64,000 nt of DNA from NCBI RefSeq assembly GCF_900106015.1, contig NZ_LT629797.1, forward strand, positions 1-64,000, written 5' to 3'. The position numbers and the translations under genes are program-made. This DNA is from Pseudomonas sihuiensis. GTDB lineage: Bacteria; Pseudomonadota; Gammaproteobacteria; Pseudomonadales; Pseudomonadaceae. The notes under the pieces are model-generated. The model did not search any database. It saw nothing but the letters and a program-made list of their open reading frames with translations, and was not told the DNA's origin. Of the stretch, positions 1 to 64,000 are shown piece by piece (position 1 is the first letter of the stretch; the number at the start of each line of letters is the position of its first letter).

Positions 1-33
1 CGGCCTGGCTCATGACGCAGCCCTTTGCCGGCG

Positions 34-363
34 TCAGCCAGCAGACGTAGCAGCCGCCGAGGCGGACGCTGTTGATGGTGTGGACGCCTTTGGTGCTCCA
101 GCTCGGGCTGCGCCATTCGCTGCGGAACGATGCGGCGAGCTGGTCGGAGTCCTCGGCGTTGATGAGATCTTGCCGTCGAGCGGCGATGCGGCCTCGATGC
201 GCACGCCCACCGCACGCAGGCGGCGGGTCATGTCGTTGAGGGCGCGGAGCTTGTCGGCCAGGTCAGGGGTCAGCACGGTGCACATCGGTAGCGCGTGCTG
301 GATCGAGATCTCGGCGGCGATCTTGGCGCTGAGCGGGATGACGTTGGGAGCGCGCATGGTCAC
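34..363 (-). CDS. Uncharacterised early phage protein, probably frameshifted
   Basis: The frame from 363 gives 109 residues. The first ~65 look like an ordinary soluble protein, then the sequence turns into a low-complexity Ser/Thr/Ala/Pro run ending at a stop at 34-36. If one base is added near 170, the next frame reads on with a globular-looking sequence (containing SFRSEWRSPSW and GGCYVCWLTP) and stays open to the left edge. I infer a one-base loss or a sequencing error at the AAG-ATC junction, with the true gene extending beyond the window. It overlaps the upstream gene by 4 bases, so it belongs to the leftward early operon. Function unknown. Confidence 0.55.
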   Translation of the reverse strand: MTMRAPNVIPLSAKIAAEISIQHALPMCTVLTPDLADKLRALNDMTRRLRAVGVRIEAASPLDGKISSTPRTPTSSPHRSAANGAARAGAPKASTPSTASASAAATSAG

Positions 364-785
364 TCCTCCTCGTCGCTGGTGGGAGCTTTGCGCTCGATGG
401 ACAGCGGAAACTTCTCGAACTGCTGCTCGGCAATCGCCAAGGCGAAGCGCCAGCCTTTTAGCATCGCGCCCTGCAGGACGATGGGATTGGCATCAGCCTC
501 GCCGAGGCGGATCTCAGTGCCCTCTACCGCCTGCTGCAACTTGCCGAGGTTGCCAATGCGGTGCTGGTGCCACTCGATCAGCGGCTTAGCCAGGTCGAGC
601 TGCGCTTCCTGGGCCCCTGCGGTATGGGCTTCGTCCTCGAAGGCAGTGACCATCTCCAGCAGCACCAGCTTCTCCAGCTCGGCCTGCTCCAACTGATTGC
701 CCTGGTCGAACGGCCCGCCGACCATGCTCCAGGCCGAGGCGTACACCTGGGCCTGTTCCATGACTTGTTCGATGGTGATGGCCAT
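360..785 (-). CDS. Conserved early phage protein of unknown function
   Basis: 141 residues, acidic (ends in DEEE), predicted mostly helical, with no signal peptide or membrane segment. It lies 3 bases below the stop of transposition gene B and overlaps the next gene by 4 bases, so it is translationally coupled in the leftward early operon. Mu-like phages usually carry several small accessory genes downstream of B. I do not recognise the family and assign no function. Confidence 0.8.
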   Translation of the reverse strand: MAITIEQVMEQAQVYASAWSMVGGPFDQGNQLEQAELEKLVLLEMVTAFEDEAHTAGAQEAQLDLAKPLIEWHQHRIGNLGKLQQAVEGTEIRLGEADANPIVLQGAMLKGWRFALAIAEQQFEKFPLSIERKAPTSDEEE

Positions 786-788
786 GGC

Positions 789-1961
789 TCACACCCCCTT
801 CACAACATCAGCCGTGATACGGCTTTCGCCGATCTCGGCGGCGAGGTTGAGGGCGGCGTTGAACAGGTTGCCGATGGCCAGCGGGTAGAGCTGGCTGGCG
901 CCGTCTTTGCCCGAGCTGCCCAGGCGCTCGATGATGGCCTGCACGCCGCTGGCGTCGATCAGCTCGTCGAGCTGCTTGCCAGCGTGCTTGCAGCGGAATG
1001 CCAGGTGCGCGTCCAGGTCACCGACGGTGATGGGCTGCAGTTGCGCGATCTCGATGCGCTGGGCCACCTCGCGCACGTCGCCGTTGCGTGGGCTGAGCTT
1101 GATCAGCAGCTCGGGCTGGCCGATGAGGATGATCGACAGCAACTTGTCGAAGCCGTGTTCGAGCTGGTCACGCATGCGCTTGAGGTGCTTGAGCGTGGGG
1201 ATGGGCAGCGAGTGCGCCTCTTCGATGATCAGCACATGGCGGAAGCCGGCGCCGTGGCTGGCCTTGAGGGTGGCATGCATCTGCGCGAAGCGGGCCTCGG
1301 GGCTGGATTTGGCTTTCTCCAGCGGTGCCACAGCGGCCATCACAGACTCGGCAATGTGGGTGGCCTTCAGGGATTTGCCCTTGGTGTCGTTGTCCTCCAT
1401 GCCCAGCACGTAGGGTTCGATAACGATCACCGGTTCATTGCGCAGGCGGTGCGCCAGGTCGCGGCGCAGGGTGCTCTTGCCGGCGCCGGATTCGCCCACC
1501 ACGGCGAGGAAGCCGTCATGCCGGGCGGTCTGGTACATGCTCTCGCGGATGTAGCGGATATCGGGGCTGAGATACATCTCTTCGGCGGCTTTCAGCTCAC
1601 CGAATGGATCGTGGTGCAGGTTGAACGCCCGCTTGGTGTCTGGTCGCAGCACTTGTTTAGCCATTAGCATGTCGGGGCACTCCTGGGTTTCGTGATTGTT
1701 TTCCGGGGTTGCAGGGGCCTGCGCGTTGGCGCGCGCAGGCTCCATCTCTTCGAATGCGGTGCGCGCCTGGCAGAAAAGCGCACCGTTGTTCATCAGGTAG
1801 TCCGTGATCTGCCACTGCAGCGAGTCCTGCTCGATGCTTTTGGGCCACTGACCGTGGTTGATCAGCTGCGCGATGGCAGCCGGGCTCAGCTTCACTGCCC
1901 TGGCCAGGTCGGCCTGGCCCTTGCCGATATCGGCGAGTACTTTTTTCAGGCGCAGCATCAC
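789..1961 (-). CDS. B: Transposition protein B, MuB-like AAA+ ATPase
   Basis: 390 residues. Residues 1-60 resemble a small DNA-binding HTH domain. The AAA+ core follows, with Walker A GESGAGKST at 156-164 and Walker B LIIEEAH at 244-250. In the Mu family this ATPase polymerises on target DNA, activates the transposase and confers target immunity. The ExeA-like AAA domain with an N-terminal HTH is the form I know from B3/D3112-type phages. Its start overlaps the stop of transposase A by 4 bases, the usual A-B coupling. It is longer than Mu B (312 residues) because of the HTH and a linker rich in Ala, Pro and Glu. Confidence 0.93.
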   Translation of the reverse strand: MMLRLKKVLADIGKGQADLARAVKLSPAAIAQLINHGQWPKSIEQDSLQWQITDYLMNNGALFCQARTAFEEMEPARANAQAPATPENNHETQECPDMLMAKQVLRPDTKRAFNLHHDPFGELKAAEEMYLSPDIRYIRESMYQTARHDGFLAVVGESGAGKSTLRRDLAHRLRNEPVIVIEPYVLGMEDNDTKGKSLKATHIAESVMAAVAPLEKAKSSPEARFAQMHATLKASHGAGFRHVLIIEEAHSLPIPTLKHLKRMRDQLEHGFDKLLSIILIGQPELLIKLSPRNGDVREVAQRIEIAQLQPITVGDLDAHLAFRCKHAGKQLDELIDASGVQAIIERLGSSGKDGASQLYPLAIGNLFNAALNLAAEIGESRITADVVKGV

Positions 1962-3718
1962 TCACCCCCAACAAGGCGCAGGCCTGGGCGTGCGGGCGCG
2001 GTCAGGCGCGTGTGGATGGCGTCCAGCTCGGCTTCGGGTACGCCGTTGGGGTAGTCGGCCTTGAGAGTGGCCAGGTGCTCGGCGTTCCAGGCGCTGCCCA
2101 TGCGGGCGCGCAGCGCCTTGGCGGCTTCGATAACGGTGAGCGGCTTGATCTCGACCGTGGCCACGGTGACGCGGGTTTCCAGCTCGGTGCCGCGCTTGGG
2201 CAGGTAGGTCGGCAGGCTGGTGTCGGTCAGGTGCTTGTGCGGGTCGATGGTGTTGCCGAACGGCGTTACCTTGGCCTTGCGTGCCTTGGCGGCTGCCTCT
2301 TCGCTGTCGGTACCGGTGGCCAGTTGTTCCAGCAACTTGCGCGTCACCTGGGCAGGCGTTTCCGCATGGCGTTTGTGCTCTTCGCCCAGTACAGCTGCGC
2401 CTTCCACGAAGCCGTATTCGTCCCGATCCAGGCGCTCTATCACGTACAGAGTCTGGTGGCCGTTTTCGTCGCGCAGCACGGCCTGGGCACTTTCCCCATC
2501 ACGCCATGGGTTGCGGGTGATCAGCAGTTTCTCGTTGACCATCACGTCCGGCACGCTGCGCACGTCGTACAGGGCGCCACGGTAGGACACCTGCAGCAAG
2601 GTGTTGACCTTGCGCAGCTCTGGCGCGCTGATGGCCATTTCCCTGCACACCTCCGCCGGCGGCGCGATGCGCAGCTGCTCGGGCTTGATCTGCATCCACA
2701 CGCCATAGCGGGTACGGCGTGTGCGGGTATGAATGGCCGTGGCATTGAAGGCGCGCATCCACTCGCCAGCACGGGCATTGATGTGTTCCAGGGATTCGGC
2801 TTTCTCCAGCTTCAGGCCGCTCTCGAACTCGCACTCGACGATGTTGTGAGCCTGCTCCACCTGGCCTTTGGCGCGGGCGTTGCCGACTTCGTTGATGATC
2901 AGCTCAATGCCCAAGGCCTGGCACAGGTTGCGGAACATCGCAGAGGTCATGGCCGCACCGGGGTCGGTCATGATCATGAAGGGCACGCCGTGGAACGGGT
3001 CATGCTCGCCGCGCTTGACCATGGCGCTGATCAGCACATGGCAGATGTTCTCCGCGCTCTCGGCGCCCAGCACGTACTGAACATAGATGGTGCCGCTGGT
3101 ATGGTCGGTGATCACGTAGCGCCATAGGCGCTTGCGCTCGATCTTCTTGAGGTTGGCCGGCTTGCCGTCGTAGTACTCGGCGGGGTTGATGGTGCGGGCA
3201 CCGTCGTCGTCCAGGTAGAACTGTGTCGATAGCGAGGCGTCGATTTGCCAGACGTGGTTCGGGTGCTTGCTCGACAGCGAGATGGCCGGTGCTGGGGCCA
3301 GCAACTGCTTGGGGTGCTGGCCGTGCTGGTACAACGCACGGCTGATGGCGCTCTCGCTCATGGGCTTGAGTTCACCGGTTTTCTTGTCCAGCACCTCGGC
3401 GCGAATCTTGCCATTGGCGCGCAGGCGCGCCACCACCAGCTTGATGGATGAGAGCTGTTTGTCGTTCTTGCGGATGCTTTCGATCCACAGCGCCGAGATG
3501 AGCTGCAGCTCGCGCAGCGGAATGCTGGTGTTGCCAGCATCCTTGCGCTGCTTGCGGGGTTTGTCCTTCACGGTCAGTACCTCCAGTTTGCGGTACAGCG
3601 TGGCCAGTGACATGCCCAGCCGTGCCGCCGTTTCCGCATACAGCGCGGTGCGGTTGGCGCCGGCCTGCTGGGCCTGGCCGTAGGCCGCCAGAATCTCCTG
3701 GGCATGGATGGGGTTCAT
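1958..3718 (-). CDS. A: Transposase A, DDE recombinase of the MuA/B3 type
   Basis: 586 residues. An HTH near residues 25-50 is followed by an rve-type integrase core with WQID (D160), TDPGAA (D252) and GQVEQ (E288), which gives a D-92-D-35-E spacing. A beta-barrel-like region follows at about 365-450. The enzyme cuts the phage ends and joins them to target DNA in integration and replicative transposition, with protein B as target-selection partner. Length and motif spacing fit the B3/D3112 transposase group. It is transcribed leftward with B directly downstream (4-base overlap). All three catalytic residues are present. Confidence 0.95.
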   Translation of the reverse strand: MNPIHAQEILAAYGQAQQAGANRTALYAETAARLGMSLATLYRKLEVLTVKDKPRKQRKDAGNTSIPLRELQLISALWIESIRKNDKQLSSIKLVVARLRANGKIRAEVLDKKTGELKPMSESAISRALYQHGQHPKQLLAPAPAISLSSKHPNHVWQIDASLSTQFYLDDDGARTINPAEYYDGKPANLKKIERKRLWRYVITDHTSGTIYVQYVLGAESAENICHVLISAMVKRGEHDPFHGVPFMIMTDPGAAMTSAMFRNLCQALGIELIINEVGNARAKGQVEQAHNIVECEFESGLKLEKAESLEHINARAGEWMRAFNATAIHTRTRRTRYGVWMQIKPEQLRIAPPAEVCREMAISAPELRKVNTLLQVSYRGALYDVRSVPDVMVNEKLLITRNPWRDGESAQAVLRDENGHQTLYVIERLDRDEYGFVEGAAVLGEEHKRHAETPAQVTRKLLEQLATGTDSEEAAAKARKAKVTPFGNTIDPHKHLTDTSLPTYLPKRGTELETRVTVATVEIKPLTVIEAAKALRARMGSAWNAEHLATLKADYPNGVPEAELDAIHTRLTAPARPGLRLVGGE

Positions 3719-3720
3719 GG

Positions 3721-4647
3721 TCAGGCCTCGGGCAGGTCATCGAGGCCGAGCAGGGTCTGCCAGCCGGGCAGTTGATCCGGGTGCAGCTCGGGCAGGTGGA
3801 ACTCGCTGCGAATGGCCATCAGCGTCACCTCCAGGTTGCGCACCAGGGCGGCGGTAAAGCTGCGGTGATCCTCGCCGGTCTGCTGGGCCAGTTGCTCCAG
3901 GTCGGAGAAGGCCTTGCGCAGGGTGCCCTGCAGGGTGCTCTCCACCTCGTAGGCGGTGGCCACCACCTCCTGGCGCAGCTGCTTGGCCTCCTCGACGGGC
4001 TGCACCACGATGACCTTGGGCTTCTTGGCCAGGGCGGCGGACAGCTCGTCGATCTTGGCGTTCTTGTCGGCGTTGACCTGGGCCAGGGCCTTCTTGTCCT
4101 CGCGGGTTTCACGCAGGGCTTTGCGCAGTTCCTTGACGGACATGGTGGCGACGTCGTCGAGGCTCAGCTCGCCGGTCTGGCCAGTGAGTTCCAGCTCCTG
4201 GATCTCTTCGTCGTCCAGGACGAGCATTTCGAAGAGCTTGGACTGGTTGCCCAGGGCCCTGGTCAGGGCGGAGTCGCTGCCGAGGCTGGCGAAGCGGGTA
4301 ACCGAGCGCATGAACTTGCGCGCCACGCCATCGTCAATGCCCAAGGCATCTAGACGCTCAATGAATTCGCCATGGCCACATGCCTCTCTGAGCACTCGTA
4401 TGCCACGCCCGACTTCGAGGCAGGCCTCGACGCTGCGGCGCATATTGGCGGCGATGTCGCGCTGGATCAGGTCCGGGTCGGTGCAGTCGGCGGGCAGTTG
4501 GTAGCCAATTTGCGCCGCCACGGCGCGCACCTTGGCTTCATGTTCGGCGCTGAGCGTGGCCACCTGGTGCTGCTGTGTCAGCAAGGCCTGGCCTTGCTGC
4601 AGGTCGTCTTCGGCCAGCTCGATGGTGGTGTTGGGTTTGCGTGGCAT
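3721..4647 (-). CDS. Early phage protein with coiled coil, unknown function
   Basis: 308 residues, in the early operon just upstream of transposase A (2-base gap). Residues ~60-130 resemble the DUF3102-type helical region of phage/plasmid early proteins (a GRGIRVLREACGHGEF-like segment). Residues ~170-210 form a charged Lys/Asp/Ala coiled coil. No enzyme motif is evident. The position next to the transposase suggests a DNA-replication or DNA-binding accessory role, but this is only inference. Its start overlaps the stop of the gene above by one base. Confidence 0.85.
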   Translation of the reverse strand: MPRKPNTTIELAEDDLQQGQALLTQQHQVATLSAEHEAKVRAVAAQIGYQLPADCTDPDLIQRDIAANMRRSVEACLEVGRGIRVLREACGHGEFIERLDALGIDDGVARKFMRSVTRFASLGSDSALTRALGNQSKLFEMLVLDDEEIQELELTGQTGELSLDDVATMSVKELRKALRETREDKKALAQVNADKNAKIDELSAALAKKPKVIVVQPVEEAKQLRQEVVATAYEVESTLQGTLRKAFSDLEQLAQQTGEDHRSFTAALVRNLEVTLMAIRSEFHLPELHPDQLPGWQTLLGLDDLPEA

Positions 4648-4925
4648 CAGGCAGCCCTCCGCTCATCACCAGCCAGTTGCTGCAGACGCGCGATAGCCTC
4701 GGTGCGGTTGCCGTTGGCCTCGACCAGGGCATTGCGGAACTCGTCGGCGCCACGGCGGCAGCCGTAGTAGTAGGCGTCGAACTCAAGGCTCCCCTGCGGG
4801 TAGTTGACGGTGGTGGGTTCGCCCTCGATGCGCAGCTTGAGTGCCGCACAGAGGCCCTCGATATAGATGCTGCTGTGGCGGTCGCCGCCGCGTAGCAGGT
4901 GCTGGGCCAGTTTCAGGTAGTTCAT
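4647..4925 (-). CDS. Small early phage protein
   Basis: 92 residues, soluble, with a Tyr-rich stretch (FDAYYYGC) at about 50-57. It lies between the HTH gene at 4940-5239 (14-base gap) and the coiled-coil gene (1-base overlap), so it is part of the same leftward early operon. The ATG follows AAGGAGCACGCT, a good ribosome-binding site. I do not recognise the family. Confidence 0.78.
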   Translation of the reverse strand: MNYLKLAQHLLRGGDRHSSIYIEGLCAALKLRIEGEPTTVNYPQGSLEFDAYYYGCRRGADEFRNALVEANGNRTEAIARLQQLAGDERRAA

Positions 4926-4939
4926 AGCGTGCTCCTTGG

Positions 4940-5239
4940 TTAATGGGCGCTGATGCGCGCCTGGATCTCGGTGATACGTGCTTGGCCGCGCTGCAGCTCT
5001 TCAGCGGTGGCCATGGCGTACTTCAGAAACGCGATGCTCGGTGCGAAGCGGCCGGTGTCGAGCCGCGTGGCGAAGCCGGCCTCGATCAGGGTGTCCATGT
5101 AGCGGGTGATGTTGGCCGGGCTCTCGCCCAAGCCCTTGGCCAGCTCGGTGTTGCTCAGGCCGGTGAGGGTGTGGCCACGCAGCGCGTTGAGTACGCGCAG
5201 CACGCGCAGGGCGCTGTCGCTGGTGCGTTTGGTGCTCAT
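4940..5239 (-). CDS. Small winged-helix (IclR-type HTH) phage regulator
   Basis: 99 residues. Residues 8-70 match the N-terminal DNA-binding domain of IclR proteins: ALRVLRVLNAL, then GLSNTELAKGL, ESPANITRYMDTL and a wing ending GFATRLDTGRF. The C-terminal effector domain of full IclR regulators (about 250 residues) is absent and only a short helical tail remains. It probably regulates early phage transcription, possibly as a Ner-like or anti-activator protein, but its target is not visible. It overlaps the coiled-coil gene upstream by 4 bases. Confidence 0.85.
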   Translation of the reverse strand: MSTKRTSDSALRVLRVLNALRGHTLTGLSNTELAKGLGESPANITRYMDTLIEAGFATRLDTGRFAPSIAFLKYAMATAEELQRGQARITEIQARISAH

Positions 5240-5496
5240 GCGCAGCGCTCCATCGGGACGACGACCAGGGCGCCGGATTGGTTGATGCCGGGTTGGCCAC
5301 CTACGGCGGTCGCCAATTGCTCGTGCAGGCTCATGGCCTCGTCACGCCAGCCTTCGGCGCACTCCTCCATGCGGGCCAGCTCGGCACGCAGGCGGGCGTT
5401 CTCTTCGTCCAGGCGTGTAACCTCCTGGCAAAGCTGCTCCAGGGCTTGTTCGTCCAGGCGACGCAGCAGCGCGCGGATATCGATGGCCTTATTCAT
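5236..5496 (-). CDS. Small coiled-coil early phage protein
   Basis: 86 residues from the ATG at 5496, which follows GGAGTGGCTGACG; an in-frame TTG at 5511 has no such site. Residues ~12-55 form a strong coiled coil (LDEENARLRAELARMEE). No enzyme motif. It overlaps the neighbouring genes by 8 and 4 bases, so it is translationally coupled. Function unknown. Confidence 0.72.
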   Translation of the reverse strand: MNKAIDIRALLRRLDEQALEQLCQEVTRLDEENARLRAELARMEECAEGWRDEAMSLHEQLATAVGGQPGINQSGALVVVPMERCA

Positions 5497-5977
5497 CGTC
5501 AGCCACTCCAAAGTCGAGTTGAGGGGTTTGCGCCTGGGCGACGTTGCCGTGGTGCCAGGCGAGGGATTCGAGGCCGGCGCGGATGGCGTCCAGCGTTTGC
5601 TCGGCGGTTTGCTTGCCGTCGTAGAAGGCCATCAACGCGCCGGTGGTGTTGTGCAGCACGCCCTGCAGCTGCTGCAGGTCGCTGGCGTTGCAGGCCTTGC
5701 CGACCGGGATGTCGACCAGGAGCTTGCCGTGGGCGGCGGCCAGGTAACGGGTGATCAGCGGCAGGCCGCAGGCTTTCTCCAGTGGCAGCACCATGGTCAG
5801 CGGCAGGCGGCCATTGCCCATCCACTTGTAGAGCGAGCTGGCGTTGTTCTGGCACAGATGGTCTGTGGCCAGCCGCTCGATCCCGCGGTTATGGCGCTGC
5901 AATGCATGCTCGGCGCAGCCGCTCATAGCCTCGGCGGGCGAGCGCGGTACCCAGTGTTTCCAATTGCGGCGGGTCAT
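5489..5977 (-). CDS. CII-like phage DNA-binding protein (putative)
   Basis: 162 residues from the ATG at 5977, preceded by AAGGAGCCCCATCCA; an in-frame start 13 codons upstream is less well placed. The middle (about residues 45-100) reads like the CII/Cro-type phage regulator fold: a helix containing LCQNNASSLYKWM, then PLEKACGLPLITRYLA. This suggests binding to an early promoter. It lies between the paired stem-loops at 6033-6086 and the coiled-coil gene. The assignment rests on pattern only. Confidence 0.75.
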   Translation of the reverse strand: MTRRNWKHWVPRSPAEAMSGCAEHALQRHNRGIERLATDHLCQNNASSLYKWMGNGRLPLTMVLPLEKACGLPLITRYLAAAHGKLLVDIPVGKACNASDLQQLQGVLHNTTGALMAFYDGKQTAEQTLDAIRAGLESLAWHHGNVAQAQTPQLDFGVADDE

Positions 5978-6016
5978 TGGATGGGGCTCCTTGGGGCCGC
6001 TTGCGGCGGCTTCCAA

Positions 6017-6102
6017 TCAAAAACTCTGTTTCGCCCTTGGCAATGTCGTTACCCAAGGGCCAGTCTGTTGGTGGCATTCACCAACACGGGAGAACAGTGG
6101 CC
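6017..6102. promoter_or_regulatory. Intergenic pair of perfect stem-loops between early genes
   Basis: Two inverted repeats lie back to back. GCCCTTGG (6033-6040) pairs with CCAAGGGC (6053-6060), and TGTTGGTG (6066-6073) pairs with CACCAACA (6079-6086) across a 5-base loop. They sit between a leftward regulator and the start of a small rightward gene. Neither is followed by a clear T-run, so operator sites or mRNA structures are more likely than a terminator. Confidence 0.5.
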
Positions 6103-6360
6103 ATGGCTGACGACATCAAGCAGTTACGCGCCCAGGTAGAGGCACAGAGCTGTGTGATCCAACACTTGCTGGTGGCTTGCATGCGGCACGGGATAATCGA
6201 TTCGCATGTACTGGCCGAGGAGTGCCGAACCCGCAGAGACAGCCCTACGTCCATTGCGGCAGAGCCCGGCGCAGGCCGGTTGCTGCTCATAGAGCTGGAG
6301 GCCTGGGCGACACTGATCACTGATCAGCACCTGGCAGATGCAGGGCCTCAAGGCGATTGA
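6103..6360 (+). CDS. Small hypothetical phage protein on the opposite strand
   Basis: 85 residues starting MADDIKQLRAQVEAQ. The N-terminal half is amphipathic and helical. A GGGAG lies 12 bases before the ATG. It runs against the surrounding leftward early genes, and its last 44 bases overlap the end of the gene at 6317-6814. The sequence is protein-like and no better frame exists in this gap, but there is no family match I can name. Confidence 0.5.
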   Translation: MADDIKQLRAQVEAQSCVIQHLLVACMRHGIIDSHVLAEECRTRRDSPTSIAAEPGAGRLLLIELEAWATLITDQHLADAGPQGD

Positions 6361-6814
6361 GTGCCTCGGCTTCGTCAAGGTTTTTGGCCTCGGCTTCATC
6401 CTGCAAACGCTGGTAAACCGATTGCACGGAAAGCCCCATGGCATGCGCCAGACGAGCGCAGCGCCCAGCACGGGAGTAATCAACACCAATAAACGGGTCT
6501 AGAGCGGCATCCAGACCCTTCAGCTGACGAAGCCTGACGGCAGCCTCGACGATACTGAGGGGGCGTACATCTCGGCTGGTGAGGCGATCCCCCACCAGCC
6601 GCCCTGCGCCGATCAGCATCAGGCGGTCAACCAGCTTGGCGGTACCGGGCGTGGCCAGGGTGCGATCAACGATGACCAAAGCCTGCTCTTGGGCTTCTGC
6701 CAGGTGCGCGGCAATGGCTGGGCCGTCGCCAGGTGCACAGGCGATCAGGGCGTTCAGCGCGGCGCGCCAGGCGTCCATCGGGTGGGGGATCAGGTCGATG
6801 TGTTCTACGTGCAT
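6317..6814 (-). CDS. Early phage regulatory protein of unknown family
   Basis: 165 residues from the ATG at 6814, which follows GAGGGTTACCGCC. Helical, with an HTH-like segment near the end (CARLAHAMGLSVQSVYQRLQ at about 121-140), which suggests DNA binding. It starts just after the stop of the BcepMu gp16-like gene, so both are in the same leftward transcript. Function unknown beyond probable regulation. Confidence 0.75.
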   Translation of the reverse strand: MHVEHIDLIPHPMDAWRAALNALIACAPGDGPAIAAHLAEAQEQALVIVDRTLATPGTAKLVDRLMLIGAGRLVGDRLTSRDVRPLSIVEAAVRLRQLKGLDAALDPFIGVDYSRAGRCARLAHAMGLSVQSVYQRLQDEAEAKNLDEAEALNRLEALHLPGADQ

Positions 6815-6825
6815 GGCGGTAACCC

Positions 6826-7074
6826 TCAAGCGGCTTGGTGGGTTTGGGTTGGGTTGGCTTTCAGGCCCAGGGCCACGGCGGCGTGGTGAGCGTCGCCGCG
6901 CAGGCCTTTGAGCCGGCCGCGCAGCAGGTCGACCATGGTCATGCGGTCGATACCCAGCTCACGCGCCCAGGCGGATTTGTTGATGCCGTGCGTCACGAAC
7001 CAGGCGTTGGCGCTTTCCGGCGTTTGTGGGTACGGCAGCGGGGCCGCGCTGGTGGTGGTTGGGTTGCCTTTCAT
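6826..7074 (-). CDS. BcepMu gp16-family small HTH protein
   Basis: 82 residues. The core WFVTHGINKSAWARELGI, a helix-turn-helix, then LRGRLKGLRGDAHHAAVALGLK has the pattern of the phage-associated BcepMu gp16 family, small DNA-binding proteins of transposable phages placed close to the repressor. It may act like Mu Ner or Cox by lowering early or repressor transcription. The N-terminal 20 residues are a Pro/Thr-rich extension. First of a tight leftward gene run. Confidence 0.8.
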   Translation of the reverse strand: MKGNPTTTSAAPLPYPQTPESANAWFVTHGINKSAWARELGIDRMTMVDLLRGRLKGLRGDAHHAAVALGLKANPTQTHQAA

Positions 7075-7123
7075 GCTTGGCCTCGTGTGGTAAATTGCGG
7101 TTTTCGAGCAAGGAGCGGCGCTG

Positions 7124-7486
7124 ATGGATCAGTTGGAACCATTGCTGGGCGCGATCAGGGAGCGGCATCAGGAGCAGGCGGCTCACCTGCATGGCCTTGA
7201 GTGCCTGGTGGGGTTTCTGCTGGCGCAGTTGAAGGCGAGCCCGGGTTGGTCGGCAGAACGCTTGCTGGATGCCCTGGAGGCAGAACAACGAGCACAGCTG
7301 GAGCGTGATCCGGAAGCCCCGCAGCTATGGCCGTTCGAACAGCTAGCGATGCAGTTGAGTTGCCTAGCTGGCCGCCCAGTGTGGCCAAGCGACCTGCCCA
7401 AAGCGCTTCAACGGGGCTTCCCCAGGCTTGACTCAGCACCGCCTGGGTTGCGGCTCGCAGGTGCTGATATTCAGCACGACGAATGA
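7124..7486 (+). CDS. Small hypothetical phage protein, overlapping the Mor-like gene
   Basis: 120 residues. The ATG has a strong ribosome-binding site (AGGAG, 8 bases before). The first ~50 codons are rich in G/C third positions, as in a real gene, and encode a helical Leu/Gln/Glu-rich protein (HLHGLECLVGFLLAQLKA). The distal half overlaps the tail of the leftward Mor-like frame by about 330 bases, so one or the other tail may not be coding. No recognised family. Confidence 0.55.
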   Translation: MDQLEPLLGAIRERHQEQAAHLHGLECLVGFLLAQLKASPGWSAERLLDALEAEQRAQLERDPEAPQLWPFEQLAMQLSCLAGRPVWPSDLPKALQRGFPRLDSAPPGLRLAGADIQHDE

Positions 7487-7817
7487 GTTGGTAGATGGCG
7501 TTTGGAGTAGTGCCGAAGCGCTCGGCCAGTTCGGCCTGGTTGGTGCCATTGAAGGCTTGCAGGATTTGCGCGTCCCGTGCGGCAAGTTGCGCTGCAAAGC
7601 CCTGCGGGATATGGCACGCGGTGCGCTCGGCTACGTATGCGTCGAGCTGCTCGGCAAAAGCCTGGCCAACACCGGCTGGGTCAACGGTGACGCGGGTAGT
7701 TGGGAACAGCAGGCGCATGGCATCGAGCACGGCCTTGAACGCACCAACGACAAAGGTCAAGGGCAGATCGCTGGAGAATTCGATATGTAGGTTGTAGGTG
7801 TTCGGCTTGGGGTTCAT
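7155..7817 (-). CDS. Mor/C-family HTH transcription activator, first early gene
   Basis: 220 residues. Residues ~85-115 match the Mor-family signature (FNGTNQAELAERFGTTPNAIYQLIRR), the HTH of the middle/late activators of Mu. The ATG follows AAGGAAGCCGCC. It is the first gene after the leftward early promoter at 7868-7896, about 45 bases downstream. Mor proteins are usually about 130 residues. Here the last ~100 residues are Ala/Pro/Gly-rich, with no family likeness, and lie opposite a convincing rightward gene, so the tail may be an accidental extension. In this family the protein would activate phage middle or late promoters. Confidence 0.75.
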   Translation of the reverse strand: MNPKPNTYNLHIEFSSDLPLTFVVGAFKAVLDAMRLLFPTTRVTVDPAGVGQAFAEQLDAYVAERTACHIPQGFAAQLAARDAQILQAFNGTNQAELAERFGTTPNAIYQLIRRAEYQHLRAATQAVLSQAWGSPVEALWAGRLATLGGQLGNSTASLAVRTAIAAGLPDHAPAVLVVLPPGHPASVLPTNPGSPSTAPAETPPGTQGHAGEPPAPDAAP

Positions 7818-7867
7818 GGCGGCTTCCTTCGTGGCTAAGCGAGGTGTTGCGCTGTGGTGTGTGGTTA

Positions 7868-7896
7868 ATAATGGGGAACGAATGTTCCCCTGTCAA
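7868..7896 (-). promoter_or_regulatory. Early promoter with repressor operator in its spacer
   Basis: On the minus strand a perfect -35 TTGACA (7891-7896) is followed after exactly 17 bases by CATTAT (7868-7873). The spacer is the inverted repeat GGGGAAC-GAAT-GTTCCCC (7873-7890). It lies between the repressor (rightward) and the first early gene (leftward), so a dimer bound here would block early transcription and could also act on its own gene. Confidence 0.75.
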
Positions 7897-7915
7897 TGCG
7901 CAAAGAGGAATATTC

Positions 7916-8359
7916 GTGCCTCTTTTTGGAGAGCGCTTGCGCGCAGAAAGGGAACGCCTAGGGCTTGGCCAGCAAGAGATGGCCGAGAAATGCGGTGTGA
8001 CCATGCGTTCGCAGCGGAACTATGAGAAAGGTGAGCGGCAGCCTGATGCCGCCTATCTGGCTGCATTTACTGCGCTTGGTGGTGACGTTCTCTTTTTACT
8101 TACCGGGCATGGTGATCAAAAAATGACTGATCAGTCATATCGGTCGACGGCGACCGATATGACCGAAAACACAAATCCAGTCACGCATTCCGTGGCGGCT
8201 GAGCCGCTGGGTGAATACCGGTTGAACCGGCGCGAGAAGGCGCTACTGGAAAACTACCGAGGCTCGGACGAAGAAGGACGACGAGCCATGGAGAGCACAG
8301 CGAGTGCTCTGGCGCACAGGGACAGTGCGAAGAAGAAGGGACGCCAAGGCGTCGAATGA
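7916..8359 (+). CDS. c: Phage repressor, XRE/Cro-CI HTH
   Basis: 147 residues from the GTG at 7916, which has AGAGGA 5 bases upstream. Longer readings from ATG at 7844 or 7871 would run through the operator and lack a site. The N-terminal HTH (about 5-65) contains FGERLRAERERLGLGQQEMAEKCGV and ends GGDVLFLLTG, the typical boundary of this family. No LexA-type Ser/Lys peptidase is visible in the short basic C-terminus, so induction is unlikely to be by RecA-stimulated self-cleavage. An antirepressor at 17732-18460 is a possible alternative. Diverges from the early operon over the operator at 7873-7890. Confidence 0.88.
   Translation: MPLFGERLRAERERLGLGQQEMAEKCGVTMRSQRNYEKGERQPDAAYLAAFTALGGDVLFLLTGHGDQKMTDQSYRSTATDMTENTNPVTHSVAAEPLGEYRLNRREKALLENYRGSDEEGRRAMESTASALAHRDSAKKKGRQGVE
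8123..8163. repeat. Two overlapping perfect palindromes inside the repressor gene
   Basis: ATGACTGATCAGTCAT (8123-8138) is a perfect 16-base palindrome. It overlaps a second inverted repeat with 13-base perfect arms, GTCATATCGGTCG (8134-8146) and CGACCGATATGAC (8151-8163), around a 4-base loop. Both lie in the linker between the HTH domain and the C-terminal tail. Protein constraint alone does not explain them. Confidence 0.8.
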
Positions 8360-8395
8360 TGACTAGGCCTGCATGGCCATCAAGGAGGGTTACCA

Positions 8396-8698
8396 ATGGC
8401 GCTGATCGAATGCCATGAGTGCAAGCGGGAAATCTCTGACCAGGCCAAGGTTTGCCCTGGTTGCGGTGCCAAGGTGCGGGGTGAGCCAAAGAGCTACGCG
8501 TGGCTCTGGACGATCCTGATTCTGTTGGCTGGGTTTGTTTGGTACAGCACGGTTACCACCAAGGAGCAGCGCCAGGATCAAATGGCCTATGAGCTATGTC
8601 TGCAGGATATGAAGAAGTTTCCAGGCAACCCAATTGTCGCCGGGACCTGCACCATGCTGCGTGACAAGTACAAAGCCAAATACCACCGAGAGCCATGA
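8396..8698 (+). CDS. Small zinc-ribbon membrane protein
   Basis: 100 residues. CHEC (6-9) and CPGC (20-23) form a four-Cys zinc ribbon, followed by one membrane helix at about 33-52 (WLWTILILLAGFVWYSTV) and a soluble tail with two more Cys. An AGGAGG lies 9 bases before the ATG. It sits in the accessory slot between the immunity region and the lysis cassette. Zinc-ribbon plus one TM is a common architecture of phage and host accessory proteins. A role in superinfection exclusion or lysogenic conversion is possible but not shown. Confidence 0.75.
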   Translation: MALIECHECKREISDQAKVCPGCGAKVRGEPKSYAWLWTILILLAGFVWYSTVTTKEQRQDQMAYELCLQDMKKFPGNPIVAGTCTMLRDKYKAKYHREP

Positions 8699-8704
8699 GG
8701 GCAC

Positions 8705-8980
8705 ATGAGCGACTACGGCGAAGGTGACCTGGACCTGCTGTTCACCATGTTCGAAGGGGTGATGCAGGCCCAGGAGTACCTGACTATGAGCCTTTTACAT
8801 ACCGGCGCGCTTGATCGCGCAGGCCTGCAAGCCAGGCTTGAAGCCGCGCTAGCCAGGGACGATTTGCGGGTTGGCACGCAAATCCCCCTTTCGCGGATGC
8901 TCGAGGTTGTGAAGGGGCAGCAGCCGACCCCGCCGCCCCGCTGGACGCCTCGGCTGATTCCTGGAAAGAAGCCTGACTGA
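8705..8980 (+). CDS. Small hypothetical phage protein
   Basis: 91 residues, acidic N-terminus, helical middle and a Pro-rich end. It starts 6 bases after the zinc-ribbon gene, so the two are probably cotranscribed. Its last ~200 bases overlap the end of the convergent gene at 8784-9296. No family recognised. Confidence 0.6.
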   Translation: MSDYGEGDLDLLFTMFEGVMQAQEYLTMSLLHTGALDRAGLQARLEAALARDDLRVGTQIPLSRMLEVVKGQQPTPPPRWTPRLIPGKKPD

Positions 8981-9296
8981 GCCGCTGCTGGGCTGCGCGC
9001 TCGACTTCGGCCCGTCGCGCGGGCGCTTCACGGTTGGCGCGCTCGAAGTACTCAATCATGCGCTGCTCATTTTGCGCGGGCGAATGAATACTCAGGGCTT
9101 GGCGAAAGGCACCTGGGTTCGCTTCGATTGATGCGAGCAGTTGCTCTATGTCCAGATCACGCTTAGCAGCCTGTCCCGGCTCGCGCAGTACTGCTTCTGC
9201 GCGGGCCTTGAAGTCGGCCAGGCTTTCACCGTTCTCAATGCTGTAGTCGATGATCTGGCGAAGTATCGCCAGGCGGTCGGCGTCGGTCGTCTGCAT
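8784..9296 (-). CDS. Hypothetical phage protein, convergent with 8705-8980
   Basis: 170 residues from the ATG at 9296, with AGAGGG 8 bases upstream. Residues 1-105 are charged and helical (ADRLAILRQIIDYSIENGES). The rest is Ala/Ser/Gln/Arg-rich and lies opposite the rightward gene, so the true end of one of the two is uncertain. No recognised family. Confidence 0.55.
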   Translation of the reverse strand: MQTTDADRLAILRQIIDYSIENGESLADFKARAEAVLREPGQAAKRDLDIEQLLASIEANPGAFRQALSIHSPAQNEQRMIEYFERANREAPARRAEVERAAQQRLSQASFQESAEASSGAAGSAAAPSQPRASAKGGFACQPANRPWLARLQAWLAGLRDQARRYVKGS

Positions 9297-9354
9297 ATCG
9301 GTTGCCCTCTGCTGGTTTCGGCTGCCGATCCTGCGCCCTTGCCTGGGCAATGTA

Positions 9355-9375
9355 TTTTTGCCGCGTCCAAATTAC
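9355..9375 (+). promoter_or_regulatory. Phage repeated motif, copy 1 (candidate late promoter)
   Basis: A T5 run followed by GCCGCGTCCAAATTAC. It matches copies at 18841 and 24186 at all but two positions and precedes the lysis cassette. A short inverted repeat (TTGC/GCAA) stands just before it but is weaker than the hairpins before the other copies. Confidence 0.6.
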
Positions 9376-9475
9376 TCCGCGCGCGCGCGAGGCGAAGCTG
9401 TGATCTCTGCCGTTTAAGACCGGCACTTATTAGCACAGCAACGGCCAGGGATTGGCCAACCTCGGAGCGCAACCC

Positions 9476-9778
9476 ATGGCCACCTGCCAGAACAAGCCCA
9501 AGCGCCGCTTCCTGCCGCGCATGACCGTATTCGCTGTTATCTCCATCCTGCTGCTGCTGGCCATCTGGTACGTGCGGCCCGAGCAGCTGCAGGTGGTGCT
9601 GTACAAGGCCAGCCTGATCACCATCGGCGCCGTGCTGGGTTACTACATCGACCGAGCGGTGTTCCTGGATGAAGCACGCCCGCATCAGTGCATCGGTGGC
9701 ATCCATATCGTTGGGGCCTGGCTGCGCCGTGCACTGATCGTGCTTGCGTGTGTGCTCGGCATGACGCTGGGGCTGTAG
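9476..9778 (+). CDS. Putative holin
   Basis: 100 residues from the ATG at 9476 (GGAG 8 bases upstream); an ATG 8 codons earlier lacks a site. Basic N-terminus (KPKRR), then about three membrane helices at 17-34, 42-59 and 80-99. It resembles small phage holins and lies 2 bases before the lytic transglycosylase gene, the usual place for a holin. It would make the membrane lesions that release or activate the endolysin. Confidence 0.75.
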   Translation: MATCQNKPKRRFLPRMTVFAVISILLLLAIWYVRPEQLQVVLYKASLITIGAVLGYYIDRAVFLDEARPHQCIGGIHIVGAWLRRALIVLACVLGMTLGL

Positions 9779-9780
9779 TC

Positions 9781-10641
9781 GTGAACCGCCTCAAGCGTTG
9801 GCTGGCCGAGGCCGGCAACGATCTCGCCATTATCTGGATGATCGAGCCGCGCCTGTTCCTGTGGCCGCTGATCCTGCTGATGTTCGCAGTGGGCCTGTTC
9901 ATCGTGCCCAGCGCCGACGCTGCGAGCATCCCGACCGCTGCCGAGCAGCACCGCCGCACCCTGGTGCGCGCTGCGCATGCCGAATGGGGCCTGGGTGCGC
10001 CTGTGGCGACCTTTGCCGCCCAGGTTCACCAGGAGAGCGCCTGGCGCGTGAATGCCCGGTCGCCTGTGGGCGCCGAGGGCCTGGCGCAGTTCATGCCGGC
10101 TACGGCGGACTGGATGGCCGAGATCTACCCGCGCAGCCTGGGCCCGGCGCAGCCGTACAACCCAGGCTGGGCACTGCGGGCGATGGTGGCGTTCGACCGC
10201 TGGCTCTACGAACGAAACCAGGCCGCTAGCGAGTGTGACCGCTGGGCCTTTGTGATGGCCGGCTACAACGGCGGCAATGGCTGGGTGAATCGTGACCGCA
10301 GGCTGGCATCGGCACAGGGCGCCGATCCGCTGGCCTGGTTCGATTCCGTCGAGCGGCACAACGCTGGCCGCTCGGCCGCCAACTTCCGCGAGAACCGCCA
10401 TTACCCGCGCGCCATCCTGCTGCGCTGGGAGCCGATGTATGCGGCTGCCGGCTGGGGGCCTGGCGTGTGCGCCGACAGGTATAGCCGCCATGAAGATCCC
10501 GACGCTGTTTCTGCTCGCCACGTTGACCAGCAGTTCGCCTGCCGCCTGCTCCCGGAACTGGCTGGCTGCCGCCGAGCTGTTCGCATCGCCGCCGCCCCGC
10601 GAGCGCCACGCACCGCGACTACCGCGCAAGTTCAGGCGTAA
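9781..10641 (+). CDS. Endolysin, SLT-type lytic transglycosylase with N-terminal membrane segment
   Basis: 286 residues from the GTG at 9781. A hydrophobic segment at about 27-48 is followed by a transglycosylase SLT domain: QVHQESAWRVNARS with the catalytic Glu at 85, GLAQFMP at 100-106 and GYNGGNG near 160. It would cleave the glycan strand of murein to 1,6-anhydro products. The N-terminal segment suggests export as a signal-anchor endolysin. It lies between the holin and the Rz/Rz1 pair, in a complete Gram-negative lysis cassette. The C-terminal ~70 residues have no clear motif. Confidence 0.9.
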   Translation: MNRLKRWLAEAGNDLAIIWMIEPRLFLWPLILLMFAVGLFIVPSADAASIPTAAEQHRRTLVRAAHAEWGLGAPVATFAAQVHQESAWRVNARSPVGAEGLAQFMPATADWMAEIYPRSLGPAQPYNPGWALRAMVAFDRWLYERNQAASECDRWAFVMAGYNGGNGWVNRDRRLASAQGADPLAWFDSVERHNAGRSAANFRENRHYPRAILLRWEPMYAAAGWGPGVCADRYSRHEDPDAVSARHVDQQFACRLLPELAGCRRAVRIAAAPRAPRTATTAQVQA

Positions 10642-10650
10642 GGGGCGGAG

Positions 10651-11073
10651 ATGATCAACCGAATCGTGATTGCACTCAGCGCCCTGGTCGGGCTGGGGAT
10701 CGCCCTAGCCGTGACCTGGTTGCTGGCTGCAAGCACTGCCTATGACCTGGGCTACGCCGAGGGCAAGGCAGCTGCAGCCGAGGCGTGCCAGCAGGCCCAG
10801 CTCGACGCCCTGGAGGGCGTGATCGACAGCACCAAGGGGCTGATCGCCGACGCCAACGCAGCCAGCCAGGAGCTGGGCAAGACCATCAGCGCACGCCGCC
10901 AGGCGGACGCACAGACCACCAAGGAGATCCGCCATGCGCTCGCTACTACTGCGACTCAGCGTGCTGGCTGTGTGTTCGATGCTGGCGTCATGCAGCAGCT
11001 CGACGACGCGCGTCGTCGAGCCGCCGAGGCCGCTGCCGGCGGAGTACGCACGTCAATGCCCGCCGCCCGTTGA
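10651..11073 (+). CDS. Rz-like inner-membrane spanin
   Basis: 140 residues. N-terminal membrane helix (about 5-28), then an Ala/Gln/Lys-rich periplasmic coiled coil. This is the i-spanin layout. It spans the periplasm and pairs with the Rz1 lipoprotein to fuse the inner and outer membranes. The Rz1 gene begins inside it in another frame, as in lambda-type spanin pairs. Confidence 0.85.
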   Translation: MINRIVIALSALVGLGIALAVTWLLAASTAYDLGYAEGKAAAAEACQQAQLDALEGVIDSTKGLIADANAASQELGKTISARRQADAQTTKEIRHALATTATQRAGCVFDAGVMQQLDDARRRAAEAAAGGVRTSMPAAR

Positions 11074-11191
11074 ACCGCACGATAACAGCGCCGATGCCGC
11101 CGTGGTGGCGCTCAAGGAGCTTTATGACCAGTACGGCGAGTGCGCTGGCCGGCTGGTGGACCTGGTGAATTACCTGCAGGAGAAACGCTAG
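10934..11191 (+). CDS. Rz1-like outer-membrane spanin lipoprotein
   Basis: 85 residues. A signal sequence ends in the lipobox LASC, with Cys20 as the lipid anchor. A Pro-rich stretch follows (VVEPPRPLPAEY), typical of Rz1. The first 140 bases overlap the Rz gene in a different frame. The stop directly abuts the next start at 11192. Confidence 0.85.
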   Translation: MRSLLLRLSVLAVCSMLASCSSSTTRVVEPPRPLPAEYARQCPPPVEPHDNSADAAVVALKELYDQYGECAGRLVDLVNYLQEKR

Positions 11192-11512
11192 ATGGATATG
11201 GACTTCGCCCTGCGGCTTGGCCAGTTCCTTTTCACCCTGATTGTCGGGGTGTTCTCGATTACCGCAGCGCGCCGCGCCAGTTCTCGGGCCGAGGCCGAAG
11301 AGTTGGCCGGGCGCCTGCGCGACCACGGCAACCGCATCCTGGTGCTGGAGCAGCGCATGGATCATCTACCGGATGGCAAGCAGTTGGGCGACCTGGCCGG
11401 CGATATGAAGGCGATCAAAGCCGAGCTTGCGGGGGTGGCCCGAGAACTGGCCCCTTTGGCCAGATCGGTCGACCGAATCAATGACTACCTGTTGAACGCG
11501 AGGCCGCAATGA
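11192..11512 (+). CDS. DUF2730-family phage protein
   Basis: 106 residues. One membrane helix at about 10-27, then a coiled coil. The layout and position, between the spanins and the small terminase genes, match the DUF2730 proteins of Mu-like phages (gp25-like). Role unknown; it may assist lysis or DNA packaging. Overlaps the next gene by 4 bases. Confidence 0.8.
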   Translation: MDMDFALRLGQFLFTLIVGVFSITAARRASSRAEAEELAGRLRDHGNRILVLEQRMDHLPDGKQLGDLAGDMKAIKAELAGVARELAPLARSVDRINDYLLNARPQ

Positions 11513-11808
11513 GCAAATACGCCAACTACCTGAGCGAAGACCGCCGCCTGGTGATCCTGCACATCCTGGCGGAGATGCCCACCTACCGTGCCAACAGTTC
11601 GGTGCTGCATACCGTGCTCCAGGAGTGGGGGCACGAGCCCAGCCGCGACCAGGTGAAAACCGAGCTGCGCTGGCTGGAAGAGCAGCAGCTGGTGGCGCTG
11701 GATGACGTTGGCGACGGCGCGGTACTCCTGGCCAAGCTGACCGAGCGTGGTGCCGACGTCGCCGCCGGCCGGGCCCGAGTGGACGGCGTGAAGCGGCCGG
11801 GAGCCTAA
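11509..11808 (+). CDS. Mu gp26-like phage protein
   Basis: 99 residues. A winged-helix-like protein (RRLVILHILAEMPTYRANSSVLHTVL, split here between helices, then a KTELRWLEEQQLVAL segment). It belongs to the conserved small protein found just before the DUF3486 gene in Mu-like phages. Function unknown; the position suggests a role near DNA packaging. Confidence 0.75.
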   Translation: MSKYANYLSEDRRLVILHILAEMPTYRANSSVLHTVLQEWGHEPSRDQVKTELRWLEEQQLVALDDVGDGAVLLAKLTERGADVAAGRARVDGVKRPGA

Positions 11809-11810
11809 CC

Positions 11811-12359
11811 ATGGGCCGCAAGTCGAGCATCGACCGGCTGGAGCCGGCAGTCCGCACGCACATCGAGAAGCGCCTGCGCGAGCGGCGCCTGACCCTGGAC
11901 GAGCTGATCGAGGATCTGCACGAGCACTTCCCCAGCGCGGACAAGCCCAGCCGTTCGGCGATTGGCCGCTACAAGGTCAGCTTCGACGAGATGGCCAAGC
12001 GGCTGCGCGAGCAGCAGGCCATGGCCAGCCTGCTGGTCGAGGAGCTGGGCGAGAACCCCAACGACAAGGCCGGCGCACTGATGGTGCAGTCGATCCAGAC
12101 ACTGACCACGCACGCCGCCCTGGGCGCTCAGGTCGATGACGAGACCACCATCGACGACGTGCGCAAGCTGGCCCGTGCCGCCAAGGACGTGCTGCAGGCC
12201 AGCAAGGCCAGCCGCGAGGAGCGCAAGGCGATCGAGCGTGAAGCCCGCGAAGCACTGCTGGCCGAGCAGGAGCAGCGTCTGGAAGAGATGCGCGGCAGCG
12301 ACGGCATGAGCGAAGAGTTCGAAGACCGCATCCGCCGCGTCCTGATGGGTAAAGCCTGA
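11811..12359 (+). CDS. Small terminase subunit, DUF3486 (Mu gp27-like)
   Basis: 182 residues. An N-terminal HTH (RRLTLDELIEDLHEHFPS, then PSRSAIGRYKVSF) and a long charged helical C-terminus match the DUF3486 family, the small terminase of Mu-like phages. It would recognise the packaging start and recruit the large subunit, whose start overlaps this stop by one base. Confidence 0.88.
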   Translation: MGRKSSIDRLEPAVRTHIEKRLRERRLTLDELIEDLHEHFPSADKPSRSAIGRYKVSFDEMAKRLREQQAMASLLVEELGENPNDKAGALMVQSIQTLTTHAALGAQVDDETTIDDVRKLARAAKDVLQASKASREERKAIEREAREALLAEQEQRLEEMRGSDGMSEEFEDRIRRVLMGKA

Positions 12360-14017
12360 TGAGCGAGCAAGAAGGCAAAGCACTCAAGGCCCTGACCAAG
12401 CCCCGCAAGATCGATCTCGCCGCCGAGCTGGAGCTGCATGGCGTTGTCGTGCCCCAGGACATGGCCGATGCAGTACCGGAGGCCGAGGGCGTGTTCCTGC
12501 CTTACCAGCAGCGCTGGTTCGACGACACCAGCCAGATCATGATCGCCGAGAAGTCGCGCCGTACCGGTCTGACCTGGGCCGAGGCCGGGCGTAACGTGAT
12601 CAACGCCGCCAAGCCCCGCCGCCGTGGCGGCTGCAATACCTTCTACGTGGGCAGCAAGCAGGAGATGGCGCTGGAGTACATCGCCGCCTGCGCGCTGTTC
12701 GCCCGTGCCTTTAACGAGATGGCCCAGGCCGACGTCTACGAGCAGACCTTCTGGGATGATGGGCGCCGCGAGGAGATCCTGGCGTACATGATCCGCTTCC
12801 CGAAGAGCGGCTTCAAAATCCAGGCGCTCAGCTCGCGCCCGAGCAACCTGCGCGGCCTGCAGGGCGATGTGGTGATCGACGAGGCGGCGTTCCATGAATC
12901 CCTTGAGGAGCTGCTCAAGGCCGCCCTGGCGCTGACCATGTGGGGCAACAAGGTCCGGCTGATCAGCACCCACAACGGTGTGGACAACGCCTTCAACAGC
13001 TACATCCAGGACGCCCGCGAAGGCCGCAAGGATTACAGCATCCACCGCATCACCCTGGACGATGCCCTGGCCCAGGGGCTGTACAAGCGCATCTGCTACG
13101 TCACCAACCAGGAATGGTCGCCGGAAGCCGAGAAGCAGTGGCGCGACAAGCTGTACAAGAACGCCCCCAACATCGAGTCGGCCGACGAGGAGTACGGCTG
13201 CGTACCGAAGAAATCGGGCGGCACCTATCTCAGCCGAGTGCTCATCGAGCAGGCGATGGTCGATGACCACTCCATTCGCATCTACCGCTACGAGGCGCCC
13301 GAGGGCTTCGAGCAGTGGACGCCTGAGATGCGCGAGGCTGAGATCCGCGCATGGTGCGAGGAGAACCTGGCGCCCGAGCTGGCGCGCCTAAACCCGCGCA
13401 ACCGTCACACCTTCGGTGAAGACTTTGCGCGGCGTGGCGACCTCACGGTGTTCACGCCACTGCAGATCGATCCGCTGCTGCGCAAGCGCGTGCCATTCGA
13501 AGTCGAACTGCGCAACCTCACGTACGAGGCGCAGCGCCAGGTGATGTTCTTCATCTGCGATCGCCTGCCGCGTCTTTCTGGCCTGGCGTTCGATGCCACC
13601 GGCAACGGTGGCTACCTGGCTGAACAGGCCGCGCTGCGCTATGGCGCCGGCATTGTCGACCAGGTGCAGCTCAGCCTGGCCTGGTATGCGCTGTGGATGC
13701 CCAAGCTGAAGGGCGAGCTGGAGGCCTTCAACCTGCAGATCGCCCGCCACCAGACCCGCCTCGACGACCTGCTTTCGATCAAGGTGGACAAGGGCGTGCC
13801 CGTGATCGACAAGGGCCGCACCAAAGATCTGCAGGCACAGGACAGCAAGGCCAAGCGCCACGGCGACAGCGCCGTATCGCTGGCCATGGCGGTGCGTGCC
13901 AGCTTCATGGAAGGCGGTGCCATCGAGTTCACCGCACTGCCACGCCACAGTCGTGGCTTCGACAACGTCGACGACAACGACTCCGACCTCACTCTCCCGG
14001 AACCTTCAGCATGGTGA
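12359..14017 (+). CDS. Terminase large subunit (Mu gp28-like)
   Basis: 552 residues. The ATPase domain has a Walker-A-like segment EKSRRTGLTW (64-73) and Walker B DVVIDEA (170-176), with the Phe/His that follow in gp28 proteins. The C-terminal nuclease region contains acidic residues in RRGDLTVFTP and FDATGNGGYL. It drives head-full DNA packaging and cuts beyond the prophage ends. The stop overlaps the start of the portal gene by 7 bases. Confidence 0.93.
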   Translation: MSEQEGKALKALTKPRKIDLAAELELHGVVVPQDMADAVPEAEGVFLPYQQRWFDDTSQIMIAEKSRRTGLTWAEAGRNVINAAKPRRRGGCNTFYVGSKQEMALEYIAACALFARAFNEMAQADVYEQTFWDDGRREEILAYMIRFPKSGFKIQALSSRPSNLRGLQGDVVIDEAAFHESLEELLKAALALTMWGNKVRLISTHNGVDNAFNSYIQDAREGRKDYSIHRITLDDALAQGLYKRICYVTNQEWSPEAEKQWRDKLYKNAPNIESADEEYGCVPKKSGGTYLSRVLIEQAMVDDHSIRIYRYEAPEGFEQWTPEMREAEIRAWCEENLAPELARLNPRNRHTFGEDFARRGDLTVFTPLQIDPLLRKRVPFEVELRNLTYEAQRQVMFFICDRLPRLSGLAFDATGNGGYLAEQAALRYGAGIVDQVQLSLAWYALWMPKLKGELEAFNLQIARHQTRLDDLLSIKVDKGVPVIDKGRTKDLQAQDSKAKRHGDSAVSLAMAVRASFMEGGAIEFTALPRHSRGFDNVDDNDSDLTLPEPSAW

Positions 14018-15591
14018 CCACATCCCGCATCCTGGGCCCAGACGGCCAGCCGATCCGCCTGGCCGAGATCCGCGAGCCGCAGACCGCCCACATCACCAGC
14101 CTGCACCACGAAGTGGGCAACCACCCCTCGCGCGGCCTAACGCCGAGCCGGTTGGCAGGCATCCTCGACCAGGCCGAACAGGGCGACGTGATTGCTCAGT
14201 ACGAACTGTTCGAAGACATCGAGGAGAAGGATGGCCACGTCTTCGCGGAAATGGACAAACGCCGCCGCGCCGTGGCCCAGCTGGACTGGCAGATCGTGCC
14301 GCCAGACAACCCCACCGCCAAGGAGAAAGAAGCCGCCACCGCACTCCAGTCGATGCTGGCCGGGCTGGATGACTTCGAGGCGATGCTGTTCGACGTGACC
14401 GACGCCATTGGCAAAGGCTTTGCCTGTCTGGAGTTCGACGGCTGGCACCGGGTCGATGGCGACTGGCTGCCGCGTGCAATCGATCACCGGCCGCAGACCT
14501 GGTTCCAGCTCACCCGCGGCGAGCGTCGCCAGGAGATCCGCCTACGCGGCTCGATGGGCGGTGAGCCCCTGCAGCCATTCGGCTGGATCACCCACGTGCA
14601 TAAGTCCAAGAGCGGCTACCTGGAGCGCAGCGCACTGTTCCGCGTGCTGGTGTGGCCGTACCTGTTCAAGAACTACAGCGTGGGTGACCTGGCCGAGTTC
14701 CTGGAGATCTACGGCATCCCGATGCGCGTGGGCAAGTACCCAGGCGGCGCCACCGAGAAGGAGAAACTGACCCTGCTGCGTGCCCTGGCCCAGCTCGGCC
14801 ACAGCGCCGCTGGCATCATTCCGATCGGCATGGAGATGGACTTCCTCAACGCCGCCGAAGGTGACCCGGCTGCGTTCAAGCTGATGATCGACTGGTGCGA
14901 ACGCACCCAGAGCAAGGCCATCCTGGGCGGCACGCTCACCAGCGGTACCGGCGATGGCACCAACACCAACGCCCTGGGCAACGTGCACAACGAGGTGCGC
15001 CTCGACCTGCGCGACTCCGACGCCAAGCAGTTGGCCGCTACGATCAGCCGTGACCTGGTGTACCCGATCGCCGTGCTCAATGGCCTGGCTGACAGCTGGA
15101 AGCGCTGCCCGCGCCTGGTGTTCCCGACCCAGCAGCCGGAGGATCTGAAGGTCTACGCTGATGCGTTGCCTGGCCTGGTGAAACTCGGCTTCAGGATTCC
15201 CCGCCAGTGGGCCCAGGAGAAGGTGGCCATCCCCGAGCCGGCCGAGGGCGAGGACGTGCTCCAGCTGCAGGCCGAGCCAGTCACGCCACCAGCTGATGAG
15301 CCGCCACCGCACCGCGCAGCTGCCACTGCCCAGCAGCGCCGAGCAGCCCCCAACGACCCCGCCGAAGCAATGGCGCCGCGCCTGCAGAAGGATCTGCAGC
15401 CTGCCGTGGCCGAGTGGGCCGAGCAGCTGCAGGCGCTGGTGGCCGAGGCTGGCTCGCTGCAGGCCATCCAGGCCGGGCTGCTGGAGCTGGCGCCGCAATT
15501 GAGCCTGGACCAGTACGCCGAGGTGATGGCCGAGGCACTGGCCGCCGCCGACCTGGCCGGGCGTAACGACATCGAGGACGAGGTGCGCTGA
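14011..15591 (+). CDS. Portal protein, DUF935 (Mu gp29-like)
   Basis: 526 residues from the ATG at 14011, within the terminase stop. The DUF935 core includes DGHVFAEMDKRRRAV, the GKGFACLEF segment and SGYLERSALFRVL. It forms the ring through which DNA enters the head. The last ~130 residues are Ala/Gln/Glu-rich and helical, longer than the minimal family. One-base overlap with the head morphogenesis gene. Confidence 0.93.
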   Translation: MVTTSRILGPDGQPIRLAEIREPQTAHITSLHHEVGNHPSRGLTPSRLAGILDQAEQGDVIAQYELFEDIEEKDGHVFAEMDKRRRAVAQLDWQIVPPDNPTAKEKEAATALQSMLAGLDDFEAMLFDVTDAIGKGFACLEFDGWHRVDGDWLPRAIDHRPQTWFQLTRGERRQEIRLRGSMGGEPLQPFGWITHVHKSKSGYLERSALFRVLVWPYLFKNYSVGDLAEFLEIYGIPMRVGKYPGGATEKEKLTLLRALAQLGHSAAGIIPIGMEMDFLNAAEGDPAAFKLMIDWCERTQSKAILGGTLTSGTGDGTNTNALGNVHNEVRLDLRDSDAKQLAATISRDLVYPIAVLNGLADSWKRCPRLVFPTQQPEDLKVYADALPGLVKLGFRIPRQWAQEKVAIPEPAEGEDVLQLQAEPVTPPADEPPPHRAAATAQQRRAAPNDPAEAMAPRLQKDLQPAVAEWAEQLQALVAEAGSLQAIQAGLLELAPQLSLDQYAEVMAEALAAADLAGRNDIEDEVR

Positions 15592-16802
15592 TGGCCCAGC
15601 CCGCCAGCTACGGCAGCCTGCCGTTTCGTGAGCAGAACGAGTTCCTGCGCCGCAAGCTGCCGAGCGTGGATTACTTCGCCGTGCGCGGCGCCGCGCATGA
15701 CCACGCCTTCGTGGTGGCCGGGGCTCACCGCGCTGACATGGTCGCGGACATTCAGCAGGTGCTGCAGAGCGCGCTGGACAACGGCGACACCCTGGAGGCC
15801 TTCCGCGAGGACTTTTTCGCGGTGCTCGATAACTACGGCTGGCAGCCCGATGGCGGCCGCGCATGGCGATCGCGGGTGATCTACGAAACCAACCTGCGCA
15901 CCAGCTACGCCGCCGGCCGCTACCAGCAGCTGCAGGACGTGAAGGCCACGCGGCCCTACTGGATGTACGAGCACAGCGATGCGGTGATCACCCCACGCCC
16001 CGAGCATGAGGCCTGGCACGGCCTGGTGATCCCGGCCGATGACCCCTGGTGGCAAACCCATTACCCGCCCAACGGCTGGGGCTGCCAATGCCGGGTGCGG
16101 GCGCTGAACGAGCGCGACCTCAAGCGCCTGGGCAAGGATGGCCCGGACAAGGCGCCGGCCAGCCAGACGCGGCGCATCGAGTACAAGGGCGAGATCGTTG
16201 AGGTGCCCGAAGGTATCGACCCCGGCTGGGGCTATGCACCAGGTCGCAGCGCCCTGGAGCGCCAGGTGCAACTCAGCATGAGCAAGACCGAACGCCTGCC
16301 GGCAGCGCCGGCCGCGAGCATGGCGCAGCAGCTGCTGGAGCACGGTGCGGTGAGCCGGGCAATCGACAACGACTGGCGCCGCCTGCTGGATGATGTGGTG
16401 ATGGACGGCGTGGATCGCGGCCGCAGCATGCTGGTGGGCAGCATCAGCCCGAACCTGGTCACCGGCCTGGCCGGCGCCGGGGTAACGCCGCTGACGGCGG
16501 TAATCGGCATCAGCGACGTGGCTATGCTGCGCATGCTGGCCGGCAAGGCACGTGATGCGCGTGCCGCCAACGCTGAACGCGTCGGCAGCCTGCCCACGGC
16601 GCTCGCCCGGCCGCGTGCGGTGCTGCTCGATGCCGGCAGCAATAGCCTGGTGTACGTATACGGCGACGAGCTGGCCGTGAGTGTGCGCTACCTGGTGGGC
16701 GGCGATGCTGCGGCAAACAGCGTGCAACAGGCCCTGGACATCGCTGCGGTGCGTCGGCGCCTGCAGGTCGGGCAGCTGGTGCTGCTGGAAGGCGAGCTAT
16801 GA
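15591..16802 (+). CDS. F: Head morphogenesis protein F (Mu gp30-like) with extra C-terminal domain
   Basis: 403 residues. Residues ~90-190 carry the Phage Mu F signature: YETNLRTSYAAGRYQQL, then YWMYEHSDAVITPRPEHEAWHG, here read as two separate blocks, and WGCQCRV. This protein joins the portal during prohead assembly. After about residue 240 a separate alpha/beta region follows (PRAVLLDAGSNSLVYVY). Such positions in F proteins can carry toxin-nuclease-like PBECR domains, but I cannot confirm this here. Overlaps G by 4 bases. Confidence 0.9.
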   Translation: MAQPASYGSLPFREQNEFLRRKLPSVDYFAVRGAAHDHAFVVAGAHRADMVADIQQVLQSALDNGDTLEAFREDFFAVLDNYGWQPDGGRAWRSRVIYETNLRTSYAAGRYQQLQDVKATRPYWMYEHSDAVITPRPEHEAWHGLVIPADDPWWQTHYPPNGWGCQCRVRALNERDLKRLGKDGPDKAPASQTRRIEYKGEIVEVPEGIDPGWGYAPGRSALERQVQLSMSKTERLPAAPAASMAQQLLEHGAVSRAIDNDWRRLLDDVVMDGVDRGRSMLVGSISPNLVTGLAGAGVTPLTAVIGISDVAMLRMLAGKARDARAANAERVGSLPTALARPRAVLLDAGSNSLVYVYGDELAVSVRYLVGGDAAANSVQQALDIAAVRRRLQVGQLVLLEGEL

Positions 16803-17287
16803 GCGGCGCACGGGTAGAGCTGGAGTTCGACAACGCCGCCGTGCTGACAGCGGTACGCGGCGCCCTGGCCGAGCTGGCCGACCCAAGGCCGATGCTGCTG
16901 GATATCGGCGAGGCGCTGGTCAACAGCACCCGCGACCGTTTCAGCGCGCAGCGTGGGCCGGATGGCCAGACCTGGAAGTCGCTCAGCCCGCGCTACCTCG
17001 CCACCAAATCGCCCAACCCCGGCAAGATCCTGCAGCGCCGCGGCGACCTGGTGCGGCAGATCTTCCCGCAGGTGGAGGGCGCCACGCTGCTGGTGGGTAC
17101 CGACCGGGTGTACGGCGCGGTGCATCAGTTCGGCGCGCTCAAGGGCGCCTTCGGTAAAACCCGCCGCGGCGCGCCCATCCCCTGGGGCGACATTGCGGCG
17201 CGGCCGTTCCTCGGTATCTCCGACGATGACGCGGCTGAGATCATCGCCATCGCCCGCGACCACCTGCAGGCCCGTTTGCAGGGCTGA
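16799..17287 (+). CDS. G: Virion morphogenesis protein G
   Basis: 162 residues. Matches the Mu gpG / phage virion-morphogenesis family: DRFSAQRGPDGQTWKSLS, the ILQRRGDLVRQI segment, YGAVHQFG and the end ARPFLGIS. It acts in head or tail completion. In Mu the next gene is I. Here a ~1.6-kb cargo module (17288-18890) has been inserted before I. Confidence 0.9.
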   Translation: MSGARVELEFDNAAVLTAVRGALAELADPRPMLLDIGEALVNSTRDRFSAQRGPDGQTWKSLSPRYLATKSPNPGKILQRRGDLVRQIFPQVEGATLLVGTDRVYGAVHQFGALKGAFGKTRRGAPIPWGDIAARPFLGISDDDAAEIIAIARDHLQARLQG

Positions 17288-17482
17288 AAACCGCAAACCG
17301 CCGCAAAGGCCCGTAGAAGCGTTTTAAGCCCCCCAGGGGGCTGCCGTTGTACGCGTCGGGCTGCCTCGTACCGTTTCCGGGGCTGTTTGGGCGTTTATAA
17401 ACACGGCTCCGCATCTGGCCTGGAGTGAGTTTTGGGCCAAAGCCTGGGAAAACCGGGAAAATGCCGAAAAATGGTAAAACTG
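17288..17482. other. Non-coding lead-in to the antirepressor module
   Basis: No convincing gene. It contains a G/C hairpin, AGCCCCC-CA-GGGGGCT (17327-17342), without a T-run, and an A-rich stretch before the promoter at 17483. Confidence 0.6.
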
Positions 17483-17511
17483 TTGCCAAGGTGGTAACGC
17501 TGGGCTAGGGT
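17483..17511 (+). promoter_or_regulatory. Sigma-70-type promoter of the antirepressor module
   Basis: TTGCCA (17483-17488), a 17-base spacer and TAGGGT (17506-17511). Transcription would begin at about 17518, the first base of the direct repeat ACTTAAACCAAACGG. Confidence 0.55.
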
Positions 17512-17517
17512 AAAAGT

Positions 17518-17532
17518 ACTTAAACCAAACGG
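17518..17532 (+). repeat. Direct repeat, copy 1, at the 5' end of the leader
   Basis: ACTTAAACCAAACGG, identical over 15 bases to 17709-17723, which overlaps the antirepressor ribosome-binding site. The last 8 bases (CCAAACGG) are complementary to CCGTTTGG at 17649-17656 in the C4-like RNA. Confidence 0.9.
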
Positions 17533-17560
17533 CAGTCACTGCGCTGACCTCGCAGCCTGC

Positions 17561-17591
17561 CGCCAGCCCTCGGGCTGGCGTTTGCATTTTT
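17561..17591 (+). terminator. Intrinsic terminator upstream of the C4-like RNA
   Basis: A 9-base-arm G/C hairpin (17561-17580) runs into TTTGCATTTTT. Transcripts from 17518 that stop here would be about 74 nt. Confidence 0.8.
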
Positions 17592-17593
17592 AC

Positions 17594-17702
17594 GGTCGGG
17601 ATGAGAGCGCGGATACAAGACCCTTCGGGGGAAGAAGCGCCAGGGTTCCCGTTTGGACCCTAGTTGAATCCCGACCACCTGATGGGCTACTAATCCGTCA
17701 GG
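17594..17702 (+). ncRNA. C4-like antisense RNA controlling the antirepressor
   Basis: A closing stem GGTCGGGAT (17594-17602)/ATCCCGACC (17668-17676) encloses two hairpins. One has GCGC arms around a UUCG-capped CCC/GGG. The other has AGGGT (17642-17646)/ACCCT (17657-17661) with CCGTTT in its loop. A third hairpin, CCTGATGG/CCGTCAGG (17678-17702, one G-T pair), follows. CCGTTTGG at 17649-17656 is the exact complement of CCAAACGG just before the antirepressor Shine-Dalgarno, and the same target occurs at 17525-17532. This matches the logic of the C4 RNAs of phages P1/P7, which are processed from the leader of the antirepressor transcript and block its translation. The nearly tRNA-like closed fold fits the RNase P processing known for C4. 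Confidence 0.65.
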
Positions 17703-17708
17703 CAAGAC

Positions 17709-17723
17709 ACTTAAACCAAACGG
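17709..17723 (+). repeat. Direct repeat, copy 2, at the antirepressor ribosome-binding site
   Basis: ACTTAAACCAAACGG followed at once by AGGTCATC and the ATG at 17732. The repeat contributes the first bases of the Shine-Dalgarno (CGGAGG), so pairing with the C4-like RNA would mask it. Confidence 0.9.
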
Positions 17724-17731
17724 AGGTCATC

Positions 17732-18460
17732 ATGACCGCGCTCACCTTCCGCGATACCCGCCTCGATGTTATCGACCGTAACGGCCAGCGCTGGCTCACT
17801 GCCGAGCAGATCGGCCTGGCCCTTGGCTACGCGCCAGACAACGCTCGTAAGGGCGTAAACAAGCTCTATAACGCTCATAGCGACGAGTTCACCGAGCAAG
17901 ACACAGGTGTCGCCGTTTTGGCGACACCTAGTGGCCGGCAGGAATCACGCATTTTCTCTTCCAGCGGCTGCATCCTCCTTGGCTTCTTCGCCAATACCAC
18001 CCGCGCCAAGGAGTTCCGCGTGTGGGCCAAGCAGGTGCTGGCCTGCCGTCCGGAACCCGCCGCACCGGCCCGTGGCCCGTCCGGTCGGGTGCTGATCACC
18101 CGTGCCATGGAACGCCAGGTGCTGGAGCTGTTCGTCGCCGGCTGGCGGCAGCGCGCCATTGCCGATGAGGTGGGCCTATCCGCCGCCGCCATCAACCTGC
18201 TGCTGCATGCCAAGTACCAGTTCAGCCCGGCTGCTGGCGAGCCGCAGTGCAGCCCCGAGCTGCTCGCCGCTGTGGCGGTTAAGCACCTGGAGAACGAGCA
18301 GGCGCGGCTGATCGAGCAGCAACAGCGGTTGGCCCAGCGCTTCTGCAACTCGGCGCACAACCAGCCGCTGGCCGACCAGCTCGACCGCATTGGCCGGCAC
18401 CTGCAACAGGCTGCCGCCGTGGCCTTGCTGCCGCTGGGCGGCAAGGATGGTGAGCAATGA
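17732..18460 (+). CDS. ant: Phage antirepressor with BRO-N domain
   Basis: 242 residues from the ATG at 17732 (GGAGG 6 bases before). Residues 1-105 are a BRO-N domain: FRDTRLDVIDRNGQRWLTAE, LALGYAPDNARKGVNKLY, then FSSSGCILLGFFANTTRAKEFRVWAKQVL. Residues ~115-160 contain a second HTH-like segment (RQRAIADEVGLSAAAINLLL). The end is a Gln-rich coiled coil. Antirepressors of this type bind and inactivate phage repressors. The KilAC domain often found at the end is absent. The gene stands behind a C4-like RNA, as in P1-type immunity. Its target may be the repressor at 7916. Overlaps the next gene by 4 bases. Confidence 0.85.
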   Translation: MTALTFRDTRLDVIDRNGQRWLTAEQIGLALGYAPDNARKGVNKLYNAHSDEFTEQDTGVAVLATPSGRQESRIFSSSGCILLGFFANTTRAKEFRVWAKQVLACRPEPAAPARGPSGRVLITRAMERQVLELFVAGWRQRAIADEVGLSAAAINLLLHAKYQFSPAAGEPQCSPELLAAVAVKHLENEQARLIEQQQRLAQRFCNSAHNQPLADQLDRIGRHLQQAAAVALLPLGGKDGEQ

Positions 18461-18774
18461 GCCTGCACGAACTGCGCCCCGACCAGGTGGCCGCCATCAA
18501 CGCCTTTGCCGCGCGGCGCCTGGCCGAACGCATGGGCGCCCTGAGCGCGCTGAAACAACTGCTGGCCGTGCCACTGCCGGTGGATGCCGAAGGTGACGAA
18601 ACCCCGGCCATGCTCGACCATGTGTCGCGCAGCGACCTGTGCCAACTGGTGGACGTGCTGGCCGGCGACCTGGAGCAGCAGGCCTACAAGGTGCAGGAGC
18701 TGGCCGACCAGGCGCTGCACAACACCCTGGCCCTGCTCGACTACCCAGCCGACCACGCCCTGCGCACGCGCTGA
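18457..18774 (+). CDS. Small helical protein coupled to the antirepressor
   Basis: 105 residues, mostly helical (VAAINAFAARRLAERMG, then DLCQLVDVLAGDLEQQAYK), with no membrane segment. It starts within the antirepressor stop and is followed by a strong terminator, so it belongs to the cargo module rather than to the head operon. It may be a partner or modulator of the antirepressor. No family recognised. Confidence 0.72.
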   Translation: MSLHELRPDQVAAINAFAARRLAERMGALSALKQLLAVPLPVDAEGDETPAMLDHVSRSDLCQLVDVLAGDLEQQAYKVQELADQALHNTLALLDYPADHALRTR

Positions 18775-18782
18775 CCCTCCCT

Positions 18783-18810
18783 AGCCCGGCCTCGCGCCGG
18801 GCTTTATTTC
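18783..18810 (+). terminator. Intrinsic terminator closing the antirepressor module
   Basis: AGCCCGGC (18783-18790), loop CTCGC, GCCGGGCT (18796-18803), then TTATTTC. Together with the terminator at 17561 it insulates the module from the head genes. Confidence 0.85.
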
Positions 18811-18840
18811 CTGCCGTAATGCCCTCGCCAGCCAGCGAGA

Positions 18841-18861
18841 TTTTTGCCCCGTCAAAATTAC
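18841..18861 (+). promoter_or_regulatory. Phage repeated motif, copy 2 (candidate late promoter)
   Basis: T5 followed by GCCCCGTCAAAATTAC. A hairpin CTCGC/GCGAG ends just before the T-run, so the unit is terminator-like and then the conserved block. It lies 30 bases before the start of the protease/scaffold gene. Confidence 0.65.
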
Positions 18862-18891
18862 TTGCCCGGCCTGCCGCGCCAAGCTGCCGGC

Positions 18892-19998
18892 ATGAAGACA
18901 AAACGCCTCCCTCTCGCCGTTGCACTCGCCGCCTGCAGTTTCGTACTGGGGGCGCCGGCTGCCGACAACACCATCTGGGTTCAGGTGACCCCGGCTGGTC
19001 ACTTCCTGCCGGCTGATGGCCGCGAGATCAAGGTGCCGTCCTGGCACATCAACCAGGCGGTGGCCACCAAGGTCATCGAGCGCTTCCACGCTCGCAAGAA
19101 CAAGCGCGTAGTCGACTACGAGCACCAGACCCTGCTCAAGGAAGAGAACGGCCAGCCCGCACCTGCTGCAGGTTGGTACCAGGCCCTGGAGTGGCGTGAA
19201 GGCCAAGGCCTGTTCGCCCAGGTGCAACTGACCGCCCGCGCCGCGCAGTACATCGCCGAGGGCGAGTACCAGTATTTCTCCCCCGTGTTCCTTTACCACC
19301 CGACCACCGGCGACGTCCTGGACGTGCAGATGGGCGCGCTCACCAATGCCCCGGCAATCGACGGCATGCAGGAACTCAGCCTGCGCGCCGCCGCGTCGTT
19401 CGGCTGTTTCGATGACTCCCCAGAGGAAAACCCCGTGAACCCACTGCTGCTGGCGGTCTGTGCCGCGCTCGGCCTGCAGGCCGATAAAACCACCGAAGAG
19501 CAGGCCATCGCCGCGCTCACTGCATTCAACAACGACCTGCGCAAGCTGCTGGGTGAAGGCGAAGCCTCTGATGGCAAGGCCGTCCTGGCAGCCTGCACCG
19601 GCCTCAAGGCCAAGGCCGCCACCAGCGTCGACCCGGCGCAGTTCGTGCCGCTGTCGGTTGTCGAAGGCCTCAAGGCCGAGATGGCCGCCCTGACCGCCCG
19701 CCTGGGCGAACGCGACGAGAAGGATCTCGACAGCCAGATCACCGCCGCCCTGGAAGACGGTCGCCTGCACAAGACCATGGAGGATTGGGCGCGCGACCTC
19801 GGCAAGAGCAACCGCGCAGCGCTGACTGCCTACCTGGACAAGGCGCAGCCCATCGCGGCCATCACCGGTAGCCAGACCGGAGGCAAACCGCCGGTGGCGG
19901 ACGAGAAGACTGGCCTGACCCAGGATGAGCTGGCTGTTTGCTCGGCCATGGGCCTGACCCCTGAACAGTTCAAGGCCGCCAAGGCCGAGGAGCAATAA
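18892..19998 (+). CDS. I: Head maturation protease / scaffold (Mu I/Z-like)
   Basis: 368 residues from the ATG at 18892. Residues ~20-165 match the Mu I protease family, including the VVDYEHQTLL block, GWYQALEWREGQGLFAQVQ, EYQYFSPVF and GALTNAPAIDGM. The rest is an acidic, helical scaffold region. The protease trims the scaffold and itself during head maturation. A well-placed internal GTG at 19435 could make the scaffold alone, as Z is made within I in Mu. The N-terminus (residues 1-25) looks hydrophobic, but a signal peptide would be out of place here. Confidence 0.9.
   Translation: MKTKRLPLAVALAACSFVLGAPAADNTIWVQVTPAGHFLPADGREIKVPSWHINQAVATKVIERFHARKNKRVVDYEHQTLLKEENGQPAPAAGWYQALEWREGQGLFAQVQLTARAAQYIAEGEYQYFSPVFLYHPTTGDVLDVQMGALTNAPAIDGMQELSLRAAASFGCFDDSPEENPVNPLLLAVCAALGLQADKTTEEQAIAALTAFNNDLRKLLGEGEASDGKAVLAACTGLKAKAATSVDPAQFVPLSVVEGLKAEMAALTARLGERDEKDLDSQITAALEDGRLHKTMEDWARDLGKSNRAALTAYLDKAQPIAAITGSQTGGKPPVADEKTGLTQDELAVCSAMGLTPEQFKAAKAEEQ
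19435..19998 (+). CDS. Z: Nested scaffold protein Z (internal in-frame start)
   Basis: A GTG at 19435 lies in the frame of the protease gene, with AGAGGA 7 bases upstream. It begins a 187-residue product made only of the acidic helical part (LQADKTTEEQAIAAL and on). Nested protease and scaffold genes are known for Mu (I and Z) and lambda (C and Nu3). This start is inferred from sequence alone. Confidence 0.55.
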   Translation: MNPLLLAVCAALGLQADKTTEEQAIAALTAFNNDLRKLLGEGEASDGKAVLAACTGLKAKAATSVDPAQFVPLSVVEGLKAEMAALTARLGERDEKDLDSQITAALEDGRLHKTMEDWARDLGKSNRAALTAYLDKAQPIAAITGSQTGGKPPVADEKTGLTQDELAVCSAMGLTPEQFKAAKAEEQ

Positions 19999-20001
19999 GC
20001 C

Positions 20002-20406
20002 ATGCCGCTGACCAAAGACCGCAACACCCTGCGCCGTGATGGCGTGCAGTTCAACGACCCGGTGGCTGCCAGCACTCGCATCTTTGCCGGCTCCCTGGTT
20101 TGCCTGAATGCTGCCGGTAATGCCGTGCCAGGCAGTCTCTCCGCGACCTTGAAGGTGCGCGGTGTGGCTCAGGAACATGTGGACAACCGCGATGGTGCTG
20201 CCGGTGCGTTGCGCATCCATATCCGCCGTGGCGTGTTCCAGTTCGCCAACAGCGCCTCGACCGACGAGATCACCCGCGCCGATATCGGCAGCGAGTGCTT
20301 CATCGTCGACGACCAGACCGTCGCCAAGACTTCCGCCACTGACACCCGCTCTGTCGCCGGCACTATTCTCGATGTGGATGCCGGTGGCGTCTGGGTCGAG
20401 ATCTAA
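20002..20406 (+). CDS. Putative head decoration/stabilisation protein
   Basis: 134 residues, beta-rich and soluble (RIFAGSLVCLNAAGNAVPGS, then ALRIHIRRGVFQFANS). It lies between the scaffold and the major capsid gene, the usual place for a decoration protein in Mu/B3-like phages. It resembles the DUF2190-type capsid-associated proteins. Identity rests on position and fold impression. Confidence 0.72.
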   Translation: MPLTKDRNTLRRDGVQFNDPVAASTRIFAGSLVCLNAAGNAVPGSLSATLKVRGVAQEHVDNRDGAAGALRIHIRRGVFQFANSASTDEITRADIGSECFIVDDQTVAKTSATDTRSVAGTILDVDAGGVWVEI

Positions 20407-20420
20407 GGAGCAAGACTCAG

Positions 20421-21314
20421 ATGATCATCAACAAGCAAAACCTCTCCATCCTGCATACCGGCTATATGGCGTCGTTCCAGGGCGCATTTCAGGGCGCAGT
20501 GATCGACTATGACCAGATCGTGATGGAAGTGCAGTCCGGCACCGCCATCGAAACCTACGGCTGGCTGGGCGCTACCACCCGTTTCCGTGAGTGGCTGGGC
20601 GACCGCGTGATCCAGAACCTGGCGCTGCATGACTACAGCATCAAGAACAAGACGTTCGAGAACACCGTGGGCGTGCCCCGCGAGGCGATCGAGGACGATC
20701 AGTACGGCACCTACAACACCCTGATGGCGCAACTGGGCCAGGACGCCAAGGAGCACCCGGCCGAGCTGGTTTATGCCCATCTGAAAAACGGTTTCACCGG
20801 CAAGTGCTACGACGGCCAGTCCTTCTTCGATACCGACCACCCGGTGATCGGCGCCAATGGCCAGGAAACGTCGGTGAGCAACTTCCAGGGTGGTAGCGGT
20901 ACGGCGTGGTTCTTGCTGGACGTCACTCGCATGATGCGGCCCATCATTCTGCAGAAGCGCAAGAACTATCAGTTCGTTTCCAAGACCGGCGAGACCGACT
21001 CCAACGTGTTCGACCGCAAGGAGTTCGTATGGGGCGTGGATGCACGCCTGAACGTTGGTTATGGCCTGTGGCAGCTGGCCTACGCCTCCAAGGAAGCGTT
21101 GGATGCCGACAGCTTCAACGCGGCCTATGCCGCCATGCAGGAACTCAAGGGCGACAACGCGCGTCCGCTGGGTATCCGTCCGAAGCTGCTGGTAGTGCCG
21201 CCAAGCATGCGTGCTACCGCCCTGGAAGTGGTCAAGGCCGAGCGCAACGCGGCCGGCGCCACCAACATCAACCGCGACGTGGTCGACGTGCTCGTCACCC
21301 CGTGGCTGGCCTGA
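20421..21314 (+). CDS. T: Major capsid protein T (Mu gpT-like)
   Basis: 297 residues. Matches the Mu-like gpT family (PF10124): starts MIINKQNLSILHTGYMASFQ, includes FENTVGVPREAIEDDQYG and DGQSFFDTDHPV, and ends near VVDVLVTPWLA. It forms the HK97-fold shell. A good ribosome-binding site (AAGGAG) precedes it. Confidence 0.95.
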   Translation: MIINKQNLSILHTGYMASFQGAFQGAVIDYDQIVMEVQSGTAIETYGWLGATTRFREWLGDRVIQNLALHDYSIKNKTFENTVGVPREAIEDDQYGTYNTLMAQLGQDAKEHPAELVYAHLKNGFTGKCYDGQSFFDTDHPVIGANGQETSVSNFQGGSGTAWFLLDVTRMMRPIILQKRKNYQFVSKTGETDSNVFDRKEFVWGVDARLNVGYGLWQLAYASKEALDADSFNAAYAAMQELKGDNARPLGIRPKLLVVPPSMRATALEVVKAERNAAGATNINRDVVDVLVTPWLA

Positions 21315-21325
21315 TGGGGTGATGC

Positions 21326-21637
21326 ATGGCTAATAAATCGACCGCCAAGGCGCCTGCAAAGGCGCCCACCAAGAGCGCAGATAAGGCAGCGCCTGCAGGT
21401 GGCAGTGCCACTGATGCTGTTGATGGCCTGGACGACGACGGCGATATCGAGGGGCTGTGGGTGGTGGCGATTCCCGAGCAGGGCTTCCGCCGCTGTGGCT
21501 TTCGCTTCACCCGTGAAGGCTTCGGCATCGCCCTGAGCGCGCTGACGGCCGAGCAGATCGAGCAGCTGGAGAACGAGCCCAACCTCAAGGTTGAGCGCGG
21601 CATCTTCTCCGGCCGTGTCGGCGAGCGCGTGGAGTAA
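21326..21637 (+). CDS. HI1506-like Mu prophage protein
   Basis: 103 residues. A Lys/Ala/Pro-rich N-terminus is followed by a compact domain (GLWVVAIPEQGFRRCGFRFT, then LTAEQIEQLENEPNLKV) that matches the FluMu HI1506 domain, found after the capsid gene in Mu-like phages. Possible head-tail connector accessory; function not established. Confidence 0.8.
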   Translation: MANKSTAKAPAKAPTKSADKAAPAGGSATDAVDGLDDDGDIEGLWVVAIPEQGFRRCGFRFTREGFGIALSALTAEQIEQLENEPNLKVERGIFSGRVGERVE

Positions 21638-21640
21638 CCC

Positions 21641-22156
21641 ATGCAGTACATCACCGCCGATCAACTGGCAGAACGCCCCGGTGCTCGCGAACTGGCCCAG
21701 GTGGCCACCGCAGCACACCTGGCGATTGTGCCTGCCGAGTTGATGGAGGCCACCCTGCGCGGCGCCGATCGCAGCAGCTGGACGGCACCGCAGGTGGCCT
21801 CGGCGGATGATGCCCTGCAACGAATCGAAGACGCTGTGCGCCAGGCCGAGGGTCTGGTGGATGGCTACCTTGCGCGGCGCGGCTATGGCCTGCCGCTGAG
21901 CCCGGTACCTGAGCTGGTGACAGGCTGGGTGCGCGATATCGCCCGCTATCTGCTGCACAAGGATCGCCAAGGCCGTGAGGATAACGACCCCATCGTGCGG
22001 GCCTATCGCGATGCGTTGAAGTTCCTGGAGCTGATCGCCCAGGGCAAGTTCAGCCTGGGCGCGTTGGACCCCATCCAGAACAACCCGAGCACCATCGATG
22101 TGCGCTTCGATTCAGCGCCAAGTGTCTTCGATCGCAAAAACCGGCGGAGCTTCTGA
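21641..22156 (+). CDS. Head-tail connector, DUF1320 (Mu gp36-like)
   Basis: 171 residues. Matches gp36/DUF1320: YITADQLAERPG at the start, a DALQRIEDAVRQAEGLVDGYL helix pair read in two parts, RGYGLPLSPVPELV and VRDIARYLL. It probably forms part of the neck ring. One-base overlap with the next gene. Confidence 0.9.
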   Translation: MQYITADQLAERPGARELAQVATAAHLAIVPAELMEATLRGADRSSWTAPQVASADDALQRIEDAVRQAEGLVDGYLARRGYGLPLSPVPELVTGWVRDIARYLLHKDRQGREDNDPIVRAYRDALKFLELIAQGKFSLGALDPIQNNPSTIDVRFDSAPSVFDRKNRRSF

Positions 22157-22593
22157 TGAGCGCCCCTTTCGACATCAACCTGGTCATCGACCGTCTGCGC
22201 GCCGAGGTGCCCGAGCTGCAGAGCGTCGAGGGCGTGGCCGAGTACGGCGCGGTGACCAGCCTGCGCGACTTCCGCACCCCTTGTGCCTTTGCGTTGCTGG
22301 TGCGCGAGCGTGGCGACGGCGAGGCGCCCAAGGCCGGCCGGCAGCGTGCTATGGCCACGGTCGGCGTGGTGTTGGCCGTGAGCAACTACCGCGACACCCG
22401 AGGTGCTGAGACGGTGGAGGAGCTTACGCCGCTGCTCGGCAAGGTGCGCGCCGCGCTGATGGGCTGGACGCCGGACATTATCGGCGGGCGGCCGTTTCAG
22501 TTCCTCCAGGGCGACGTGCTGGACTACGACGCCAGCACGCTGCTGTGGACGGATGTTTACCAGACCCAACACTTCATAGGCGTAACCCCATGA
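22156..22593 (+). CDS. Tail terminator/completion protein (Mu gp37-like)
   Basis: 145 residues, beginning FDINLVIDRLRAEVPELQSV, with RGAETVEELTPLLGKVRAAL and GDVLDYDASTLLWTDVYQT. This is the pattern of phage tail terminator proteins placed between gp36 and the tail tube. It would cap the tail and join it to the neck. Overlaps the next start by 4 bases. Confidence 0.78.
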   Translation: MSAPFDINLVIDRLRAEVPELQSVEGVAEYGAVTSLRDFRTPCAFALLVRERGDGEAPKAGRQRAMATVGVVLAVSNYRDTRGAETVEELTPLLGKVRAALMGWTPDIIGGRPFQFLQGDVLDYDASTLLWTDVYQTQHFIGVTP

Positions 22594-22781
22594 GCAAGAG
22601 CAACAGCAACGCCCCGGCCGCCGGGCCGGCCCTCGTCGAAGTCACCCTGGATAAGCCGCACACCCACAAGGGTGAGCCGTTCAAGAAGGGCGACAAGATT
22701 CGCGTCAATGCCGCGGAGCGGGATTGGCTGATCGCCAACCAGGTCATTGCCGGCGCTGAGCAGCCGCAGGCCAAGGAGTAA
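22590..22781 (+). CDS. Small tail-region protein, DUF7210-like
   Basis: 63 residues from the ATG at 22590. Core HTHKGEPFKKGDKIRVNAAER, then WLIANQVI, resembles the small DUF7210-type protein found before the tail tube gene in many siphophages. Likely structural or assembly accessory. Confidence 0.75.
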   Translation: MSKSNSNAPAAGPALVEVTLDKPHTHKGEPFKKGDKIRVNAAERDWLIANQVIAGAEQPQAKE

Positions 22782-22784
22782 CCC

Positions 22785-23528
22785 ATGTCTGATCTCTTTT
22801 CCTTCCAGGGCAAGATCTATCTCGGCACGCGCTCGGCGCAGGGCAAGTTGGTGAAATCCATCTGGGTGGGCAACGCGCCGGCCTGTTCGGTGCAGTTCCA
22901 GACTGAGACCACCAACAAGACCGAGTCTTTCAGTGGCAATCGTCTACCGTATGGCCGCCTGCGCCGTGGCAAGACGGCAAACATCACCCTGTCGCTGGAT
23001 GAATGGATTCTGGAGAACCTGATCCTGGGCCTGCACGGCAAGTCGGTGCCGGTCACCGCCGGTTCGGCCACGGGTGAGGTTCTGCCCACCGGTATTGTCG
23101 CTGGCGACCTGGTGCGCCTGGACAAGGGCTTCGTCAGCAGTGTGGTGATCACCGACAGCGCCGGCACCCCGGCACCGGTGCCGCACACCGTCGAGTCGCC
23201 CAATGCTGGCTTGATCCGCCTGGGCTCGCTTACCGGGGTTACCCCTCCGTTCAGTGCCGCCTACAGCTACGCCGCTGCGCAGTCGCTGTCGATCTTCGCC
23301 GAGACGCCGCCAGAGCGTTGGCTGTATCTGGACGGCATCAATACCGAGAACAACCGCCCGGTGCTGCTCGACCTGTACCGCGTCAGCTTCGACCCGGTCG
23401 GCGACCTCGGCCTGATCCACGACGAGTACGGGCAGCTGAGCATGACCGGCAGCGTGCTGTATGACCCGGCCAACGCCAACGGCAGCAACATGCACGGCTT
23501 CGGCAACGTGCAATGGCAGGATCAGTAA
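22785..23528 (+). CDS. Major tail tube protein (non-contractile)
   Basis: 247 residues, beta-rich: FQGKIYLGTRSAQGKLVK, then QFQTETTNKTESFSGNRLPYG and YDPANANGSNMHGFGNVQW. The position before the G/GT chaperone frameshift pair and the tape measure identifies it as the tail tube. No sheath gene is next to it, consistent with a B3-type siphovirus tail rather than the contractile tail of Mu. Confidence 0.82.
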   Translation: MSDLFSFQGKIYLGTRSAQGKLVKSIWVGNAPACSVQFQTETTNKTESFSGNRLPYGRLRRGKTANITLSLDEWILENLILGLHGKSVPVTAGSATGEVLPTGIVAGDLVRLDKGFVSSVVITDSAGTPAPVPHTVESPNAGLIRLGSLTGVTPPFSAAYSYAAAQSLSIFAETPPERWLYLDGINTENNRPVLLDLYRVSFDPVGDLGLIHDEYGQLSMTGSVLYDPANANGSNMHGFGNVQWQDQ

Positions 23529-23530
23529 GC

Positions 23531-23980
23531 ATGGCGCGCAAGGTAAAGGAGGCGGCGCCAGTCGCCGCCCCTGGCGCCGATGACCTGGAGGTGCTCCACC
23601 CGGAGCGCGAGGTCACCATCGCCGGTCGCCAGTTGGTGGTGCGCGAGTATGGCTTCGTCGAGGGGCTCAAGCTGCGGCCGCTGTATGCGCCGCTGATCGA
23701 GAACCTGAAGCCGGTGCTGGCCGAGGGCGAGTTGCCCGACCTGGAGCAGGTCCTGGATCTGCTGGTGCAAGATGCCGACGCGCTGCCGCAGCTGATGGCC
23801 GCCGCCTGCGATCAGCCCGTTGAATGGGTAGCCGGTCTCGGCCATGAGCACGGCCACAACCTGATGCTGGTGTGGTGGGGGGTAATCGGCCCTTTTTTCG
23901 TGCGCAGTGCAGCGGGCCAGCTGCTCAGCGAACGGCTGCGGGCCATGCGCCGCGCTGGAGCGACGTCTACGCCGTCCTGA
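23531..23980 (+). CDS. Tail assembly chaperone G
   Basis: 149 residues from the ATG at 23531. N-terminal beta part (EREVTIAGRQLVVREYGFVE), then helical (LEQVLDLLVQDADALPQLM). It lies between tube and tape measure, the invariant site of the tail chaperones. Most ribosomes end at 23980; a fraction would shift at 23890-23899 to make the longer product. Confidence 0.85.
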   Translation: MARKVKEAAPVAAPGADDLEVLHPEREVTIAGRQLVVREYGFVEGLKLRPLYAPLIENLKPVLAEGELPDLEQVLDLLVQDADALPQLMAAACDQPVEWVAGLGHEHGHNLMLVWWGVIGPFFVRSAAGQLLSERLRAMRRAGATSTPS

Positions 23981-24165
23981 TCTCGGCCGGCTATGGCGAT
24001 GCCGAGCGCATCGGCCGTATGACGCAACGCCAGATCCTGCTGCACTACAACGCCCAAACCCGCCGCCGCAACCTGGAGCGGGCCCAGAACTTCATTGATA
24101 TGAACATGGCAGGCGCAAGCGCCAAGGCCGCCGAAGAACACTTCAAACTGCTGCAGCGCAACTAG
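23531..24165 (+). CDS. Tail assembly chaperone GT, -1 frameshift product
   Basis: The zero frame reads GGC CCT TTT TTC at 23888-23899, and both C CCT TTT and T TTT TTC are canonical -1 slippery heptamers. The -1 frame is open across this site (from at least 23872) and continues to a stop at 24163-24165 with a helical tail (MTQRQILLHYNAQTRRRN). The fusion would be about 211 residues. Programmed shifting of this kind between tube and tape measure is conserved in long-tailed phages. The -1 part has no ribosome-binding site of its own, which supports frameshifting. Confidence 0.8.
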
Positions 24166-24166
24166 A

Positions 24167-24190
24167 ACCGCCTTCGGGCGGTTTGTTTTT
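24167..24190 (+). terminator. Intrinsic terminator before the tape measure gene
   Basis: ACCGCC-ttcg-GGCGGT followed by TTGTTTTT. The T-run is also the start of copy 3 of the repeated motif. Confidence 0.8.
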
Positions 24191-24206
24191 GCCTCGTCAA
24201 AATTAC
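24186..24206 (+). promoter_or_regulatory. Phage repeated motif, copy 3 (candidate late promoter)
   Basis: T5 followed by GCCTCGTCAAAATTAC, then an alternating CGCGCGCGCG tract. It differs from copy 2 at one base. A terminator hairpin precedes it and the tape measure gene follows 22 bases later. Confidence 0.65.
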
Positions 24207-24228
24207 ATCCAACCTCGCGCGCGCGAGC

Positions 24229-27168
24229 ATGGCGGCACATTCCCTCTATGTGACCGCACCCATGGCTCTGGCAGGCAAGAACCTCGAACTGGCAATGCGC
24301 ATTCGCGCCGATCTGCAGAATGCAATCGGTGAGCTGAAGCAGTTGGAGGGTGCCGTCGAGGCCAACGGCCGCCAGGCCGAGTCCACCGGCCGCGACATGG
24401 AGAAGCTGGGCAAGACCATCGGCAGCGTGATCGCTGCGTTTGCCGGTGGTGCCGTGTACAAAGCGGTTATCAGCGCCACCATCGAGCAGGAGCGCGTGAC
24501 TGCCCAGTTGGAACAACGCCTGCGCTCGACTGCTGGTGCTGCTGGTTTGAACCGCGACGAGCTGCTGGAAATGGCCAGCGCCATGCAGCAGGTGACCACC
24601 TACGGCGATGAGGCGGTGATTCCGGCGCAGTCACTGCTGCTGACCTTTACCAAGATCGGCCGCGAGGTTTTCCCCCGCGCCCTCGAGACGGTGCTCGACA
24701 TGAGCACCGCCATGGGTCAAGACCTCAAGTCCTCGGCCATCCAGCTGGGCAAGGCACTCAACGACCCGATCCAGGGTGTGGCCGCACTGTCGCGCGTTGG
24801 CGTGCAGTTCACCGAGCAGCAGAAAGAGCAGATCAAGACCCTGGTCGAGTCCGGCCGCATTGTCGATGCGCAGAAAATGATTCTGGCCGAGCTGGAAACG
24901 CAGATGGGCGGCAGCGCCCGCGCGGCTCGCGAAACCCTGGGTGGCAGTATCCAGGCGCTGAAGAACGCGTTTGGCGACTTGCTGGAGGCCAAGGGCGGGC
25001 TCAAGGAGTCAGCTGGCGAGATAGAGAAGCTCACCCAGGTGCTGAGCGACCCGGCTACCGCGCAGGGTGTCGATTCGCTTGTCAGTAGCTTGGTGCGCTT
25101 GACTGGTTCCCTGGCGGCTGCGGCAGCCGAGGGTGGAAACTTCCTTGCCTTCCTTGGCCGCCTCGGCGTCGACGTCGCTGACTCGAACGTGGAAGGTCTG
25201 CAGCAACGTCTCGACGACCTGCGCGGCCTGCTCGCTGATGACAGCCTGTTCAACCTAGGTGAACGCCTGCGCTTCTTCGGCGATGACGGCCTGGTGAGCT
25301 TTGTCAGCGACGACGAGATCCGCGCTGAGATCAAGCGCATCGGGGACGTGCTGCGCAACGCGCCAGCCAAGCCGACAGTAGAGATCCCGGTTACCACTGA
25401 GACCGAAGAGGTCAAGGCGGCGAACAAGGAATACGACAAACTCCTTACCAACCTGCAAAAACAGTCCGAGCTGTTTGGCGTTACCAGTGAAGCTGCCCGC
25501 GTGCGCTACGCCATCGAGCGCGGCGAGTTGGGCGAACTGGACGCCGCCCAGCAACAGGCCCTGCTGCGCCACGCCCAGGAGATCGATGCCAAGCGCGCCA
25601 GTGGCGAAGCGAGCAAGGCCGCCGCCCAGGCCAGCGCTCAGCAGACCCGCCAGCAGGAACAGTACGTGCGCGGCCTGGAGCGCAGTGCATCATTGCTCGG
25701 ATTGAGCGCCGACCAGGTGCGCGCCTACGAGCTGGCCGAGAAGGGCCTGACCGGCGCGCTGCGCGATCGAGCCATTGCCGCCCAGGCGTTGATCGCTGCC
25801 GAGGAGCGCAAGCAGCAGCTCGATGCTGACGCCCGCCAGATCGCCGGCCTGCGCGCCCAGCTGCTGCGCGCCGAGGGCCGCGACGCCGAGGCGCTGACTA
25901 TCGAGATCGAGCAGCGTTATGGCGAGCTGATGCAGCGCCTGCAGGCCAACGGTGACACCGCCGGCCTGAACATCATCAACAGCCTGGTGAACGTCGAGCA
26001 GGCGCAGATCCGCTTCAACGAGATCCAGCGCCGGTTCGACCAAGTGCTGGCCGAGCAGACCCGCCAGGAACAATCGGTACAGGCCGAGCAGCAGGCCGGG
26101 CTGCTGAGCGAAGTCGGCGCCCGCGAGCGCATCCTGGAGATCCACCGCCAGACCCATGCCCAGCTGCAGGAGATCCGCCCGCTGCTGGCTGAGATGGCGC
26201 AGATGCCCGGTGCGATCGGCGCATCCGCGCAGCAGGCGCTGGACAACCTGGACGCCCAGGCCAACCGCCTGCGTGCCACCACCACGCTCCTGCAGGAGAC
26301 CCTGCGCACCGGCATCGAGGGCGGCTTGACCTCGGCGCTTTCTGGCCTGGCAACTGGCACCATGAACCTGCGCGAGGCCGTCACCGCCCTCGGCCAGAGC
26401 GTGGCCGATGCCCTGGCGCAGATGGCCGCCAAGAACCTGGCTGAAGGGCTGACCAACAGTGTGATGGGCATGTTCGGCAGTGGTGCTGATGCAGCGCCTG
26501 AGACGGCCGCTGCTACGGCAACGGCAACGGCCATCACCACGGCATCGACCGCCGGCGCCACGGCAATGGGTACAGGGATCACGGCTGGTGGCACGACAGC
26601 GGCAACTGCTATGGCAGGCGCAATCACAACTGCGGGCACAACGGCAGCCGCAGCGATGGCGCAGGCGATCATTGGTGCATCAGCGGCAAGCTCGACCAGC
26701 GATGCGATTTCAGGAGTCGCCTCTGTCGCTGCTGTGGCAGCGTCGACTGGTGGCCATATCACCGGCCCTGGTACCACCACCAGCGACAGCATTCCAGCCT
26801 GGCTCTCCAACTACGAGTTCGTCACCCGTGCCGCCGTCGTGCAGCAGCCCGGAGCGCTCGCCTTCCTGCACGACTTCAACGCCCGCGGTATGGCTGCTGT
26901 GAATGACTACCGCGTGCGCCACTCGACTGGCGGCCTAGCCGGCGTGCCGGCACCGGCCTTGCCGTCGCCTGGGCTGGCAAACACCCGCCTGGCTGAGCCG
27001 GCAAAGGAGTCGGGTACCACGCTCAAGAACAGCCAGAACTTCTATCTGATCGACGATCCGCAGCGGATCGGCGACGTGATGTCCGGCCCGGTCGGCAACG
27101 AAGCGATCGCCGTTGCCATCTCCCGTGAGCCCGGCAAGTTCCGCCAAATACTAGGACTGAACAACTGA
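24229..27168 (+). CDS. Tail tape measure protein
   Basis: 979 residues from the ATG at 24229; an in-frame ATG at 24262 is equally possible and neither has a clear ribosome-binding site. Long helical protein with the tape-measure pattern at 50-250 (IEQERVTAQLEQRLRSTAGA, then SSAIQLGKALNDPIQGVAAL and QKEQIKTLVESGRI). Coiled coils run from 420 to 700, followed by a low-complexity Ala/Thr/Gly segment at 760-850 likely to be membrane-active. It sets tail length and is ejected with DNA. It is the largest gene of the prophage. Confidence 0.93.
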   Translation: MAAHSLYVTAPMALAGKNLELAMRIRADLQNAIGELKQLEGAVEANGRQAESTGRDMEKLGKTIGSVIAAFAGGAVYKAVISATIEQERVTAQLEQRLRSTAGAAGLNRDELLEMASAMQQVTTYGDEAVIPAQSLLLTFTKIGREVFPRALETVLDMSTAMGQDLKSSAIQLGKALNDPIQGVAALSRVGVQFTEQQKEQIKTLVESGRIVDAQKMILAELETQMGGSARAARETLGGSIQALKNAFGDLLEAKGGLKESAGEIEKLTQVLSDPATAQGVDSLVSSLVRLTGSLAAAAAEGGNFLAFLGRLGVDVADSNVEGLQQRLDDLRGLLADDSLFNLGERLRFFGDDGLVSFVSDDEIRAEIKRIGDVLRNAPAKPTVEIPVTTETEEVKAANKEYDKLLTNLQKQSELFGVTSEAARVRYAIERGELGELDAAQQQALLRHAQEIDAKRASGEASKAAAQASAQQTRQQEQYVRGLERSASLLGLSADQVRAYELAEKGLTGALRDRAIAAQALIAAEERKQQLDADARQIAGLRAQLLRAEGRDAEALTIEIEQRYGELMQRLQANGDTAGLNIINSLVNVEQAQIRFNEIQRRFDQVLAEQTRQEQSVQAEQQAGLLSEVGARERILEIHRQTHAQLQEIRPLLAEMAQMPGAIGASAQQALDNLDAQANRLRATTTLLQETLRTGIEGGLTSALSGLATGTMNLREAVTALGQSVADALAQMAAKNLAEGLTNSVMGMFGSGADAAPETAAATATATAITTASTAGATAMGTGITAGGTTAATAMAGAITTAGTTAAAAMAQAIIGASAASSTSDAISGVASVAAVAASTGGHITGPGTTTSDSIPAWLSNYEFVTRAAVVQQPGALAFLHDFNARGMAAVNDYRVRHSTGGLAGVPAPALPSPGLANTRLAEPAKESGTTLKNSQNFYLIDDPQRIGDVMSGPVGNEAIAVAISREPGKFRQILGLNN

Positions 27169-28013
27169 TGCCCCATCAAATCGGCTTCGTCGACAACTCG
27201 GGCGGTGTGCTCGCCCACTACAAGATGCTGGAGACCATCCGCGACTTCGCCTCGGCGAACGGCTGGATCGTGCTGCGCTATGACACCGCCCCGGCCAACC
27301 GTGAATTGATCCTGAAGGGTGTGGGCTACACCGGCGAGGAGGAGATCTTCGTCGGCTTCCGCACCTACCAGGACGCGTCAGCCGACTACTACAACCTGCT
27401 GGCTGGGGTGTTCACCGGATACGTCGCCGGCAACACCTTCGACACGCAACCAGGAGCACGTCTGAGTGGCGTGCCGGCACACAACAACCGTATCGATTAC
27501 TGGCTGACCCTCAACCCGCAGCGCATCGCGCTGGCGATGAAGGTCGGCACTCCTGTGTACGAGAGCTGCTATGTCGGCAAGTGCCTGCCTTATGGTCGGC
27601 CGAGCCAGTACCCGTACCCGGTCGTCTGCAGCGGCATGCTCAACGGTGCCGCGACACTGCGTTTCAGTGACACCTCGGCGAACCACGGCATCGGCTACAA
27701 GGGCAACTCAGCGCGTCTGGGGCTGCGCAGCAATGACAACTGGCTCAACGCCTACTGCTATCCCTGGGGCAATGATGACATCGCTGGCGTGACCCAACTC
27801 CGTGATACCGGCGGTTATTACCACCTGTTGCCAGTCGAGCTGCATGACAACAGCTCCAATCTGTGGGGCTCGTTGGACGGGGTCTTCTATATCTCTGGCT
27901 TCGACAATGCTGTGGAGAACACTCTTACCGTTGATGCTATCGACTATGTCGTAATCCAGGACGCTGGTCGGAACGGTTTCACAGACTATTACGCAATGAG
28001 GTTGGACGTCTGA
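27168..28013 (+). CDS. Minor tail/virion protein of the B3 type
   Basis: 281 residues. Starts MPHQIGFVDNSGGVLAHYKM. Rich in Tyr, Asn and Gly, beta-strand-like. Directly after the tape measure (one-base overlap), where distal tail proteins lie. The next gene has a similar beginning and composition, so the two may be distantly related tail-tip or adhesion proteins. No enzyme motif. Confidence 0.75.
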   Translation: MPHQIGFVDNSGGVLAHYKMLETIRDFASANGWIVLRYDTAPANRELILKGVGYTGEEEIFVGFRTYQDASADYYNLLAGVFTGYVAGNTFDTQPGARLSGVPAHNNRIDYWLTLNPQRIALAMKVGTPVYESCYVGKCLPYGRPSQYPYPVVCSGMLNGAATLRFSDTSANHGIGYKGNSARLGLRSNDNWLNAYCYPWGNDDIAGVTQLRDTGGYYHLLPVELHDNSSNLWGSLDGVFYISGFDNAVENTLTVDAIDYVVIQDAGRNGFTDYYAMRLDV

Positions 28014-28891
28014 TGGCCTACTACACCGGTTCGGCAAATGACATGGCGGCGGTCCGGAGTGCCTTGGTTGACGCCTGTGTGGCTGAGGGCTGGGCATGGA
28101 ATGAAGTGACTGAGGTGCTCAGCAAGGGGGCAATGTTCCTGCGTTTGCAGGTGGTATCTGGTTATTTGTCGTTGCTGGGGCGTACCTCTGCTGCGAGTGG
28201 GGATGCACCAAATGTTGTACGGCTTGGGCAGATAGGTAGCGTTCCTATCGTGTTTCCATTGACATACGAAGTCTTCGCTTTTGAAAGCGAGGTCTATCTG
28301 GTCTGTAGGTACAGCATCGACTTCTATCAGTGGTGTGCATTTGGTAATTCCACGATACAAGGGTTGCCTGGATCAGGAATGTGGCTTGGCGCATCTATAG
28401 GCTCACTGGCCGCCGATGGGGGAATACGTATTGATCCGGAGTCGTCCAACAACGGTGCAAGCCATACAACTGGCGCCCTGTTTTGGTACACGCAGAATAA
28501 CGGGCTATCTAACCGCAATTCGTTCGTTCATTCGGACTTAGATGGCCAAGGCTGGGCGTTGAGCCAGACACTCGGTGCTTCCTATGTGGGTCCTGGACCA
28601 TTAGCGCCCCTGATTAGTGTTCTGCCTAGTCGGTGGAATAGTGAGGCTGTGCTGCTGCCTCTGCGATCTTGGAAGGTCAGGCCGTCCAGTAAGTTAAGTC
28701 TGACCTCCGAGCTTGAACACGCACGCTACACACGCATAGACAACTATGTTCCTGGAGAGGTTGTCTCGATCGGGCCAGACCGCTGGAAGGTATTCCCGTG
28801 GTATAGGAAGGACACGTCGGCCCGTAATGGCGGGAATAACATTGATCATACCGGGACATTTGGCTGGGCTATCCGCTACGAGGGGCCTTAA
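28013..28891 (+). CDS. Variable tail protein with atypical base composition
   Basis: 292 residues, beta-rich, many Ser, Gly, Tyr and Trp. Codon use differs from its neighbours: 28201-28260 has 29 G+C of 60, while flanking genes are visibly richer. This suggests recent acquisition of the coding region. It shares an N-terminal plan with 27168-28013 (an adaptor-like helix, then a strand-rich body). A host-recognition role is plausible but unproven. No family recognised. Confidence 0.7.
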   Translation: MAYYTGSANDMAAVRSALVDACVAEGWAWNEVTEVLSKGAMFLRLQVVSGYLSLLGRTSAASGDAPNVVRLGQIGSVPIVFPLTYEVFAFESEVYLVCRYSIDFYQWCAFGNSTIQGLPGSGMWLGASIGSLAADGGIRIDPESSNNGASHTTGALFWYTQNNGLSNRNSFVHSDLDGQGWALSQTLGASYVGPGPLAPLISVLPSRWNSEAVLLPLRSWKVRPSSKLSLTSELEHARYTRIDNYVPGEVVSIGPDRWKVFPWYRKDTSARNGGNNIDHTGTFGWAIRYEGP

Positions 28892-28893
28892 TT

Positions 28894-30606
28894 GTGGCCG
28901 TTCTCAACGGACAAGCAGTGCTCCCGACTCTAGGCGGCATCGAAAACCCGAATCTGACTCAAGATCATTGGACGTTCGCCTGGGTCAATCAGTTTGATCC
29001 GTCGCCTTATGTCAGCGATACGCAGCGTGTTGGTGAGGCAACAATTACACCTCATTGGCCAGTGGAGGTGAACGGCCGTGCGTTGTCGGTCAAACGCTTA
29101 CATGCCCATGTTGACGACTGGTATCACCGCATCCACATCAGCCCGAAACAGCTCGACCTTGGCAACGTTGTATCGGCGCAGACTCAGGACGTTTTTCTGT
29201 GGAATGCCTTCCTGGAGCCTCGCACCCTGGTCGATATCGGCGGCACGGACGAAGGCGTGCTCGTCAGCGGCCAGCCCGACCCGCCGCTGCTGTTCCCAGC
29301 GCTGAAGGAACTGACCTGGCAGCTCACCGTCACCCCGGATGGCCAGCCGGTGCTTGATACCGTCGTTACCTGGGAGTTCGACAACGGCCGTGAGGCAGGC
29401 CTACGCGTCACCGCCAACCGCATCATCGCCTGGACCTTCGTGCCGGACTGGGGCGACAGCATCCGCGAGAGGCTCACGGCCGCCACCGACATCCTGCAGA
29501 GCGAGTCCGGGGTCAGCCAGCGCCGCAAGCTGCGCGGCTCGCCGCGGCGTGAGTTCAATGGCGCAATGTACGCCGAGGGTCGTGAGCGCCAGTTGCTCGA
29601 CCTCGCGTTGTTCGGGTGGAGCGATCGCATCTGGTCGATACCGATCTGGCCTGATATCCAGCTGCTCAATGCCGGCATTGCCGCCGACGTCGACTTCATC
29701 CCCTGCAGCACCCAATGGCTCGACTTCCGCGCCGGTGGCCTGGCGATGCTGCGTGGCGAGGATGCTTTCACCAGCGAGACGGTCGAGATCCTCGAAGTAC
29801 TCCCCGAAGGCCTGCAGCTAAAACGTAACACCCAGCTGGCCTGGCCGGCCGGCTCGCGCCTGTATCCCGCTCGCTCGGCTCAGCTGCTCGAGGAGCCATC
29901 GCTAAACAAGCTGACCGACCGGCTGATCGAGGCCGAGGTGCGCTTCCTTGTTGTCGAGGCCTGTGACTGGCCTGAGTGGTTGCCAGCCTCCTTATATAGA
30001 GGCCGGCCGGTTTGGGATCGGCGCCCCGACGACACCGAGAACCTCACCCATGCTGCCCAGCGCCTGCGTTCGACACTGGACAGTGGGTTCGCTCAGCCAC
30101 TGGTCACTGACACCGCCCGCCGGGCGTTCCAGGTACTCGGCCAACGCCATCTCGACCTCGGCCGGGCGGCTCGGGCGCTGGTGCGCTCGTTCATCTATGG
30201 GATGTGCGGCAGGCAGAAGGTGGTTTGGGTGCCGAGCCACATGGATGACCTCACCGTCGTCGCCACGGCCTCTGCGGTGGCCACCACCATCGACATCGTG
30301 AACATCGGTTACACCAGGTTCAGCAACGGCAAGCCAGGCCGACGCGATATTCGCATCGAGCTGTGGAGTGGCACGGTGCTGATGCGCCGCATCATCGGCG
30401 CCACCGAGCTGGATGGCCAGACCGAGCGCCTGGCGCTGGATGCGGCCCTGGGTATCGAGCTGCGGTCTGACGATATCGCGCGGATCAGCTGGATGAACCT
30501 GATGCGGTTCGAGAGCGACGTCCAGGAGATCGAGCACATGACGGATAGCCAGGGTGTTGCCGGCTGGGCAACGGTGTTTCGCGAGGAGCGTGACGATGAG
30601 TTTTAA
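28894..30606 (+). CDS. Large minor tail protein (B3-like)
   Basis: 570 residues from a GTG at 28894, 2 bases after the previous stop. Contains repeated Trp/Asp-rich strands (VVWVPSHMDDLTVVATASAV near 465-485). The protein family follows the tape measure in B3, D3112 and related prophages. It is probably a baseplate or distal-tail subunit. Overlaps the next gene by 11 bases. Confidence 0.75.
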   Translation: MAVLNGQAVLPTLGGIENPNLTQDHWTFAWVNQFDPSPYVSDTQRVGEATITPHWPVEVNGRALSVKRLHAHVDDWYHRIHISPKQLDLGNVVSAQTQDVFLWNAFLEPRTLVDIGGTDEGVLVSGQPDPPLLFPALKELTWQLTVTPDGQPVLDTVVTWEFDNGREAGLRVTANRIIAWTFVPDWGDSIRERLTAATDILQSESGVSQRRKLRGSPRREFNGAMYAEGRERQLLDLALFGWSDRIWSIPIWPDIQLLNAGIAADVDFIPCSTQWLDFRAGGLAMLRGEDAFTSETVEILEVLPEGLQLKRNTQLAWPAGSRLYPARSAQLLEEPSLNKLTDRLIEAEVRFLVVEACDWPEWLPASLYRGRPVWDRRPDDTENLTHAAQRLRSTLDSGFAQPLVTDTARRAFQVLGQRHLDLGRAARALVRSFIYGMCGRQKVVWVPSHMDDLTVVATASAVATTIDIVNIGYTRFSNGKPGRRDIRIELWSGTVLMRRIIGATELDGQTERLALDAALGIELRSDDIARISWMNLMRFESDVQEIEHMTDSQGVAGWATVFREERDDEF

Positions 30607-31417
30607 CAGCCGCGAGAACTCACTGGCTGATGGTGCGCCGATAAGGCTGTACCAGTTCAGCAGAGGCGTCATGCGCTGGCTCTACACCAGTGGAGACCGA
30701 GACGAGGTCGTGGGCACACAGATCTTCCGCACGCTTCGCGGCGGTATCTCGGACGATGGGATTCGCCAGACAGGTGAAGCCAGCGTCGAGCTGCTCAAGA
30801 TCACCGCGCCGGCCGACCTCGACGTGGCCACTCTCTATCGAGGGGTACCGCCGTCGAACGAGATCGCCCTGACGATATTCGACAGGCATGCGGGAGAGGA
30901 CGAGCAGGTCGTCAGCTGGGTGGGCAGTATTCAGAGCGTCTCTTGGCCCAAGCGTGACCAGGCACAACTGGTCTGCCAGCCACTCTCTGCGCGCATGACC
31001 ATGCAAGGCCTGCGGCAAGGCTGGGAGCGACCCTGTCACCACGCTCTCTACAGCGTGGCGTGCGGTGTTAATCGTGATCTATACCGCGTCACCACCGAGA
31101 TTCAGAGCAAGAACGGCCTGGTAATCAGCAGTGGCGCATTCGCAAGTTACCCGGCCGGCTATTTCACGGCGGGCTGGGTCGAGTGGTCGGTTGGTTCGGG
31201 TGAGTTCGATCGCCGTGCTATTGAGAGTCACACCGGCAGCAATCTGGCCCTGCTAGGCGGGACGGCCGGGCTGCAACCTGGGCAGGCGATCCGCGTCTAT
31301 CCCGGCTGCAATCAAACCATCCAGATGTGCAACGACAAGTTCGACAACGCTCCCAACCACGGCGGCGTCCCGCATCTTGCAGGTCGTTCGCCGTTCGATG
31401 GCAATCCGGTTTTCTAG
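30596..31417 (+). CDS. DUF2163/BR0599-type tail-tip protein
   Basis: 273 residues from the ATG at 30596. The C-terminus PGCNQTIQMCNDKFDNAPNH, followed by GGVP and a PFDGNPVF ending, is the hallmark of the phage BR0599 domain, with Cys pairs near 165-175 and 243-250. The N-terminal part is DUF2163-like. Tail-tip component, by analogy to lambda L-type proteins. Confidence 0.85.
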   Translation: MSFNSRENSLADGAPIRLYQFSRGVMRWLYTSGDRDEVVGTQIFRTLRGGISDDGIRQTGEASVELLKITAPADLDVATLYRGVPPSNEIALTIFDRHAGEDEQVVSWVGSIQSVSWPKRDQAQLVCQPLSARMTMQGLRQGWERPCHHALYSVACGVNRDLYRVTTEIQSKNGLVISSGAFASYPAGYFTAGWVEWSVGSGEFDRRAIESHTGSNLALLGGTAGLQPGQAIRVYPGCNQTIQMCNDKFDNAPNHGGVPHLAGRSPFDGNPVF

Positions 31418-31426
31418 GGGGAAGTC

Positions 31427-31666
31427 ATGGATCCGTATACCTGGGCGTATATCGCCATCATGGCGATCAGTGCCTACGTCTCGTACAAGAATCGCCCCAA
31501 GTCTGTTGCTCCGAAGCCGGTGGCCTTCGAGGACTTCAGCTTCCCGCAGTTCGAAGAGGGCACTCCCCAGTGCGTGTTCTTCGGGGACAACTACACGCCG
31601 GACTGGATGGTGCTCTCCTACGGCAACTATCGCACCCAACCGATCAAGACGAAGAGCGGCAAGTAA
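31427..31666 (+). CDS. Small tail assembly protein with membrane-like N-terminus
   Basis: 79 residues. N-terminal hydrophobic helix (WAYIAIMAISAYVSY), then a basic stretch and FSFPQFEEGTPQCVFFGD. This small protein recurs in B3-like tails before the host-specificity gene. Shares an A with the next start (TAATG). Confidence 0.75.
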   Translation: MDPYTWAYIAIMAISAYVSYKNRPKSVAPKPVAFEDFSFPQFEEGTPQCVFFGDNYTPDWMVLSYGNYRTQPIKTKSGK

Positions 31667-31905
31667 TGATCAGTGACGACGAGCTGTTCGTGACCCTGGA
31701 GCACATGCATAGCGTGCCGGCATTCAATGGTCGGGCGGGCTTCTGCCACAAGGGGGGCCGCGCATTGGCTGCACGGTATGGTCTCGACTGGGGGCAGATC
31801 GTGAACGATGGCGGCATCGTGGCCAGCAAGCTGGTCGCCACGGGTGATGCCATGGCCATGCACCTGGTCGAGTTCGCGCGGCAGGAGGTGTGTGATGGGC
31901 AGTAA
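31666..31905 (+). CDS. Small tail-tip protein
   Basis: 79 residues from the ATG at 31666, coupled to the preceding stop. Contains GFCHKGGRALAARYGLDW, a helical segment with one Cys and two His, distantly like assembly factors of tail tips. Overlaps the next gene by 11 bases. Confidence 0.75.
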   Translation: MISDDELFVTLEHMHSVPAFNGRAGFCHKGGRALAARYGLDWGQIVNDGGIVASKLVATGDAMAMHLVEFARQEVCDGQ

Positions 31906-34048
31906 GAAGGCAGTCAAGGTTGGCTATCGCTACTTTTTCGGCATCCACATGGGTGTCGGCAAGGCGATTGATGAGTTGGTTGAGATCAAGGTCGGTGAGA
32001 AGCGTGCTTGGTCTGGCAGCGTTACCAGCAACCAAACCATCAACATCAACGCCCCGGAGCTGTTTGGAGGCGACAACGGCGAGGGAGGCATCCAGGGAAC
32101 GCTCGACGTGATGATGGGCGCGCCTGATCAGCCGCTCAATGGGCGCTTGGCGGCCATGCTGGGCGGTTTGGTACCGGCTTTCCGTGGCGTTTGCACGTTG
32201 TTCTATGACGGCCTGGTGACCAGTATGAACCCCTACCCGAAGGCCTGGACGTTCCGTGTGCGGCGCGCATTGAAGGGCTGGGATGGCGCGGTCTGGTACC
32301 CGGAGCGCTGCGTTATCGATATGGCCAGCGGTGCGATCAAGGCGATGAACCCCGCGCACATCATCTATGAGTGCCTGACGAACCGCGACTGGGGTGGTGG
32401 CATGGATCGTAGCCGGATCGATGATGCCTCTTTTCGCGCTGCGGCAACGGCGTTGCACGCTGAGGGTTTCGGCCTCTGCCTGCGCTGGGTGCGCCAGGAT
32501 AGCCTCTCGGCCTTTGTCAGCCATGTGCTCGATCACATCGGCGGCAATCTCTTTGTCAGTCGCAGGACGGGGCTATTTGAGCTGACCCTGGTACGCGATG
32601 ACTACGATCCTGAGCTGCTCCCGTTGTTCGACGAGGACAGCGGCCTGCTGTCGATCATGGAGGATGACAACGCCGCGACGGCAGGTGCAGCGAATGAGGT
32701 CATCATCAAGTGGCGCAGCCCGATCGATAACACGAACAGGCAGAAGCGCGAGCGCAATCTCGCCGCGATCCAGGGTGCCGGCCAGATCCTCTCGACCACC
32801 ATCGAGTACCCAGGCATTCCCACTGATGAGCTAGCCGGCCGAGTGGCTGTTCGTGATCTGCGGGCCAGGTCGGTCGGGCTGAAGCGCTTCAAGGTGCAGC
32901 TCGACCGACGCGGCCGCGATATCAAGCCTGGTGGTGCATTCCGCATCCGCAGCCTGAGCCGGGGCATCGAGATGATGGTGGTCAGGGCTGGCCGTTTCGA
33001 GGATGGCACCCTCGGCAGCGGGGCGATCACCGTCACGGCTGTGCAAGACGTGTTCGGGTTGCCGGCCACCAGCATGACGCCTCCACAGCCTCCAGGCTGG
33101 GTGCCGCCAAACACAACGCCGGCAGCCGCCACTGTCCGGCGACTGACAGAGGTTACCTGGCGCGACCTGGTGCAAACCGTCGACCCCGCCAACGTCGCTC
33201 TCTTTGATCAAACCAGCGCATTCATTGCCGCCCTGGCGCTCAAGCCAACACCGTTGTCGCTGGGCTTCGGTATTGAATCGCGGGTTGGCAGCGCGGCCTT
33301 TGCCAGTGCCGAGAGCGGTGACTTCTGCCCGTCTGGTCTTTTGGTGGGTGCGATTGGGCGTGCCGAGACCAGCATTCAGCTGACGTCGGTCGAAAGCATC
33401 GACCTGGTCGAGGTGGGTACTGCGGCGTTGATCGATGACGAGATCGTTCGGGTTGTGGCGGTCGACCTCGGCACGTTGGTAGTGACCATTGCCCGTGGCT
33501 GCGTGGACACGGTACCGGCCGCCCACACGGCTGGTGCGCGCGTGTGGTTCTTTGATGACTATGCGGGGGCTGACCCTACGGAGTACTCCGCTGGTGTCAG
33601 CGTGCAGATGCGGCTGCGCACGATCACCAGCAGCGGCATGCTGGCTCCGGAGCTGGCTCCGATCGACACCCTGTCACTGGTTGGGCGTCAGGCGCTGCCG
33701 TACCCACCGGGCCGGCTGCTTATCGGCGGCGCCAGCTATCCGGCTTCGGTCGTTGGTGATGTGGTTGCCAGCTGGGCGCACCGTGATCGCATCGTCCAGG
33801 CCGACCAGTTGATCGACACCACGACGGGCGATATCGGCCCTGAACCAGGTACCACTTACAGCTGCAGGTTGCTCAGGGCTGATAACAGCAGCGTGCTGGC
33901 AAGCCAGACCGGTATCAGTGGCACGACCGCTACGCTGACCACCACCTATGTGGGCCAGGTCATTCTGGAGGTCTGGTCGGTTCGGGGAGGGTTGAACAGT
34001 TGGCAGCGGCACCGAGTCCAGTTCAGCAGGACGAACCCGGTGCCGTGA
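31895..34048 (+). CDS. Tail-tip host-specificity protein (Phage-tail_3-like)
   Basis: 717 residues from the ATG at 31895. The N-terminal ~400 residues match the central tail-tip fold of siphophages: KVGYRYFFGIHMGVGKAID, WTFRVRRALKGWDG and an AIKAMNPAHIIYECLTNRDW-like core. The C-terminal part is a strand-rich fiber-like region. It is the last gene before the right end and closes the tail operon. By position it would be the J-type receptor-interacting protein. Confidence 0.85.
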   Translation: MGSKKAVKVGYRYFFGIHMGVGKAIDELVEIKVGEKRAWSGSVTSNQTININAPELFGGDNGEGGIQGTLDVMMGAPDQPLNGRLAAMLGGLVPAFRGVCTLFYDGLVTSMNPYPKAWTFRVRRALKGWDGAVWYPERCVIDMASGAIKAMNPAHIIYECLTNRDWGGGMDRSRIDDASFRAAATALHAEGFGLCLRWVRQDSLSAFVSHVLDHIGGNLFVSRRTGLFELTLVRDDYDPELLPLFDEDSGLLSIMEDDNAATAGAANEVIIKWRSPIDNTNRQKRERNLAAIQGAGQILSTTIEYPGIPTDELAGRVAVRDLRARSVGLKRFKVQLDRRGRDIKPGGAFRIRSLSRGIEMMVVRAGRFEDGTLGSGAITVTAVQDVFGLPATSMTPPQPPGWVPPNTTPAAATVRRLTEVTWRDLVQTVDPANVALFDQTSAFIAALALKPTPLSLGFGIESRVGSAAFASAESGDFCPSGLLVGAIGRAETSIQLTSVESIDLVEVGTAALIDDEIVRVVAVDLGTLVVTIARGCVDTVPAAHTAGARVWFFDDYAGADPTEYSAGVSVQMRLRTITSSGMLAPELAPIDTLSLVGRQALPYPPGRLLIGGASYPASVVGDVVASWAHRDRIVQADQLIDTTTGDIGPEPGTTYSCRLLRADNSSVLASQTGISGTTATLTTTYVGQVILEVWSVRGGLNSWQRHRVQFSRTNPVP

Positions 34049-34133
34049 TTTGGCAATTCCGTTGCCGTGCGTGAAAATGTCAGCTCACTGCATTTATCGC
34101 GCAAACGGCAACAGTTTTTCGCGCGGCGCTACA
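34049..34133 (+). other. Prophage right end (attR) with MuA-type binding sites
   Basis: The end reads GCATTTATCGCGCAAACGG (34090-34108), then TTTTTCGCGCGGCGCTACA. As I recall, the Mu right end reads GCATTTATCGTGAAACGC, then TTTTTCGTGCGCCGCTTCA, so the match is close and the terminal CA is at 34132-34133. GTTGCCGT (34061-34068) and ACGGCAAC (34105-34112) form an extra inverted repeat. The 5 bases after the end (GGATG, 34134-34138) should be the target duplication. Confidence 0.85.
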
Positions 34134-34782
34134 GGATGCCGCTGGCGCGAAACAGGCCGGTGTGTAGCTCATTGAAGGGTTGCCAGGCGGTATGCGCGTA
34201 AAGAATGAAAGGCTGACCATGGAGCATTTCCAGGGTCGGCCTTTCGTGCTGCGCCAGCGGATGCGCGGCGGGCGCGGCCAGCACGAAGGGTTCGCGTAGC
34301 AGGCATTCGCTGATCAGCCCAGGTTGCTGCAAGGGCGCTCGGACGATGGCCAGGTCCACACGTCGGGCGCGCAGTGCCTGCACCTGTTCGAAGGTGCTCA
34401 TCTCCAGCAAGGCGATATCCACACCAGGGCGTTCGCGCTTGGCAGTGGTGATCGCACGCGGCAGCACGTCATACACCGCGCTGGCGACGAAGCTGATAGT
34501 GAGTGCGCCACTTTCGCCGATGGCGGCCAGTCGGGCGCTTTGCGCGGCGCGGTGGGCCTGATCGAGCAGCGCCTGGGCTTCGACGAAGAAGGCACGGCCA
34601 GCCGCCGTCAAGGCAACTGAGCGGGTGCTGCGGGTGAACAGCGTCACGCCCAATTGATGCTCGAGCAACTGTATCTGCCGGCTCAGCGGCGGCTGGGTCA
34701 TGTTCAGGCGCTCGGCCGCGCGACGGAAATTCAGCTCGGCGGCCAGGGTGGTGAAGCAGCGCAGTTGGGCCAGGTCGAACAT
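34129..34782 (-). pseudogene. LysR-type regulator truncated by the prophage
   Basis: 217 residues. An intact N-terminal HTH (FTTLAAELNFRRAAERLNMT, then QPPLSRQIQLLEHQLG) is followed by the first part of the LysR substrate domain; the usual length is about 300. The last host bases are 34134-34782. The codon for Leu217 begins with the host C at 34134 and the phage bases TG-TAG supply the rest and the stop. Its 3' part should lie at the left end of the prophage. It is next to the tct/glucarate genes, and LysR proteins often control such clusters, so regulation may be altered in this lysogen. Confidence 0.92.
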
Positions 34783-34889
34783 TGATTCATTCCGGGTATC
34801 AATCTAGTGGTTGATTAGATTAGACCTGGATCAATGAACGCGTCCATTATCGTGCTCAAGCCGCTGCAGTTGGCGCTGTAGAGGGCTAG

Positions 34890-35074
34890 CAGGTCGTTGA
34901 AAAACGTAGGCGAGGCAGCCAGTGCAATACCGATGGCGGCCCCACAAAAACAGGCGAAAAACGGCCTGGGTCGCGACCGACTTTACGAGCTGTAAATGAG
35001 CATTTTGATCGGACTCGCGCACGAGCCTGTTTTTAACGCAGCAATGGCAACGCAGGTAGTTTTTCAACCGCCTG
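34890..35074. mobile_element. MITE-like inverted-repeat element, copy 1
   Basis: 185 bases with terminal inverted repeats CAGGTCGTTGAAAAACGTA and GTAGTTTTTCAACCGCCTG. It is flanked by CTAG at 34886-34889 and 35075-35078. Inner arms AAAAACAGGC (34946-34955) and GCCTGTTTTT (35025-35034) would form a long hairpin. No transposase. The rest of the gap 34783-35145 holds the lysR promoter side and nothing else evident. Confidence 0.82.
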
Positions 35075-35145
35075 CTAGAGGCACAGAGGTGGGAGTCAGG
35101 GAAAGAACCGCCCCCTGAGCAGAGGGGGCGGCAAGTTGCTGGGTA

Positions 35146-36666
35146 TCAGGTACGCAGGATCTCGTTGATCGCGCTGGGTTTGGGACGTAGCGCGCTGAAC
35201 ACCTGCCAAAGCACGAACGCCAGGGCCAAGCCGAGGAAGGTACCGGCAATCGGATTGGTGAAGAACTCGGCGAAGCTGCCGTCCGACAGCATCAGGCCTC
35301 GGCGCAGGTTGGTTTCCGCCATCGGCCCGAGGATGAAGCCGATGATGAACGGCGCCGCTGGCATGCCGGCCTTGACGAAGGCGTATCCGAGCAGACCGAA
35401 CAGCAGGATCGACCAGACGTCGAACAGGCGGCTGGACAGGCCGAAGGCACCGACCACGCACAGCACCAGAATGATCGGCAGCAGGATGTGCTTGGGCACG
35501 TCGAGCAGCTTGATGAACAGGCGCAGGCCGTAGAACTCCATGAACAGCATCATCACCGTGGCGACGATCAGCGCGGCGAAGATGGTGTACACCAGCGGAC
35601 CTTGGCTGATGAACAGCAGCGGGCCGGGCTGGATGCCGTGGATCAGGAAGCCGCCGAGCATGATCGCGGTGACGGTGTCGCCGGGAATGCCCAGGGTCAT
35701 CAGCGGCATCATGGCGCCGCCGATACCGGCATTGTTGGCCGTCTCGCTGGCGACCACGCCGCCTATGTTGCCCTTGCCGTAAGTGTGCCCGTCTTTCGCG
35801 CGCTTCTTGGCGATGATGTAAGACACCAGGTTCGAGGTACCGGCGCCGATGCCCGGCAGGATACCGATGCCCAGGCCGATCAGGCCGGAGCGACCGGCGT
35901 TGGGCAGTTGCTCGCGGAACTCCTTGAGCGAGAAGCCGAAGCCCTTGATGTTCTTCATGCTCACCGACTTGGCCTTGCCCTGCACGGCATGGCGGCCGGT
36001 TTCGGCGAGTTTGATGATCTCGGCGACGGCGAACATGCCGATCATCACTGCCAGCATCGAGAAACCGCCGTTGAGCTCACTGACGCCGAAGGTAAAGCGG
36101 CGCACTGCCTCGACCGGGGCGATACCGACAGTGGACACGGCGATACCCAGCGCACCGGCGAACAGCCCCTTGACCATGGAACCGGCCGACAGGGTGGCGA
36201 TCAGGGTCAGGGAGAACACCGCGATGGCGAAGTATTCATGCGGGCCGAAGCTCAGGGCCACCTTGGCCAGCTGCGGGGCGATGAACATCAACGCGACGAT
36301 ACTGAAGATGGTGCCCAGAAAGGAAAACACGATGCCGACGCCCAGCGCCTTGACGCCGTGGCCCTGTTCCATCAGCGGGCCACCATCGAACACGGTGGCG
36401 ATTGATGACGGCGTTCCTGGAATCTTCAGCAGAATCGCTGAAATCAGCCCGCCCGAGGTCGCACCGATGAACAGTGCGACCAACAGCGACAGCCCTGCCT
36501 GCGGGCCCATGGTGAAGGTCAGCGGCAGGCATAGTGCTACAGCCATGGTCGCGGACAGACCGGGTACCGCGCCGAAGACGATGCCCATGGCCACACCGAC
36601 GGCCATCAGCATCATGATGTTCAGTGAAAAGACGGCACCGAAGCCTTGCTGCAGTAATTCGAGCAT
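35146..36666 (-). CDS. tctA: Tripartite tricarboxylate transporter, large membrane subunit TctA
   Basis: 506 residues with about 11-12 membrane helices. TctA signatures include GIVFGAVPGLSATMAVAL, ATSGGLISAILLKIPGTP, LGIGILPGIGAGTSNLVSY and IPGDTVTAIMLGG. It forms the channel of a TTT carrier with TctB and the binding protein TctC. The position beside glucarate genes suggests a sugar-acid substrate, although the family began with tricarboxylates. Last gene of the leftward operon. Confidence 0.93.
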   Translation of the reverse strand: MLELLQQGFGAVFSLNIMMLMAVGVAMGIVFGAVPGLSATMAVALCLPLTFTMGPQAGLSLLVALFIGATSGGLISAILLKIPGTPSSIATVFDGGPLMEQGHGVKALGVGIVFSFLGTIFSIVALMFIAPQLAKVALSFGPHEYFAIAVFSLTLIATLSAGSMVKGLFAGALGIAVSTVGIAPVEAVRRFTFGVSELNGGFSMLAVMIGMFAVAEIIKLAETGRHAVQGKAKSVSMKNIKGFGFSLKEFREQLPNAGRSGLIGLGIGILPGIGAGTSNLVSYIIAKKRAKDGHTYGKGNIGGVVASETANNAGIGGAMMPLMTLGIPGDTVTAIMLGGFLIHGIQPGPLLFISQGPLVYTIFAALIVATVMMLFMEFYGLRLFIKLLDVPKHILLPIILVLCVVGAFGLSSRLFDVWSILLFGLLGYAFVKAGMPAAPFIIGFILGPMAETNLRRGLMLSDGSFAEFFTNPIAGTFLGLALAFVLWQVFSALRPKPSAINEILRT

Positions 36667-36675
36667 GGTCGATCC

Positions 36676-37182
36676 TCAGATGTAGTTGTTCAGCAGGCCA
36701 GCGGGCAGCAACAGGTCGAAGGCCTCGCGGAACAGCAGGAAAATGAGCGCAGAGCAGATAACGGCGATCAGCAGATAGGTCAGATGTCTGGCTTTCTGGT
36801 TTACCGGCGTCAGCACGAGGAACTGCAGATAGAGGTAAACCACGGTCATGATCGGGAAGCCCACAGGGCCGAGCAGGGCCATGTAGCCGAGGATCAGGCC
36901 GAGAGTCTTGAGGACGGTCTTGGGTTCTATGACTTCAGCCGGTCGCTCTTCAGCTTCTGTCGGCACCGGACTTGCGGGTTCGGCGGCAACCTTGGGTTTG
37001 GCAAAGGCGCTGACCAGTTGCATCAGGCCAAGCAGAGACAGAAATCCGGCCAGCAGTTTCGGCACCGTGGCCGCATCGACACCGTCATGCCCAGGTAGCT
37101 GTTGTGCCAGAACCAGGTAGGTAAGGCTGGCGCCGAGCATGGCAATGCCGATGATCAGTTCTTTCTTGTTCAGGGTGTTCAT
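36676..37182 (-). CDS. tctB: Tripartite tricarboxylate transporter, small membrane subunit TctB
   Basis: 168 residues with four membrane helices (about 9-26, 38-57, 90-115 and 128-160) and a Pro/Glu-rich cytoplasmic loop (AAEPASPVPTEAEERPAEV). This matches TctB, 9 bases upstream of tctA. Confidence 0.9.
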   Translation of the reverse strand: MNTLNKKELIIGIAMLGASLTYLVLAQQLPGHDGVDAATVPKLLAGFLSLLGLMQLVSAFAKPKVAAEPASPVPTEAEERPAEVIEPKTVLKTLGLILGYMALLGPVGFPIMTVVYLYLQFLVLTPVNQKARHLTYLLIAVICSALIFLLFREAFDLLLPAGLLNNYI

Positions 37183-37204
37183 CGTGTACCTCGATGTTCT
37201 GAGG

Positions 37205-37241
37205 CGCAGCGCCGGCCCGAATCGCTTGGGCCGGCGCTGCG
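37205..37241. other. Stem-loop between tctC and tctB
   Basis: Perfect 14-base arms CGCAGCGCCGGCCC (37205-37218) and GGGCCGGCGCTGCG (37228-37241), with no T-run. Such hairpins after a binding-protein gene often protect the upstream mRNA and raise its yield over the membrane genes. Confidence 0.8.
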
Positions 37242-37248
37242 TTATGGC

Positions 37249-38226
37249 TTACTTGGCCTTACGCAGCTCATCCTTGAACTGCATGAAGTCTTCGCGGGTC
37301 TTGGCCAGAATCTGCTTGGCCTCTTCGGTGCCGTAGAACGCGACCGGTTGCTTGAATTTCTTCAGGTCTTCGGCGTAAGCAGGTTTCTCAGTGATCTGCT
37401 TCATGATGTCAGACATCTTCTTCACGATCGCCGGGTCGGTGCCTTTCGGGAAAGCCACGACGTAGGGCTTGTCCATGGTGATGTCGAGGCCTTGCTCCTT
37501 GAGGGTCGGAACCTCGCCGAGCATGGCGTTGCGTTCCTCGTTGGGCTGGCCCAGTGCGACCATCTGCCCGCCCTGCACGTAGTCCTGTACGGAGCCATAG
37601 GTGATGGCGCCCATGTCCAGACGACCACCGAGCATGCCGACCACGCGGTCGGATACGGTGCCACCGTCGACCATCTTCAGTTTGGCGCCGGTGAGTTTTT
37701 CCAGCATCAGGCCCTGGATGTGCGAGAAGCTGCCCATCTCGGTGCCGTAGGTGATGCTGCCGGGGTTGGCTTTCGATTTGTCCACCAGGTCCTGCATGCT
37801 GGTCACGCCGGATTGTTTGGAGGCAACGAATACGGTGCTCTTGTCGACGCCAGCGATGCAGGAAACATCGAAGGTCTCGAAGCTGTCTTCGGTCAGACCG
37901 GCGACTTCGTTGACGATCAGCTGGCCCGGATGGGTGAAGAGGATGGTGTTGCCATCCGCCGCTGCGCCCTTGACCTGTTCGGCTGCCAGGGTGCCACCAC
38001 CGCCAGCGACGTTGGTCACCACCATGGTCTTGCCGGTGATCTCGTTGAAATACTTGGCCATCATGCGGGCGTTGAAGTCGGTGTCGCCGCCGGGGTTGGC
38101 GATCACCACGACCTGCACCGGACGAGTCGGCCATTTGACCTCATCGGCGAAGGTGGCGGAATGAGTGGCCAGGGCACCCATGCCGACCAGGGCAGAAAGG
38201 AGGGAGGCGCGGAATGTTTTTTTCAT
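37249..38226 (-). CDS. tctC: Periplasmic substrate-binding protein TctC
   Basis: 325 residues from the ATG at 38226 (GGAG 8 bases before). Signal peptide 1-27 ending ATFADEV. The TTT solute-binding fold includes WPTRPVQVVVIANPGGDTD, VTNVAGGGGTLAAEQV and SITYGTEMGSFSHIQG. It delivers its ligand to TctAB. It is transcribed with the glucarate-dehydratase-related gene upstream, which suggests an aldarate ligand. True substrate not known. Confidence 0.92.
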   Translation of the reverse strand: MKKTFRASLLSALVGMGALATHSATFADEVKWPTRPVQVVVIANPGGDTDFNARMMAKYFNEITGKTMVVTNVAGGGGTLAAEQVKGAAADGNTILFTHPGQLIVNEVAGLTEDSFETFDVSCIAGVDKSTVFVASKQSGVTSMQDLVDKSKANPGSITYGTEMGSFSHIQGLMLEKLTGAKLKMVDGGTVSDRVVGMLGGRLDMGAITYGSVQDYVQGGQMVALGQPNEERNAMLGEVPTLKEQGLDITMDKPYVVAFPKGTDPAIVKKMSDIMKQITEKPAYAEDLKKFKQPVAFYGTEEAKQILAKTREDFMQFKDELRKAK

Positions 38227-38261
38227 TGGAATACTCCGGGGTTGGATAAAAGCCGCGTGAG

Positions 38262-39656
38262 TCAGTCGCGGCCGAGGCTGGGACGTTTCGGGTCGTACTG
38301 CCAACCCGGAACCAGGTACTGCATGGCCATGGCGTCGTCACGCGCGCCGTTGGCCACCTTCTTGTAAAGCTCGTGAGCGGCCATGATCCGCTGCATGTCC
38401 GGCTCGATGCCGAGGCCGGGCTTGTTGGGGACCTCTACCTGGCCGCCGATGATCTGCAGCGGCTCGCGAGTCAGGCGCTCTTCGCCTTCCTGCCAGATCC
38501 AGTGGGTGTCGATGGCGGTGACGCGGCCTGGTACGGCCGCGGCGGCATGGGTGAACATGGCCAGGGAAATGTCGAAGTGGTTGTTCGAATGCGAGCCCCA
38601 GGTCAGGCCGAATTCCTCGCACACCTGACCGAGACGCACGGCGCCCTGCATGGTCCAGAAGTGCGGGTCGGCCAGTGGAATGTCCACCGCCTCGAGGCGC
38701 AGCGAGTGACCCATTTGCCGCCAGTCGGTGGCGACCATGTTGGTGGCGGTAGGAATGCCGGTGGCACGCTTGAACTCGGCCATGATCTCGCGGCCGGAAT
38801 AGCCGTTCTCCGGGCCACAAGGGTCTTCGGCGTAGGCCAGCACATGGTTCTGGCCCTGGCACAGGGCGATGGCTTCATCTAGCGACCAGGCGCCGTTGGG
38901 GTCGAGGGTGACGCGTGCATCGGGGAAGCGCGCCTTGATCGCGCGGATCGCGTCCATCTCCTCGGCGCCATGCATCACGCCGCCCTTGAGCTTGAAGTCG
39001 CTGAAGCCGTAGCGTGCATGGGCGGCCTCGGCCAGGCGGGCGATGGCCTGCGGTGTCATCGCGGCCTGATGGCGCAGGTGATACCAGTCGTCCGCCGAAC
39101 CTTTGCCGGCGAGGTAAGGCAGGTCGGTGCGCTGGCGCTCACCTATATAGAAGAGGTAGGCGAGCATCGGCACATGATCGCGTTGCTGGCCGCTACCGAG
39201 CAGTTCGGCCACTGGCACGTCGAGGTGCTGGCCGAGCAGATCGAGCAGGGCAGCCTCGACCGCGGTGATCACGTTGTCCAGGCGCAGGTTGATCTCGTGG
39301 GGCTGCTTGAGCACGCGTGCTTCGGATTCGGATGTGACCTGATGCTGGGTGGTCTGAGGCCCTTTGGCCGGCCCGGCGATGGCCTGGCGCAGGCTATTGA
39401 GCACGCGGTTGTAGCGGCCGACCGGTTGGCCGATCACCAGCTCGCGGCAGCGTTCCAGTGCCTGGCGGATGCCTTCGCCACCGGGAACCTCGCCACAGCC
39501 GATGCGCCCGGCATTGTCCTTGAGCAGCACCAGATTGCGGGTGTAGTAGGGGGCGTGGGCGCCACACAGGTTGAGCAACATGCTGTCATGGCCGGCTACC
39601 GGGATGACCTGCATCTCGACTATCTGAGGTGTGCTGTTGCGGGAGGCTTCGTACAT
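38262..39656 (-). CDS. Glucarate dehydratase-related enolase-superfamily enzyme
   Basis: 464 residues from the ATG at 39656. It retains the superfamily residues: FKLKGGV (catalytic Lys pair), TLDPNGAW and EDPCG metal ligands, [11 protein letters not shown] with the His, and the AIDTHW Asp. It is about 60% like GudD at 41229 by eye but has a ~16-residue insertion ([20 protein letters not shown] region) in the N-terminal half. E. coli has a similar pair, GudD and the glucarate-dehydratase-related GudX. First gene of the tctCBA operon. It may act on another aldarate or as a C5 epimerase; its activity is not proven. Confidence 0.88.
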
Positions 39657-40205
39657 CTTGGCAGGGGCTCCAGACTTGGTGCGGCCCTCGGCCGCAATGG
39701 CGAAGGTACGGTTCAGTCGTGCACCGGGATCAGCAGGCGATCCGCGCTGCAATGGATGAGAGCGTGAGCAAAGATGGCAACGAAGCCAGTGCAGGCTGTG
39801 CTGTTCTGGCGAGTGCGCACAGCGATGTGGCGATGCGCACGTTGGCAGCAGGTAGCGGCAGTGAAGGTCTGTGACATGACCTGGCCTCGTTTGTTTTTAT
39901 TGGAATGTCATAGGTTGTCGTATGACTTGGTGAAATTAGTACCAGCCTGTTCCTGACCTGTCAACGCTGCTCATGGCTAATGATGATTGCGCTGCCATTT
40001 CTTCTGGCGTGATCATGGAGCCTGCTCTAGTCTGAGCTTTGCGCTTGTGTTGCGGTTTTCCGGCGAGGCGGGCGAGGGCGGGTAAATCTTCGACGAACGG
40101 ACGATATAAAAACTGGTGTTTTTTTTTGTTGTTGTACGATAACGTATCTCTACAGCTGCGGCTGACGCTATTCCTCACAACTCGCTTTACTAGGGTGTTC
40201 GCATA
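39657..40205. promoter_or_regulatory. Divergent control region between the two hexarate operons
   Basis: No gene. The imperfect operator candidate GTCATA-N8-TATGAC (39907-39926) includes TTGTCGTATGAC. A related TTGTACGATAAC follows a T9 run before kdgD, near 40130. Both resemble FadR-type GntR sites but no such regulator is in the window. Promoter boxes are not clear. Confidence 0.45.
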
Positions 40206-41117
40206 ATGAATCCACAAGAACTTAAGTCCATCCTCTCCTCTGGTCTGCTGTCTTTCCCGGTGACCGACTTCGATGCCGCCGGTGATTTCAACCAGGCTGG
40301 CTACGTACGCCGCCTCGAGTGGCTGGCGCCTTACGGTGCTTCCGCTCTGTTCGCTGCCGGCGGTACTGGCGAGTTCTTCTCCCTGGCGCCGGACGAATAC
40401 AGCGCCGTGATCAAGACTGCCGTAGATACCTGCGAGAAGTCCGTACCTATCCTGGCTGGCGTCGGCGGCCCGACCCGCGTGGCCATCCAGATGGCGCAGG
40501 AAGCCGAGCGCCTGGGTGCCAAGGGCCTGCTGCTGCTGCCGCACTACCTGACCGAAGCCTCTCAGGACGGCGTCGCCGCTCATGTCGAGCAGGTGTGCAA
40601 GTCGGTGAAGATCGGCGTGGTGATCTACAACCGCAACGTCTGCCGCCTCAATGCCACCCTGCTGGAGCAACTGGCCGAGCGCTGCCCGAACCTGATCGGC
40701 TACAAGGACGGCCTGGGCGACATCGAGCTGATGGTGTCGATCCGTCGCCGCCTGGGCGAGCGTCTGACCTACCTCGGCGGCTTGCCGACCGCTGAAGTCT
40801 ACGCTGCGGCCTACAAGGCCCTGGGTGTACCGGTCTACTCCTCGGCCGTGTTCAACTTCATCCCGAAAACCGCCATGGCCTTTTACCGCGCCATCGCCGC
40901 GGAAGATCACGCCACCGTTGGCAAACTGATCGACGATTTCTTCCTGCCGTACCTGGACATCCGCAACCGCAAGGCCGGTTATGCCGTGAGCATCGTCAAG
41001 GCCGGTGCCAAGATCGTTGGTTACGATGCCGGCCCGGTACGTGCGCCACTGACCGATCTGCTGCCGGACGAGTACGAAGCCCTGGCCAAGCTGATCGAAG
41101 CGCAAGGCGCGCAGTAA
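40206..41117 (+). CDS. kdgD: 5-dehydro-4-deoxyglucarate dehydratase
   Basis: 303 residues, a DHDPS-family TIM barrel. GGTGEFFSL near 52-60, Tyr141 in VVIYNRN and Schiff-base Lys167 in LIGYKDG. It dehydrates and decarboxylates 5-keto-4-deoxy-glucarate to 2,5-dioxopentanoate (alpha-ketoglutarate semialdehyde), the step after GudD/GarD in the Pseudomonas route. First gene of the rightward operon. Confidence 0.95.
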
Positions 41118-41127
41118 CACCGCAGGT

Positions 41128-41151
41128 GGCCGCTCGCTTCGGCGAGCGGCC
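41128..41151 (+). other. Strong UUCG-capped hairpin between kdgD and gudD
   Basis: GGCCGCTCGC-TTCG-GCGAGCGGCC, 10-base perfect stem, no T-run. It may stabilise the kdgD message or reduce read-through into gudD. Confidence 0.75.
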
Positions 41152-41228
41152 CAGTCGCGCTCCGGCAGGCCGGGCGCGACCGCGTTGAACCATTGTCGAA
41201 CCCGCATAAGAACAACAGGGTAACGCTC

Positions 41229-42578
41229 ATGACTTCACAGATTCCTGCCGCTGTCGGCACTCCGCTGATCACCGAGCTGCAAGTCGTACCGGTCGCCGGT
41301 CAAGACAGCATGCTGCTCAACCTGAGCGGAGCCCACGGCCCGTATTTCACCCGCAACATCCTCATTCTCAAGGACAGCGCCGGCCATGTCGGTGTCGGCG
41401 AAGTCCCCGGCGGCGAGGGCATTCGCAAGACCCTCGAAGACGCTCGCTCGATCCTTGTCGGCCAGCCGGTCGGCAACTACAACGCATTGCTCAATCAGGT
41501 ACGCCACGCTTTCGCTGATCGCGATTCCGGCGGTCGCGGCCTGCAGACCTTCGACCTGCGTATCACCATCCATGCCGTCACCGCGTTGGAGTCGGCGTTG
41601 CTCGACCTGCTCGGCCAGCACCTCGGTGTGCCGGTGGCTGCACTGCTTGGCGAAGGCCAGCAGCGCGATGCGGTGGAAATGCTCGGTTATCTGTTCTTCG
41701 TCGGTGACAAGGACAAGACCGATCTCGGCTACCGCGATGAGCGCGATGCCGATGACACCTGGGAGCGTGTGCGCAACCAGACTGCGCTGACTCCGGAAAC
41801 CATCGTCCGCCAGGCCGAGGCCGCGCATGCGCGCTACGGCTTCAATGACTTCAAGCTCAAGGGCGGTGTGCTGCATGGCGAGGCCGAAGTCGAGGCGATT
41901 CGTGCCCTGGCCGCGCGCTTCCCGAACGCGCGTGTGACGCTCGACCCCAATGGCGGCTGGTCACTGGATCAGGCCATCGCCTTGTGCCGCGACCTGCATG
42001 GCGTGCTGGCCTATGCCGAAGACCCCTGCGGCGCCGAGAACGGCTACTCCGGTCGTGAAGTGATGGCCGAGTTCCGCCGTGCCACCGGTCTGCCCACCGC
42101 GACCAACATGATCGCGACCGACTGGCGGCAGATGGGCCACACCATTTCCCTGCAATCGGTGGATATCCCGCTGGCCGACCCGCACTTCTGGACCATGGCC
42201 GGTTCCGTGCGCGTGGCGCAGATGTGCAACGACTGGGGCCTGACCTGGGGCTCGCATTCGAACAACCACTTCGACATCTCCCTGGCCATGTTCACCCACG
42301 TCGCCGCGGCGGCACCGGGGCGCGTGACCGCCATCGATACCCACTGGATCTGGCAGGACGGCCAGTACCTGACGCGTAACCCGTTGCGCATCGAAGGTGG
42401 TCTGGTGCAGGTGCCGAAAACGCCGGGCCTCGGCGTCGAGTTGGATTGGGATGCGCTGGCCAAGGCGCACGAGCTGTACCAGGCCAAGGGCCTGGGCGCG
42501 CGCGACGACGCGGTGGCCATGCAGTACCTGATTCCGGGCTGGACCTTCAATAACAAGAAGCCCTGCCTGGTGCGTTGA
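41229..42578 (+). CDS. gudD: D-glucarate dehydratase
   Basis: 449 residues from the ATG at 41229. Enolase superfamily with a canonical [11 protein letters not shown] loop, [31 protein letters not shown] and AIDTHW. Length equals the E. coli enzyme (446). It turns glucarate (and idarate) into 5-keto-4-deoxyglucarate, the substrate of KdgD. A weak ribosome-binding site (CAGGG) precedes it. Confidence 0.94.
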
Positions 42579-42614
42579 GCCTGGCCTGACGCCGTTCCGT
42601 GATCTTGCGGTCCC

Positions 42615-42670
42615 GTAGGGTGGGCTTTAGCCCACCTTGACTACAACCGGTGGGCTGAAGCCCACCCTAC
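42615..42670. repeat. REP-type inverted repeat
   Basis: GTAGGGTGGGCTTTAGCCCACC and its near-perfect complement, separated by a 12-base loop, between gudD and the transporter. A common intergenic palindrome type in Pseudomonas; each arm is itself self-complementary. Confidence 0.85.
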
Positions 42671-42728
42671 GGGGTGTTCGCCGCGGCCTACGGGCTCAGC
42701 CTTTCCTTCTGTCTCACGAGCCTTGCCG

Positions 42729-44054
42729 ATGCCAGATGCCAAACCGGGTCGTGTGCGCTACAGCATTCTGCTGATGCTGTTTCTGGTCACCACCATCACC
42801 TTCGCTGATCGCTCCAGCCTCTCCGTCGCCGGTTCGGCGATGCAGGCCGGTCTGGGCATCGACGCGGTGACGCTCGGCTACATCTTCTCTGCATTCGGCT
42901 GGGCCTACGTGATCGGGCAGATTCCCGGTGGCTGGCTGTTCGATCGCTTCGGCACCAAGCCGGTGTACACCCTGGCGCTGTTCGTCTGGTCGGCGCTGAC
43001 CCTGCTGCAGGGCTTCGTCGGCTGGCTGCCGACCACCTGGGCGGTGACCTCGATGTTCCTGCTGCGGCTGCTGGTGGGTTTTGCCAGTGCACCGTGTTTT
43101 CCCGGCAACGCGCGGATCATCGCTTCCTGGTTTCCCACTGCCGAGCGCGCTACTGCCACGGCCATTTCCAGTTCGGCGCAGTATGCCGCCACCGCGCTGT
43201 TCGCTCCGCTGATGGGCTGGGTGGTGCAGGCGATGGGTTGGCAAGCGGTGTTCGTCGTGCTTGGTTGCCTGGGTCTGGCGCTGTCGTTTGTGTGGCTCAA
43301 ACAGCTGCACGGCCCGCGTCAGCACCCGCGTATCGAAGCAGCCGAGCTGGCACACCTGGAGCGAGGCGGGGCGCTGATCGATCTGGAAGGGCAGCGTGGC
43401 GGTAGTGGCGGCTCGCAGTGGCGCTATCTGGGTTTATTGCTGCGCCCGCGCACGATGATTGGCATCTACCTTGGCCAGTATTGCAACAACGCCATTACCT
43501 ACTTCTTTCTCACCTGGTTTCCCGTGTACTTGGTGCAGGCGCGTGGCATGAGCATCCTTGGCGCCGGTTTCGCAGCGGCGCTGCCGGCTATCAGCGGTTG
43601 CGTCGGTGGTGTGCTCGGCGGGCTGCTGTCCGACGGCATGGTGCGCCGCGGCCACTCTCTGACCCTGGCGCGCAAGCTGCCGATGGTGCTCGGTCTGTTG
43701 CTGTCGAGCGCCGTGGTGCTGTGCATCTATGTCGAGAGCGACACGGCCGTGGTGGCGCTGATGGCCCTGGCCTTCTTCGGCAAGGGCCTCGGCTCGCTGG
43801 GCTGGACGCTGGTGGCCGACACCTCGCCACGGCAGATCCTTGGCTTGTCCGGCGGGCTGTTCAACACCTTCGGCAACCTGGCAGCGATCACCACGCCAAT
43901 CGTCATTGGCTACCTGGTCAGTCATACCGGTTCTTTCGATGGGGCATTGGTCTATGTCGGCCTCAATGCCCTGCTGGCGGTCGTCAGCTTCGGCCTGATC
44001 GTCGGCCAAATTCACAGGGTCGAGCTGGACGCCACGTCTGGCTCGACATCCTGA
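42729..44054 (+). CDS. gudP: MFS glucarate/galactarate transporter (ACS family)
   Basis: 441 residues with 12 membrane helices. Anion:cation symporter family signs include [34 protein letters not shown] and [12 protein letters not shown]. It would import glucarate and galactarate with protons. It is in one operon with gudD and garD. The start could also be 2 codons earlier at a TTG. Two different uptake systems (this and TctCBA) flank the region. Confidence 0.9.
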
Positions 44055-44076
44055 ACGCACAACAGGAGCACGTGTC

Positions 44077-45633
44077 ATGCAGTTGATTCCCCATCAGGAT
44101 TCGCCTCGTTACATCCGCCTGCACCCGACCGACAACGTCGGCGTGGTGGTCAATGACCAGGGTGTCGCCGCTGGCGGCCAGTTCGATGATGGCCTGACGG
44201 CTATCGAAGGCATCCCGCAGAGCCACAAGGTGGCGCTGGTGGATATCGCCGAGGGCGGCGAGGTGGTGCGTTATGGCGAAGTGATCGGCTATGCGCTCAA
44301 ATCCATCGCCGCCGGCAGCTGGGTCACCGAGCAGGTGCTGCGCATGCCTGAGCCGCCGGTTCTGGACAACCTACCCAAGGCGACCATCAAGACCGCACCC
44401 GGCGAGCCGCTGGAAGGCTATAGCTTCGAAGGCTTCCGCAACCCGGACGGCAGCGTCGGTACCCGTAACATCCTCGGCGTGACCACCACGGTGCAGTGCG
44501 TGGTCGGCGTGCTCGATCATGTGGTCGAGCGCGTGCGCAAGGAAATCCTGCCCAAATACCCCAATGTCGACGACGTGGTGGCGCTGTCGCACAGCTACGG
44601 CTGCGGCGTAGCGATCAACGCGCCGGACGCGGTGGTGCCGATCCGTACCCTGTACAACATCAGTCGCAACCCCAACCTGGGCGGCCAGGCGCTGGTGATC
44701 AGTCTCGGCTGCGAGAAGCTGCAGGCCAACCAGTTGATGGATGGCGACCAGCTCACCAACGGCATGGACGAGGAAGACTGGCTGTTCCGCCTGCAGGATT
44801 CCGGCACCGGGTTCACCGGCATGGTCGAGCAGATCATGGGCATGATCGAGGATCGCCTGAAGGTGCTCGACCAGCGTCGCCGTGAGCGTGTACCGGCCTC
44901 CGAGCTGGTGGTCGGCATGCAGTGCGGTGGCAGCGACGCCTTCTCCGGCATCACCGCCAACCCGGCCCTGGGCGTGGCCGCCGACCTGCTGGTGCGCGCC
45001 GGCGCCACGGTGATGTTCTCCGAGAATACCGAGGTGCGTGACGGCATCCATCTGCTCACGCCGCGCGCCGCCAGCGTCGAGGTGGCCGATGCGCTGATCC
45101 GCGAGATGGACTGGTACGACCGCTACCTGCAGCGTGGCATGGCCGACCGTAGCGCCAACACCACGCCGGGCAACAAGAAGGGCGGGCTGAACAACATCGT
45201 CGAGAAGGCGATGGGTTCCATCGCCAAGTCCGGCAACAGCCCGATTGCTGGCGTCGCCTCCCCGGGCGAGCGCATTCGTGGCAAGGGCCTGTGGTTCTGC
45301 GCCACCCCGGCCAGCGACTTCATCTGCGGCACCCTGCAACTGGCTGCCGGGATGAACCTGCACATCTTCACCACCGGTCGCGGCACGCCCTATGGCCTGT
45401 CCATGGTGCCGGTGATCAAGGTGGCCACACGCACCCAACTGGCCGAGCGCTGGCCGGACCTGATCGACGTCGACGCCGGGCAGATCGTCTCCGGGCGCAT
45501 GACGCTGGAGGAAATGGGCTGGCATATCTTCCAGCTCTATCTGGACGTGGCCAGCGGTCGCAAGCAGACCTGCGCCGAGCACCTGCGCCTGCACAACGAT
45601 CTGGTGCTGTTCAACCCGGCGCCGGTGACCTGA
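44077..45633 (+). CDS. garD: Galactarate dehydratase
   Basis: 518 residues of the UxaA/GarD family. N-terminal SAF-like domain (residues 1-90) and C-terminal catalytic part with [27 protein letters not shown] and [12 protein letters not shown]. Its iron-type dehydration turns galactarate into 5-keto-4-deoxyglucarate, so both aldarates meet at KdgD. Length matches E. coli GarD (523). Confidence 0.94.
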
Positions 45634-45634
45634 G

Positions 45635-47053
45635 ATGAGTGGCCTGTCCGATGATCTGCTCCAGGCGCTGCGCGAGGTGGTCGGCGAGGCTGGCCTGATC
45701 ACTGACGCCGAGCGCATGCAGAGCTATCTGAGCGACTGGCGCGGCGCCTATCGCGGCCAGGCGGCTGCAGTGCTGCGGCCTGCCTCGACCGAGGAGGTTG
45801 CTGCGGTGGTGCGTCTGTGCGCGCAGGCCGGCGTCGCCCTGGTGCCGCAGGGTGGCAATACCGGCCTGTGCGGTGGCTCTATTCCGGACGACTCCGGGGC
45901 GCAGATCGTGCTGTCGCTGACGCGCATGAAGCGTATCCGCGCAGTGGACGTGGGCAATGAAACCATCACCGTCGAAGCGGGGGTGATCCTGCAGCAGTTG
46001 CAGGAGACCGCCGCCGAGGTCGGCAGGCTGTTCCCGCTGTCGCTGGGCGCCGAGGGTAGCTGCACGGTCGGCGGCAACCTGGCGACCAATGCCGGCGGCA
46101 CCGCGGTACTGCGCTACGGCAATATGCGCGACCTGGCCCTGGGCCTGGAAGTGGTGATGCCCGATGGGCGCATCTGGGATGGCCTGCGCGGGCTGCGCAA
46201 GGACAATACCGGCTACGATCTGAAGCACCTGTTCATCGGCAGTGAGGGTACGCTGGGCATCATCACCGCCGCCGTGCTCAAGTTGTTTCCCGCCGTGCGC
46301 AGCCTGACCACCGCCTGGGTGGCTCTGCCCAGCCCGCAGGCAGCCGTCGAGTTGATCGGGCAGATGCGCAGCCTGTGCGGCGACCGCCTGACCGGCTTCG
46401 AGCTGATGTCGCGACAGAGCGTCGAGTTCGTCCTGCGCCATGTCACCGGCGTCAGCGATCCCTTCGCCGAAGCGCATCCCTGGTACGTACTGATCGAACT
46501 GAGCGATACCCAGCCCAATGCGCCGTTGAACGAGATGCTCGAGCAGGGCCTCGGCACCGCCTTCGAGCAGGGCGTGGCGCTGGATGCCGTGGTCGCCGCC
46601 AGCGACGCCCAGGTGCGCGCCTTGTGGGCACTGCGCGAGGGCATCTCGGAGGCGCAGAACCACGAGGGGCCGAGCCTCAAGCACGACATCAGTGTGCCGG
46701 TCAGCTGTATTCCCGACTTCATTGCGCGTACCGACCAGGCGCTGCAACTGGCTTTTCCTGGCGTCCGTATCGTGGCCTACGGGCACGTCGGCGACGGCAA
46801 CCTGCATTACAACATCAGCAAGCCAGTCGGCGCCGAGGATGGCCCGTTCAAGGCGCAGGCTGAGGCGATCATGCGGGTGATCTACGATCAGGTCCTGGAA
46901 GATGCCGGTAGCATCAGCGCCGAACATGGCCTGGGCCAGTCCAAGCGTTTGGCCGCGCAGCACTACAAGGCGCCGTTGGAACTGGAGTTGATGGCCCGCG
47001 TCAAGCAGGTGCTGGATCCGGCCGGGCTGATGAATCCGGGCAAATTGCTGTAA
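45635..47053 (+). CDS. FAD-linked D-2-hydroxyacid dehydrogenase (GlcD/D2HGDH type)
   Basis: 472 residues. The FAD_binding_4 domain contains PQGGNTGLCGGSIPD and GAEGSCTVGGNLATNAGGT. The C-terminal FAD-oxidase part has YGHVGDGNLHYNIS (metal-binding His) and SAEHGLGQSKR. It probably oxidises a D-2-hydroxyacid such as D-2-hydroxyglutarate or a product of aldarate breakdown. The gene starts 1 base after the garD stop. Its stop (TAA) is part of the target site of the MITE that follows. Confidence 0.88.
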   Translation: MSGLSDDLLQALREVVGEAGLITDAERMQSYLSDWRGAYRGQAAAVLRPASTEEVAAVVRLCAQAGVALVPQGGNTGLCGGSIPDDSGAQIVLSLTRMKRIRAVDVGNETITVEAGVILQQLQETAAEVGRLFPLSLGAEGSCTVGGNLATNAGGTAVLRYGNMRDLALGLEVVMPDGRIWDGLRGLRKDNTGYDLKHLFIGSEGTLGIITAAVLKLFPAVRSLTTAWVALPSPQAAVELIGQMRSLCGDRLTGFELMSRQSVEFVLRHVTGVSDPFAEAHPWYVLIELSDTQPNAPLNEMLEQGLGTAFEQGVALDAVVAASDAQVRALWALREGISEAQNHEGPSLKHDISVPVSCIPDFIARTDQALQLAFPGVRIVAYGHVGDGNLHYNISKPVGAEDGPFKAQAEAIMRVIYDQVLEDAGSISAEHGLGQSKRLAAQHYKAPLELELMARVKQVLDPAGLMNPGKLL

Positions 47054-47224
47054 CAGGCCGTTGATAAACGTAGGCGAGGCAGCCAGTGCAATACCGATGG
47101 CGGCCCCGCAAATACAGGCGAAAAAGCGGAGTTTACGAGCTGTAAATGAGCATTTTGATCGGACTCGCGCACGAGCCTGTATTTAACGCAGCAATGGCAA
47201 CGCAGGTAGTTTTTCAACAGCCTG
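47054..47224. mobile_element. MITE-like inverted-repeat element, copy 2
   Basis: 171 bases, same orientation as copy 1. Ends CAGGCCGTTGATAAACGTA and GTAGTTTTTCAACAGCCTG, flanked by GTAA at 47050-47053 and 47225-47228. The inner arms are AAATACAGGC (47110-47119) and GCCTGTATTT (47175-47184), a compensated change relative to copy 1. A 14-base segment present in copy 1 is missing. Confidence 0.85.
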
Positions 47225-47254
47225 GTAAGTCGTACAGTCGAGACAGGAGGAACA

Positions 47255-48196
47255 ATGAGCAAACCCAAGGTGCTGCAGATCGGCCCGCTGAGCGAGCGTT
47301 TCAACCGCGAGCTGGCTGAGCAATACGAGGTCAGTGCGCTGTGGCAACAGGCCGAGCCGCTGACGTTCCTGCGGGAACAGGGCGAGCAGTTCATCTACAT
47401 GGTGTCCTCGGCACGCTTCGGCTGCACGGCTGAGCAGTTGGCGCTGCTGCCGAATCTGCGCGCCATCTGCAGTTTCGGTGTCGGCTACGATCCCTATCCG
47501 CTGGAGCTGCTGCGGGATCGCGGCATCGTGCTCAGCACCACGCCGGACGTGCTCAACGACTGCGTGGCCGACCTGGCAATGGGCCTGATGATCGACAGCG
47601 CTCGGCGCCTGTCCGAGGCGGATCGCTTCGTGCGCAGCGGCGCCTGGAACAGCACCACGGGTTTCCCGCTGGCGCGACGGGTCAGCGGCAAGCGCCTGGG
47701 TATCGTCGGTCTCGGCCGCATCGGCGAGGCGGTGGCACTGCGTGCCTCGGGTTTCTCCATGCCGGTGCGTTACCACAATCGCCGTGCGGTCGAGGGCAGT
47801 CCTTACCAGCACGAGCCGGATCTGCTGGCGTTGGCGCGCTGGGCGGATTTCCTGGTGCTGACCTGCCCGGGCGGCAAGGCCACCCATCATCTGATCAACG
47901 CCGAGGTGCTCGAAGCACTTGGTCCGGATGGTTTTCTGATCAATGTGGCGCGCGGTTCGGTGGTCGATGAAGCGGCGCTGATCGCTGCACTGCAGCAGAA
48001 GGTAATCGGTGGTGCTGGGCTGGATGTTTTCGAGCGCGAACCCCAGGTACCGGCAGCGTTGCGTGAACTGGACAACGTGGTGCTGCTGCCGCACGTCGGT
48101 AGCGCCAGTGTCGAGACGCGCCAGCAGATGGCCGATCTGGTGCTGGACAACCTGCGCGCCTTCATCGCCACCGGCAGGTTAGTGACTCCGTTGTAG
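47255..48196 (+). CDS. NAD(P)-dependent D-2-hydroxyacid dehydrogenase
   Basis: 313 residues of the GRHPR/2-hydroxyacid dehydrogenase family. Rossmann motif GLGRIGEAVAL near 151, catalytic Arg in INVARGSVVDEAAL, Glu and His in LLPHVGSAS near 285. It reduces a 2-oxoacid (glyoxylate, hydroxypyruvate or a sugar-derived ketoacid). The MITE separates it from the hexarate operon. Its stop lies inside a REP arm. Confidence 0.9.
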   Translation: MSKPKVLQIGPLSERFNRELAEQYEVSALWQQAEPLTFLREQGEQFIYMVSSARFGCTAEQLALLPNLRAICSFGVGYDPYPLELLRDRGIVLSTTPDVLNDCVADLAMGLMIDSARRLSEADRFVRSGAWNSTTGFPLARRVSGKRLGIVGLGRIGEAVALRASGFSMPVRYHNRRAVEGSPYQHEPDLLALARWADFLVLTCPGGKATHHLINAEVLEALGPDGFLINVARGSVVDEAALIAALQQKVIGGAGLDVFEREPQVPAALRELDNVVLLPHVGSASVETRQQMADLVLDNLRAFIATGRLVTPL

Positions 48197-48243
48197 GGCG
48201 GGTGCAACCCGCCAACCAAGGCGGCGGGTTTCACCCGCCCTAC
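48193..48243. repeat. REP-type inverted repeat
   Basis: GTAGGGCGGGTGCAACCCGC and following C pair with 48223-48243 with one mismatch. The same repeat occurs at 50329-50380. It overlaps the stop codon of the preceding gene. Confidence 0.85.
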
Positions 48244-48360
48244 GGCTTCGTGTGCATTCATGAAAGGCCGCTGAATACGCCGTGCGGCATCTGCAGCCTG
48301 GCCTATCGTCACGACGTCACAAGCGCCGTGATCGCTTCTTACCTCACCTGCAGCATCCCC

Positions 48361-48386
48361 GGCGCACCACAAGTGCGCCGTTTTTT
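48361..48386 (+). terminator. Intrinsic terminator before the ABC transporter
   Basis: GGCGCAC-cacaa-GTGCGCC followed by GTTTTTT. It ends the message from the dehydrogenase side. Confidence 0.88.
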
Positions 48387-48457
48387 CTCCTGTGCGCTGA
48401 TGTCGGTGCCTCATGCCCTGTAAACTGTGATGTTTTCCGCAGGCAAGGACTCTCACC

Positions 48458-49381
<924 letters not shown>

Positions 49382-49410
49382 GACGCTACTGCGCTCGCCC
49401 AGGCTGCGTT

Positions 49411-49469
49411 GAAGTCAGGCTCGGCCTGCTCATGTACAACGCGTACACTCCGCGGCCTCGCCTGACTTC
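49411..49469. repeat. Inverted repeat between ABC genes
   Basis: GAAGTCAGGC (49411-49420) and GCCTGACTTC (49460-49469) around a C/G-rich spacer with a GTAC pair. It looks like an intergenic repeat inserted in the ABC operon (145-base gap). Confidence 0.7.
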
Positions 49470-49526
49470 GCCTTGCCTGACCTTCGCTCGCTACGCCTCT
49501 CAGCGCCCTGAAATGGAGATTTGCGC

Positions 49527-50288
49527 ATGAACCTGTACGCCATCAAGGCCATCTACCTGTTCGAGCTGGCGCGCACCTGGCGCACCCTGCTGCAGAGCAT
49601 CGCCACGCCGGTGATCAGCACCTCGCTGTATTTCGTGGTGTTCGGCTCGGCCATCGGTTCGAGCATGACCCAGGTGCAGGGCGTCAGTTATGGTGCCTTC
49701 ATCATTCCGGGTCTGATCATGCTGGCACTGCTGACCGAGAGCATTTCCAACGCCTCGTTCGGCATCTACATGCCCAAGTACTCGGGGAGCATCTACGAGC
49801 TGCTGTCGGCGCCGGTGTCCTATCTGGAGATTCTGATCGGCTATGTCGGCGCGGCGGCGACCAAGTCGGTGATCCTCGGCCTGATCATCCTGCTCACGGC
49901 GCGGCTGTTCGTCGATTTCGAGATTCAGCACCCCATCTGGATGGCGGCGTTCCTGGTGCTGACGGCGCTGACCTTCAGCCTGTTCGGCTTCATCATCGGC
50001 GTCTGGGCCGATGGCTGGGAGAAGCTGCAGATCGTCCCGGCGCTGATCGTCACGCCGTTGACCTTCCTCGGCGGCGCCTTCTACTCCATCAGCATGCTGC
50101 CGCCGGCCTGGCAGACGGTGACCCTGTTCAACCCGGTGGTGTACCTGATCAGCGCATTCCGCTGGAGCTTCTACGGCGTGTCTGACGTCAATGTCGGCGT
50201 CAGCCTGGCCATGGTGCTGGGCTTCCTGGCGCTGTGCATCCTGCTGGTGGGCTGGATCTTCAAGACCGGTTACCGGCTCAAGAGCTGA
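49527..50288 (+). CDS. ABC-2 type permease (YadH-like)
   Basis: 253 residues from the ATG at 49527 (GGAG 10 bases before). Six membrane helices, with the ABC-2 pattern [20 protein letters not shown], then [15 protein letters not shown] near 190-225. It pairs with the ATPase upstream. Substrate not known. Confidence 0.92.
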
Positions 50289-50328
50289 GCTTGGCATTCG
50301 CGGCTGAAGCCGCTCCTCGTCTAAGCCT

Positions 50329-50380
50329 GTAGGGCGGGTGCAACCCGCCATGAATAGGTGGCGGGTTGCACCCGCCCTAC
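50329..50380. repeat. REP-type inverted repeat
   Basis: Perfect 21-base arms (50329-50349 and 50360-50380) with a 10-base loop. The same family as 48193-48243. Confidence 0.85.
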
Positions 50381-50450
50381 GGGAGGCGCTTCAGCGGCGA
50401 CTGATTTCGAGTCGTCGCGGCTAAAGCCCCTCCCACAGAATCAGCCTTCG

Positions 50451-50843
50451 TCACTTCACCCGCAGTTCGCACTCGAAGGTTTCTGCCGGTGGCACGTTCT
50501 GCTCCCACGGTTGCTGGTAGGTCAGCAGCAGGCGACCTTCGCCTGGCTCGCGCGCGGTGAAGCGCCAGGTGGAAATACCGCCAGCGCCCACCAGTCCGGC
50601 GTCTTCGGGATTGCTGTATACCTCGGGGCCGAGGCTTTGCAGCACGTTCGCCGCGCCATCACGGACTTCCCAGCGAAAGCCGGTGGTGGGGTTGCTGGGC
50701 AGGCTGAGAATCAGTTGCTGGCCCTTGTTCAGCGTCAGCGGGCACTGCCGGTCCTTCTTCAATTCCAGCGTGCCGGATTGATGGGCGCAGGCCGTAAGCA
50801 GGGCCAGGGCGGGCAGGGTGAGCAGGCGCAAGGTGGCATGCAT
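50451..50843 (-). CDS. icp: Chagasin-type cysteine protease inhibitor lipoprotein (I42)
   Basis: 130 residues from the ATG at 50843; the longer frame from 50885 lacks a site. Lipobox LLTAC with Cys19. Inhibitor loop NPTTGFRW at 51-58, a GxGG-like VGAGGISTWRF loop, and an RLLLTYQQPWE strand. It blocks papain-type proteases. The icp-asrA-pruR neighbourhood resembles PA0778-PA0780 as I recall it. Confidence 0.88.
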   Translation of the reverse strand: MHATLRLLTLPALALLTACAHQSGTLELKKDRQCPLTLNKGQQLILSLPSNPTTGFRWEVRDGAANVLQSLGPEVYSNPEDAGLVGAGGISTWRFTAREPGEGRLLLTYQQPWEQNVPPAETFECELRVK

Positions 50844-50923
50844 GACGAACTCCAGTCGACGAAACCTGGCCCAGCATAGCGGCATAGACCTGTCGGTGGC
50901 GACCGTAGAGGTGCGCGGTTTGC

Positions 50924-50993
50924 TGTAGGAGCGAGCTCTGCTCGCGAATGTCGGCGGGCCTGAAAAGCTTCGCCAGCAGAGCTTGCTCCTACA
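50924..50993. repeat. REP-type inverted repeat
   Basis: TGTAGGAGCGAGCTCTGCTC (50924-50943) and TTCGCCAGCAGAGCTTGCTC onward (50969-50993) form a long imperfect palindrome between icp and asrA. A typical Pseudomonas intergenic type. Confidence 0.8.
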
Positions 50994-51002
50994 TACGCCT
51001 CT

Positions 51003-53399
51003 TTAGTCGAACAGCACTTTCGCCACATCGCCGTAGCGCTTGGCGAAGTGCACGGTCAGGCCTTCCTTGAGGTAGTCCGGCAACTCCTCGTAACTGCCGC
51101 GGTTGGCCTCCGGCAGGATCAGTTCGAAGATCTTCTGCCGCCGCGCCGCGATCACCTTCTCGCGTACGCCGCCGATGGGCAGCACCTGGCCGGTCAGGGT
51201 CAGCTCGCCGGTCATGGCCACGCCCTTCTTCGGCGCCTGGTTGCGCGCCAGGGAGAGCAGGGCGCTGGCCATGGTGATGCCGGCGCTGGGGCCGTCCTTG
51301 GGCGTGGCGCCTTCCGGTACGTGCAGGTGGACGAAGGCCTGGTCGAAGAAGGTCGGGTCACCACCGAACTGTTTCAGATGCGAGCTGACGTAGCTGTAGG
51401 CGATCTCCGCCGACTCCTTCATGACGTCACCGAGCTGGCCGGTAAGCTTGAAGCCGCGATTGAGCGTATGGATGCGCGTCGCCTCGATCGGCAGGGTAGC
51501 GCCGCCCATGCTGGTCCAGGCCAGGCCGGTGATCACCCCGGTGCCGGCCAGCACCCGCTCGTTGCGGAATACCGGCATGCCGAGGGCTTCCTCGAGATCC
51601 TTGGCGCCGATGCGGATCTTCGCCTCGGGATCGTCCAGCAGTTTCACCACCGACTTGCGCACCAGCTTGCCCAGCTGTTTCTCCAACTGGCGTACGCCGG
51701 CCTCGCGGGCATAGCCCTCGATCACCGTGCGCAGCGCCGCATCGCTGATGGACAGGCGCGCTTTCGGCACGCCAGCTTTCTCCAACTGCTTGGGCCACAG
51801 GTGGCGCTTGGCGATGGCCAGTTTTTCCTCGGTGATGTAGCCGGACAGGCGGATCACCTCCATGCGGTCGAGCAGCGGCCCGGGGATGGAATCGAGGGTA
51901 TTGGCGGTGCAGACGAACAGCACCTTGGACAGGTCCAGGCGCAGGTCCAGGTAGTGGTCGAGGAATTCGACGTTCTGCTCCGGGTCCAGCGTTTCCAGCA
52001 GCGCCGAGGCGGGGTCGCCCTGGTAGCTGGTGCCCATCTTGTCGATCTCGTCGAGCATGATCACCGGGTTCATCACCTCGGCTTCCTTCAGTGCCTGCAC
52101 CAGCTTGCCGGGCATGGCGCCGATGTAGGTGCGGCGATGGCCCTTGATCTCCGCTTCGTCACGCATGCCGCCTACCGAGAAGCGATAGAACGGCCGGCCG
52201 AGGGATTCGGCGATGGACTTGCCGATGCTGGTCTTGCCCACGCCGGGCGGGCCGACCAGCAGCACGATGGAGCCGGCGATCTCACCCTTGAAGGCGCCGA
52301 CGGCCAGGAACTCAGTGATGCGCTGCTTGATGTCGTCCATGCCGGCGTGGTGCTTGTCCAGCACCTTGCGCGCGCGGCCCAGATCGAGCTTGTCCTCGCC
52401 GTGGATGCCCCAGGGCAGGGCGGTGGCCCAGTCCAGGTAGTTGCGCGTGACAGCGTATTCTGGCGAACCGGTTTCCAGGATCGACAGCTTGTTCAGCTCC
52501 TCGTCGATGCGCTTCTGCGCCGGTGCGGGCAGGGTCTTGCCTTCGAGGCGGGCGAGAAATTCCTCACGGTCGGCACTCTTGTCATCCTTGCTGATGCCCA
52601 GTTCCTGCTGGATCAGCTTGAGCTGCTCCTTGAGGAAGAATTCACGCTGGCGTTCGCCGATCTGCTTGTTGACCTCCGCCGACAGCTCTTTCTGCAGGCG
52701 GCCGACCTCTACTTCCTTGCGCAGCAGCGGCAGCACCTTTTCCATGCGCTTGAGCATGGGCACGGTATCCAGCACTTCCTGCAGCTCCTGGCCGGAGGCG
52801 GTGGTCAGAGCGGCGGCGAAATCGGTGAGTGGCGACGGGTCGTTGGGGCTGAAGCGATTGAGGTAATTCTTCAGCTCCTCGCTGTATAGCGGGTTGAGCG
52901 GCAGCAGCTCCTTGATCGCATTGATAAGCGCCATGCCGTAGGCCTTGACCTCGTCACGCGGATCGTTCGGTGGCTGTGGATATTCCACTTCGGCCAGGTA
53001 CGGACCGCGGCGGCTGAGCCAGCCGCGAATACGCACGCGGGTCAGTCCCTGGGCGACGAACTGCAGTTTGCCGCCTTCCTCGCTGACGTGATGTACACGC
53101 ACCAGTGTGCCGTGCTCTGGCAGGGTATCGAGGTCGAACTCGCCATGTTCGTCCGGCGGGGTGTCGACGAAGAATACCGCCAGGCATTTATGCTCGGTAT
53201 TGCCGACGCGCGTCAGCGTGCGGCCCCAGGGCTGCTGGTTGACCATGACCGGCAGCACCTGCGCCGGAAAGAACGGGCGGTTGTGGATGGGGATGATGTA
53301 GAGCTTGTCCGGCAACAGCTGTGCGGGCAGTACCAGGCCGGTGCTATCGGCCTTGACGTGAACTTCGACAGCTTCGGGGGTGTTGTCCTGATCGTTCAT
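51003..53399 (-). CDS. asrA: Second Lon-type ATP-dependent protease (AsrA)
   Basis: 798 residues. LON substrate-binding N-terminus (about 30-230), AAA+ module with GPPGVGKTSIGKS and VIMLDEIDKMG, and a protease domain with Ser705 (PKDGPSAGIT) and Lys748 (GVREK), 43 apart as in E. coli Lon (679/722). The neighbours and divergence from classical Lon fit AsrA (PA0779), a heat-induced Lon paralogue of Pseudomonas. A sigma-32-like promoter lies just upstream. Confidence 0.92.
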   Translation of the reverse strand: MNDQDNTPEAVEVHVKADSTGLVLPAQLLPDKLYIIPIHNRPFFPAQVLPVMVNQQPWGRTLTRVGNTEHKCLAVFFVDTPPDEHGEFDLDTLPEHGTLVRVHHVSEEGGKLQFVAQGLTRVRIRGWLSRRGPYLAEVEYPQPPNDPRDEVKAYGMALINAIKELLPLNPLYSEELKNYLNRFSPNDPSPLTDFAAALTTASGQELQEVLDTVPMLKRMEKVLPLLRKEVEVGRLQKELSAEVNKQIGERQREFFLKEQLKLIQQELGISKDDKSADREEFLARLEGKTLPAPAQKRIDEELNKLSILETGSPEYAVTRNYLDWATALPWGIHGEDKLDLGRARKVLDKHHAGMDDIKQRITEFLAVGAFKGEIAGSIVLLVGPPGVGKTSIGKSIAESLGRPFYRFSVGGMRDEAEIKGHRRTYIGAMPGKLVQALKEAEVMNPVIMLDEIDKMGTSYQGDPASALLETLDPEQNVEFLDHYLDLRLDLSKVLFVCTANTLDSIPGPLLDRMEVIRLSGYITEEKLAIAKRHLWPKQLEKAGVPKARLSISDAALRTVIEGYAREAGVRQLEKQLGKLVRKSVVKLLDDPEAKIRIGAKDLEEALGMPVFRNERVLAGTGVITGLAWTSMGGATLPIEATRIHTLNRGFKLTGQLGDVMKESAEIAYSYVSSHLKQFGGDPTFFDQAFVHLHVPEGATPKDGPSAGITMASALLSLARNQAPKKGVAMTGELTLTGQVLPIGGVREKVIAARRQKIFELILPEANRGSYEELPDYLKEGLTVHFAKRYGDVAKVLFD

Positions 53400-53428
53400 G
53401 GAGCACCTTTGCGTGTACGTTGGTTGCT

Positions 53429-53457
53429 ACATGGGGCGAGTGCAGGATTTTTTCAAC
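53429..53457 (-). promoter_or_regulatory. Sigma-32 (heat-shock) promoter of asrA
   Basis: On the minus strand GTTGAAA (53451-53457), 14 bases, CCCCATGT (53429-53436). This nearly equals the RpoH consensus CTTGAAA-N11-16-CCCCATNT. It ends about 30 bases before the asrA start. Confidence 0.78.
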
Positions 53458-53460
53458 GTT

Positions 53461-54165
53461 TCAGTCGAGGCTCAGGCGAATGCCTTGCAGGCGCTGCTCA
53501 ATCAGTGGGGTGAGCAGGGCGAAGCACTCACCGGGCGCCAGGCGAATCTGTGCCGACTCGATCAGGTCACTCTGCAGGCGCTCGATCAGCGCGAGCAGAT
53601 GCGAGTCCTGTTCCTGATCGAGCATGCGGTTGCAGAGAAAGCGCAGTTGCATCTGCAGCCCAGGCGGGCAGCGCTCGTAATTGGCCGCGCGTACCGCCAG
53701 GCCGCGCAGCCTGGCGAGGTCTTCGAGCGAGCGGCAGGCCTCGCCGAGCCCGCGAATTCTGGGGTGATGTTGACGGTAGAGGCGATCTTCGAGTTGTTCG
53801 ATCACCGTCAGCAGTGTTTCGATCAGTCGGCAGTGGGCATCGAAGTCAGCGGGTTTGCGGCGCAACTGCGGCCAGTGTTGCTGCAGGGGAGGTAGTTGCA
53901 TGCTGGCGCCGGGCCAGTTCAGCCAGAGCTGATCCAGCTGCTGCGCCTGCGCATTGCGCTGCGTGACGCTCGCGGCATCCTGCTGTGCGCCCAGTCCACG
54001 ATGTTTCTGCAGGGCCTGAAGCAGGTCGAGGCAGCGCTGCACGATCTCGGTGTCCGCCTGTTTGCTGGCTTTCAACTGGCGATTTTCCGCGCGGTGGGTG
54101 AGCCAGTAGCTCAGTGTGAGCAGCACGACCAGCAGGGTCAGAAAAATGAGGGCGGCATCGCTCAT
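53461..54165 (-). CDS. NIT-like single-pass membrane protein
   Basis: 234 residues from the ATG at 54165; an upstream extension in the same frame is low-complexity and is not real. One membrane helix at 6-24, then a helical bundle. LLQALQKHRGLGAQQD resembles the first helix of nitrate/nitrite-sensing (NIT) domains. There is no kinase or methyl-accepting part, so any sensor output is unknown. It lies just upstream of asrA. The gap 54166-54410 to the divergent AraC gene holds no other feature I can support. Confidence 0.78.
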   Translation of the reverse strand: MSDAALIFLTLLVVLLTLSYWLTHRAENRQLKASKQADTEIVQRCLDLLQALQKHRGLGAQQDAASVTQRNAQAQQLDQLWLNWPGASMQLPPLQQHWPQLRRKPADFDAHCRLIETLLTVIEQLEDRLYRQHHPRIRGLGEACRSLEDLARLRGLAVRAANYERCPPGLQMQLRFLCNRMLDQEQDSHLLALIERLQSDLIESAQIRLAPGECFALLTPLIEQRLQGIRLSLD

Positions 54166-54410
54166 CGGGGTTCGCTTGTCAGGGACGGTCGAAAGGAGCG
54201 AAGCAACTCTCCTGCCATTTGCCGGAGGCTGTGTAATGCGGTTCAGCGGGATTGATCGGGTGCACGGTAATAGGGCCTGAGGCTGTCCGGAGCTGTGATT
54301 TGGTGCGCTGGTTGCTATAGGTGCAACCATTTCGCTGATGGATGGTTGCGGCGTTTTCCCTGGGAAAGGAGTAAAGTGCAACCCTTGTTTCGTGCCGCCA
54401 GTCTTTTGCG

Positions 54411-55160
54411 ATGCTGCAAGCCCGTGTGATCCGCCTGGATGAACAGGCCCATGAACATGCCCATGATCATCACCAATTGGTGATGTCCCTGGTCGGCCGC
54501 GCCGAATTCGAAGTCGGCGGCCGCGGTGGGGAAGTCTGCCGTATGCGCGCCTGCCTGGTGCCGGGCGATGCCGCCCACCAGTTCGCCGGCATGGGCGACA
54601 ACCGCATGCTGATTCTCGACCTGGACGAACAGGATACCCCCAGCGAAGACCTGGAGCTGCTCCACCGTCTGTTCGAAACACCGCGTTATCCCGCCCTCGA
54701 TGTCGATTTCCAGCACCTGCTGAGCTATGCCGGCGCAGAGCTGGAGCGCTATGGCAGCGACTCGATTCTGGCACGCTCTCTTGGCGGCGTATTGCTCCGA
54801 GCCCTGCATCTGCGCCTGTTTGGCGAACAACGCCGGCAGCCGCAAGGGGCGCTGGATCTGCAGCGCCTGGACGATTACATCGGTGAGCACCTGGCGCGGC
54901 GTATCAGCGTCGCCGAGCTGGCGCACGAAATGTGCCTGAGCCCCAGCCACTTCCATGCTCAGTTCAAGGACAGCGTCGGACTCACGCCACACCAGTACCT
55001 GCTTCAGACTCGCCTCGACCGCGCCGCGCGCATGCTGCGCGAGAGCAATCTGCCGCTGGTGCGTATCGCCGAGGAATGCGGTTTCTCCAGCCAGAGTGCG
55101 CTGACCACTGCCATGCGCCGCTATATGGGCCTGACCCCGAAACGTCTGCGCCGAGAATAG
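54411..55160 (+). CDS. pruR: AraC-family regulator (PruR-like)
   Basis: 249 residues. N-terminal cupin (HEHAHDHHQLVMSLVGRAEF, then PGDAAHQFAG), C-terminal double HTH (RISVAELAHEMCLSPSHFH and IAEECGFSSQSALTTAMRRY). The position next to icp/asrA equals PA0780 pruR, described as a proline-utilisation regulator. No put gene is in the window, so the role is transferred by synteny. Confidence 0.85.
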   Translation: MLQARVIRLDEQAHEHAHDHHQLVMSLVGRAEFEVGGRGGEVCRMRACLVPGDAAHQFAGMGDNRMLILDLDEQDTPSEDLELLHRLFETPRYPALDVDFQHLLSYAGAELERYGSDSILARSLGGVLLRALHLRLFGEQRRQPQGALDLQRLDDYIGEHLARRISVAELAHEMCLSPSHFHAQFKDSVGLTPHQYLLQTRLDRAARMLRESNLPLVRIAEECGFSSQSALTTAMRRYMGLTPKRLRRE

Positions 55161-55297
55161 CGCCGCTGCTGGCCAATTGCCGCTGGCCGGTTTGCCGCCG
55201 GCCAGCTAGGCTATCACCTCAGTACGCCAAACTCGGTTGCCAGGACGGCATGTAATCCTATGAACGTCCGGCCTTCGGCTCGGGCCAAGGTACGCGC

Positions 55298-55984
55298 ATG
55301 ACTGGTTGCAATTCCCGCCTGCTCCCCCTCGTTCTGTTCGCCGCCCTGGTCCTGCCCGGCCTGGCGCATGCCGCGGCACTGCAGGCCGAGCTGGTGGATG
55401 CCGCCGGCCAGCCGCTGGCCGATGCGGTGATCAGCCTGCGCGGCCCGCTGCACGCGCCACAGGCATCGCCGCCGGCGCGCATGGATCAGCGCAACAAGCA
55501 ATTCCAGCCCCATGTGCTGGCGGTGCGCACCGGCACCTCGGTGTCCTTCCCCAACAGCGACGACATCCGCCACCAGGTCTATTCCTTCTCGCCGGCCAAG
55601 CGTTTCGAGCTGCGCCTGTACCAGGGCACGCCGAGCGACCCGGTGCTGTTCGACAAGCCCGGGCTGGTGGTGCTCGGCTGCAATATCCACGACTGGATGC
55701 TCGGCTATATCTACGTCACCGACGACCCCTGGTTCGCCGTCAGCGACGAGCACGGCCGCGCGGCCATCGCCGAGTTGCCGGCCGGGCGCTACGCCGTGAC
55801 CCTGTGGCACCCGGGCAACCCGCAGCTGCTGCCGCAGGCCGCCGGCGAGCTGCAGTTCGACGCCCAGGCGCCGCGCCAGCGGTTCGTCCTGGCCAGCAGC
55901 GGTCCTGCCGAGTCACCCGCGCCGCCGGCGCCGAGCGCGTTCGGCGAGGCCTTCAGGAAAGCCGCCGAAGATGCTGCGCAGTAG
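55298..55984 (+). CDS. Periplasmic cupredoxin-like protein
   Basis: 228 residues. Signal peptide 1-27 ending AHA. Cupredoxin-like fold with HQVYSFS and GCNIHDWMLGY: His, then Cys-x2-His-x2-Met, which could bind copper. A C-terminal Ala/Pro tail follows. Related proteins are often labelled methylamine utilisation protein without any such activity. The first gene of a four-gene operon. Overlaps the GGDEF/EAL gene by 14 bases. Very high G/C. Confidence 0.82.
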   Translation: MTGCNSRLLPLVLFAALVLPGLAHAAALQAELVDAAGQPLADAVISLRGPLHAPQASPPARMDQRNKQFQPHVLAVRTGTSVSFPNSDDIRHQVYSFSPAKRFELRLYQGTPSDPVLFDKPGLVVLGCNIHDWMLGYIYVTDDPWFAVSDEHGRAAIAELPAGRYAVTLWHPGNPQLLPQAAGELQFDAQAPRQRFVLASSGPAESPAPPAPSAFGEAFRKAAEDAAQ

Positions 55985-58310
55985 CTTCCAGGCGCGTATC
56001 GCCGGCGTCCTCATCCTGCTGTTGCTGGTGGTGATCGGCGCTCTCTATGTTGCGGTGAAGGCCGCCACCGATGCCGCAGTGCGCGCCCAGGCGCAGGAGC
56101 AGTTGAACGTCGGCAGCCTCGTCTTCGAGCAACTGCTGGCGCTGCGCAGTGACCAGTTGCAGCAGGCCGCCCAGGTACTGGCGGCCGATTTCGGCTTCAA
56201 GGACGCGGTGGCCAGCGGCGATGCGCCGACCATCCGCTCGGCACTGGCCAACCAGGGCGCGCGCATCAACGCCGACGCGGTGTTCCTGCTGGGGCTGGAC
56301 GGCAGCCTGCAGGTGAGCACCGACCCGGGCATCGATGCCGAGGCGCTGGCCCGTCTCGACGGCCAGCTGCAGTTGCCGCGGCGCGACGGCCCGCGGCTGT
56401 TCCTGCTGCCCATCGGCAGGCAGATCTACCTGCTGGTGGATGCCACGGTGAGCGCGCCGCTGCCGATCGCCCGGGTGCTGATGGGCTTTGCCGTGGACCA
56501 CGAATTCGCCCTGCAACTGCGCGAGCTGACCCACCTGGAGCTGAGCCTGGTGGCCAGTCGCGACGGCGCGGCGCCGACCTGGATCAGCACCTTGCCGGGC
56601 AGCGCCCAGGCCCTGCTAGAGGCGCAGATGGAGGTGGCCGGCGCGATGCCGCAGCGCCTCGACGACGGCGTCGAGCACTACTTCGGCCAGCACCTGCAAC
56701 TGGCCAGCGGCCCCGGTTACCGGGTCGAGGCGCTGCTGCACAAATCTCTCGGCGAGGCCGAGGCGGCGTTCGCACCGCTGGATCGGCGCATCCTGCTGAT
56801 CAGCCTGGGGGCCATGCTCGCCTCGCTGGTCGGCGCGCTGTTGCTGGCACGCAGCGTGTCGCGGCCGGTGCGCGAACTGGCCGCTACCGCCCAGCGCATC
56901 GGCCGCGGCGACTACCAGCAGCCGGTAGCCCTGGCTCGCAGCGACGAGCTGGGCCTGCTGGCGCTGGCGGTCAACGACATGCAGCGCGGCATCGCCGAGC
57001 GCGAGCGGCAGCTGGCACACAACGCCCTGCACGACGTGCTGACCGGTCTGCCCAATCGCACCCTGGCGCTGGAACGGCTGGGCAGCGCGATCACCGCCGG
57101 GCGGCCCACCGCGCTGCTGTACCTGGGCGTGGGCAACTTCGCCGCGATCAACGAGAGCTGCGGCCAGGGCGGCGGCGACCTGGCCCTGCAGCAGCTGGCT
57201 CGGCGCCTGCAAGCGACCCTGCGCCCCGGCGACAGCCTGGCGCGCCTGCTGGGCGACGAGTTCCTTCTGCTGCTGGAGCAGTGCGACGGCGACAGCGCGG
57301 TGGCCAGCGCCGACCGTCTGCATCAACTGCTGCTCAAGCCGCTGCGCATCGGCACGCAGGACGTCGCCCTGGACTGCCGCATCGGCATCGCCGCCTACCC
57401 GGCCGACGGCGACACGCCGGACGACCTGCTGCGCCGTGCGCGCATCGCCATGCAGGACGCTGCCCAGCAACCTGGTCGCCTGCAGCTCTACCAGCAGGGC
57501 CGCGACGCCGCCCAGCAGCGGCAGATCCGCCTGATCCGCGACCTGCGCCACGCCGCCGCGCAGGGCCAACTGCTGCTGCACTACCAGCCCAAGCTGGACA
57601 TCCGCGAGGGTCGCGTGCGCCAGGCCGAGGCCCTGCTGCGCTGGCAGCACCCGCAGCTGGGCATGGTCTCGCCCGGCGAATTCATCCCGCTGGCCGAGCG
57701 CACCGGCAGCATCCAGCTGCTCACCGCCTGGGTCATCGAGGAGGCCCTGCGCCAGCTGCAGGAATGGGACGGGCGCGGCGTCTGGGTGCAGCTGTCGCTG
57801 AACATATCCACCGAGGACCTGCTCGACGTCGGTCTGCCGGCACGGGTCGGCGCGCTGCTGGCGCAGTACCGGGTGGCGCCGGAGCAACTGATCTTCGAGA
57901 TCACCGAGAGCGGCGTGATGCTCGACCCCGAGCGCGCGCTGCGGGTGCTGCACGGCCTGCGCGGCTGCGGCATCGGCCTGTCGGTGGACGATTTCGGCAC
58001 CGGCTACTCCTCGCTGGCGCAGCTCAAGCGCATGCCGGTGCAGGAGCTGAAGATCGACCAGAGTTTCGTGCGCGAGCTGGACGACCACAGCGAGGACTCG
58101 GTGATCGTCCGCTCGACCATCGAAATGAGCCACAGCCTGGGCCTCAAGGTGGTGGCCGAGGGCGTCGAACTGGCGCCCAGCCTGAGCCTGTTGCAGCGCT
58201 GGCACTGCGACACCGCGCAGGGCTACCTGATCAGCCGGCCGCTGGCCGCCGCGGCCTTCGAGGCCTGGCTGGCGCAACCCTATCATTCCCCCCTGGCCAA
58301 GGTGCACTGA
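55971..58310 (+). CDS. Membrane GGDEF-EAL protein with degenerate GGDEF
   Basis: 779 residues. TM helix 12-33, periplasmic sensor 34-270, TM helix near 275-295, HAMP 296-350, GGDEF about 355-510, EAL 525-770. The GGDEF site reads LGDEF (the first Gly is Leu), so cyclase activity is doubtful. The EAL part keeps EALLRW, NIST, EITES, DDFGTGYSSL, KIDQSF and AEGVE, so c-di-GMP hydrolysis is likely. The periplasmic cupredoxin before it may supply the sensed signal. Confidence 0.92.
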   Translation: MLRSSFQARIAGVLILLLLVVIGALYVAVKAATDAAVRAQAQEQLNVGSLVFEQLLALRSDQLQQAAQVLAADFGFKDAVASGDAPTIRSALANQGARINADAVFLLGLDGSLQVSTDPGIDAEALARLDGQLQLPRRDGPRLFLLPIGRQIYLLVDATVSAPLPIARVLMGFAVDHEFALQLRELTHLELSLVASRDGAAPTWISTLPGSAQALLEAQMEVAGAMPQRLDDGVEHYFGQHLQLASGPGYRVEALLHKSLGEAEAAFAPLDRRILLISLGAMLASLVGALLLARSVSRPVRELAATAQRIGRGDYQQPVALARSDELGLLALAVNDMQRGIAERERQLAHNALHDVLTGLPNRTLALERLGSAITAGRPTALLYLGVGNFAAINESCGQGGGDLALQQLARRLQATLRPGDSLARLLGDEFLLLLEQCDGDSAVASADRLHQLLLKPLRIGTQDVALDCRIGIAAYPADGDTPDDLLRRARIAMQDAAQQPGRLQLYQQGRDAAQQRQIRLIRDLRHAAAQGQLLLHYQPKLDIREGRVRQAEALLRWQHPQLGMVSPGEFIPLAERTGSIQLLTAWVIEEALRQLQEWDGRGVWVQLSLNISTEDLLDVGLPARVGALLAQYRVAPEQLIFEITESGVMLDPERALRVLHGLRGCGIGLSVDDFGTGYSSLAQLKRMPVQELKIDQSFVRELDDHSEDSVIVRSTIEMSHSLGLKVVAEGVELAPSLSLLQRWHCDTAQGYLISRPLAAAAFEAWLAQPYHSPLAKVH

Positions 58311-58313
58311 AGC

Positions 58314-59165
58314 ATGCGACTCGCTTATCTGTTGGGCCTGTGCCTGTGCGCCGAGCTGGCTGCTGCCGGCGAAGGCCGCCTGCTGGCCACCGGCGGCGCC
58401 ACCAGCCTGGAAGGCGCCGCCGGCGGCGGGATCACGCCCTGGGCGGTGCTGGCCGGTTACGGCGAGCGCGGCGAGTGGGGCGCAGACGTGTTCGCCACCC
58501 GCGTCGAGACCGGCGACTACCGCCTCGACGTGGCCGGTGTGGCGGCGGCCTACGGCAACCGCATCGAGCTGTCTTATGCACGTCAGCGCTTCGACCTGGG
58601 CACCCTGGCCCGCGACCTGCGCCTGCCGGACAACAGCCTCAGCCAGGACGTGCTCGGCCTCAAGCTGCGCCTGGCCGGCGATCTGATCTACGACCGCCTG
58701 CCGCAGATTGCCCTCGGCCTGCAGCACAAGCGCCAGCGCGACTTCCTCGTGCCCAGCCTGGTCGGCGCGCAGCGCCGCGAGGACAGCGAAGGCTACCTGG
58801 CGGCCAGCCGGCTGATTCTCGGCGGCGCCTTCGGCTACAACCTGCTGCTCAACGCCAACCTGCGCTACAGCCGGGCCAACGAACTGGGCCTGCTGGGCTT
58901 CGGCGGCGACCGGCGCGACCGCCATTCCTGGCTCAAGGAAGGCTCGGTTGCGGTATTGCTGGATCGGCACTGGGCGGTGGGCATCGAGTACCGGGAAAAA
59001 CCCGACAACCTGAGCTTTGCCGGCGAGAGCGACTGGGCCGATCTGTTCGTCGGCTACTTCCCGAACAAGAACCTGGCCCTGGTGCTGGCCTACGCGCGAC
59101 TCGGCGAGATCGCCACGCTGGACAACCAGGACGGTGTCTACCTGTCCGTGCAGGGGAGTTTCTGA
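58314..59165 (+). CDS. DUF3034-like outer-membrane-type protein
   Basis: 283 residues. Signal peptide 1-18 (CAELAAAGEG). The alternating strand pattern with Gly/Tyr turns (VLAGYGERGEWGADVFATRV, then IELSYARQRFDLGTL) resembles a small beta-barrel. Ends in a Phe, as outer-membrane proteins do. It matches DUF3034 by general pattern. 3 bases after the EAL gene. Confidence 0.78.
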   Translation: MRLAYLLGLCLCAELAAAGEGRLLATGGATSLEGAAGGGITPWAVLAGYGERGEWGADVFATRVETGDYRLDVAGVAAAYGNRIELSYARQRFDLGTLARDLRLPDNSLSQDVLGLKLRLAGDLIYDRLPQIALGLQHKRQRDFLVPSLVGAQRREDSEGYLAASRLILGGAFGYNLLLNANLRYSRANELGLLGFGGDRRDRHSWLKEGSVAVLLDRHWAVGIEYREKPDNLSFAGESDWADLFVGYFPNKNLALVLAYARLGEIATLDNQDGVYLSVQGSF

Positions 59166-59167
59166 AC

Positions 59168-59587
59168 GTGCGCCTGGCCATGCTCTGCCTGCCGCTGCTG
59201 CTGGCAGCCTGCGCCCAGCAGGCGCCGCGCGACGACGGCCTGTACCGCGCCCTGGGCGAGGAGCCCGGTATCGTGCGGATCGTCGAAGGCATGCTGCTGG
59301 GCAGCGCGCGCGATCCGCGCATCGCCCGGCACTTTCTCGACATCGATATCGAGCGTCTACGTGAGAAGCTGATCGAACAGCTGTGCTTCGAGAGCGGCGG
59401 CCCCTGCGTCTACACCGGCGACAGCATGGAGGAGAGTCACAAGGGCCTGCGCCTGACACCCAGCGACTTCAACGCCCTGGTCGAGCACCTGCAGGACGCG
59501 ATGGAGGCCGAGGGCGTGCCGACGCCGGCGCAGAACCGCCTGCTGGCGCGCCTGGCGCCGATGCGCGGGCAGGTGATCGACCGCTAG
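59168..59587 (+). CDS. Group-1 truncated-globin-like lipoprotein
   Basis: 139 residues from the GTG at 59168. Lipobox LLAAC with Cys15. The body fits truncated haemoglobin I: YRALGEEPGIVRIVEGML, DPRIARHFLDIDIERLR and the YTGDSMEESHKGLRLTPSDF block with the likely proximal His. This is unusual for a globin because it is exported and lipid-anchored. It could bind O2, NO or haem and feed the operon's sensor. Confidence 0.82.
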   Translation: MRLAMLCLPLLLAACAQQAPRDDGLYRALGEEPGIVRIVEGMLLGSARDPRIARHFLDIDIERLREKLIEQLCFESGGPCVYTGDSMEESHKGLRLTPSDFNALVEHLQDAMEAEGVPTPAQNRLLARLAPMRGQVIDR

Positions 59588-59596
59588 TGCCTGGGC

Positions 59597-60184
59597 TCAG
59601 GTGTAATTCTGCGGGCTCAGCTTGCGCTCGATCAGCTCGATGAGGATGTGCAGGGTCTTGATGTGCAGTTCCTGCACGCGGTCTGCGAAGTCGCCGCCCG
59701 GGGCGCAGATGCACACGTCGGCCAGGCTTTCCAGCAGCGAGCCGGGTTTGCCGGTCAGGGCGATCACCTTCACACCCAGCGTCTTGGCGGCTTCGGCGGC
59801 CTTGACCACGTTGGGGCTCTTGCCGCTGGTGCTGATGGCGATCAGCACGTCACCTTCGCGACCATGCGACTCGATGTAACGCGAGAAGATGAAGTCGTAG
59901 CCGAAGTCGTTGGCCACACAGCTGATGTGGCTTGGGTCGCTGATCGACACGGCGGCGATGCCGGGACGGCTCTTGCGGTAGCGCCCGGTCAGCTCCTCGG
60001 CAAAGTGCATGGCGTCGCACATCGAGCCGCCATTGCCGCAGGAAAAGGCCTTGCCCTTGTGCTCGAAGCTCTCGACCAGCAACTCGGCGGCCTTCTGGAT
60101 ATTGCGCAGGGTCTGTTCGTTGGCGAGGAAGGCCTCCAGCGCGCGCTGGGCTTCCTGCAGGCTGTTGCGGATATGTTCGATCAT
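59597..60184 (-). CDS. gmhA: Sedoheptulose-7-phosphate isomerase
   Basis: 195 residues, SIS fold. [22 protein letters not shown] and [20 protein letters not shown], read as two blocks, closely follow E. coli GmhA (192 residues). It makes D-glycero-D-manno-heptose 7-phosphate for LPS core synthesis. The E. coli motif has His where this has Met52. It is 14 bases downstream of apeB and probably cotranscribed. Confidence 0.92.
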
Positions 60185-60198
60185 CGCGTCTCAGAACC

Positions 60199-61488
60199 TC
60201 AAGGGAGTTCAGGGCTGGAATAGAAGGCGGTCAGCACTTTCACCAGGTGCTCCAGGTCGTGGCTGCCGGCCAGTTCGCGAATCGAGTGCATGGCGAAGGT
60301 GGGCAGGCCGATGTCGACCGTGCGCACGCCCAGCTGGCTGGCGGTGATCGGGCCGATGGTGGAGCCGCAGGCCATGTCGCTGCGCACCACGAAGCTTTGC
60401 ACCGGTACTTCGTTTTCCAGGCACAGGTGGCGGAAGAAACCGGCGGTCTCGCTGTTGGTGGCGTAGCGCTGGTTGCTGTTGATCTTGATCACCGGGCCGG
60501 CGTTGAGCTTGGGGCCGTGGTTGCCATCGTGCTTGTCGGCATAGTTCGGGTGTACGCCGTGGGCATTGTCGGCCGACACCAGCAGCGAGCGCTGGATGGT
60601 GCGGACGAAGGCGTCGCCGTCTGGCAGCACGCGGCGCAGCACCTGCTCGAGGAAGGGACCGTCGGCGCCGCAGGCCGAGCAGGAGCCGACTTCTTCATGG
60701 TCGGTGCAGACCAGCACACAGGTTTCCTCGTCGTCCGCGTCGATCAGCGCCTGCAGGCCGGCGTAGCAGGACAGCAGATTGTCCAGGCGGGCGCTGGCGA
60801 TGAAGTCCTGGTTGAGGCCGACGATGGCAGCGCTCTGGGTATCATAGAAGCTCAGCTCGTAATCCAGCACCGCGTCCGGGTTGAAGTCGTGCTCCATGGC
60901 CAGTTGCTCGGCGAGCAGGGCGCGGAAATCGGCGGTTTCGCTGCTGGCGAGCTGGGCCAGGATCGGCGGCAGCTCGTTCTGCGGGTTGATCGCCCAGCCC
61001 TGGTTGGCCTCACGATTGAGGTGAATGGCCAGGCTTGGGATCACGGCGATGGGCTGGTAGAAATCGATCAACTGGCTCTCGACCTTGCCGTCGCGGCGGT
61101 AGGTCACGCGGCCGGCCAGCGACAGGTCGCGGTCGAACCAGGGGGCGAGCAGGGCGCCGCCGTAGACTTCCACGCCGAGCTGGAAGAAGCCCTGGCGCTG
61201 CAGCTCCGGGTTTGGCTTGACGCGCAGGCATGGGCTGTCGGTATGCGCGCCCACCAGGCGAATGCCGCCATCTACGGCCGGACGCTTACCCAGCTTGAAG
61301 GCGATGATCGAGGAGTCGTTGCGGGTCACGTAATAGCGGCCGCCAGCTTCGGTGTGCCAGGTCGCGCGCTCGTCCAGGTGACGATAACCGGCGGCTTCCA
61401 GGCGCATGGCCAGGCTGGTGGTGGCATGGAAAGGGGTCGGCGAGGCGTTGAGAAAATCGAGCAGGCCTTGAATCAGTTCTTCGCGCAT
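60199..61488 (-). CDS. apeB: M18 aspartyl aminopeptidase
   Basis: 429 residues. Peptidase M18 pattern: [42 protein letters not shown] and [10 protein letters not shown], which carry the dinuclear Zn ligands. It removes N-terminal acidic residues in the cytoplasm. Length matches bacterial ApeB (about 430). Confidence 0.94.
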
Positions 61489-61620
61489 GTATCACTCCGG
61501 ACAGCGATGGCGCAGTGTAACCGTTTTGCCTGTTCTTGGCAGAGCGGCGCATGCATGGCCCGGATAGAGAACGGCAATATTGCGTGAGGGACGGCAGTAT
61601 CAGATGACGAGTGCCCGGAA

Positions 61621-61663
61621 CAAAAAAACGGATACCGACAGAGCCCCGATCTGCCGGTATCCG
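61621..61663 (-). terminator. Intrinsic terminator of the FadL gene
   Basis: On the minus strand a hairpin with arms CGGATACCG and CGGTATCCG runs into seven T residues. Confidence 0.88.
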
Positions 61664-61674
61664 TACGCTGCAAA

Positions 61675-63159
61675 TCAGAATTTGTAGGTGGCCGATAGGC
61701 TGAACACGTCACCCTTGGCTTTCACTTCACCATCCATGCTGGCGCCGCCCAGGCGATCCTGGTTGACGGTGCGCAGCCGCGCCTTGTCGACGAACTGGTG
61801 GGAGTAGGCCGCGTCGATGCTCAGGTTCGGCTCGGTGGCGAAGCGGTAGCTGCCACCGAAAGAGACGAAGGTGCGATCGCCATCGGGAATCCGCGCGTCA
61901 CGGGTGGAGTTGCGGGTTGGCGTCTGATCCAGGGCCACGCCGGCACGCAGGGTGAGCTGCTCGGTGACGCGATAATCGCCGCCGATCGAGTACATCCAGG
62001 TGTCCTTGTAGTCGTAGGGAATGACTACCAGGGTGTTGCCGTTGGATTCGAGCTTGAGTTCCTTGAACGATGACCATTGCGTCCAAGTAACGCTGGCACC
62101 CAACGAGAAGCGGTCGTTGAACTCATGGACCCAGTCCAGCGTGGCGCTGGCAGGTACATCCAGACGGGACTTGGCATCGGCGCCGTCCGGGTTCAGGTTC
62201 AGGCCGGGGAAGGCCAGTTCGATGGCGGTCGCATCGCCGAAGACCGGAGGAAACAGCGGGTTGGTCATCAGATCATAGGAATATTGATCCGCATGGATGT
62301 TGTAGTCCCCTTCGAGCTTGTTGCGAATGCGGGCGTGATAGTTGAGGCCCAGCGTGTCGCGCTCGGTAGGTTTCCATGCGACACCGGCAAACCAGCCGAA
62401 GGAGGTGTTGTCCACCTTCACCCGGATCAGCGCATCGCTGATACCTGGTGGCAGGCCCAGCGGTAGCTGGGACGATGGCGTGCCGGCAGCAGCCAGCAGA
62501 TCGAGGTTCTGGCTGATGAAGCCCTTGGTGTGCTGGACGATGACGCCACCGCCGACGGCAAAGGCATCGTTGACCTTGAAGGACAGGGAGCCGGTGAGGC
62601 CGACAGTCTCGATCTTGGTATCCACCGCGAAGTCCTGACCTTTCCAGTCACCATCCCAGGTGGTTTGCGCGCCCATGGGCACCACCTGGCTCAGGCCGAA
62701 GCTCAATCGGTCGTTGATCGGCATGACCAGAAAGCTGGTGGGCAGTGCCTTGCCGAAACCACCCTGACCGCCATCGTTGGTGATGGGACCGTTATCGATG
62801 ATGTTGCCGGTCGGGTTACCGGCCGGGTCAAATTCCAGGTCGCGATCCGAGCGCGGGTCGCCCTGATGGTCGTAGACGTTGCCTTTGTACTTCAGGCTGA
62901 CCCGTGCATGGTGCACGGACACCTGAGCGACGTTATGGTCGATGAATGCCATGGCGGCAGGGTTGTTGAACGCAGCGCTGGGATCGTTCTTCCACATAGA
63001 ACCGCCAGCAAATGCACGGCCCCAGCCTGGTGTGCCGTAGGTCGGAACACCGAATGCGCCCGCCTGAACCTGAGAAGCGGCCAACATGGAACCTGCCATG
63101 GCGGCAATCCAGATAGTTCGGTGTGTTTTGGCAGAGAGAATATTATTTTTATTGCGCAT
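61675..63159 (-). CDS. FadL/OmpP1-family outer-membrane transporter
   Basis: 494 residues from the ATG at 63159; an in-frame start 22 codons upstream lacks support. Signal peptide 1-33 ending VQAGAFG. FadL signs at the N-terminus (GTPGWGRAFAGGSMWKNDPS, then AAFNNPAAMA) and a C-terminal strand ending TYKF. It would let long-chain fatty acids or hydrophobic compounds pass the outer membrane. It lies next to a PraB-like gene linked to alkane use, which suggests a hydrophobic-substrate role. Confidence 0.9.
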   Translation of the reverse strand: MRNKNNILSAKTHRTIWIAAMAGSMLAASQVQAGAFGVPTYGTPGWGRAFAGGSMWKNDPSAAFNNPAAMAFIDHNVAQVSVHHARVSLKYKGNVYDHQGDPRSDRDLEFDPAGNPTGNIIDNGPITNDGGQGGFGKALPTSFLVMPINDRLSFGLSQVVPMGAQTTWDGDWKGQDFAVDTKIETVGLTGSLSFKVNDAFAVGGGVIVQHTKGFISQNLDLLAAAGTPSSQLPLGLPPGISDALIRVKVDNTSFGWFAGVAWKPTERDTLGLNYHARIRNKLEGDYNIHADQYSYDLMTNPLFPPVFGDATAIELAFPGLNLNPDGADAKSRLDVPASATLDWVHEFNDRFSLGASVTWTQWSSFKELKLESNGNTLVVIPYDYKDTWMYSIGGDYRVTEQLTLRAGVALDQTPTRNSTRDARIPDGDRTFVSFGGSYRFATEPNLSIDAAYSHQFVDKARLRTVNQDRLGGASMDGEVKAKGDVFSLSATYKF

Positions 63160-63195
63160 GGCTGATCTCTTTTGTCTGAGAACTTCATTACTTCC

Positions 63196-63242
63196 AATAA
63201 CCCGCGTCGTTATTGAACGATTCAATTCGGACGCGGGTTATT
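63196..63242. other. Perfect stem-loop between the PraB-like and FadL genes
   Basis: AATAACCCGCGTC (63196-63208) pairs with GACGCGGGTTATT (63230-63242). It would form in the leftward message between the two genes and may cause partial termination or mRNA protection. Confidence 0.75.
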
Positions 63243-63257
63243 ACTACGTGCAACTAT

Positions 63258-63779
63258 TCAGTTGACCGAAATGGCCGGCGCCTGAACGTTCAGAGAACGA
63301 ATGTTGCAGTTGCCTGCCAGTGCCTGTGCGGAGGTGACGCGCAGGGTGCTATTGGAGTTGGTCCATTGCACGTTGATGGTGGTCGGGCCTGCGCAGTTGG
63401 AGGCCGGGATCAGGGGCGGGGCACCGGCGATGGTGAAGCCGACGCCGGATACGGTACCGAGCCAGGTTTCGCCACCGTCGGTGGTGGTGCTTGGAGTCAG
63501 TGTCCATGGCAGGCCGGTGATGGTCGGCAGGGCACACAGGCCGCTACCACTGACGGTCACGGTGTTGATGTTGGCGCTAGCCCCGCCGGCGTTGATGGTG
63601 CCGTTGAAGACGACGCTGCAGTTCACCGTTGCGCCAAAGGACGAGGGCCCCGAAACGCCGATGGTGCCAGTTGCGGTGAACGGAGAGCTACCCGTGATGG
63701 TGGCCGCCGAGGCCATACCGGAAATACCCAGGCCGATTGCCAGGGCACCGATGACACTAACCAGTTTGTTGTTTTTCAT
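63258..63779 (-). CDS. PraB-like secreted protein
   Basis: 173 residues. Signal peptide 1-25 (ISGMASA), then a Thr/Ser/Gly-rich strand-forming body with four Cys (VNCSVVFNG, GLCALPTITGLPW, PASNCAGPTTINVQW, GNCNIRSL). This is the pattern of proteins annotated as PraB, protein activator of alkane oxidation. Secreted and probably amphipathic. The promoter region 63780-64000 upstream holds no other feature I can support. Confidence 0.75.
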   Translation of the reverse strand: MKNNKLVSVIGALAIGLGISGMASAATITGSSPFTATGTIGVSGPSSFGATVNCSVVFNGTINAGGASANINTVTVSGSGLCALPTITGLPWTLTPSTTTDGGETWLGTVSGVGFTIAGAPPLIPASNCAGPTTINVQWTNSNSTLRVTSAQALAGNCNIRSLNVQAPAISVN

Positions 63780-64000
63780 TGTTTCCTCACTAACAGATTG
63801 TTGTTGTATGTATGGCTGTTACGAGATGCACAACAAAACACAGACCTATCTCTTCCAGCCCGAACTTTCCGAACAGTCCCGAGTGTTTTTTCAGGCAGGC
63901 GCTCGGGATACAGCTAACTTCATGCAGGTGTCGTCATATGCATGCAGTTGACTGTTTTGCAGGCGAAGCAAAAGTTCGCCGAATCGCGGTGAAACGTCCT

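Follow-up and report, generated by a model that had tools for sequence, protein, structure and literature searches.

A short module in a Mu-like prophage most probably functions as a C4-type antisense switch on ant, the gene for a putative antirepressor (probability about 0.8). We class the RNA of this module as divergent but related to sRNA-Xcc1 (Rfam RF02221). It is flanked by two copies of a target sequence, and the downstream copy overlaps the ribosome-binding site of ant. The window analyzed here is a stretch of 64,000 nucleotides, and all the features are on its forward strand. Sequence comparisons, with a second prophage and across the RNA family, support the family of the RNA, the presence of two targets, and the co-variation between the loop and the targets.

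Overall organization of the module

The upstream end of the module contains two promoter-like hexamers, TTGCCA (17483-17488) and TAGGGT (17506-17511), with a spacing of 17 nucleotides. Both hexamers are retained in the alignment with the second prophage (see below). TAGGGT agrees with TATAAT at three of six positions, and a scan with the sigma-70 consensus finds no promoter passing at 17483-17511, which is therefore a weak promoter candidate. The first target copy (a1-b1), ACTTAAACCAAACGG, is located at 17518-17532, at the inferred start of the transcript, and contains the complement of the P3 loop. A leader hairpin with the arms CGGCAG and CTGCCG (17529-17562, -16.6 kcal/mol in folds of the growing leader) links copy 1 with the base of the terminator, and is a possible antiterminator. 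The leader ends with an intrinsic terminator-like hairpin (17561-17580) and an interrupted T tract (to 17592), found both by folding and by a terminator scan.

The C4-like antisense RNA is located at 17594-17684, based on a covariance match, its fold and a core motif. The closing stem P1 (17594-17602 with 17668-17676) encloses two hairpins, P2 (about 17607-17640) and P3 (17642-17661). Six bases of the antisense octamer b', CCGTTTGG (17649-17656), fall within the P3 loop as predicted, and the other two belong to the 3' arm of P3. Its predicted duplexes with the two target copies have energies of -12.2 and -13.0 kcal/mol. The 3' linker AGTTGA (17662-17667) is a possible a' segment. This second contact is significant for RF02221 as a family, and the pairing at 17662-17667 is imperfect by eye. 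C4 RNAs are processed by RNase P at a GGW site, and the RNA here begins with GGT.

A further hairpin (17678-17702), also retained in the second prophage, connects the RNA to the second target copy (a2-b2). This copy, again ACTTAAACCAAACGG (17709-17723), overlaps the ribosome-binding site of ant and ends 8 bases before the ATG at 17732. The ant gene (17732-18460) encodes a BRO-N protein of 242 amino acids. It shares an ATGA overlap with an open reading frame for a 105-amino acid protein (18457-18774), which is retained in the second prophage and has no family in Pfam or PHROG. The module is closed by a terminator-like hairpin (18783-18803, from the terminator scan). An open reading frame with a TTG start (17582-18460) spans the RNA. 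A coding reading of the RNA was rejected, as copy 2 and the ribosome-binding site precede the in-frame ATG at 17732.

The first-pass annotation of 17483-18774 had listed the hexamers, the 15-nt repeat, the terminator, the RNA, the copy at the ribosome-binding site and the BRO-N gene, and all these elements are present in the sequence. Its statement that CCGTTTGG is partly in a hairpin loop and complementary to both repeats agrees with the sequence and the fold.

On the forward strand of the window, CCAAACGG is confined to the two target copies and CCGTTTGG to the loop. A 15-nt repeat from flank to flank is found in none of 2000 dinucleotide shuffles of this locus, and an 8-nt complementarity to both flanks is found in 16 of 2000. 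The fold of the RNA has a z score of -2.38, with 2 of 200 shuffles being equally good. Taken alone, the locus at 17483-18460 is suggestive, and the decision rests on the comparative tests. The 16 shuffles with an 8-nt match, together with the fact that one direct repeat is at a promoter-like site and the other at a ribosome-binding site, could also indicate protein-binding DNA operators, the loop match being a coincidence. We attach next to no weight to this reading, as in the second prophage both copies are changed along with the loop, and the two co-vary across the family.

The prophage and the ant gene

The host element is a Mu-like prophage, with a transposase (phrog_310), a DNA transposition protein (phrog_296), a terminase, a major head protein, and morphogenesis genes of the Mu F, G and I types. 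The neighboring gene on the 5' side of the module encodes a Mu G-type protein (PF05069), and that on the 3' side a Mu-like I protease (PF10123). A location between the G and I genes of a transposable phage, as had been proposed from the sequence, is therefore confirmed.

The ant product matches Pfam Bro-N (1.9e-7) and the PHROG anti-repressor Ant (1.8e-23). The six best PHROG matches, and eight of the nine overall, are named anti-repressor, and the remaining one is nameless. These matches make Ant a putative antirepressor of this phage. Among 298 genomes of the same genus, relatives of Ant at E<=1e-8 are limited to its own two copies, and no relatives of the module at the DNA level were found among phages. 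One further candidate relative of Ant, L163, was rejected, as its match is limited to residues 128-159 and it has no RF02221.

Family of the RNA

At the Rfam gathering thresholds, no match to any family, C4 (RF01695) included, is found in the 64-kb window. A search of 17400-18000 at E<=10 gives four matches, and sRNA-Xcc1 (RF02221) is the sole credible one among them. Its score is 48.5 bits, 4.5 below the cut-off of 53, with an E value of 1.4e-7 (per-genome E 3.0e-7). RF01695 is absent from the matches at E<=10 in this region, and so is c4-2 (RF02944), which is listed in Rfam 15. The conserved P2 core of RF02221 is found at a single site in the 64 kb, with three mismatches to the pattern, and in none of 100 shuffles.

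The first-pass annotation had described a C4-like RNA working in the manner of P1 and P7, and had pointed to RF01695 for a covariance search. With no covariance match in the window at the gathering thresholds, or in 17400-18000 at E<=10, membership of the C4 family was rejected. The logic that it described, a loop with two flanking targets and a BRO-N gene, is supported.

Among relatives, 14 of 57 have RF02221. In broader surveys it is present in 26 of 369 genomes from the class, 58 of 398 from the phylum and 62 of 298 from the genus, these samples overlapping with each other. None of the 14 control genomes has it in any survey. The genome studied here has four RF01695 loci in addition to two RF02221 loci. 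No SymE-type locus was found on plasmids, and the match on a Xanthomonas plasmid sits between two IS5-like transposase genes.

Loop and targets in the second prophage

A second Mu-like prophage in the same chromosome carries the module at 1948148-1949011. The identity between the two prophages is 98.4% over positions 1-12365 of the window and 86.0% over 17336-21396. Outside the loop, the two RNAs differ at 1 of 47 bases before it and at 2 of 28 after it. The loop segment (17645-17656) has four mismatches and two gaps in 12 positions, and the ant genes differ at 72 of 726 bases. In the second prophage, the loop reads CCGTAAGG and its target CCTTACGG is found twice. Both target copies are altered to fit the altered loop.

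For duplexes of the loop only, the predicted energies range from -12.8 to -15.2 kcal/mol in matched pairs and from -7.5 to -9.4 kcal/mol in unmatched pairs. With 30-nt P3 segments, the RNA at 17594-17684 has predicted energies of -12.9 and -15.2 on its own copies, slightly weaker than those on the copies of the second prophage (-13.8 and -17.5). The RNA of the second prophage has the strongest pairing, on its own copies (-17.1 and -25.6). Full insulation of the two loop variants is thus not borne out by the modeled energies of the longer segments. The pair of co-resident prophages is similar to P1 and P7 in having matched, different loops, but the predicted energies fall short of showing their separation. 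For P1 and P7, a 4-nt difference limits cross-action according to the available part of PMC5320573, and heteroimmunity is described in the accessible text of PMC12197685. The two prophages provide a natural pair for a direct test of the mechanism.

Loop-target complementarity across the family

A total of 160 RF02221 loci were fetched, corresponding to 150 distinct RNAs, and 147 of these have enough flanking sequence. Left out were 21 weak matches from the phylum survey, 26 matches from the same genus and 4 C4 matches. The longest exact complement of the P3/linker region has a mean length of 8.46 nt in the upstream flank and 7.06 nt in the downstream flank over the 147 loci, compared to 6.13 and 5.63 nt for swapped RNAs. 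The duplex energies show the same difference (upstream, -30.6 versus -24.3 for swapped RNAs; downstream, -24.1 versus -20.4), and the native RNA ranks among the best 5% by energy at 73 of the 147 loci for the upstream flank and 45 for the downstream flank. For the RNA at 17594-17684, the downstream duplex is no better than those of swapped RNAs (-20.6 versus -22.2, rank 0.68), and the upstream duplex has a rank of 0.08. Judged by the 8-nt match, its downstream pairing is rarer than by energy (0.02), and the upstream value is 0.13.

Circularity is avoided in a leader-anchored test, in which b1 is defined from the leader arms alone (see below) and the loop from the RNA alone. The 75 loci with leader arms give 52 distinct loops, with a mean complementary run of 4.65 nt compared to 2.50 in shuffles (maximum of 1000 shuffles, 2.87). 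Runs of at least 5 nt are found for 35 of the 52 loops, versus a shuffled mean of 2.0 (maximum 7 loops in any of 300 shuffles). A second test is anchored on the start codon, covering the 30 nt before it, with 84 distinct loops and 108 distinct linkers. The mean run for the loops is 5.14 nt (3.40 shuffled), and 53 of the 84 reach at least 5 nt (9.7 shuffled, maximum 18). A control window within the open reading frame has a mean run of 3.42 versus 3.23, with 11 of 84 loops versus 6.4 (maximum 16). The 3' linker also shows complementarity, of at least 7 nt upstream for 77 of the 108 linkers (8.0 shuffled) and at least 6 nt downstream for 53 (9.8 shuffled). The shuffles leave some relatedness among the loci, and only distinct loops were counted.

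A separate set was collected from viral contigs by the motif only, and has no RNA core in common with the first set. It contains at least 121 matches; 113 of those listed have flanks, of which 93 are distinct. Among the matches listed, both results recur, with complementarity for 19 of 27 in the leader-anchored test (1.1 shuffled) and for 41 of 60 in the start-codon-anchored test (8.2 shuffled). In the nearest viral relative found, with 52% identity in BRO-N, an RF02221 match of 49.1 bits is located directly upstream of its ant gene, and its a and b segments, as read by eye, differ from those here but are matched between RNA and targets.

The position of the downstream match was assessed with 95 distinct RNAs that have an ATG 10-75 nt downstream. 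A match of at least 6 nt is found in the 40 nt before the ATG for 57 of them, and in 35 of these 57 the 3' end of the match falls between positions -11 and -7 relative to the ATG. At a good part of the RF02221 loci, including several in the multi-copy genomes G686 and G799, there is no convincing downstream match. Overall, the anchored tests support the wider C4-type reading for the majority of RF02221 loci, not for all.

The first-pass annotation had staked its proposal on a match or fold above background in related prophages. The second prophage and the family and viral tests uphold it on this point. The co-variation of loop and targets in the second prophage and in the two data sets also led us to reject chance repeats and operator repeats. 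The published role of sRNA-Xcc1 is that of a trans-acting regulator of host genes, and the title of Chen 2011, available through citation, has it as trans-acting and under HrpG/HrpX. Such a role is very unlikely to account for the RNA here, as its targets are linked in cis and co-vary with the loop in both data sets.

The leader and its terminator

Three arms (commonly GCGG-CCGC-GCGG) followed by a T run are found in 75 of the 147 RF02221 leaders, compared to 1-4 in five shuffled sets. A stricter three-arm form is present in 73 leaders, versus 2.1 in shuffles. Among the C4 loci, 10 of 31 have a three-arm leader, P1 included (0-1 in shuffles). The 8 nt directly before arm 1 contain the match for 35 of the 52 distinct loops. 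With the match at this position, pairing with the loop could free arm 2 for the terminator.

When b1 is blocked together with arm 1, the probability of the terminator, averaged over 71 loci, rises from 0.29 to 0.81, a result that is partly true by construction. Constrained folding of the C4 loci gives a rise of more than 0.2 at 4 of 10, again partly true by construction. Blocking b1 alone does not raise the probability (0.24). The leader at 17518-17592 fails the three-arm test, and the predicted probability of its terminator (17561-17592) is 0.87 without and 0.995 with copy 1 blocked, a small effect. The modeling therefore suggests that the attenuator idea holds for many leaders of the family, and only weakly for that at 17518-17592. 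In the fold of the full-length transcript, pairing in cis between the loop and the targets is not predicted.

These observations bear on the possibility that the RNA pairs mainly with copy 1 and causes premature termination of transcription rather than a block in translation, as the CI RNA of satellite P4 does with seqA and seqC (available part of PMC4825925). The abundance of leaders with three arms and a T run, and the large rise upon blocking b1 and arm 1, are consistent with this model. However, the terminator at 17561-17592 is favored already, b1 blocked alone gives no rise, and copy 2 is located on the ribosome-binding site. We consider this model possible but somewhat doubtful.

Another possibility is that the terminated leader (17518-17592) is the main trans-acting RNA, which would titrate or open the antisense region and turn ant on. 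The inner RNA would then act in cis for the most part. The terminator at 17561-17592 would provide such a leader, and the layout is similar to that of isrK-orf45-anrP in Salmonella Gifsy-1, as described in the available part of PMC4825925. On the other hand, the stem-closed RNA is conserved as a separate unit, and an 88-nt species has been observed for RF02221 (PMC2996969, accessible text). This mode is unlikely as the main one, and it may complement rather than exclude the C4-type switch.

Genes downstream of the RNA

A set of 101 downstream proteins, consisting of Ant and 100 of 145 open reading frames after thinning of near-copies, was compared with Pfam. The matches are to Bro-N (19), SymE (10), pRha (5), P22_AR_N (2), KilA-N (2) and HTH_38 (2), with nine families found once each, and at least half of the proteins have no match. 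For the viral contigs, 85 open reading frames were used, 2 of 87 being excluded because they hold X. Among the matches listed, these have Bro-N (21), pRha (10), P22_AR_N (2), AntA (2), ORF6C (2), KilA-N (1), ORF6N (1) and seven others once. The commonest named domains in both sets are thus antirepressor-type, with the viral set again counted among the matches listed.

Nine records of named phages were picked by RNA similarity, leaving out duplicates (of Aaphi23, S1249 and Smp131), Mcat15, Pmp2, MT838277 and one further record. All nine have RF02221 above the cut-off (10 matches in total), and no RNA feature is annotated in any of the nine stretches. In five of them, the RNA is followed in the annotation by an anti-repressor gene (Aaphi23, Bordetella vB_BaM-IFTN1, Rac-SA53, S1249 and Pmp3). 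The gene that follows encodes a KilA-N protein in Acinetobacter 4316 and a hypothetical protein in Mcat17. The RNA lies within the annotated 5' part of an anti-repressor coding sequence in Smp131, and the PPwrbA_EH2201 stretch has no annotation. In E. coli, the PPwrbA_EH2201 stretch with the RNA and the gene start is annotated as 'phage antirepressor Ant' in the 12 records listed of 161. The layout therefore recurs in other phages, in keeping with the earlier description of the module as self-contained.

Proposed mechanism

For the C4-type antisense switch, a single transcript would start near 17518 and be partly terminated at about 17592, and the read-through product would be a precursor that yields the stem-closed RNA, from 17594 to about 17684. 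In the lysogen, the P3 loop CCGTTTGG would block translation of ant by pairing with CCAAACGG at its ribosome-binding site. The same loop could pair with leader copy 1. The short terminated leader might then be a decoy, and/or this pairing might favor termination, as feedback on the operon. A drop in the supply of the antisense RNA, or the arrival of ant with a phage whose loop is different, would allow Ant to be made, and Ant would then inactivate a repressor. Whether by this path or another, the module might, as the first-pass annotation suggested, let the prophage be induced without cleavage of its repressor.

We also lean toward a more general proposal, that RF02221 represents a second lineage of C4-type antisense switches across Pseudomonadota. 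Mobile elements would have placed it, as a portable cassette, before antirepressors, SymE-type genes, a restriction-type gene and many small unknown genes. The cassette would consist of a first target copy, an antiterminator/terminator leader, the three-helix RNA and a second target copy. The loop would define an immunity group for each element, and prophages with different loops could coexist. Our confidence in this proposal is limited because the energies of the longer segments fall short of full insulation of the loop variants. With it, the sRNA-Xcc1 family would gain a likely function, and its target could be predicted as the ribosome-binding site of the gene that follows.

Comparison with known systems

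The RNA is similar to sRNA-Xcc1 in its covariance match and the conserved P2 core, but it is below the curated cut-off and is carried by a prophage, beside its apparent target. In comparison, sRNA-Xcc1 is cited as integron-encoded, trans-acting and controlled by HrpG/HrpX (Chen 2011, through citation). The accessible text of PMC2996969 reports an 88-nt RNA in Xanthomonas. In a 2025 paper (PMC12444791, available in part), sRNA-Xcc1 is noted upstream of symE, in the Xanthomonas cassette with the widest distribution, and a divergent mechanism is suggested. Trans targets have been predicted in large numbers (accessible parts of PMC2996969 and PMC12189769), with 212 targets in Xylella and some in plants in the latter, which also has the sRNA-Xcc1 and C4 families in one table. 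In the accessible sRNA-Xcc1 literature, with subscription journals mostly outside it, no tie of this RNA to C4 or antirepressors was found. An EHEC entry for sRNA-Xcc1 has 40,293 transcriptome reads and 290 footprint reads, with an RCV of 0.02 (available part of PMC5331693), so that in EHEC a member of the family is an abundant, untranslated RNA. The EHEC locus was not located, as the EDL933 stretch at the coordinate given is from another genome version than that in the paper (NC_002655).

The IsrK (STnc1160) region of Gifsy-1 also has a promoter, a terminated leader RNA, the antirepressor-like anrP, and an inner processed RNA with a common complementary sequence. It differs in the translational coupling through orf45, and in that the short IsrK, instead of repressing translation, activates it on the transcript that reads through (PMC4825925, accessible part). 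The CI RNA of satellite P4 is likewise a processed antisense RNA that pairs with an upstream (seqA) and a downstream (seqC) sequence, but it controls replication genes through transcription termination, as far as the same source is available. The group 1 C4-like sRNAs of Acinetobacter baumannii have a C4-like fold, are apparently processed and have a variable a' region. In contrast to the RNA here, they have the C4 motif by Rfam, and their targets are proposed only (available part of PMC5320573).

C4 of P1 and P7 also has two inner hairpins enclosed by a stem, antisense segments within the second loop and following it, and, in P1, antirepressor genes downstream. As in C4, the loop here is complementary both to a copy upstream and to the ribosome-binding site of the gene that follows. 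There are differences, however. The RNA at 17594-17684 has no covariance match to C4, and C4 was not found in 11 RF02221 loci at E<=10. The 3' flank C[AG]CC is present for all 31 C4 RNAs but for only 93 of 150 RF02221 RNAs. Among 31 C4 loci (P1 and 30 of 34 matches), a flank match of at least 8 nt is found upstream at 20 (2.2 for swapped RNAs) and downstream at 27 (1.7 for swapped RNAs). The presence of matches on both sides indicates a plan that is common to C4 and RF02221, and the module described here would extend the C4 logic to a Mu-like phage.

Genes downstream of the RF02221 RNAs

Pfam identifies a SymE domain in 10 of the 101 proteins encoded downstream of RF02221 (sRNA-Xcc1) RNAs, a set that includes Ant of the window. 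Judged by eye, SymE-like genes lie directly 3′ of the RNA at loci L020, L022, L045, L046, L103, L104, L129 and L154. In the start-codon-anchored comparison, most of these loci have loop matches before the ATG. A SymE-like gene also seems to follow the RNA directly at the C4 (RF01695) locus L188. The placement of the RF02221 and C4 RNAs hints that SymE-like genes outside phages are under antisense control. At another locus (L137), the RNA precedes a gene whose product has a start resembling the N-terminus of type I restriction HsdR; Pfam HSDR_N is found in 1 of the 101 proteins.

Residues 128–159 of Ant (window 18113–18208) share 45% identity with a Nitrosomonas reading frame (L163), which appears sigma-factor-like by eye. 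This segment is perhaps a helix-turn-helix.

Phages and genomes with several modules

Phage PPwrbA_EH2201 (L329) carries two RF02221 RNAs (753–842 and 1292–1377), both inside a stretch of 0.7 kb. In Smp131 (L324), the RNA is located at 1299–1386, and the anti-repressor CDS is annotated at 1115–1687. As this start is upstream of the RNA, it was possibly set too early.

In the phylum sample, genomes G686 and G799 have 9 and 5 RF02221 matches, respectively (L061, L063, L115, L117–L122, L124–L127). The loop and flank complementarity comparison found no convincing downstream match at several of these loci; a good upstream match is often kept.

The window's genome has four RF01695 C4 loci, at G000:C1 2202237 (L171), 3639657 (L185), 1631155 (L191) and 2693077 (L196). 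Together with the RF02221 loci of the window's chromosome, this gives six C4-type antisense modules on one chromosome.
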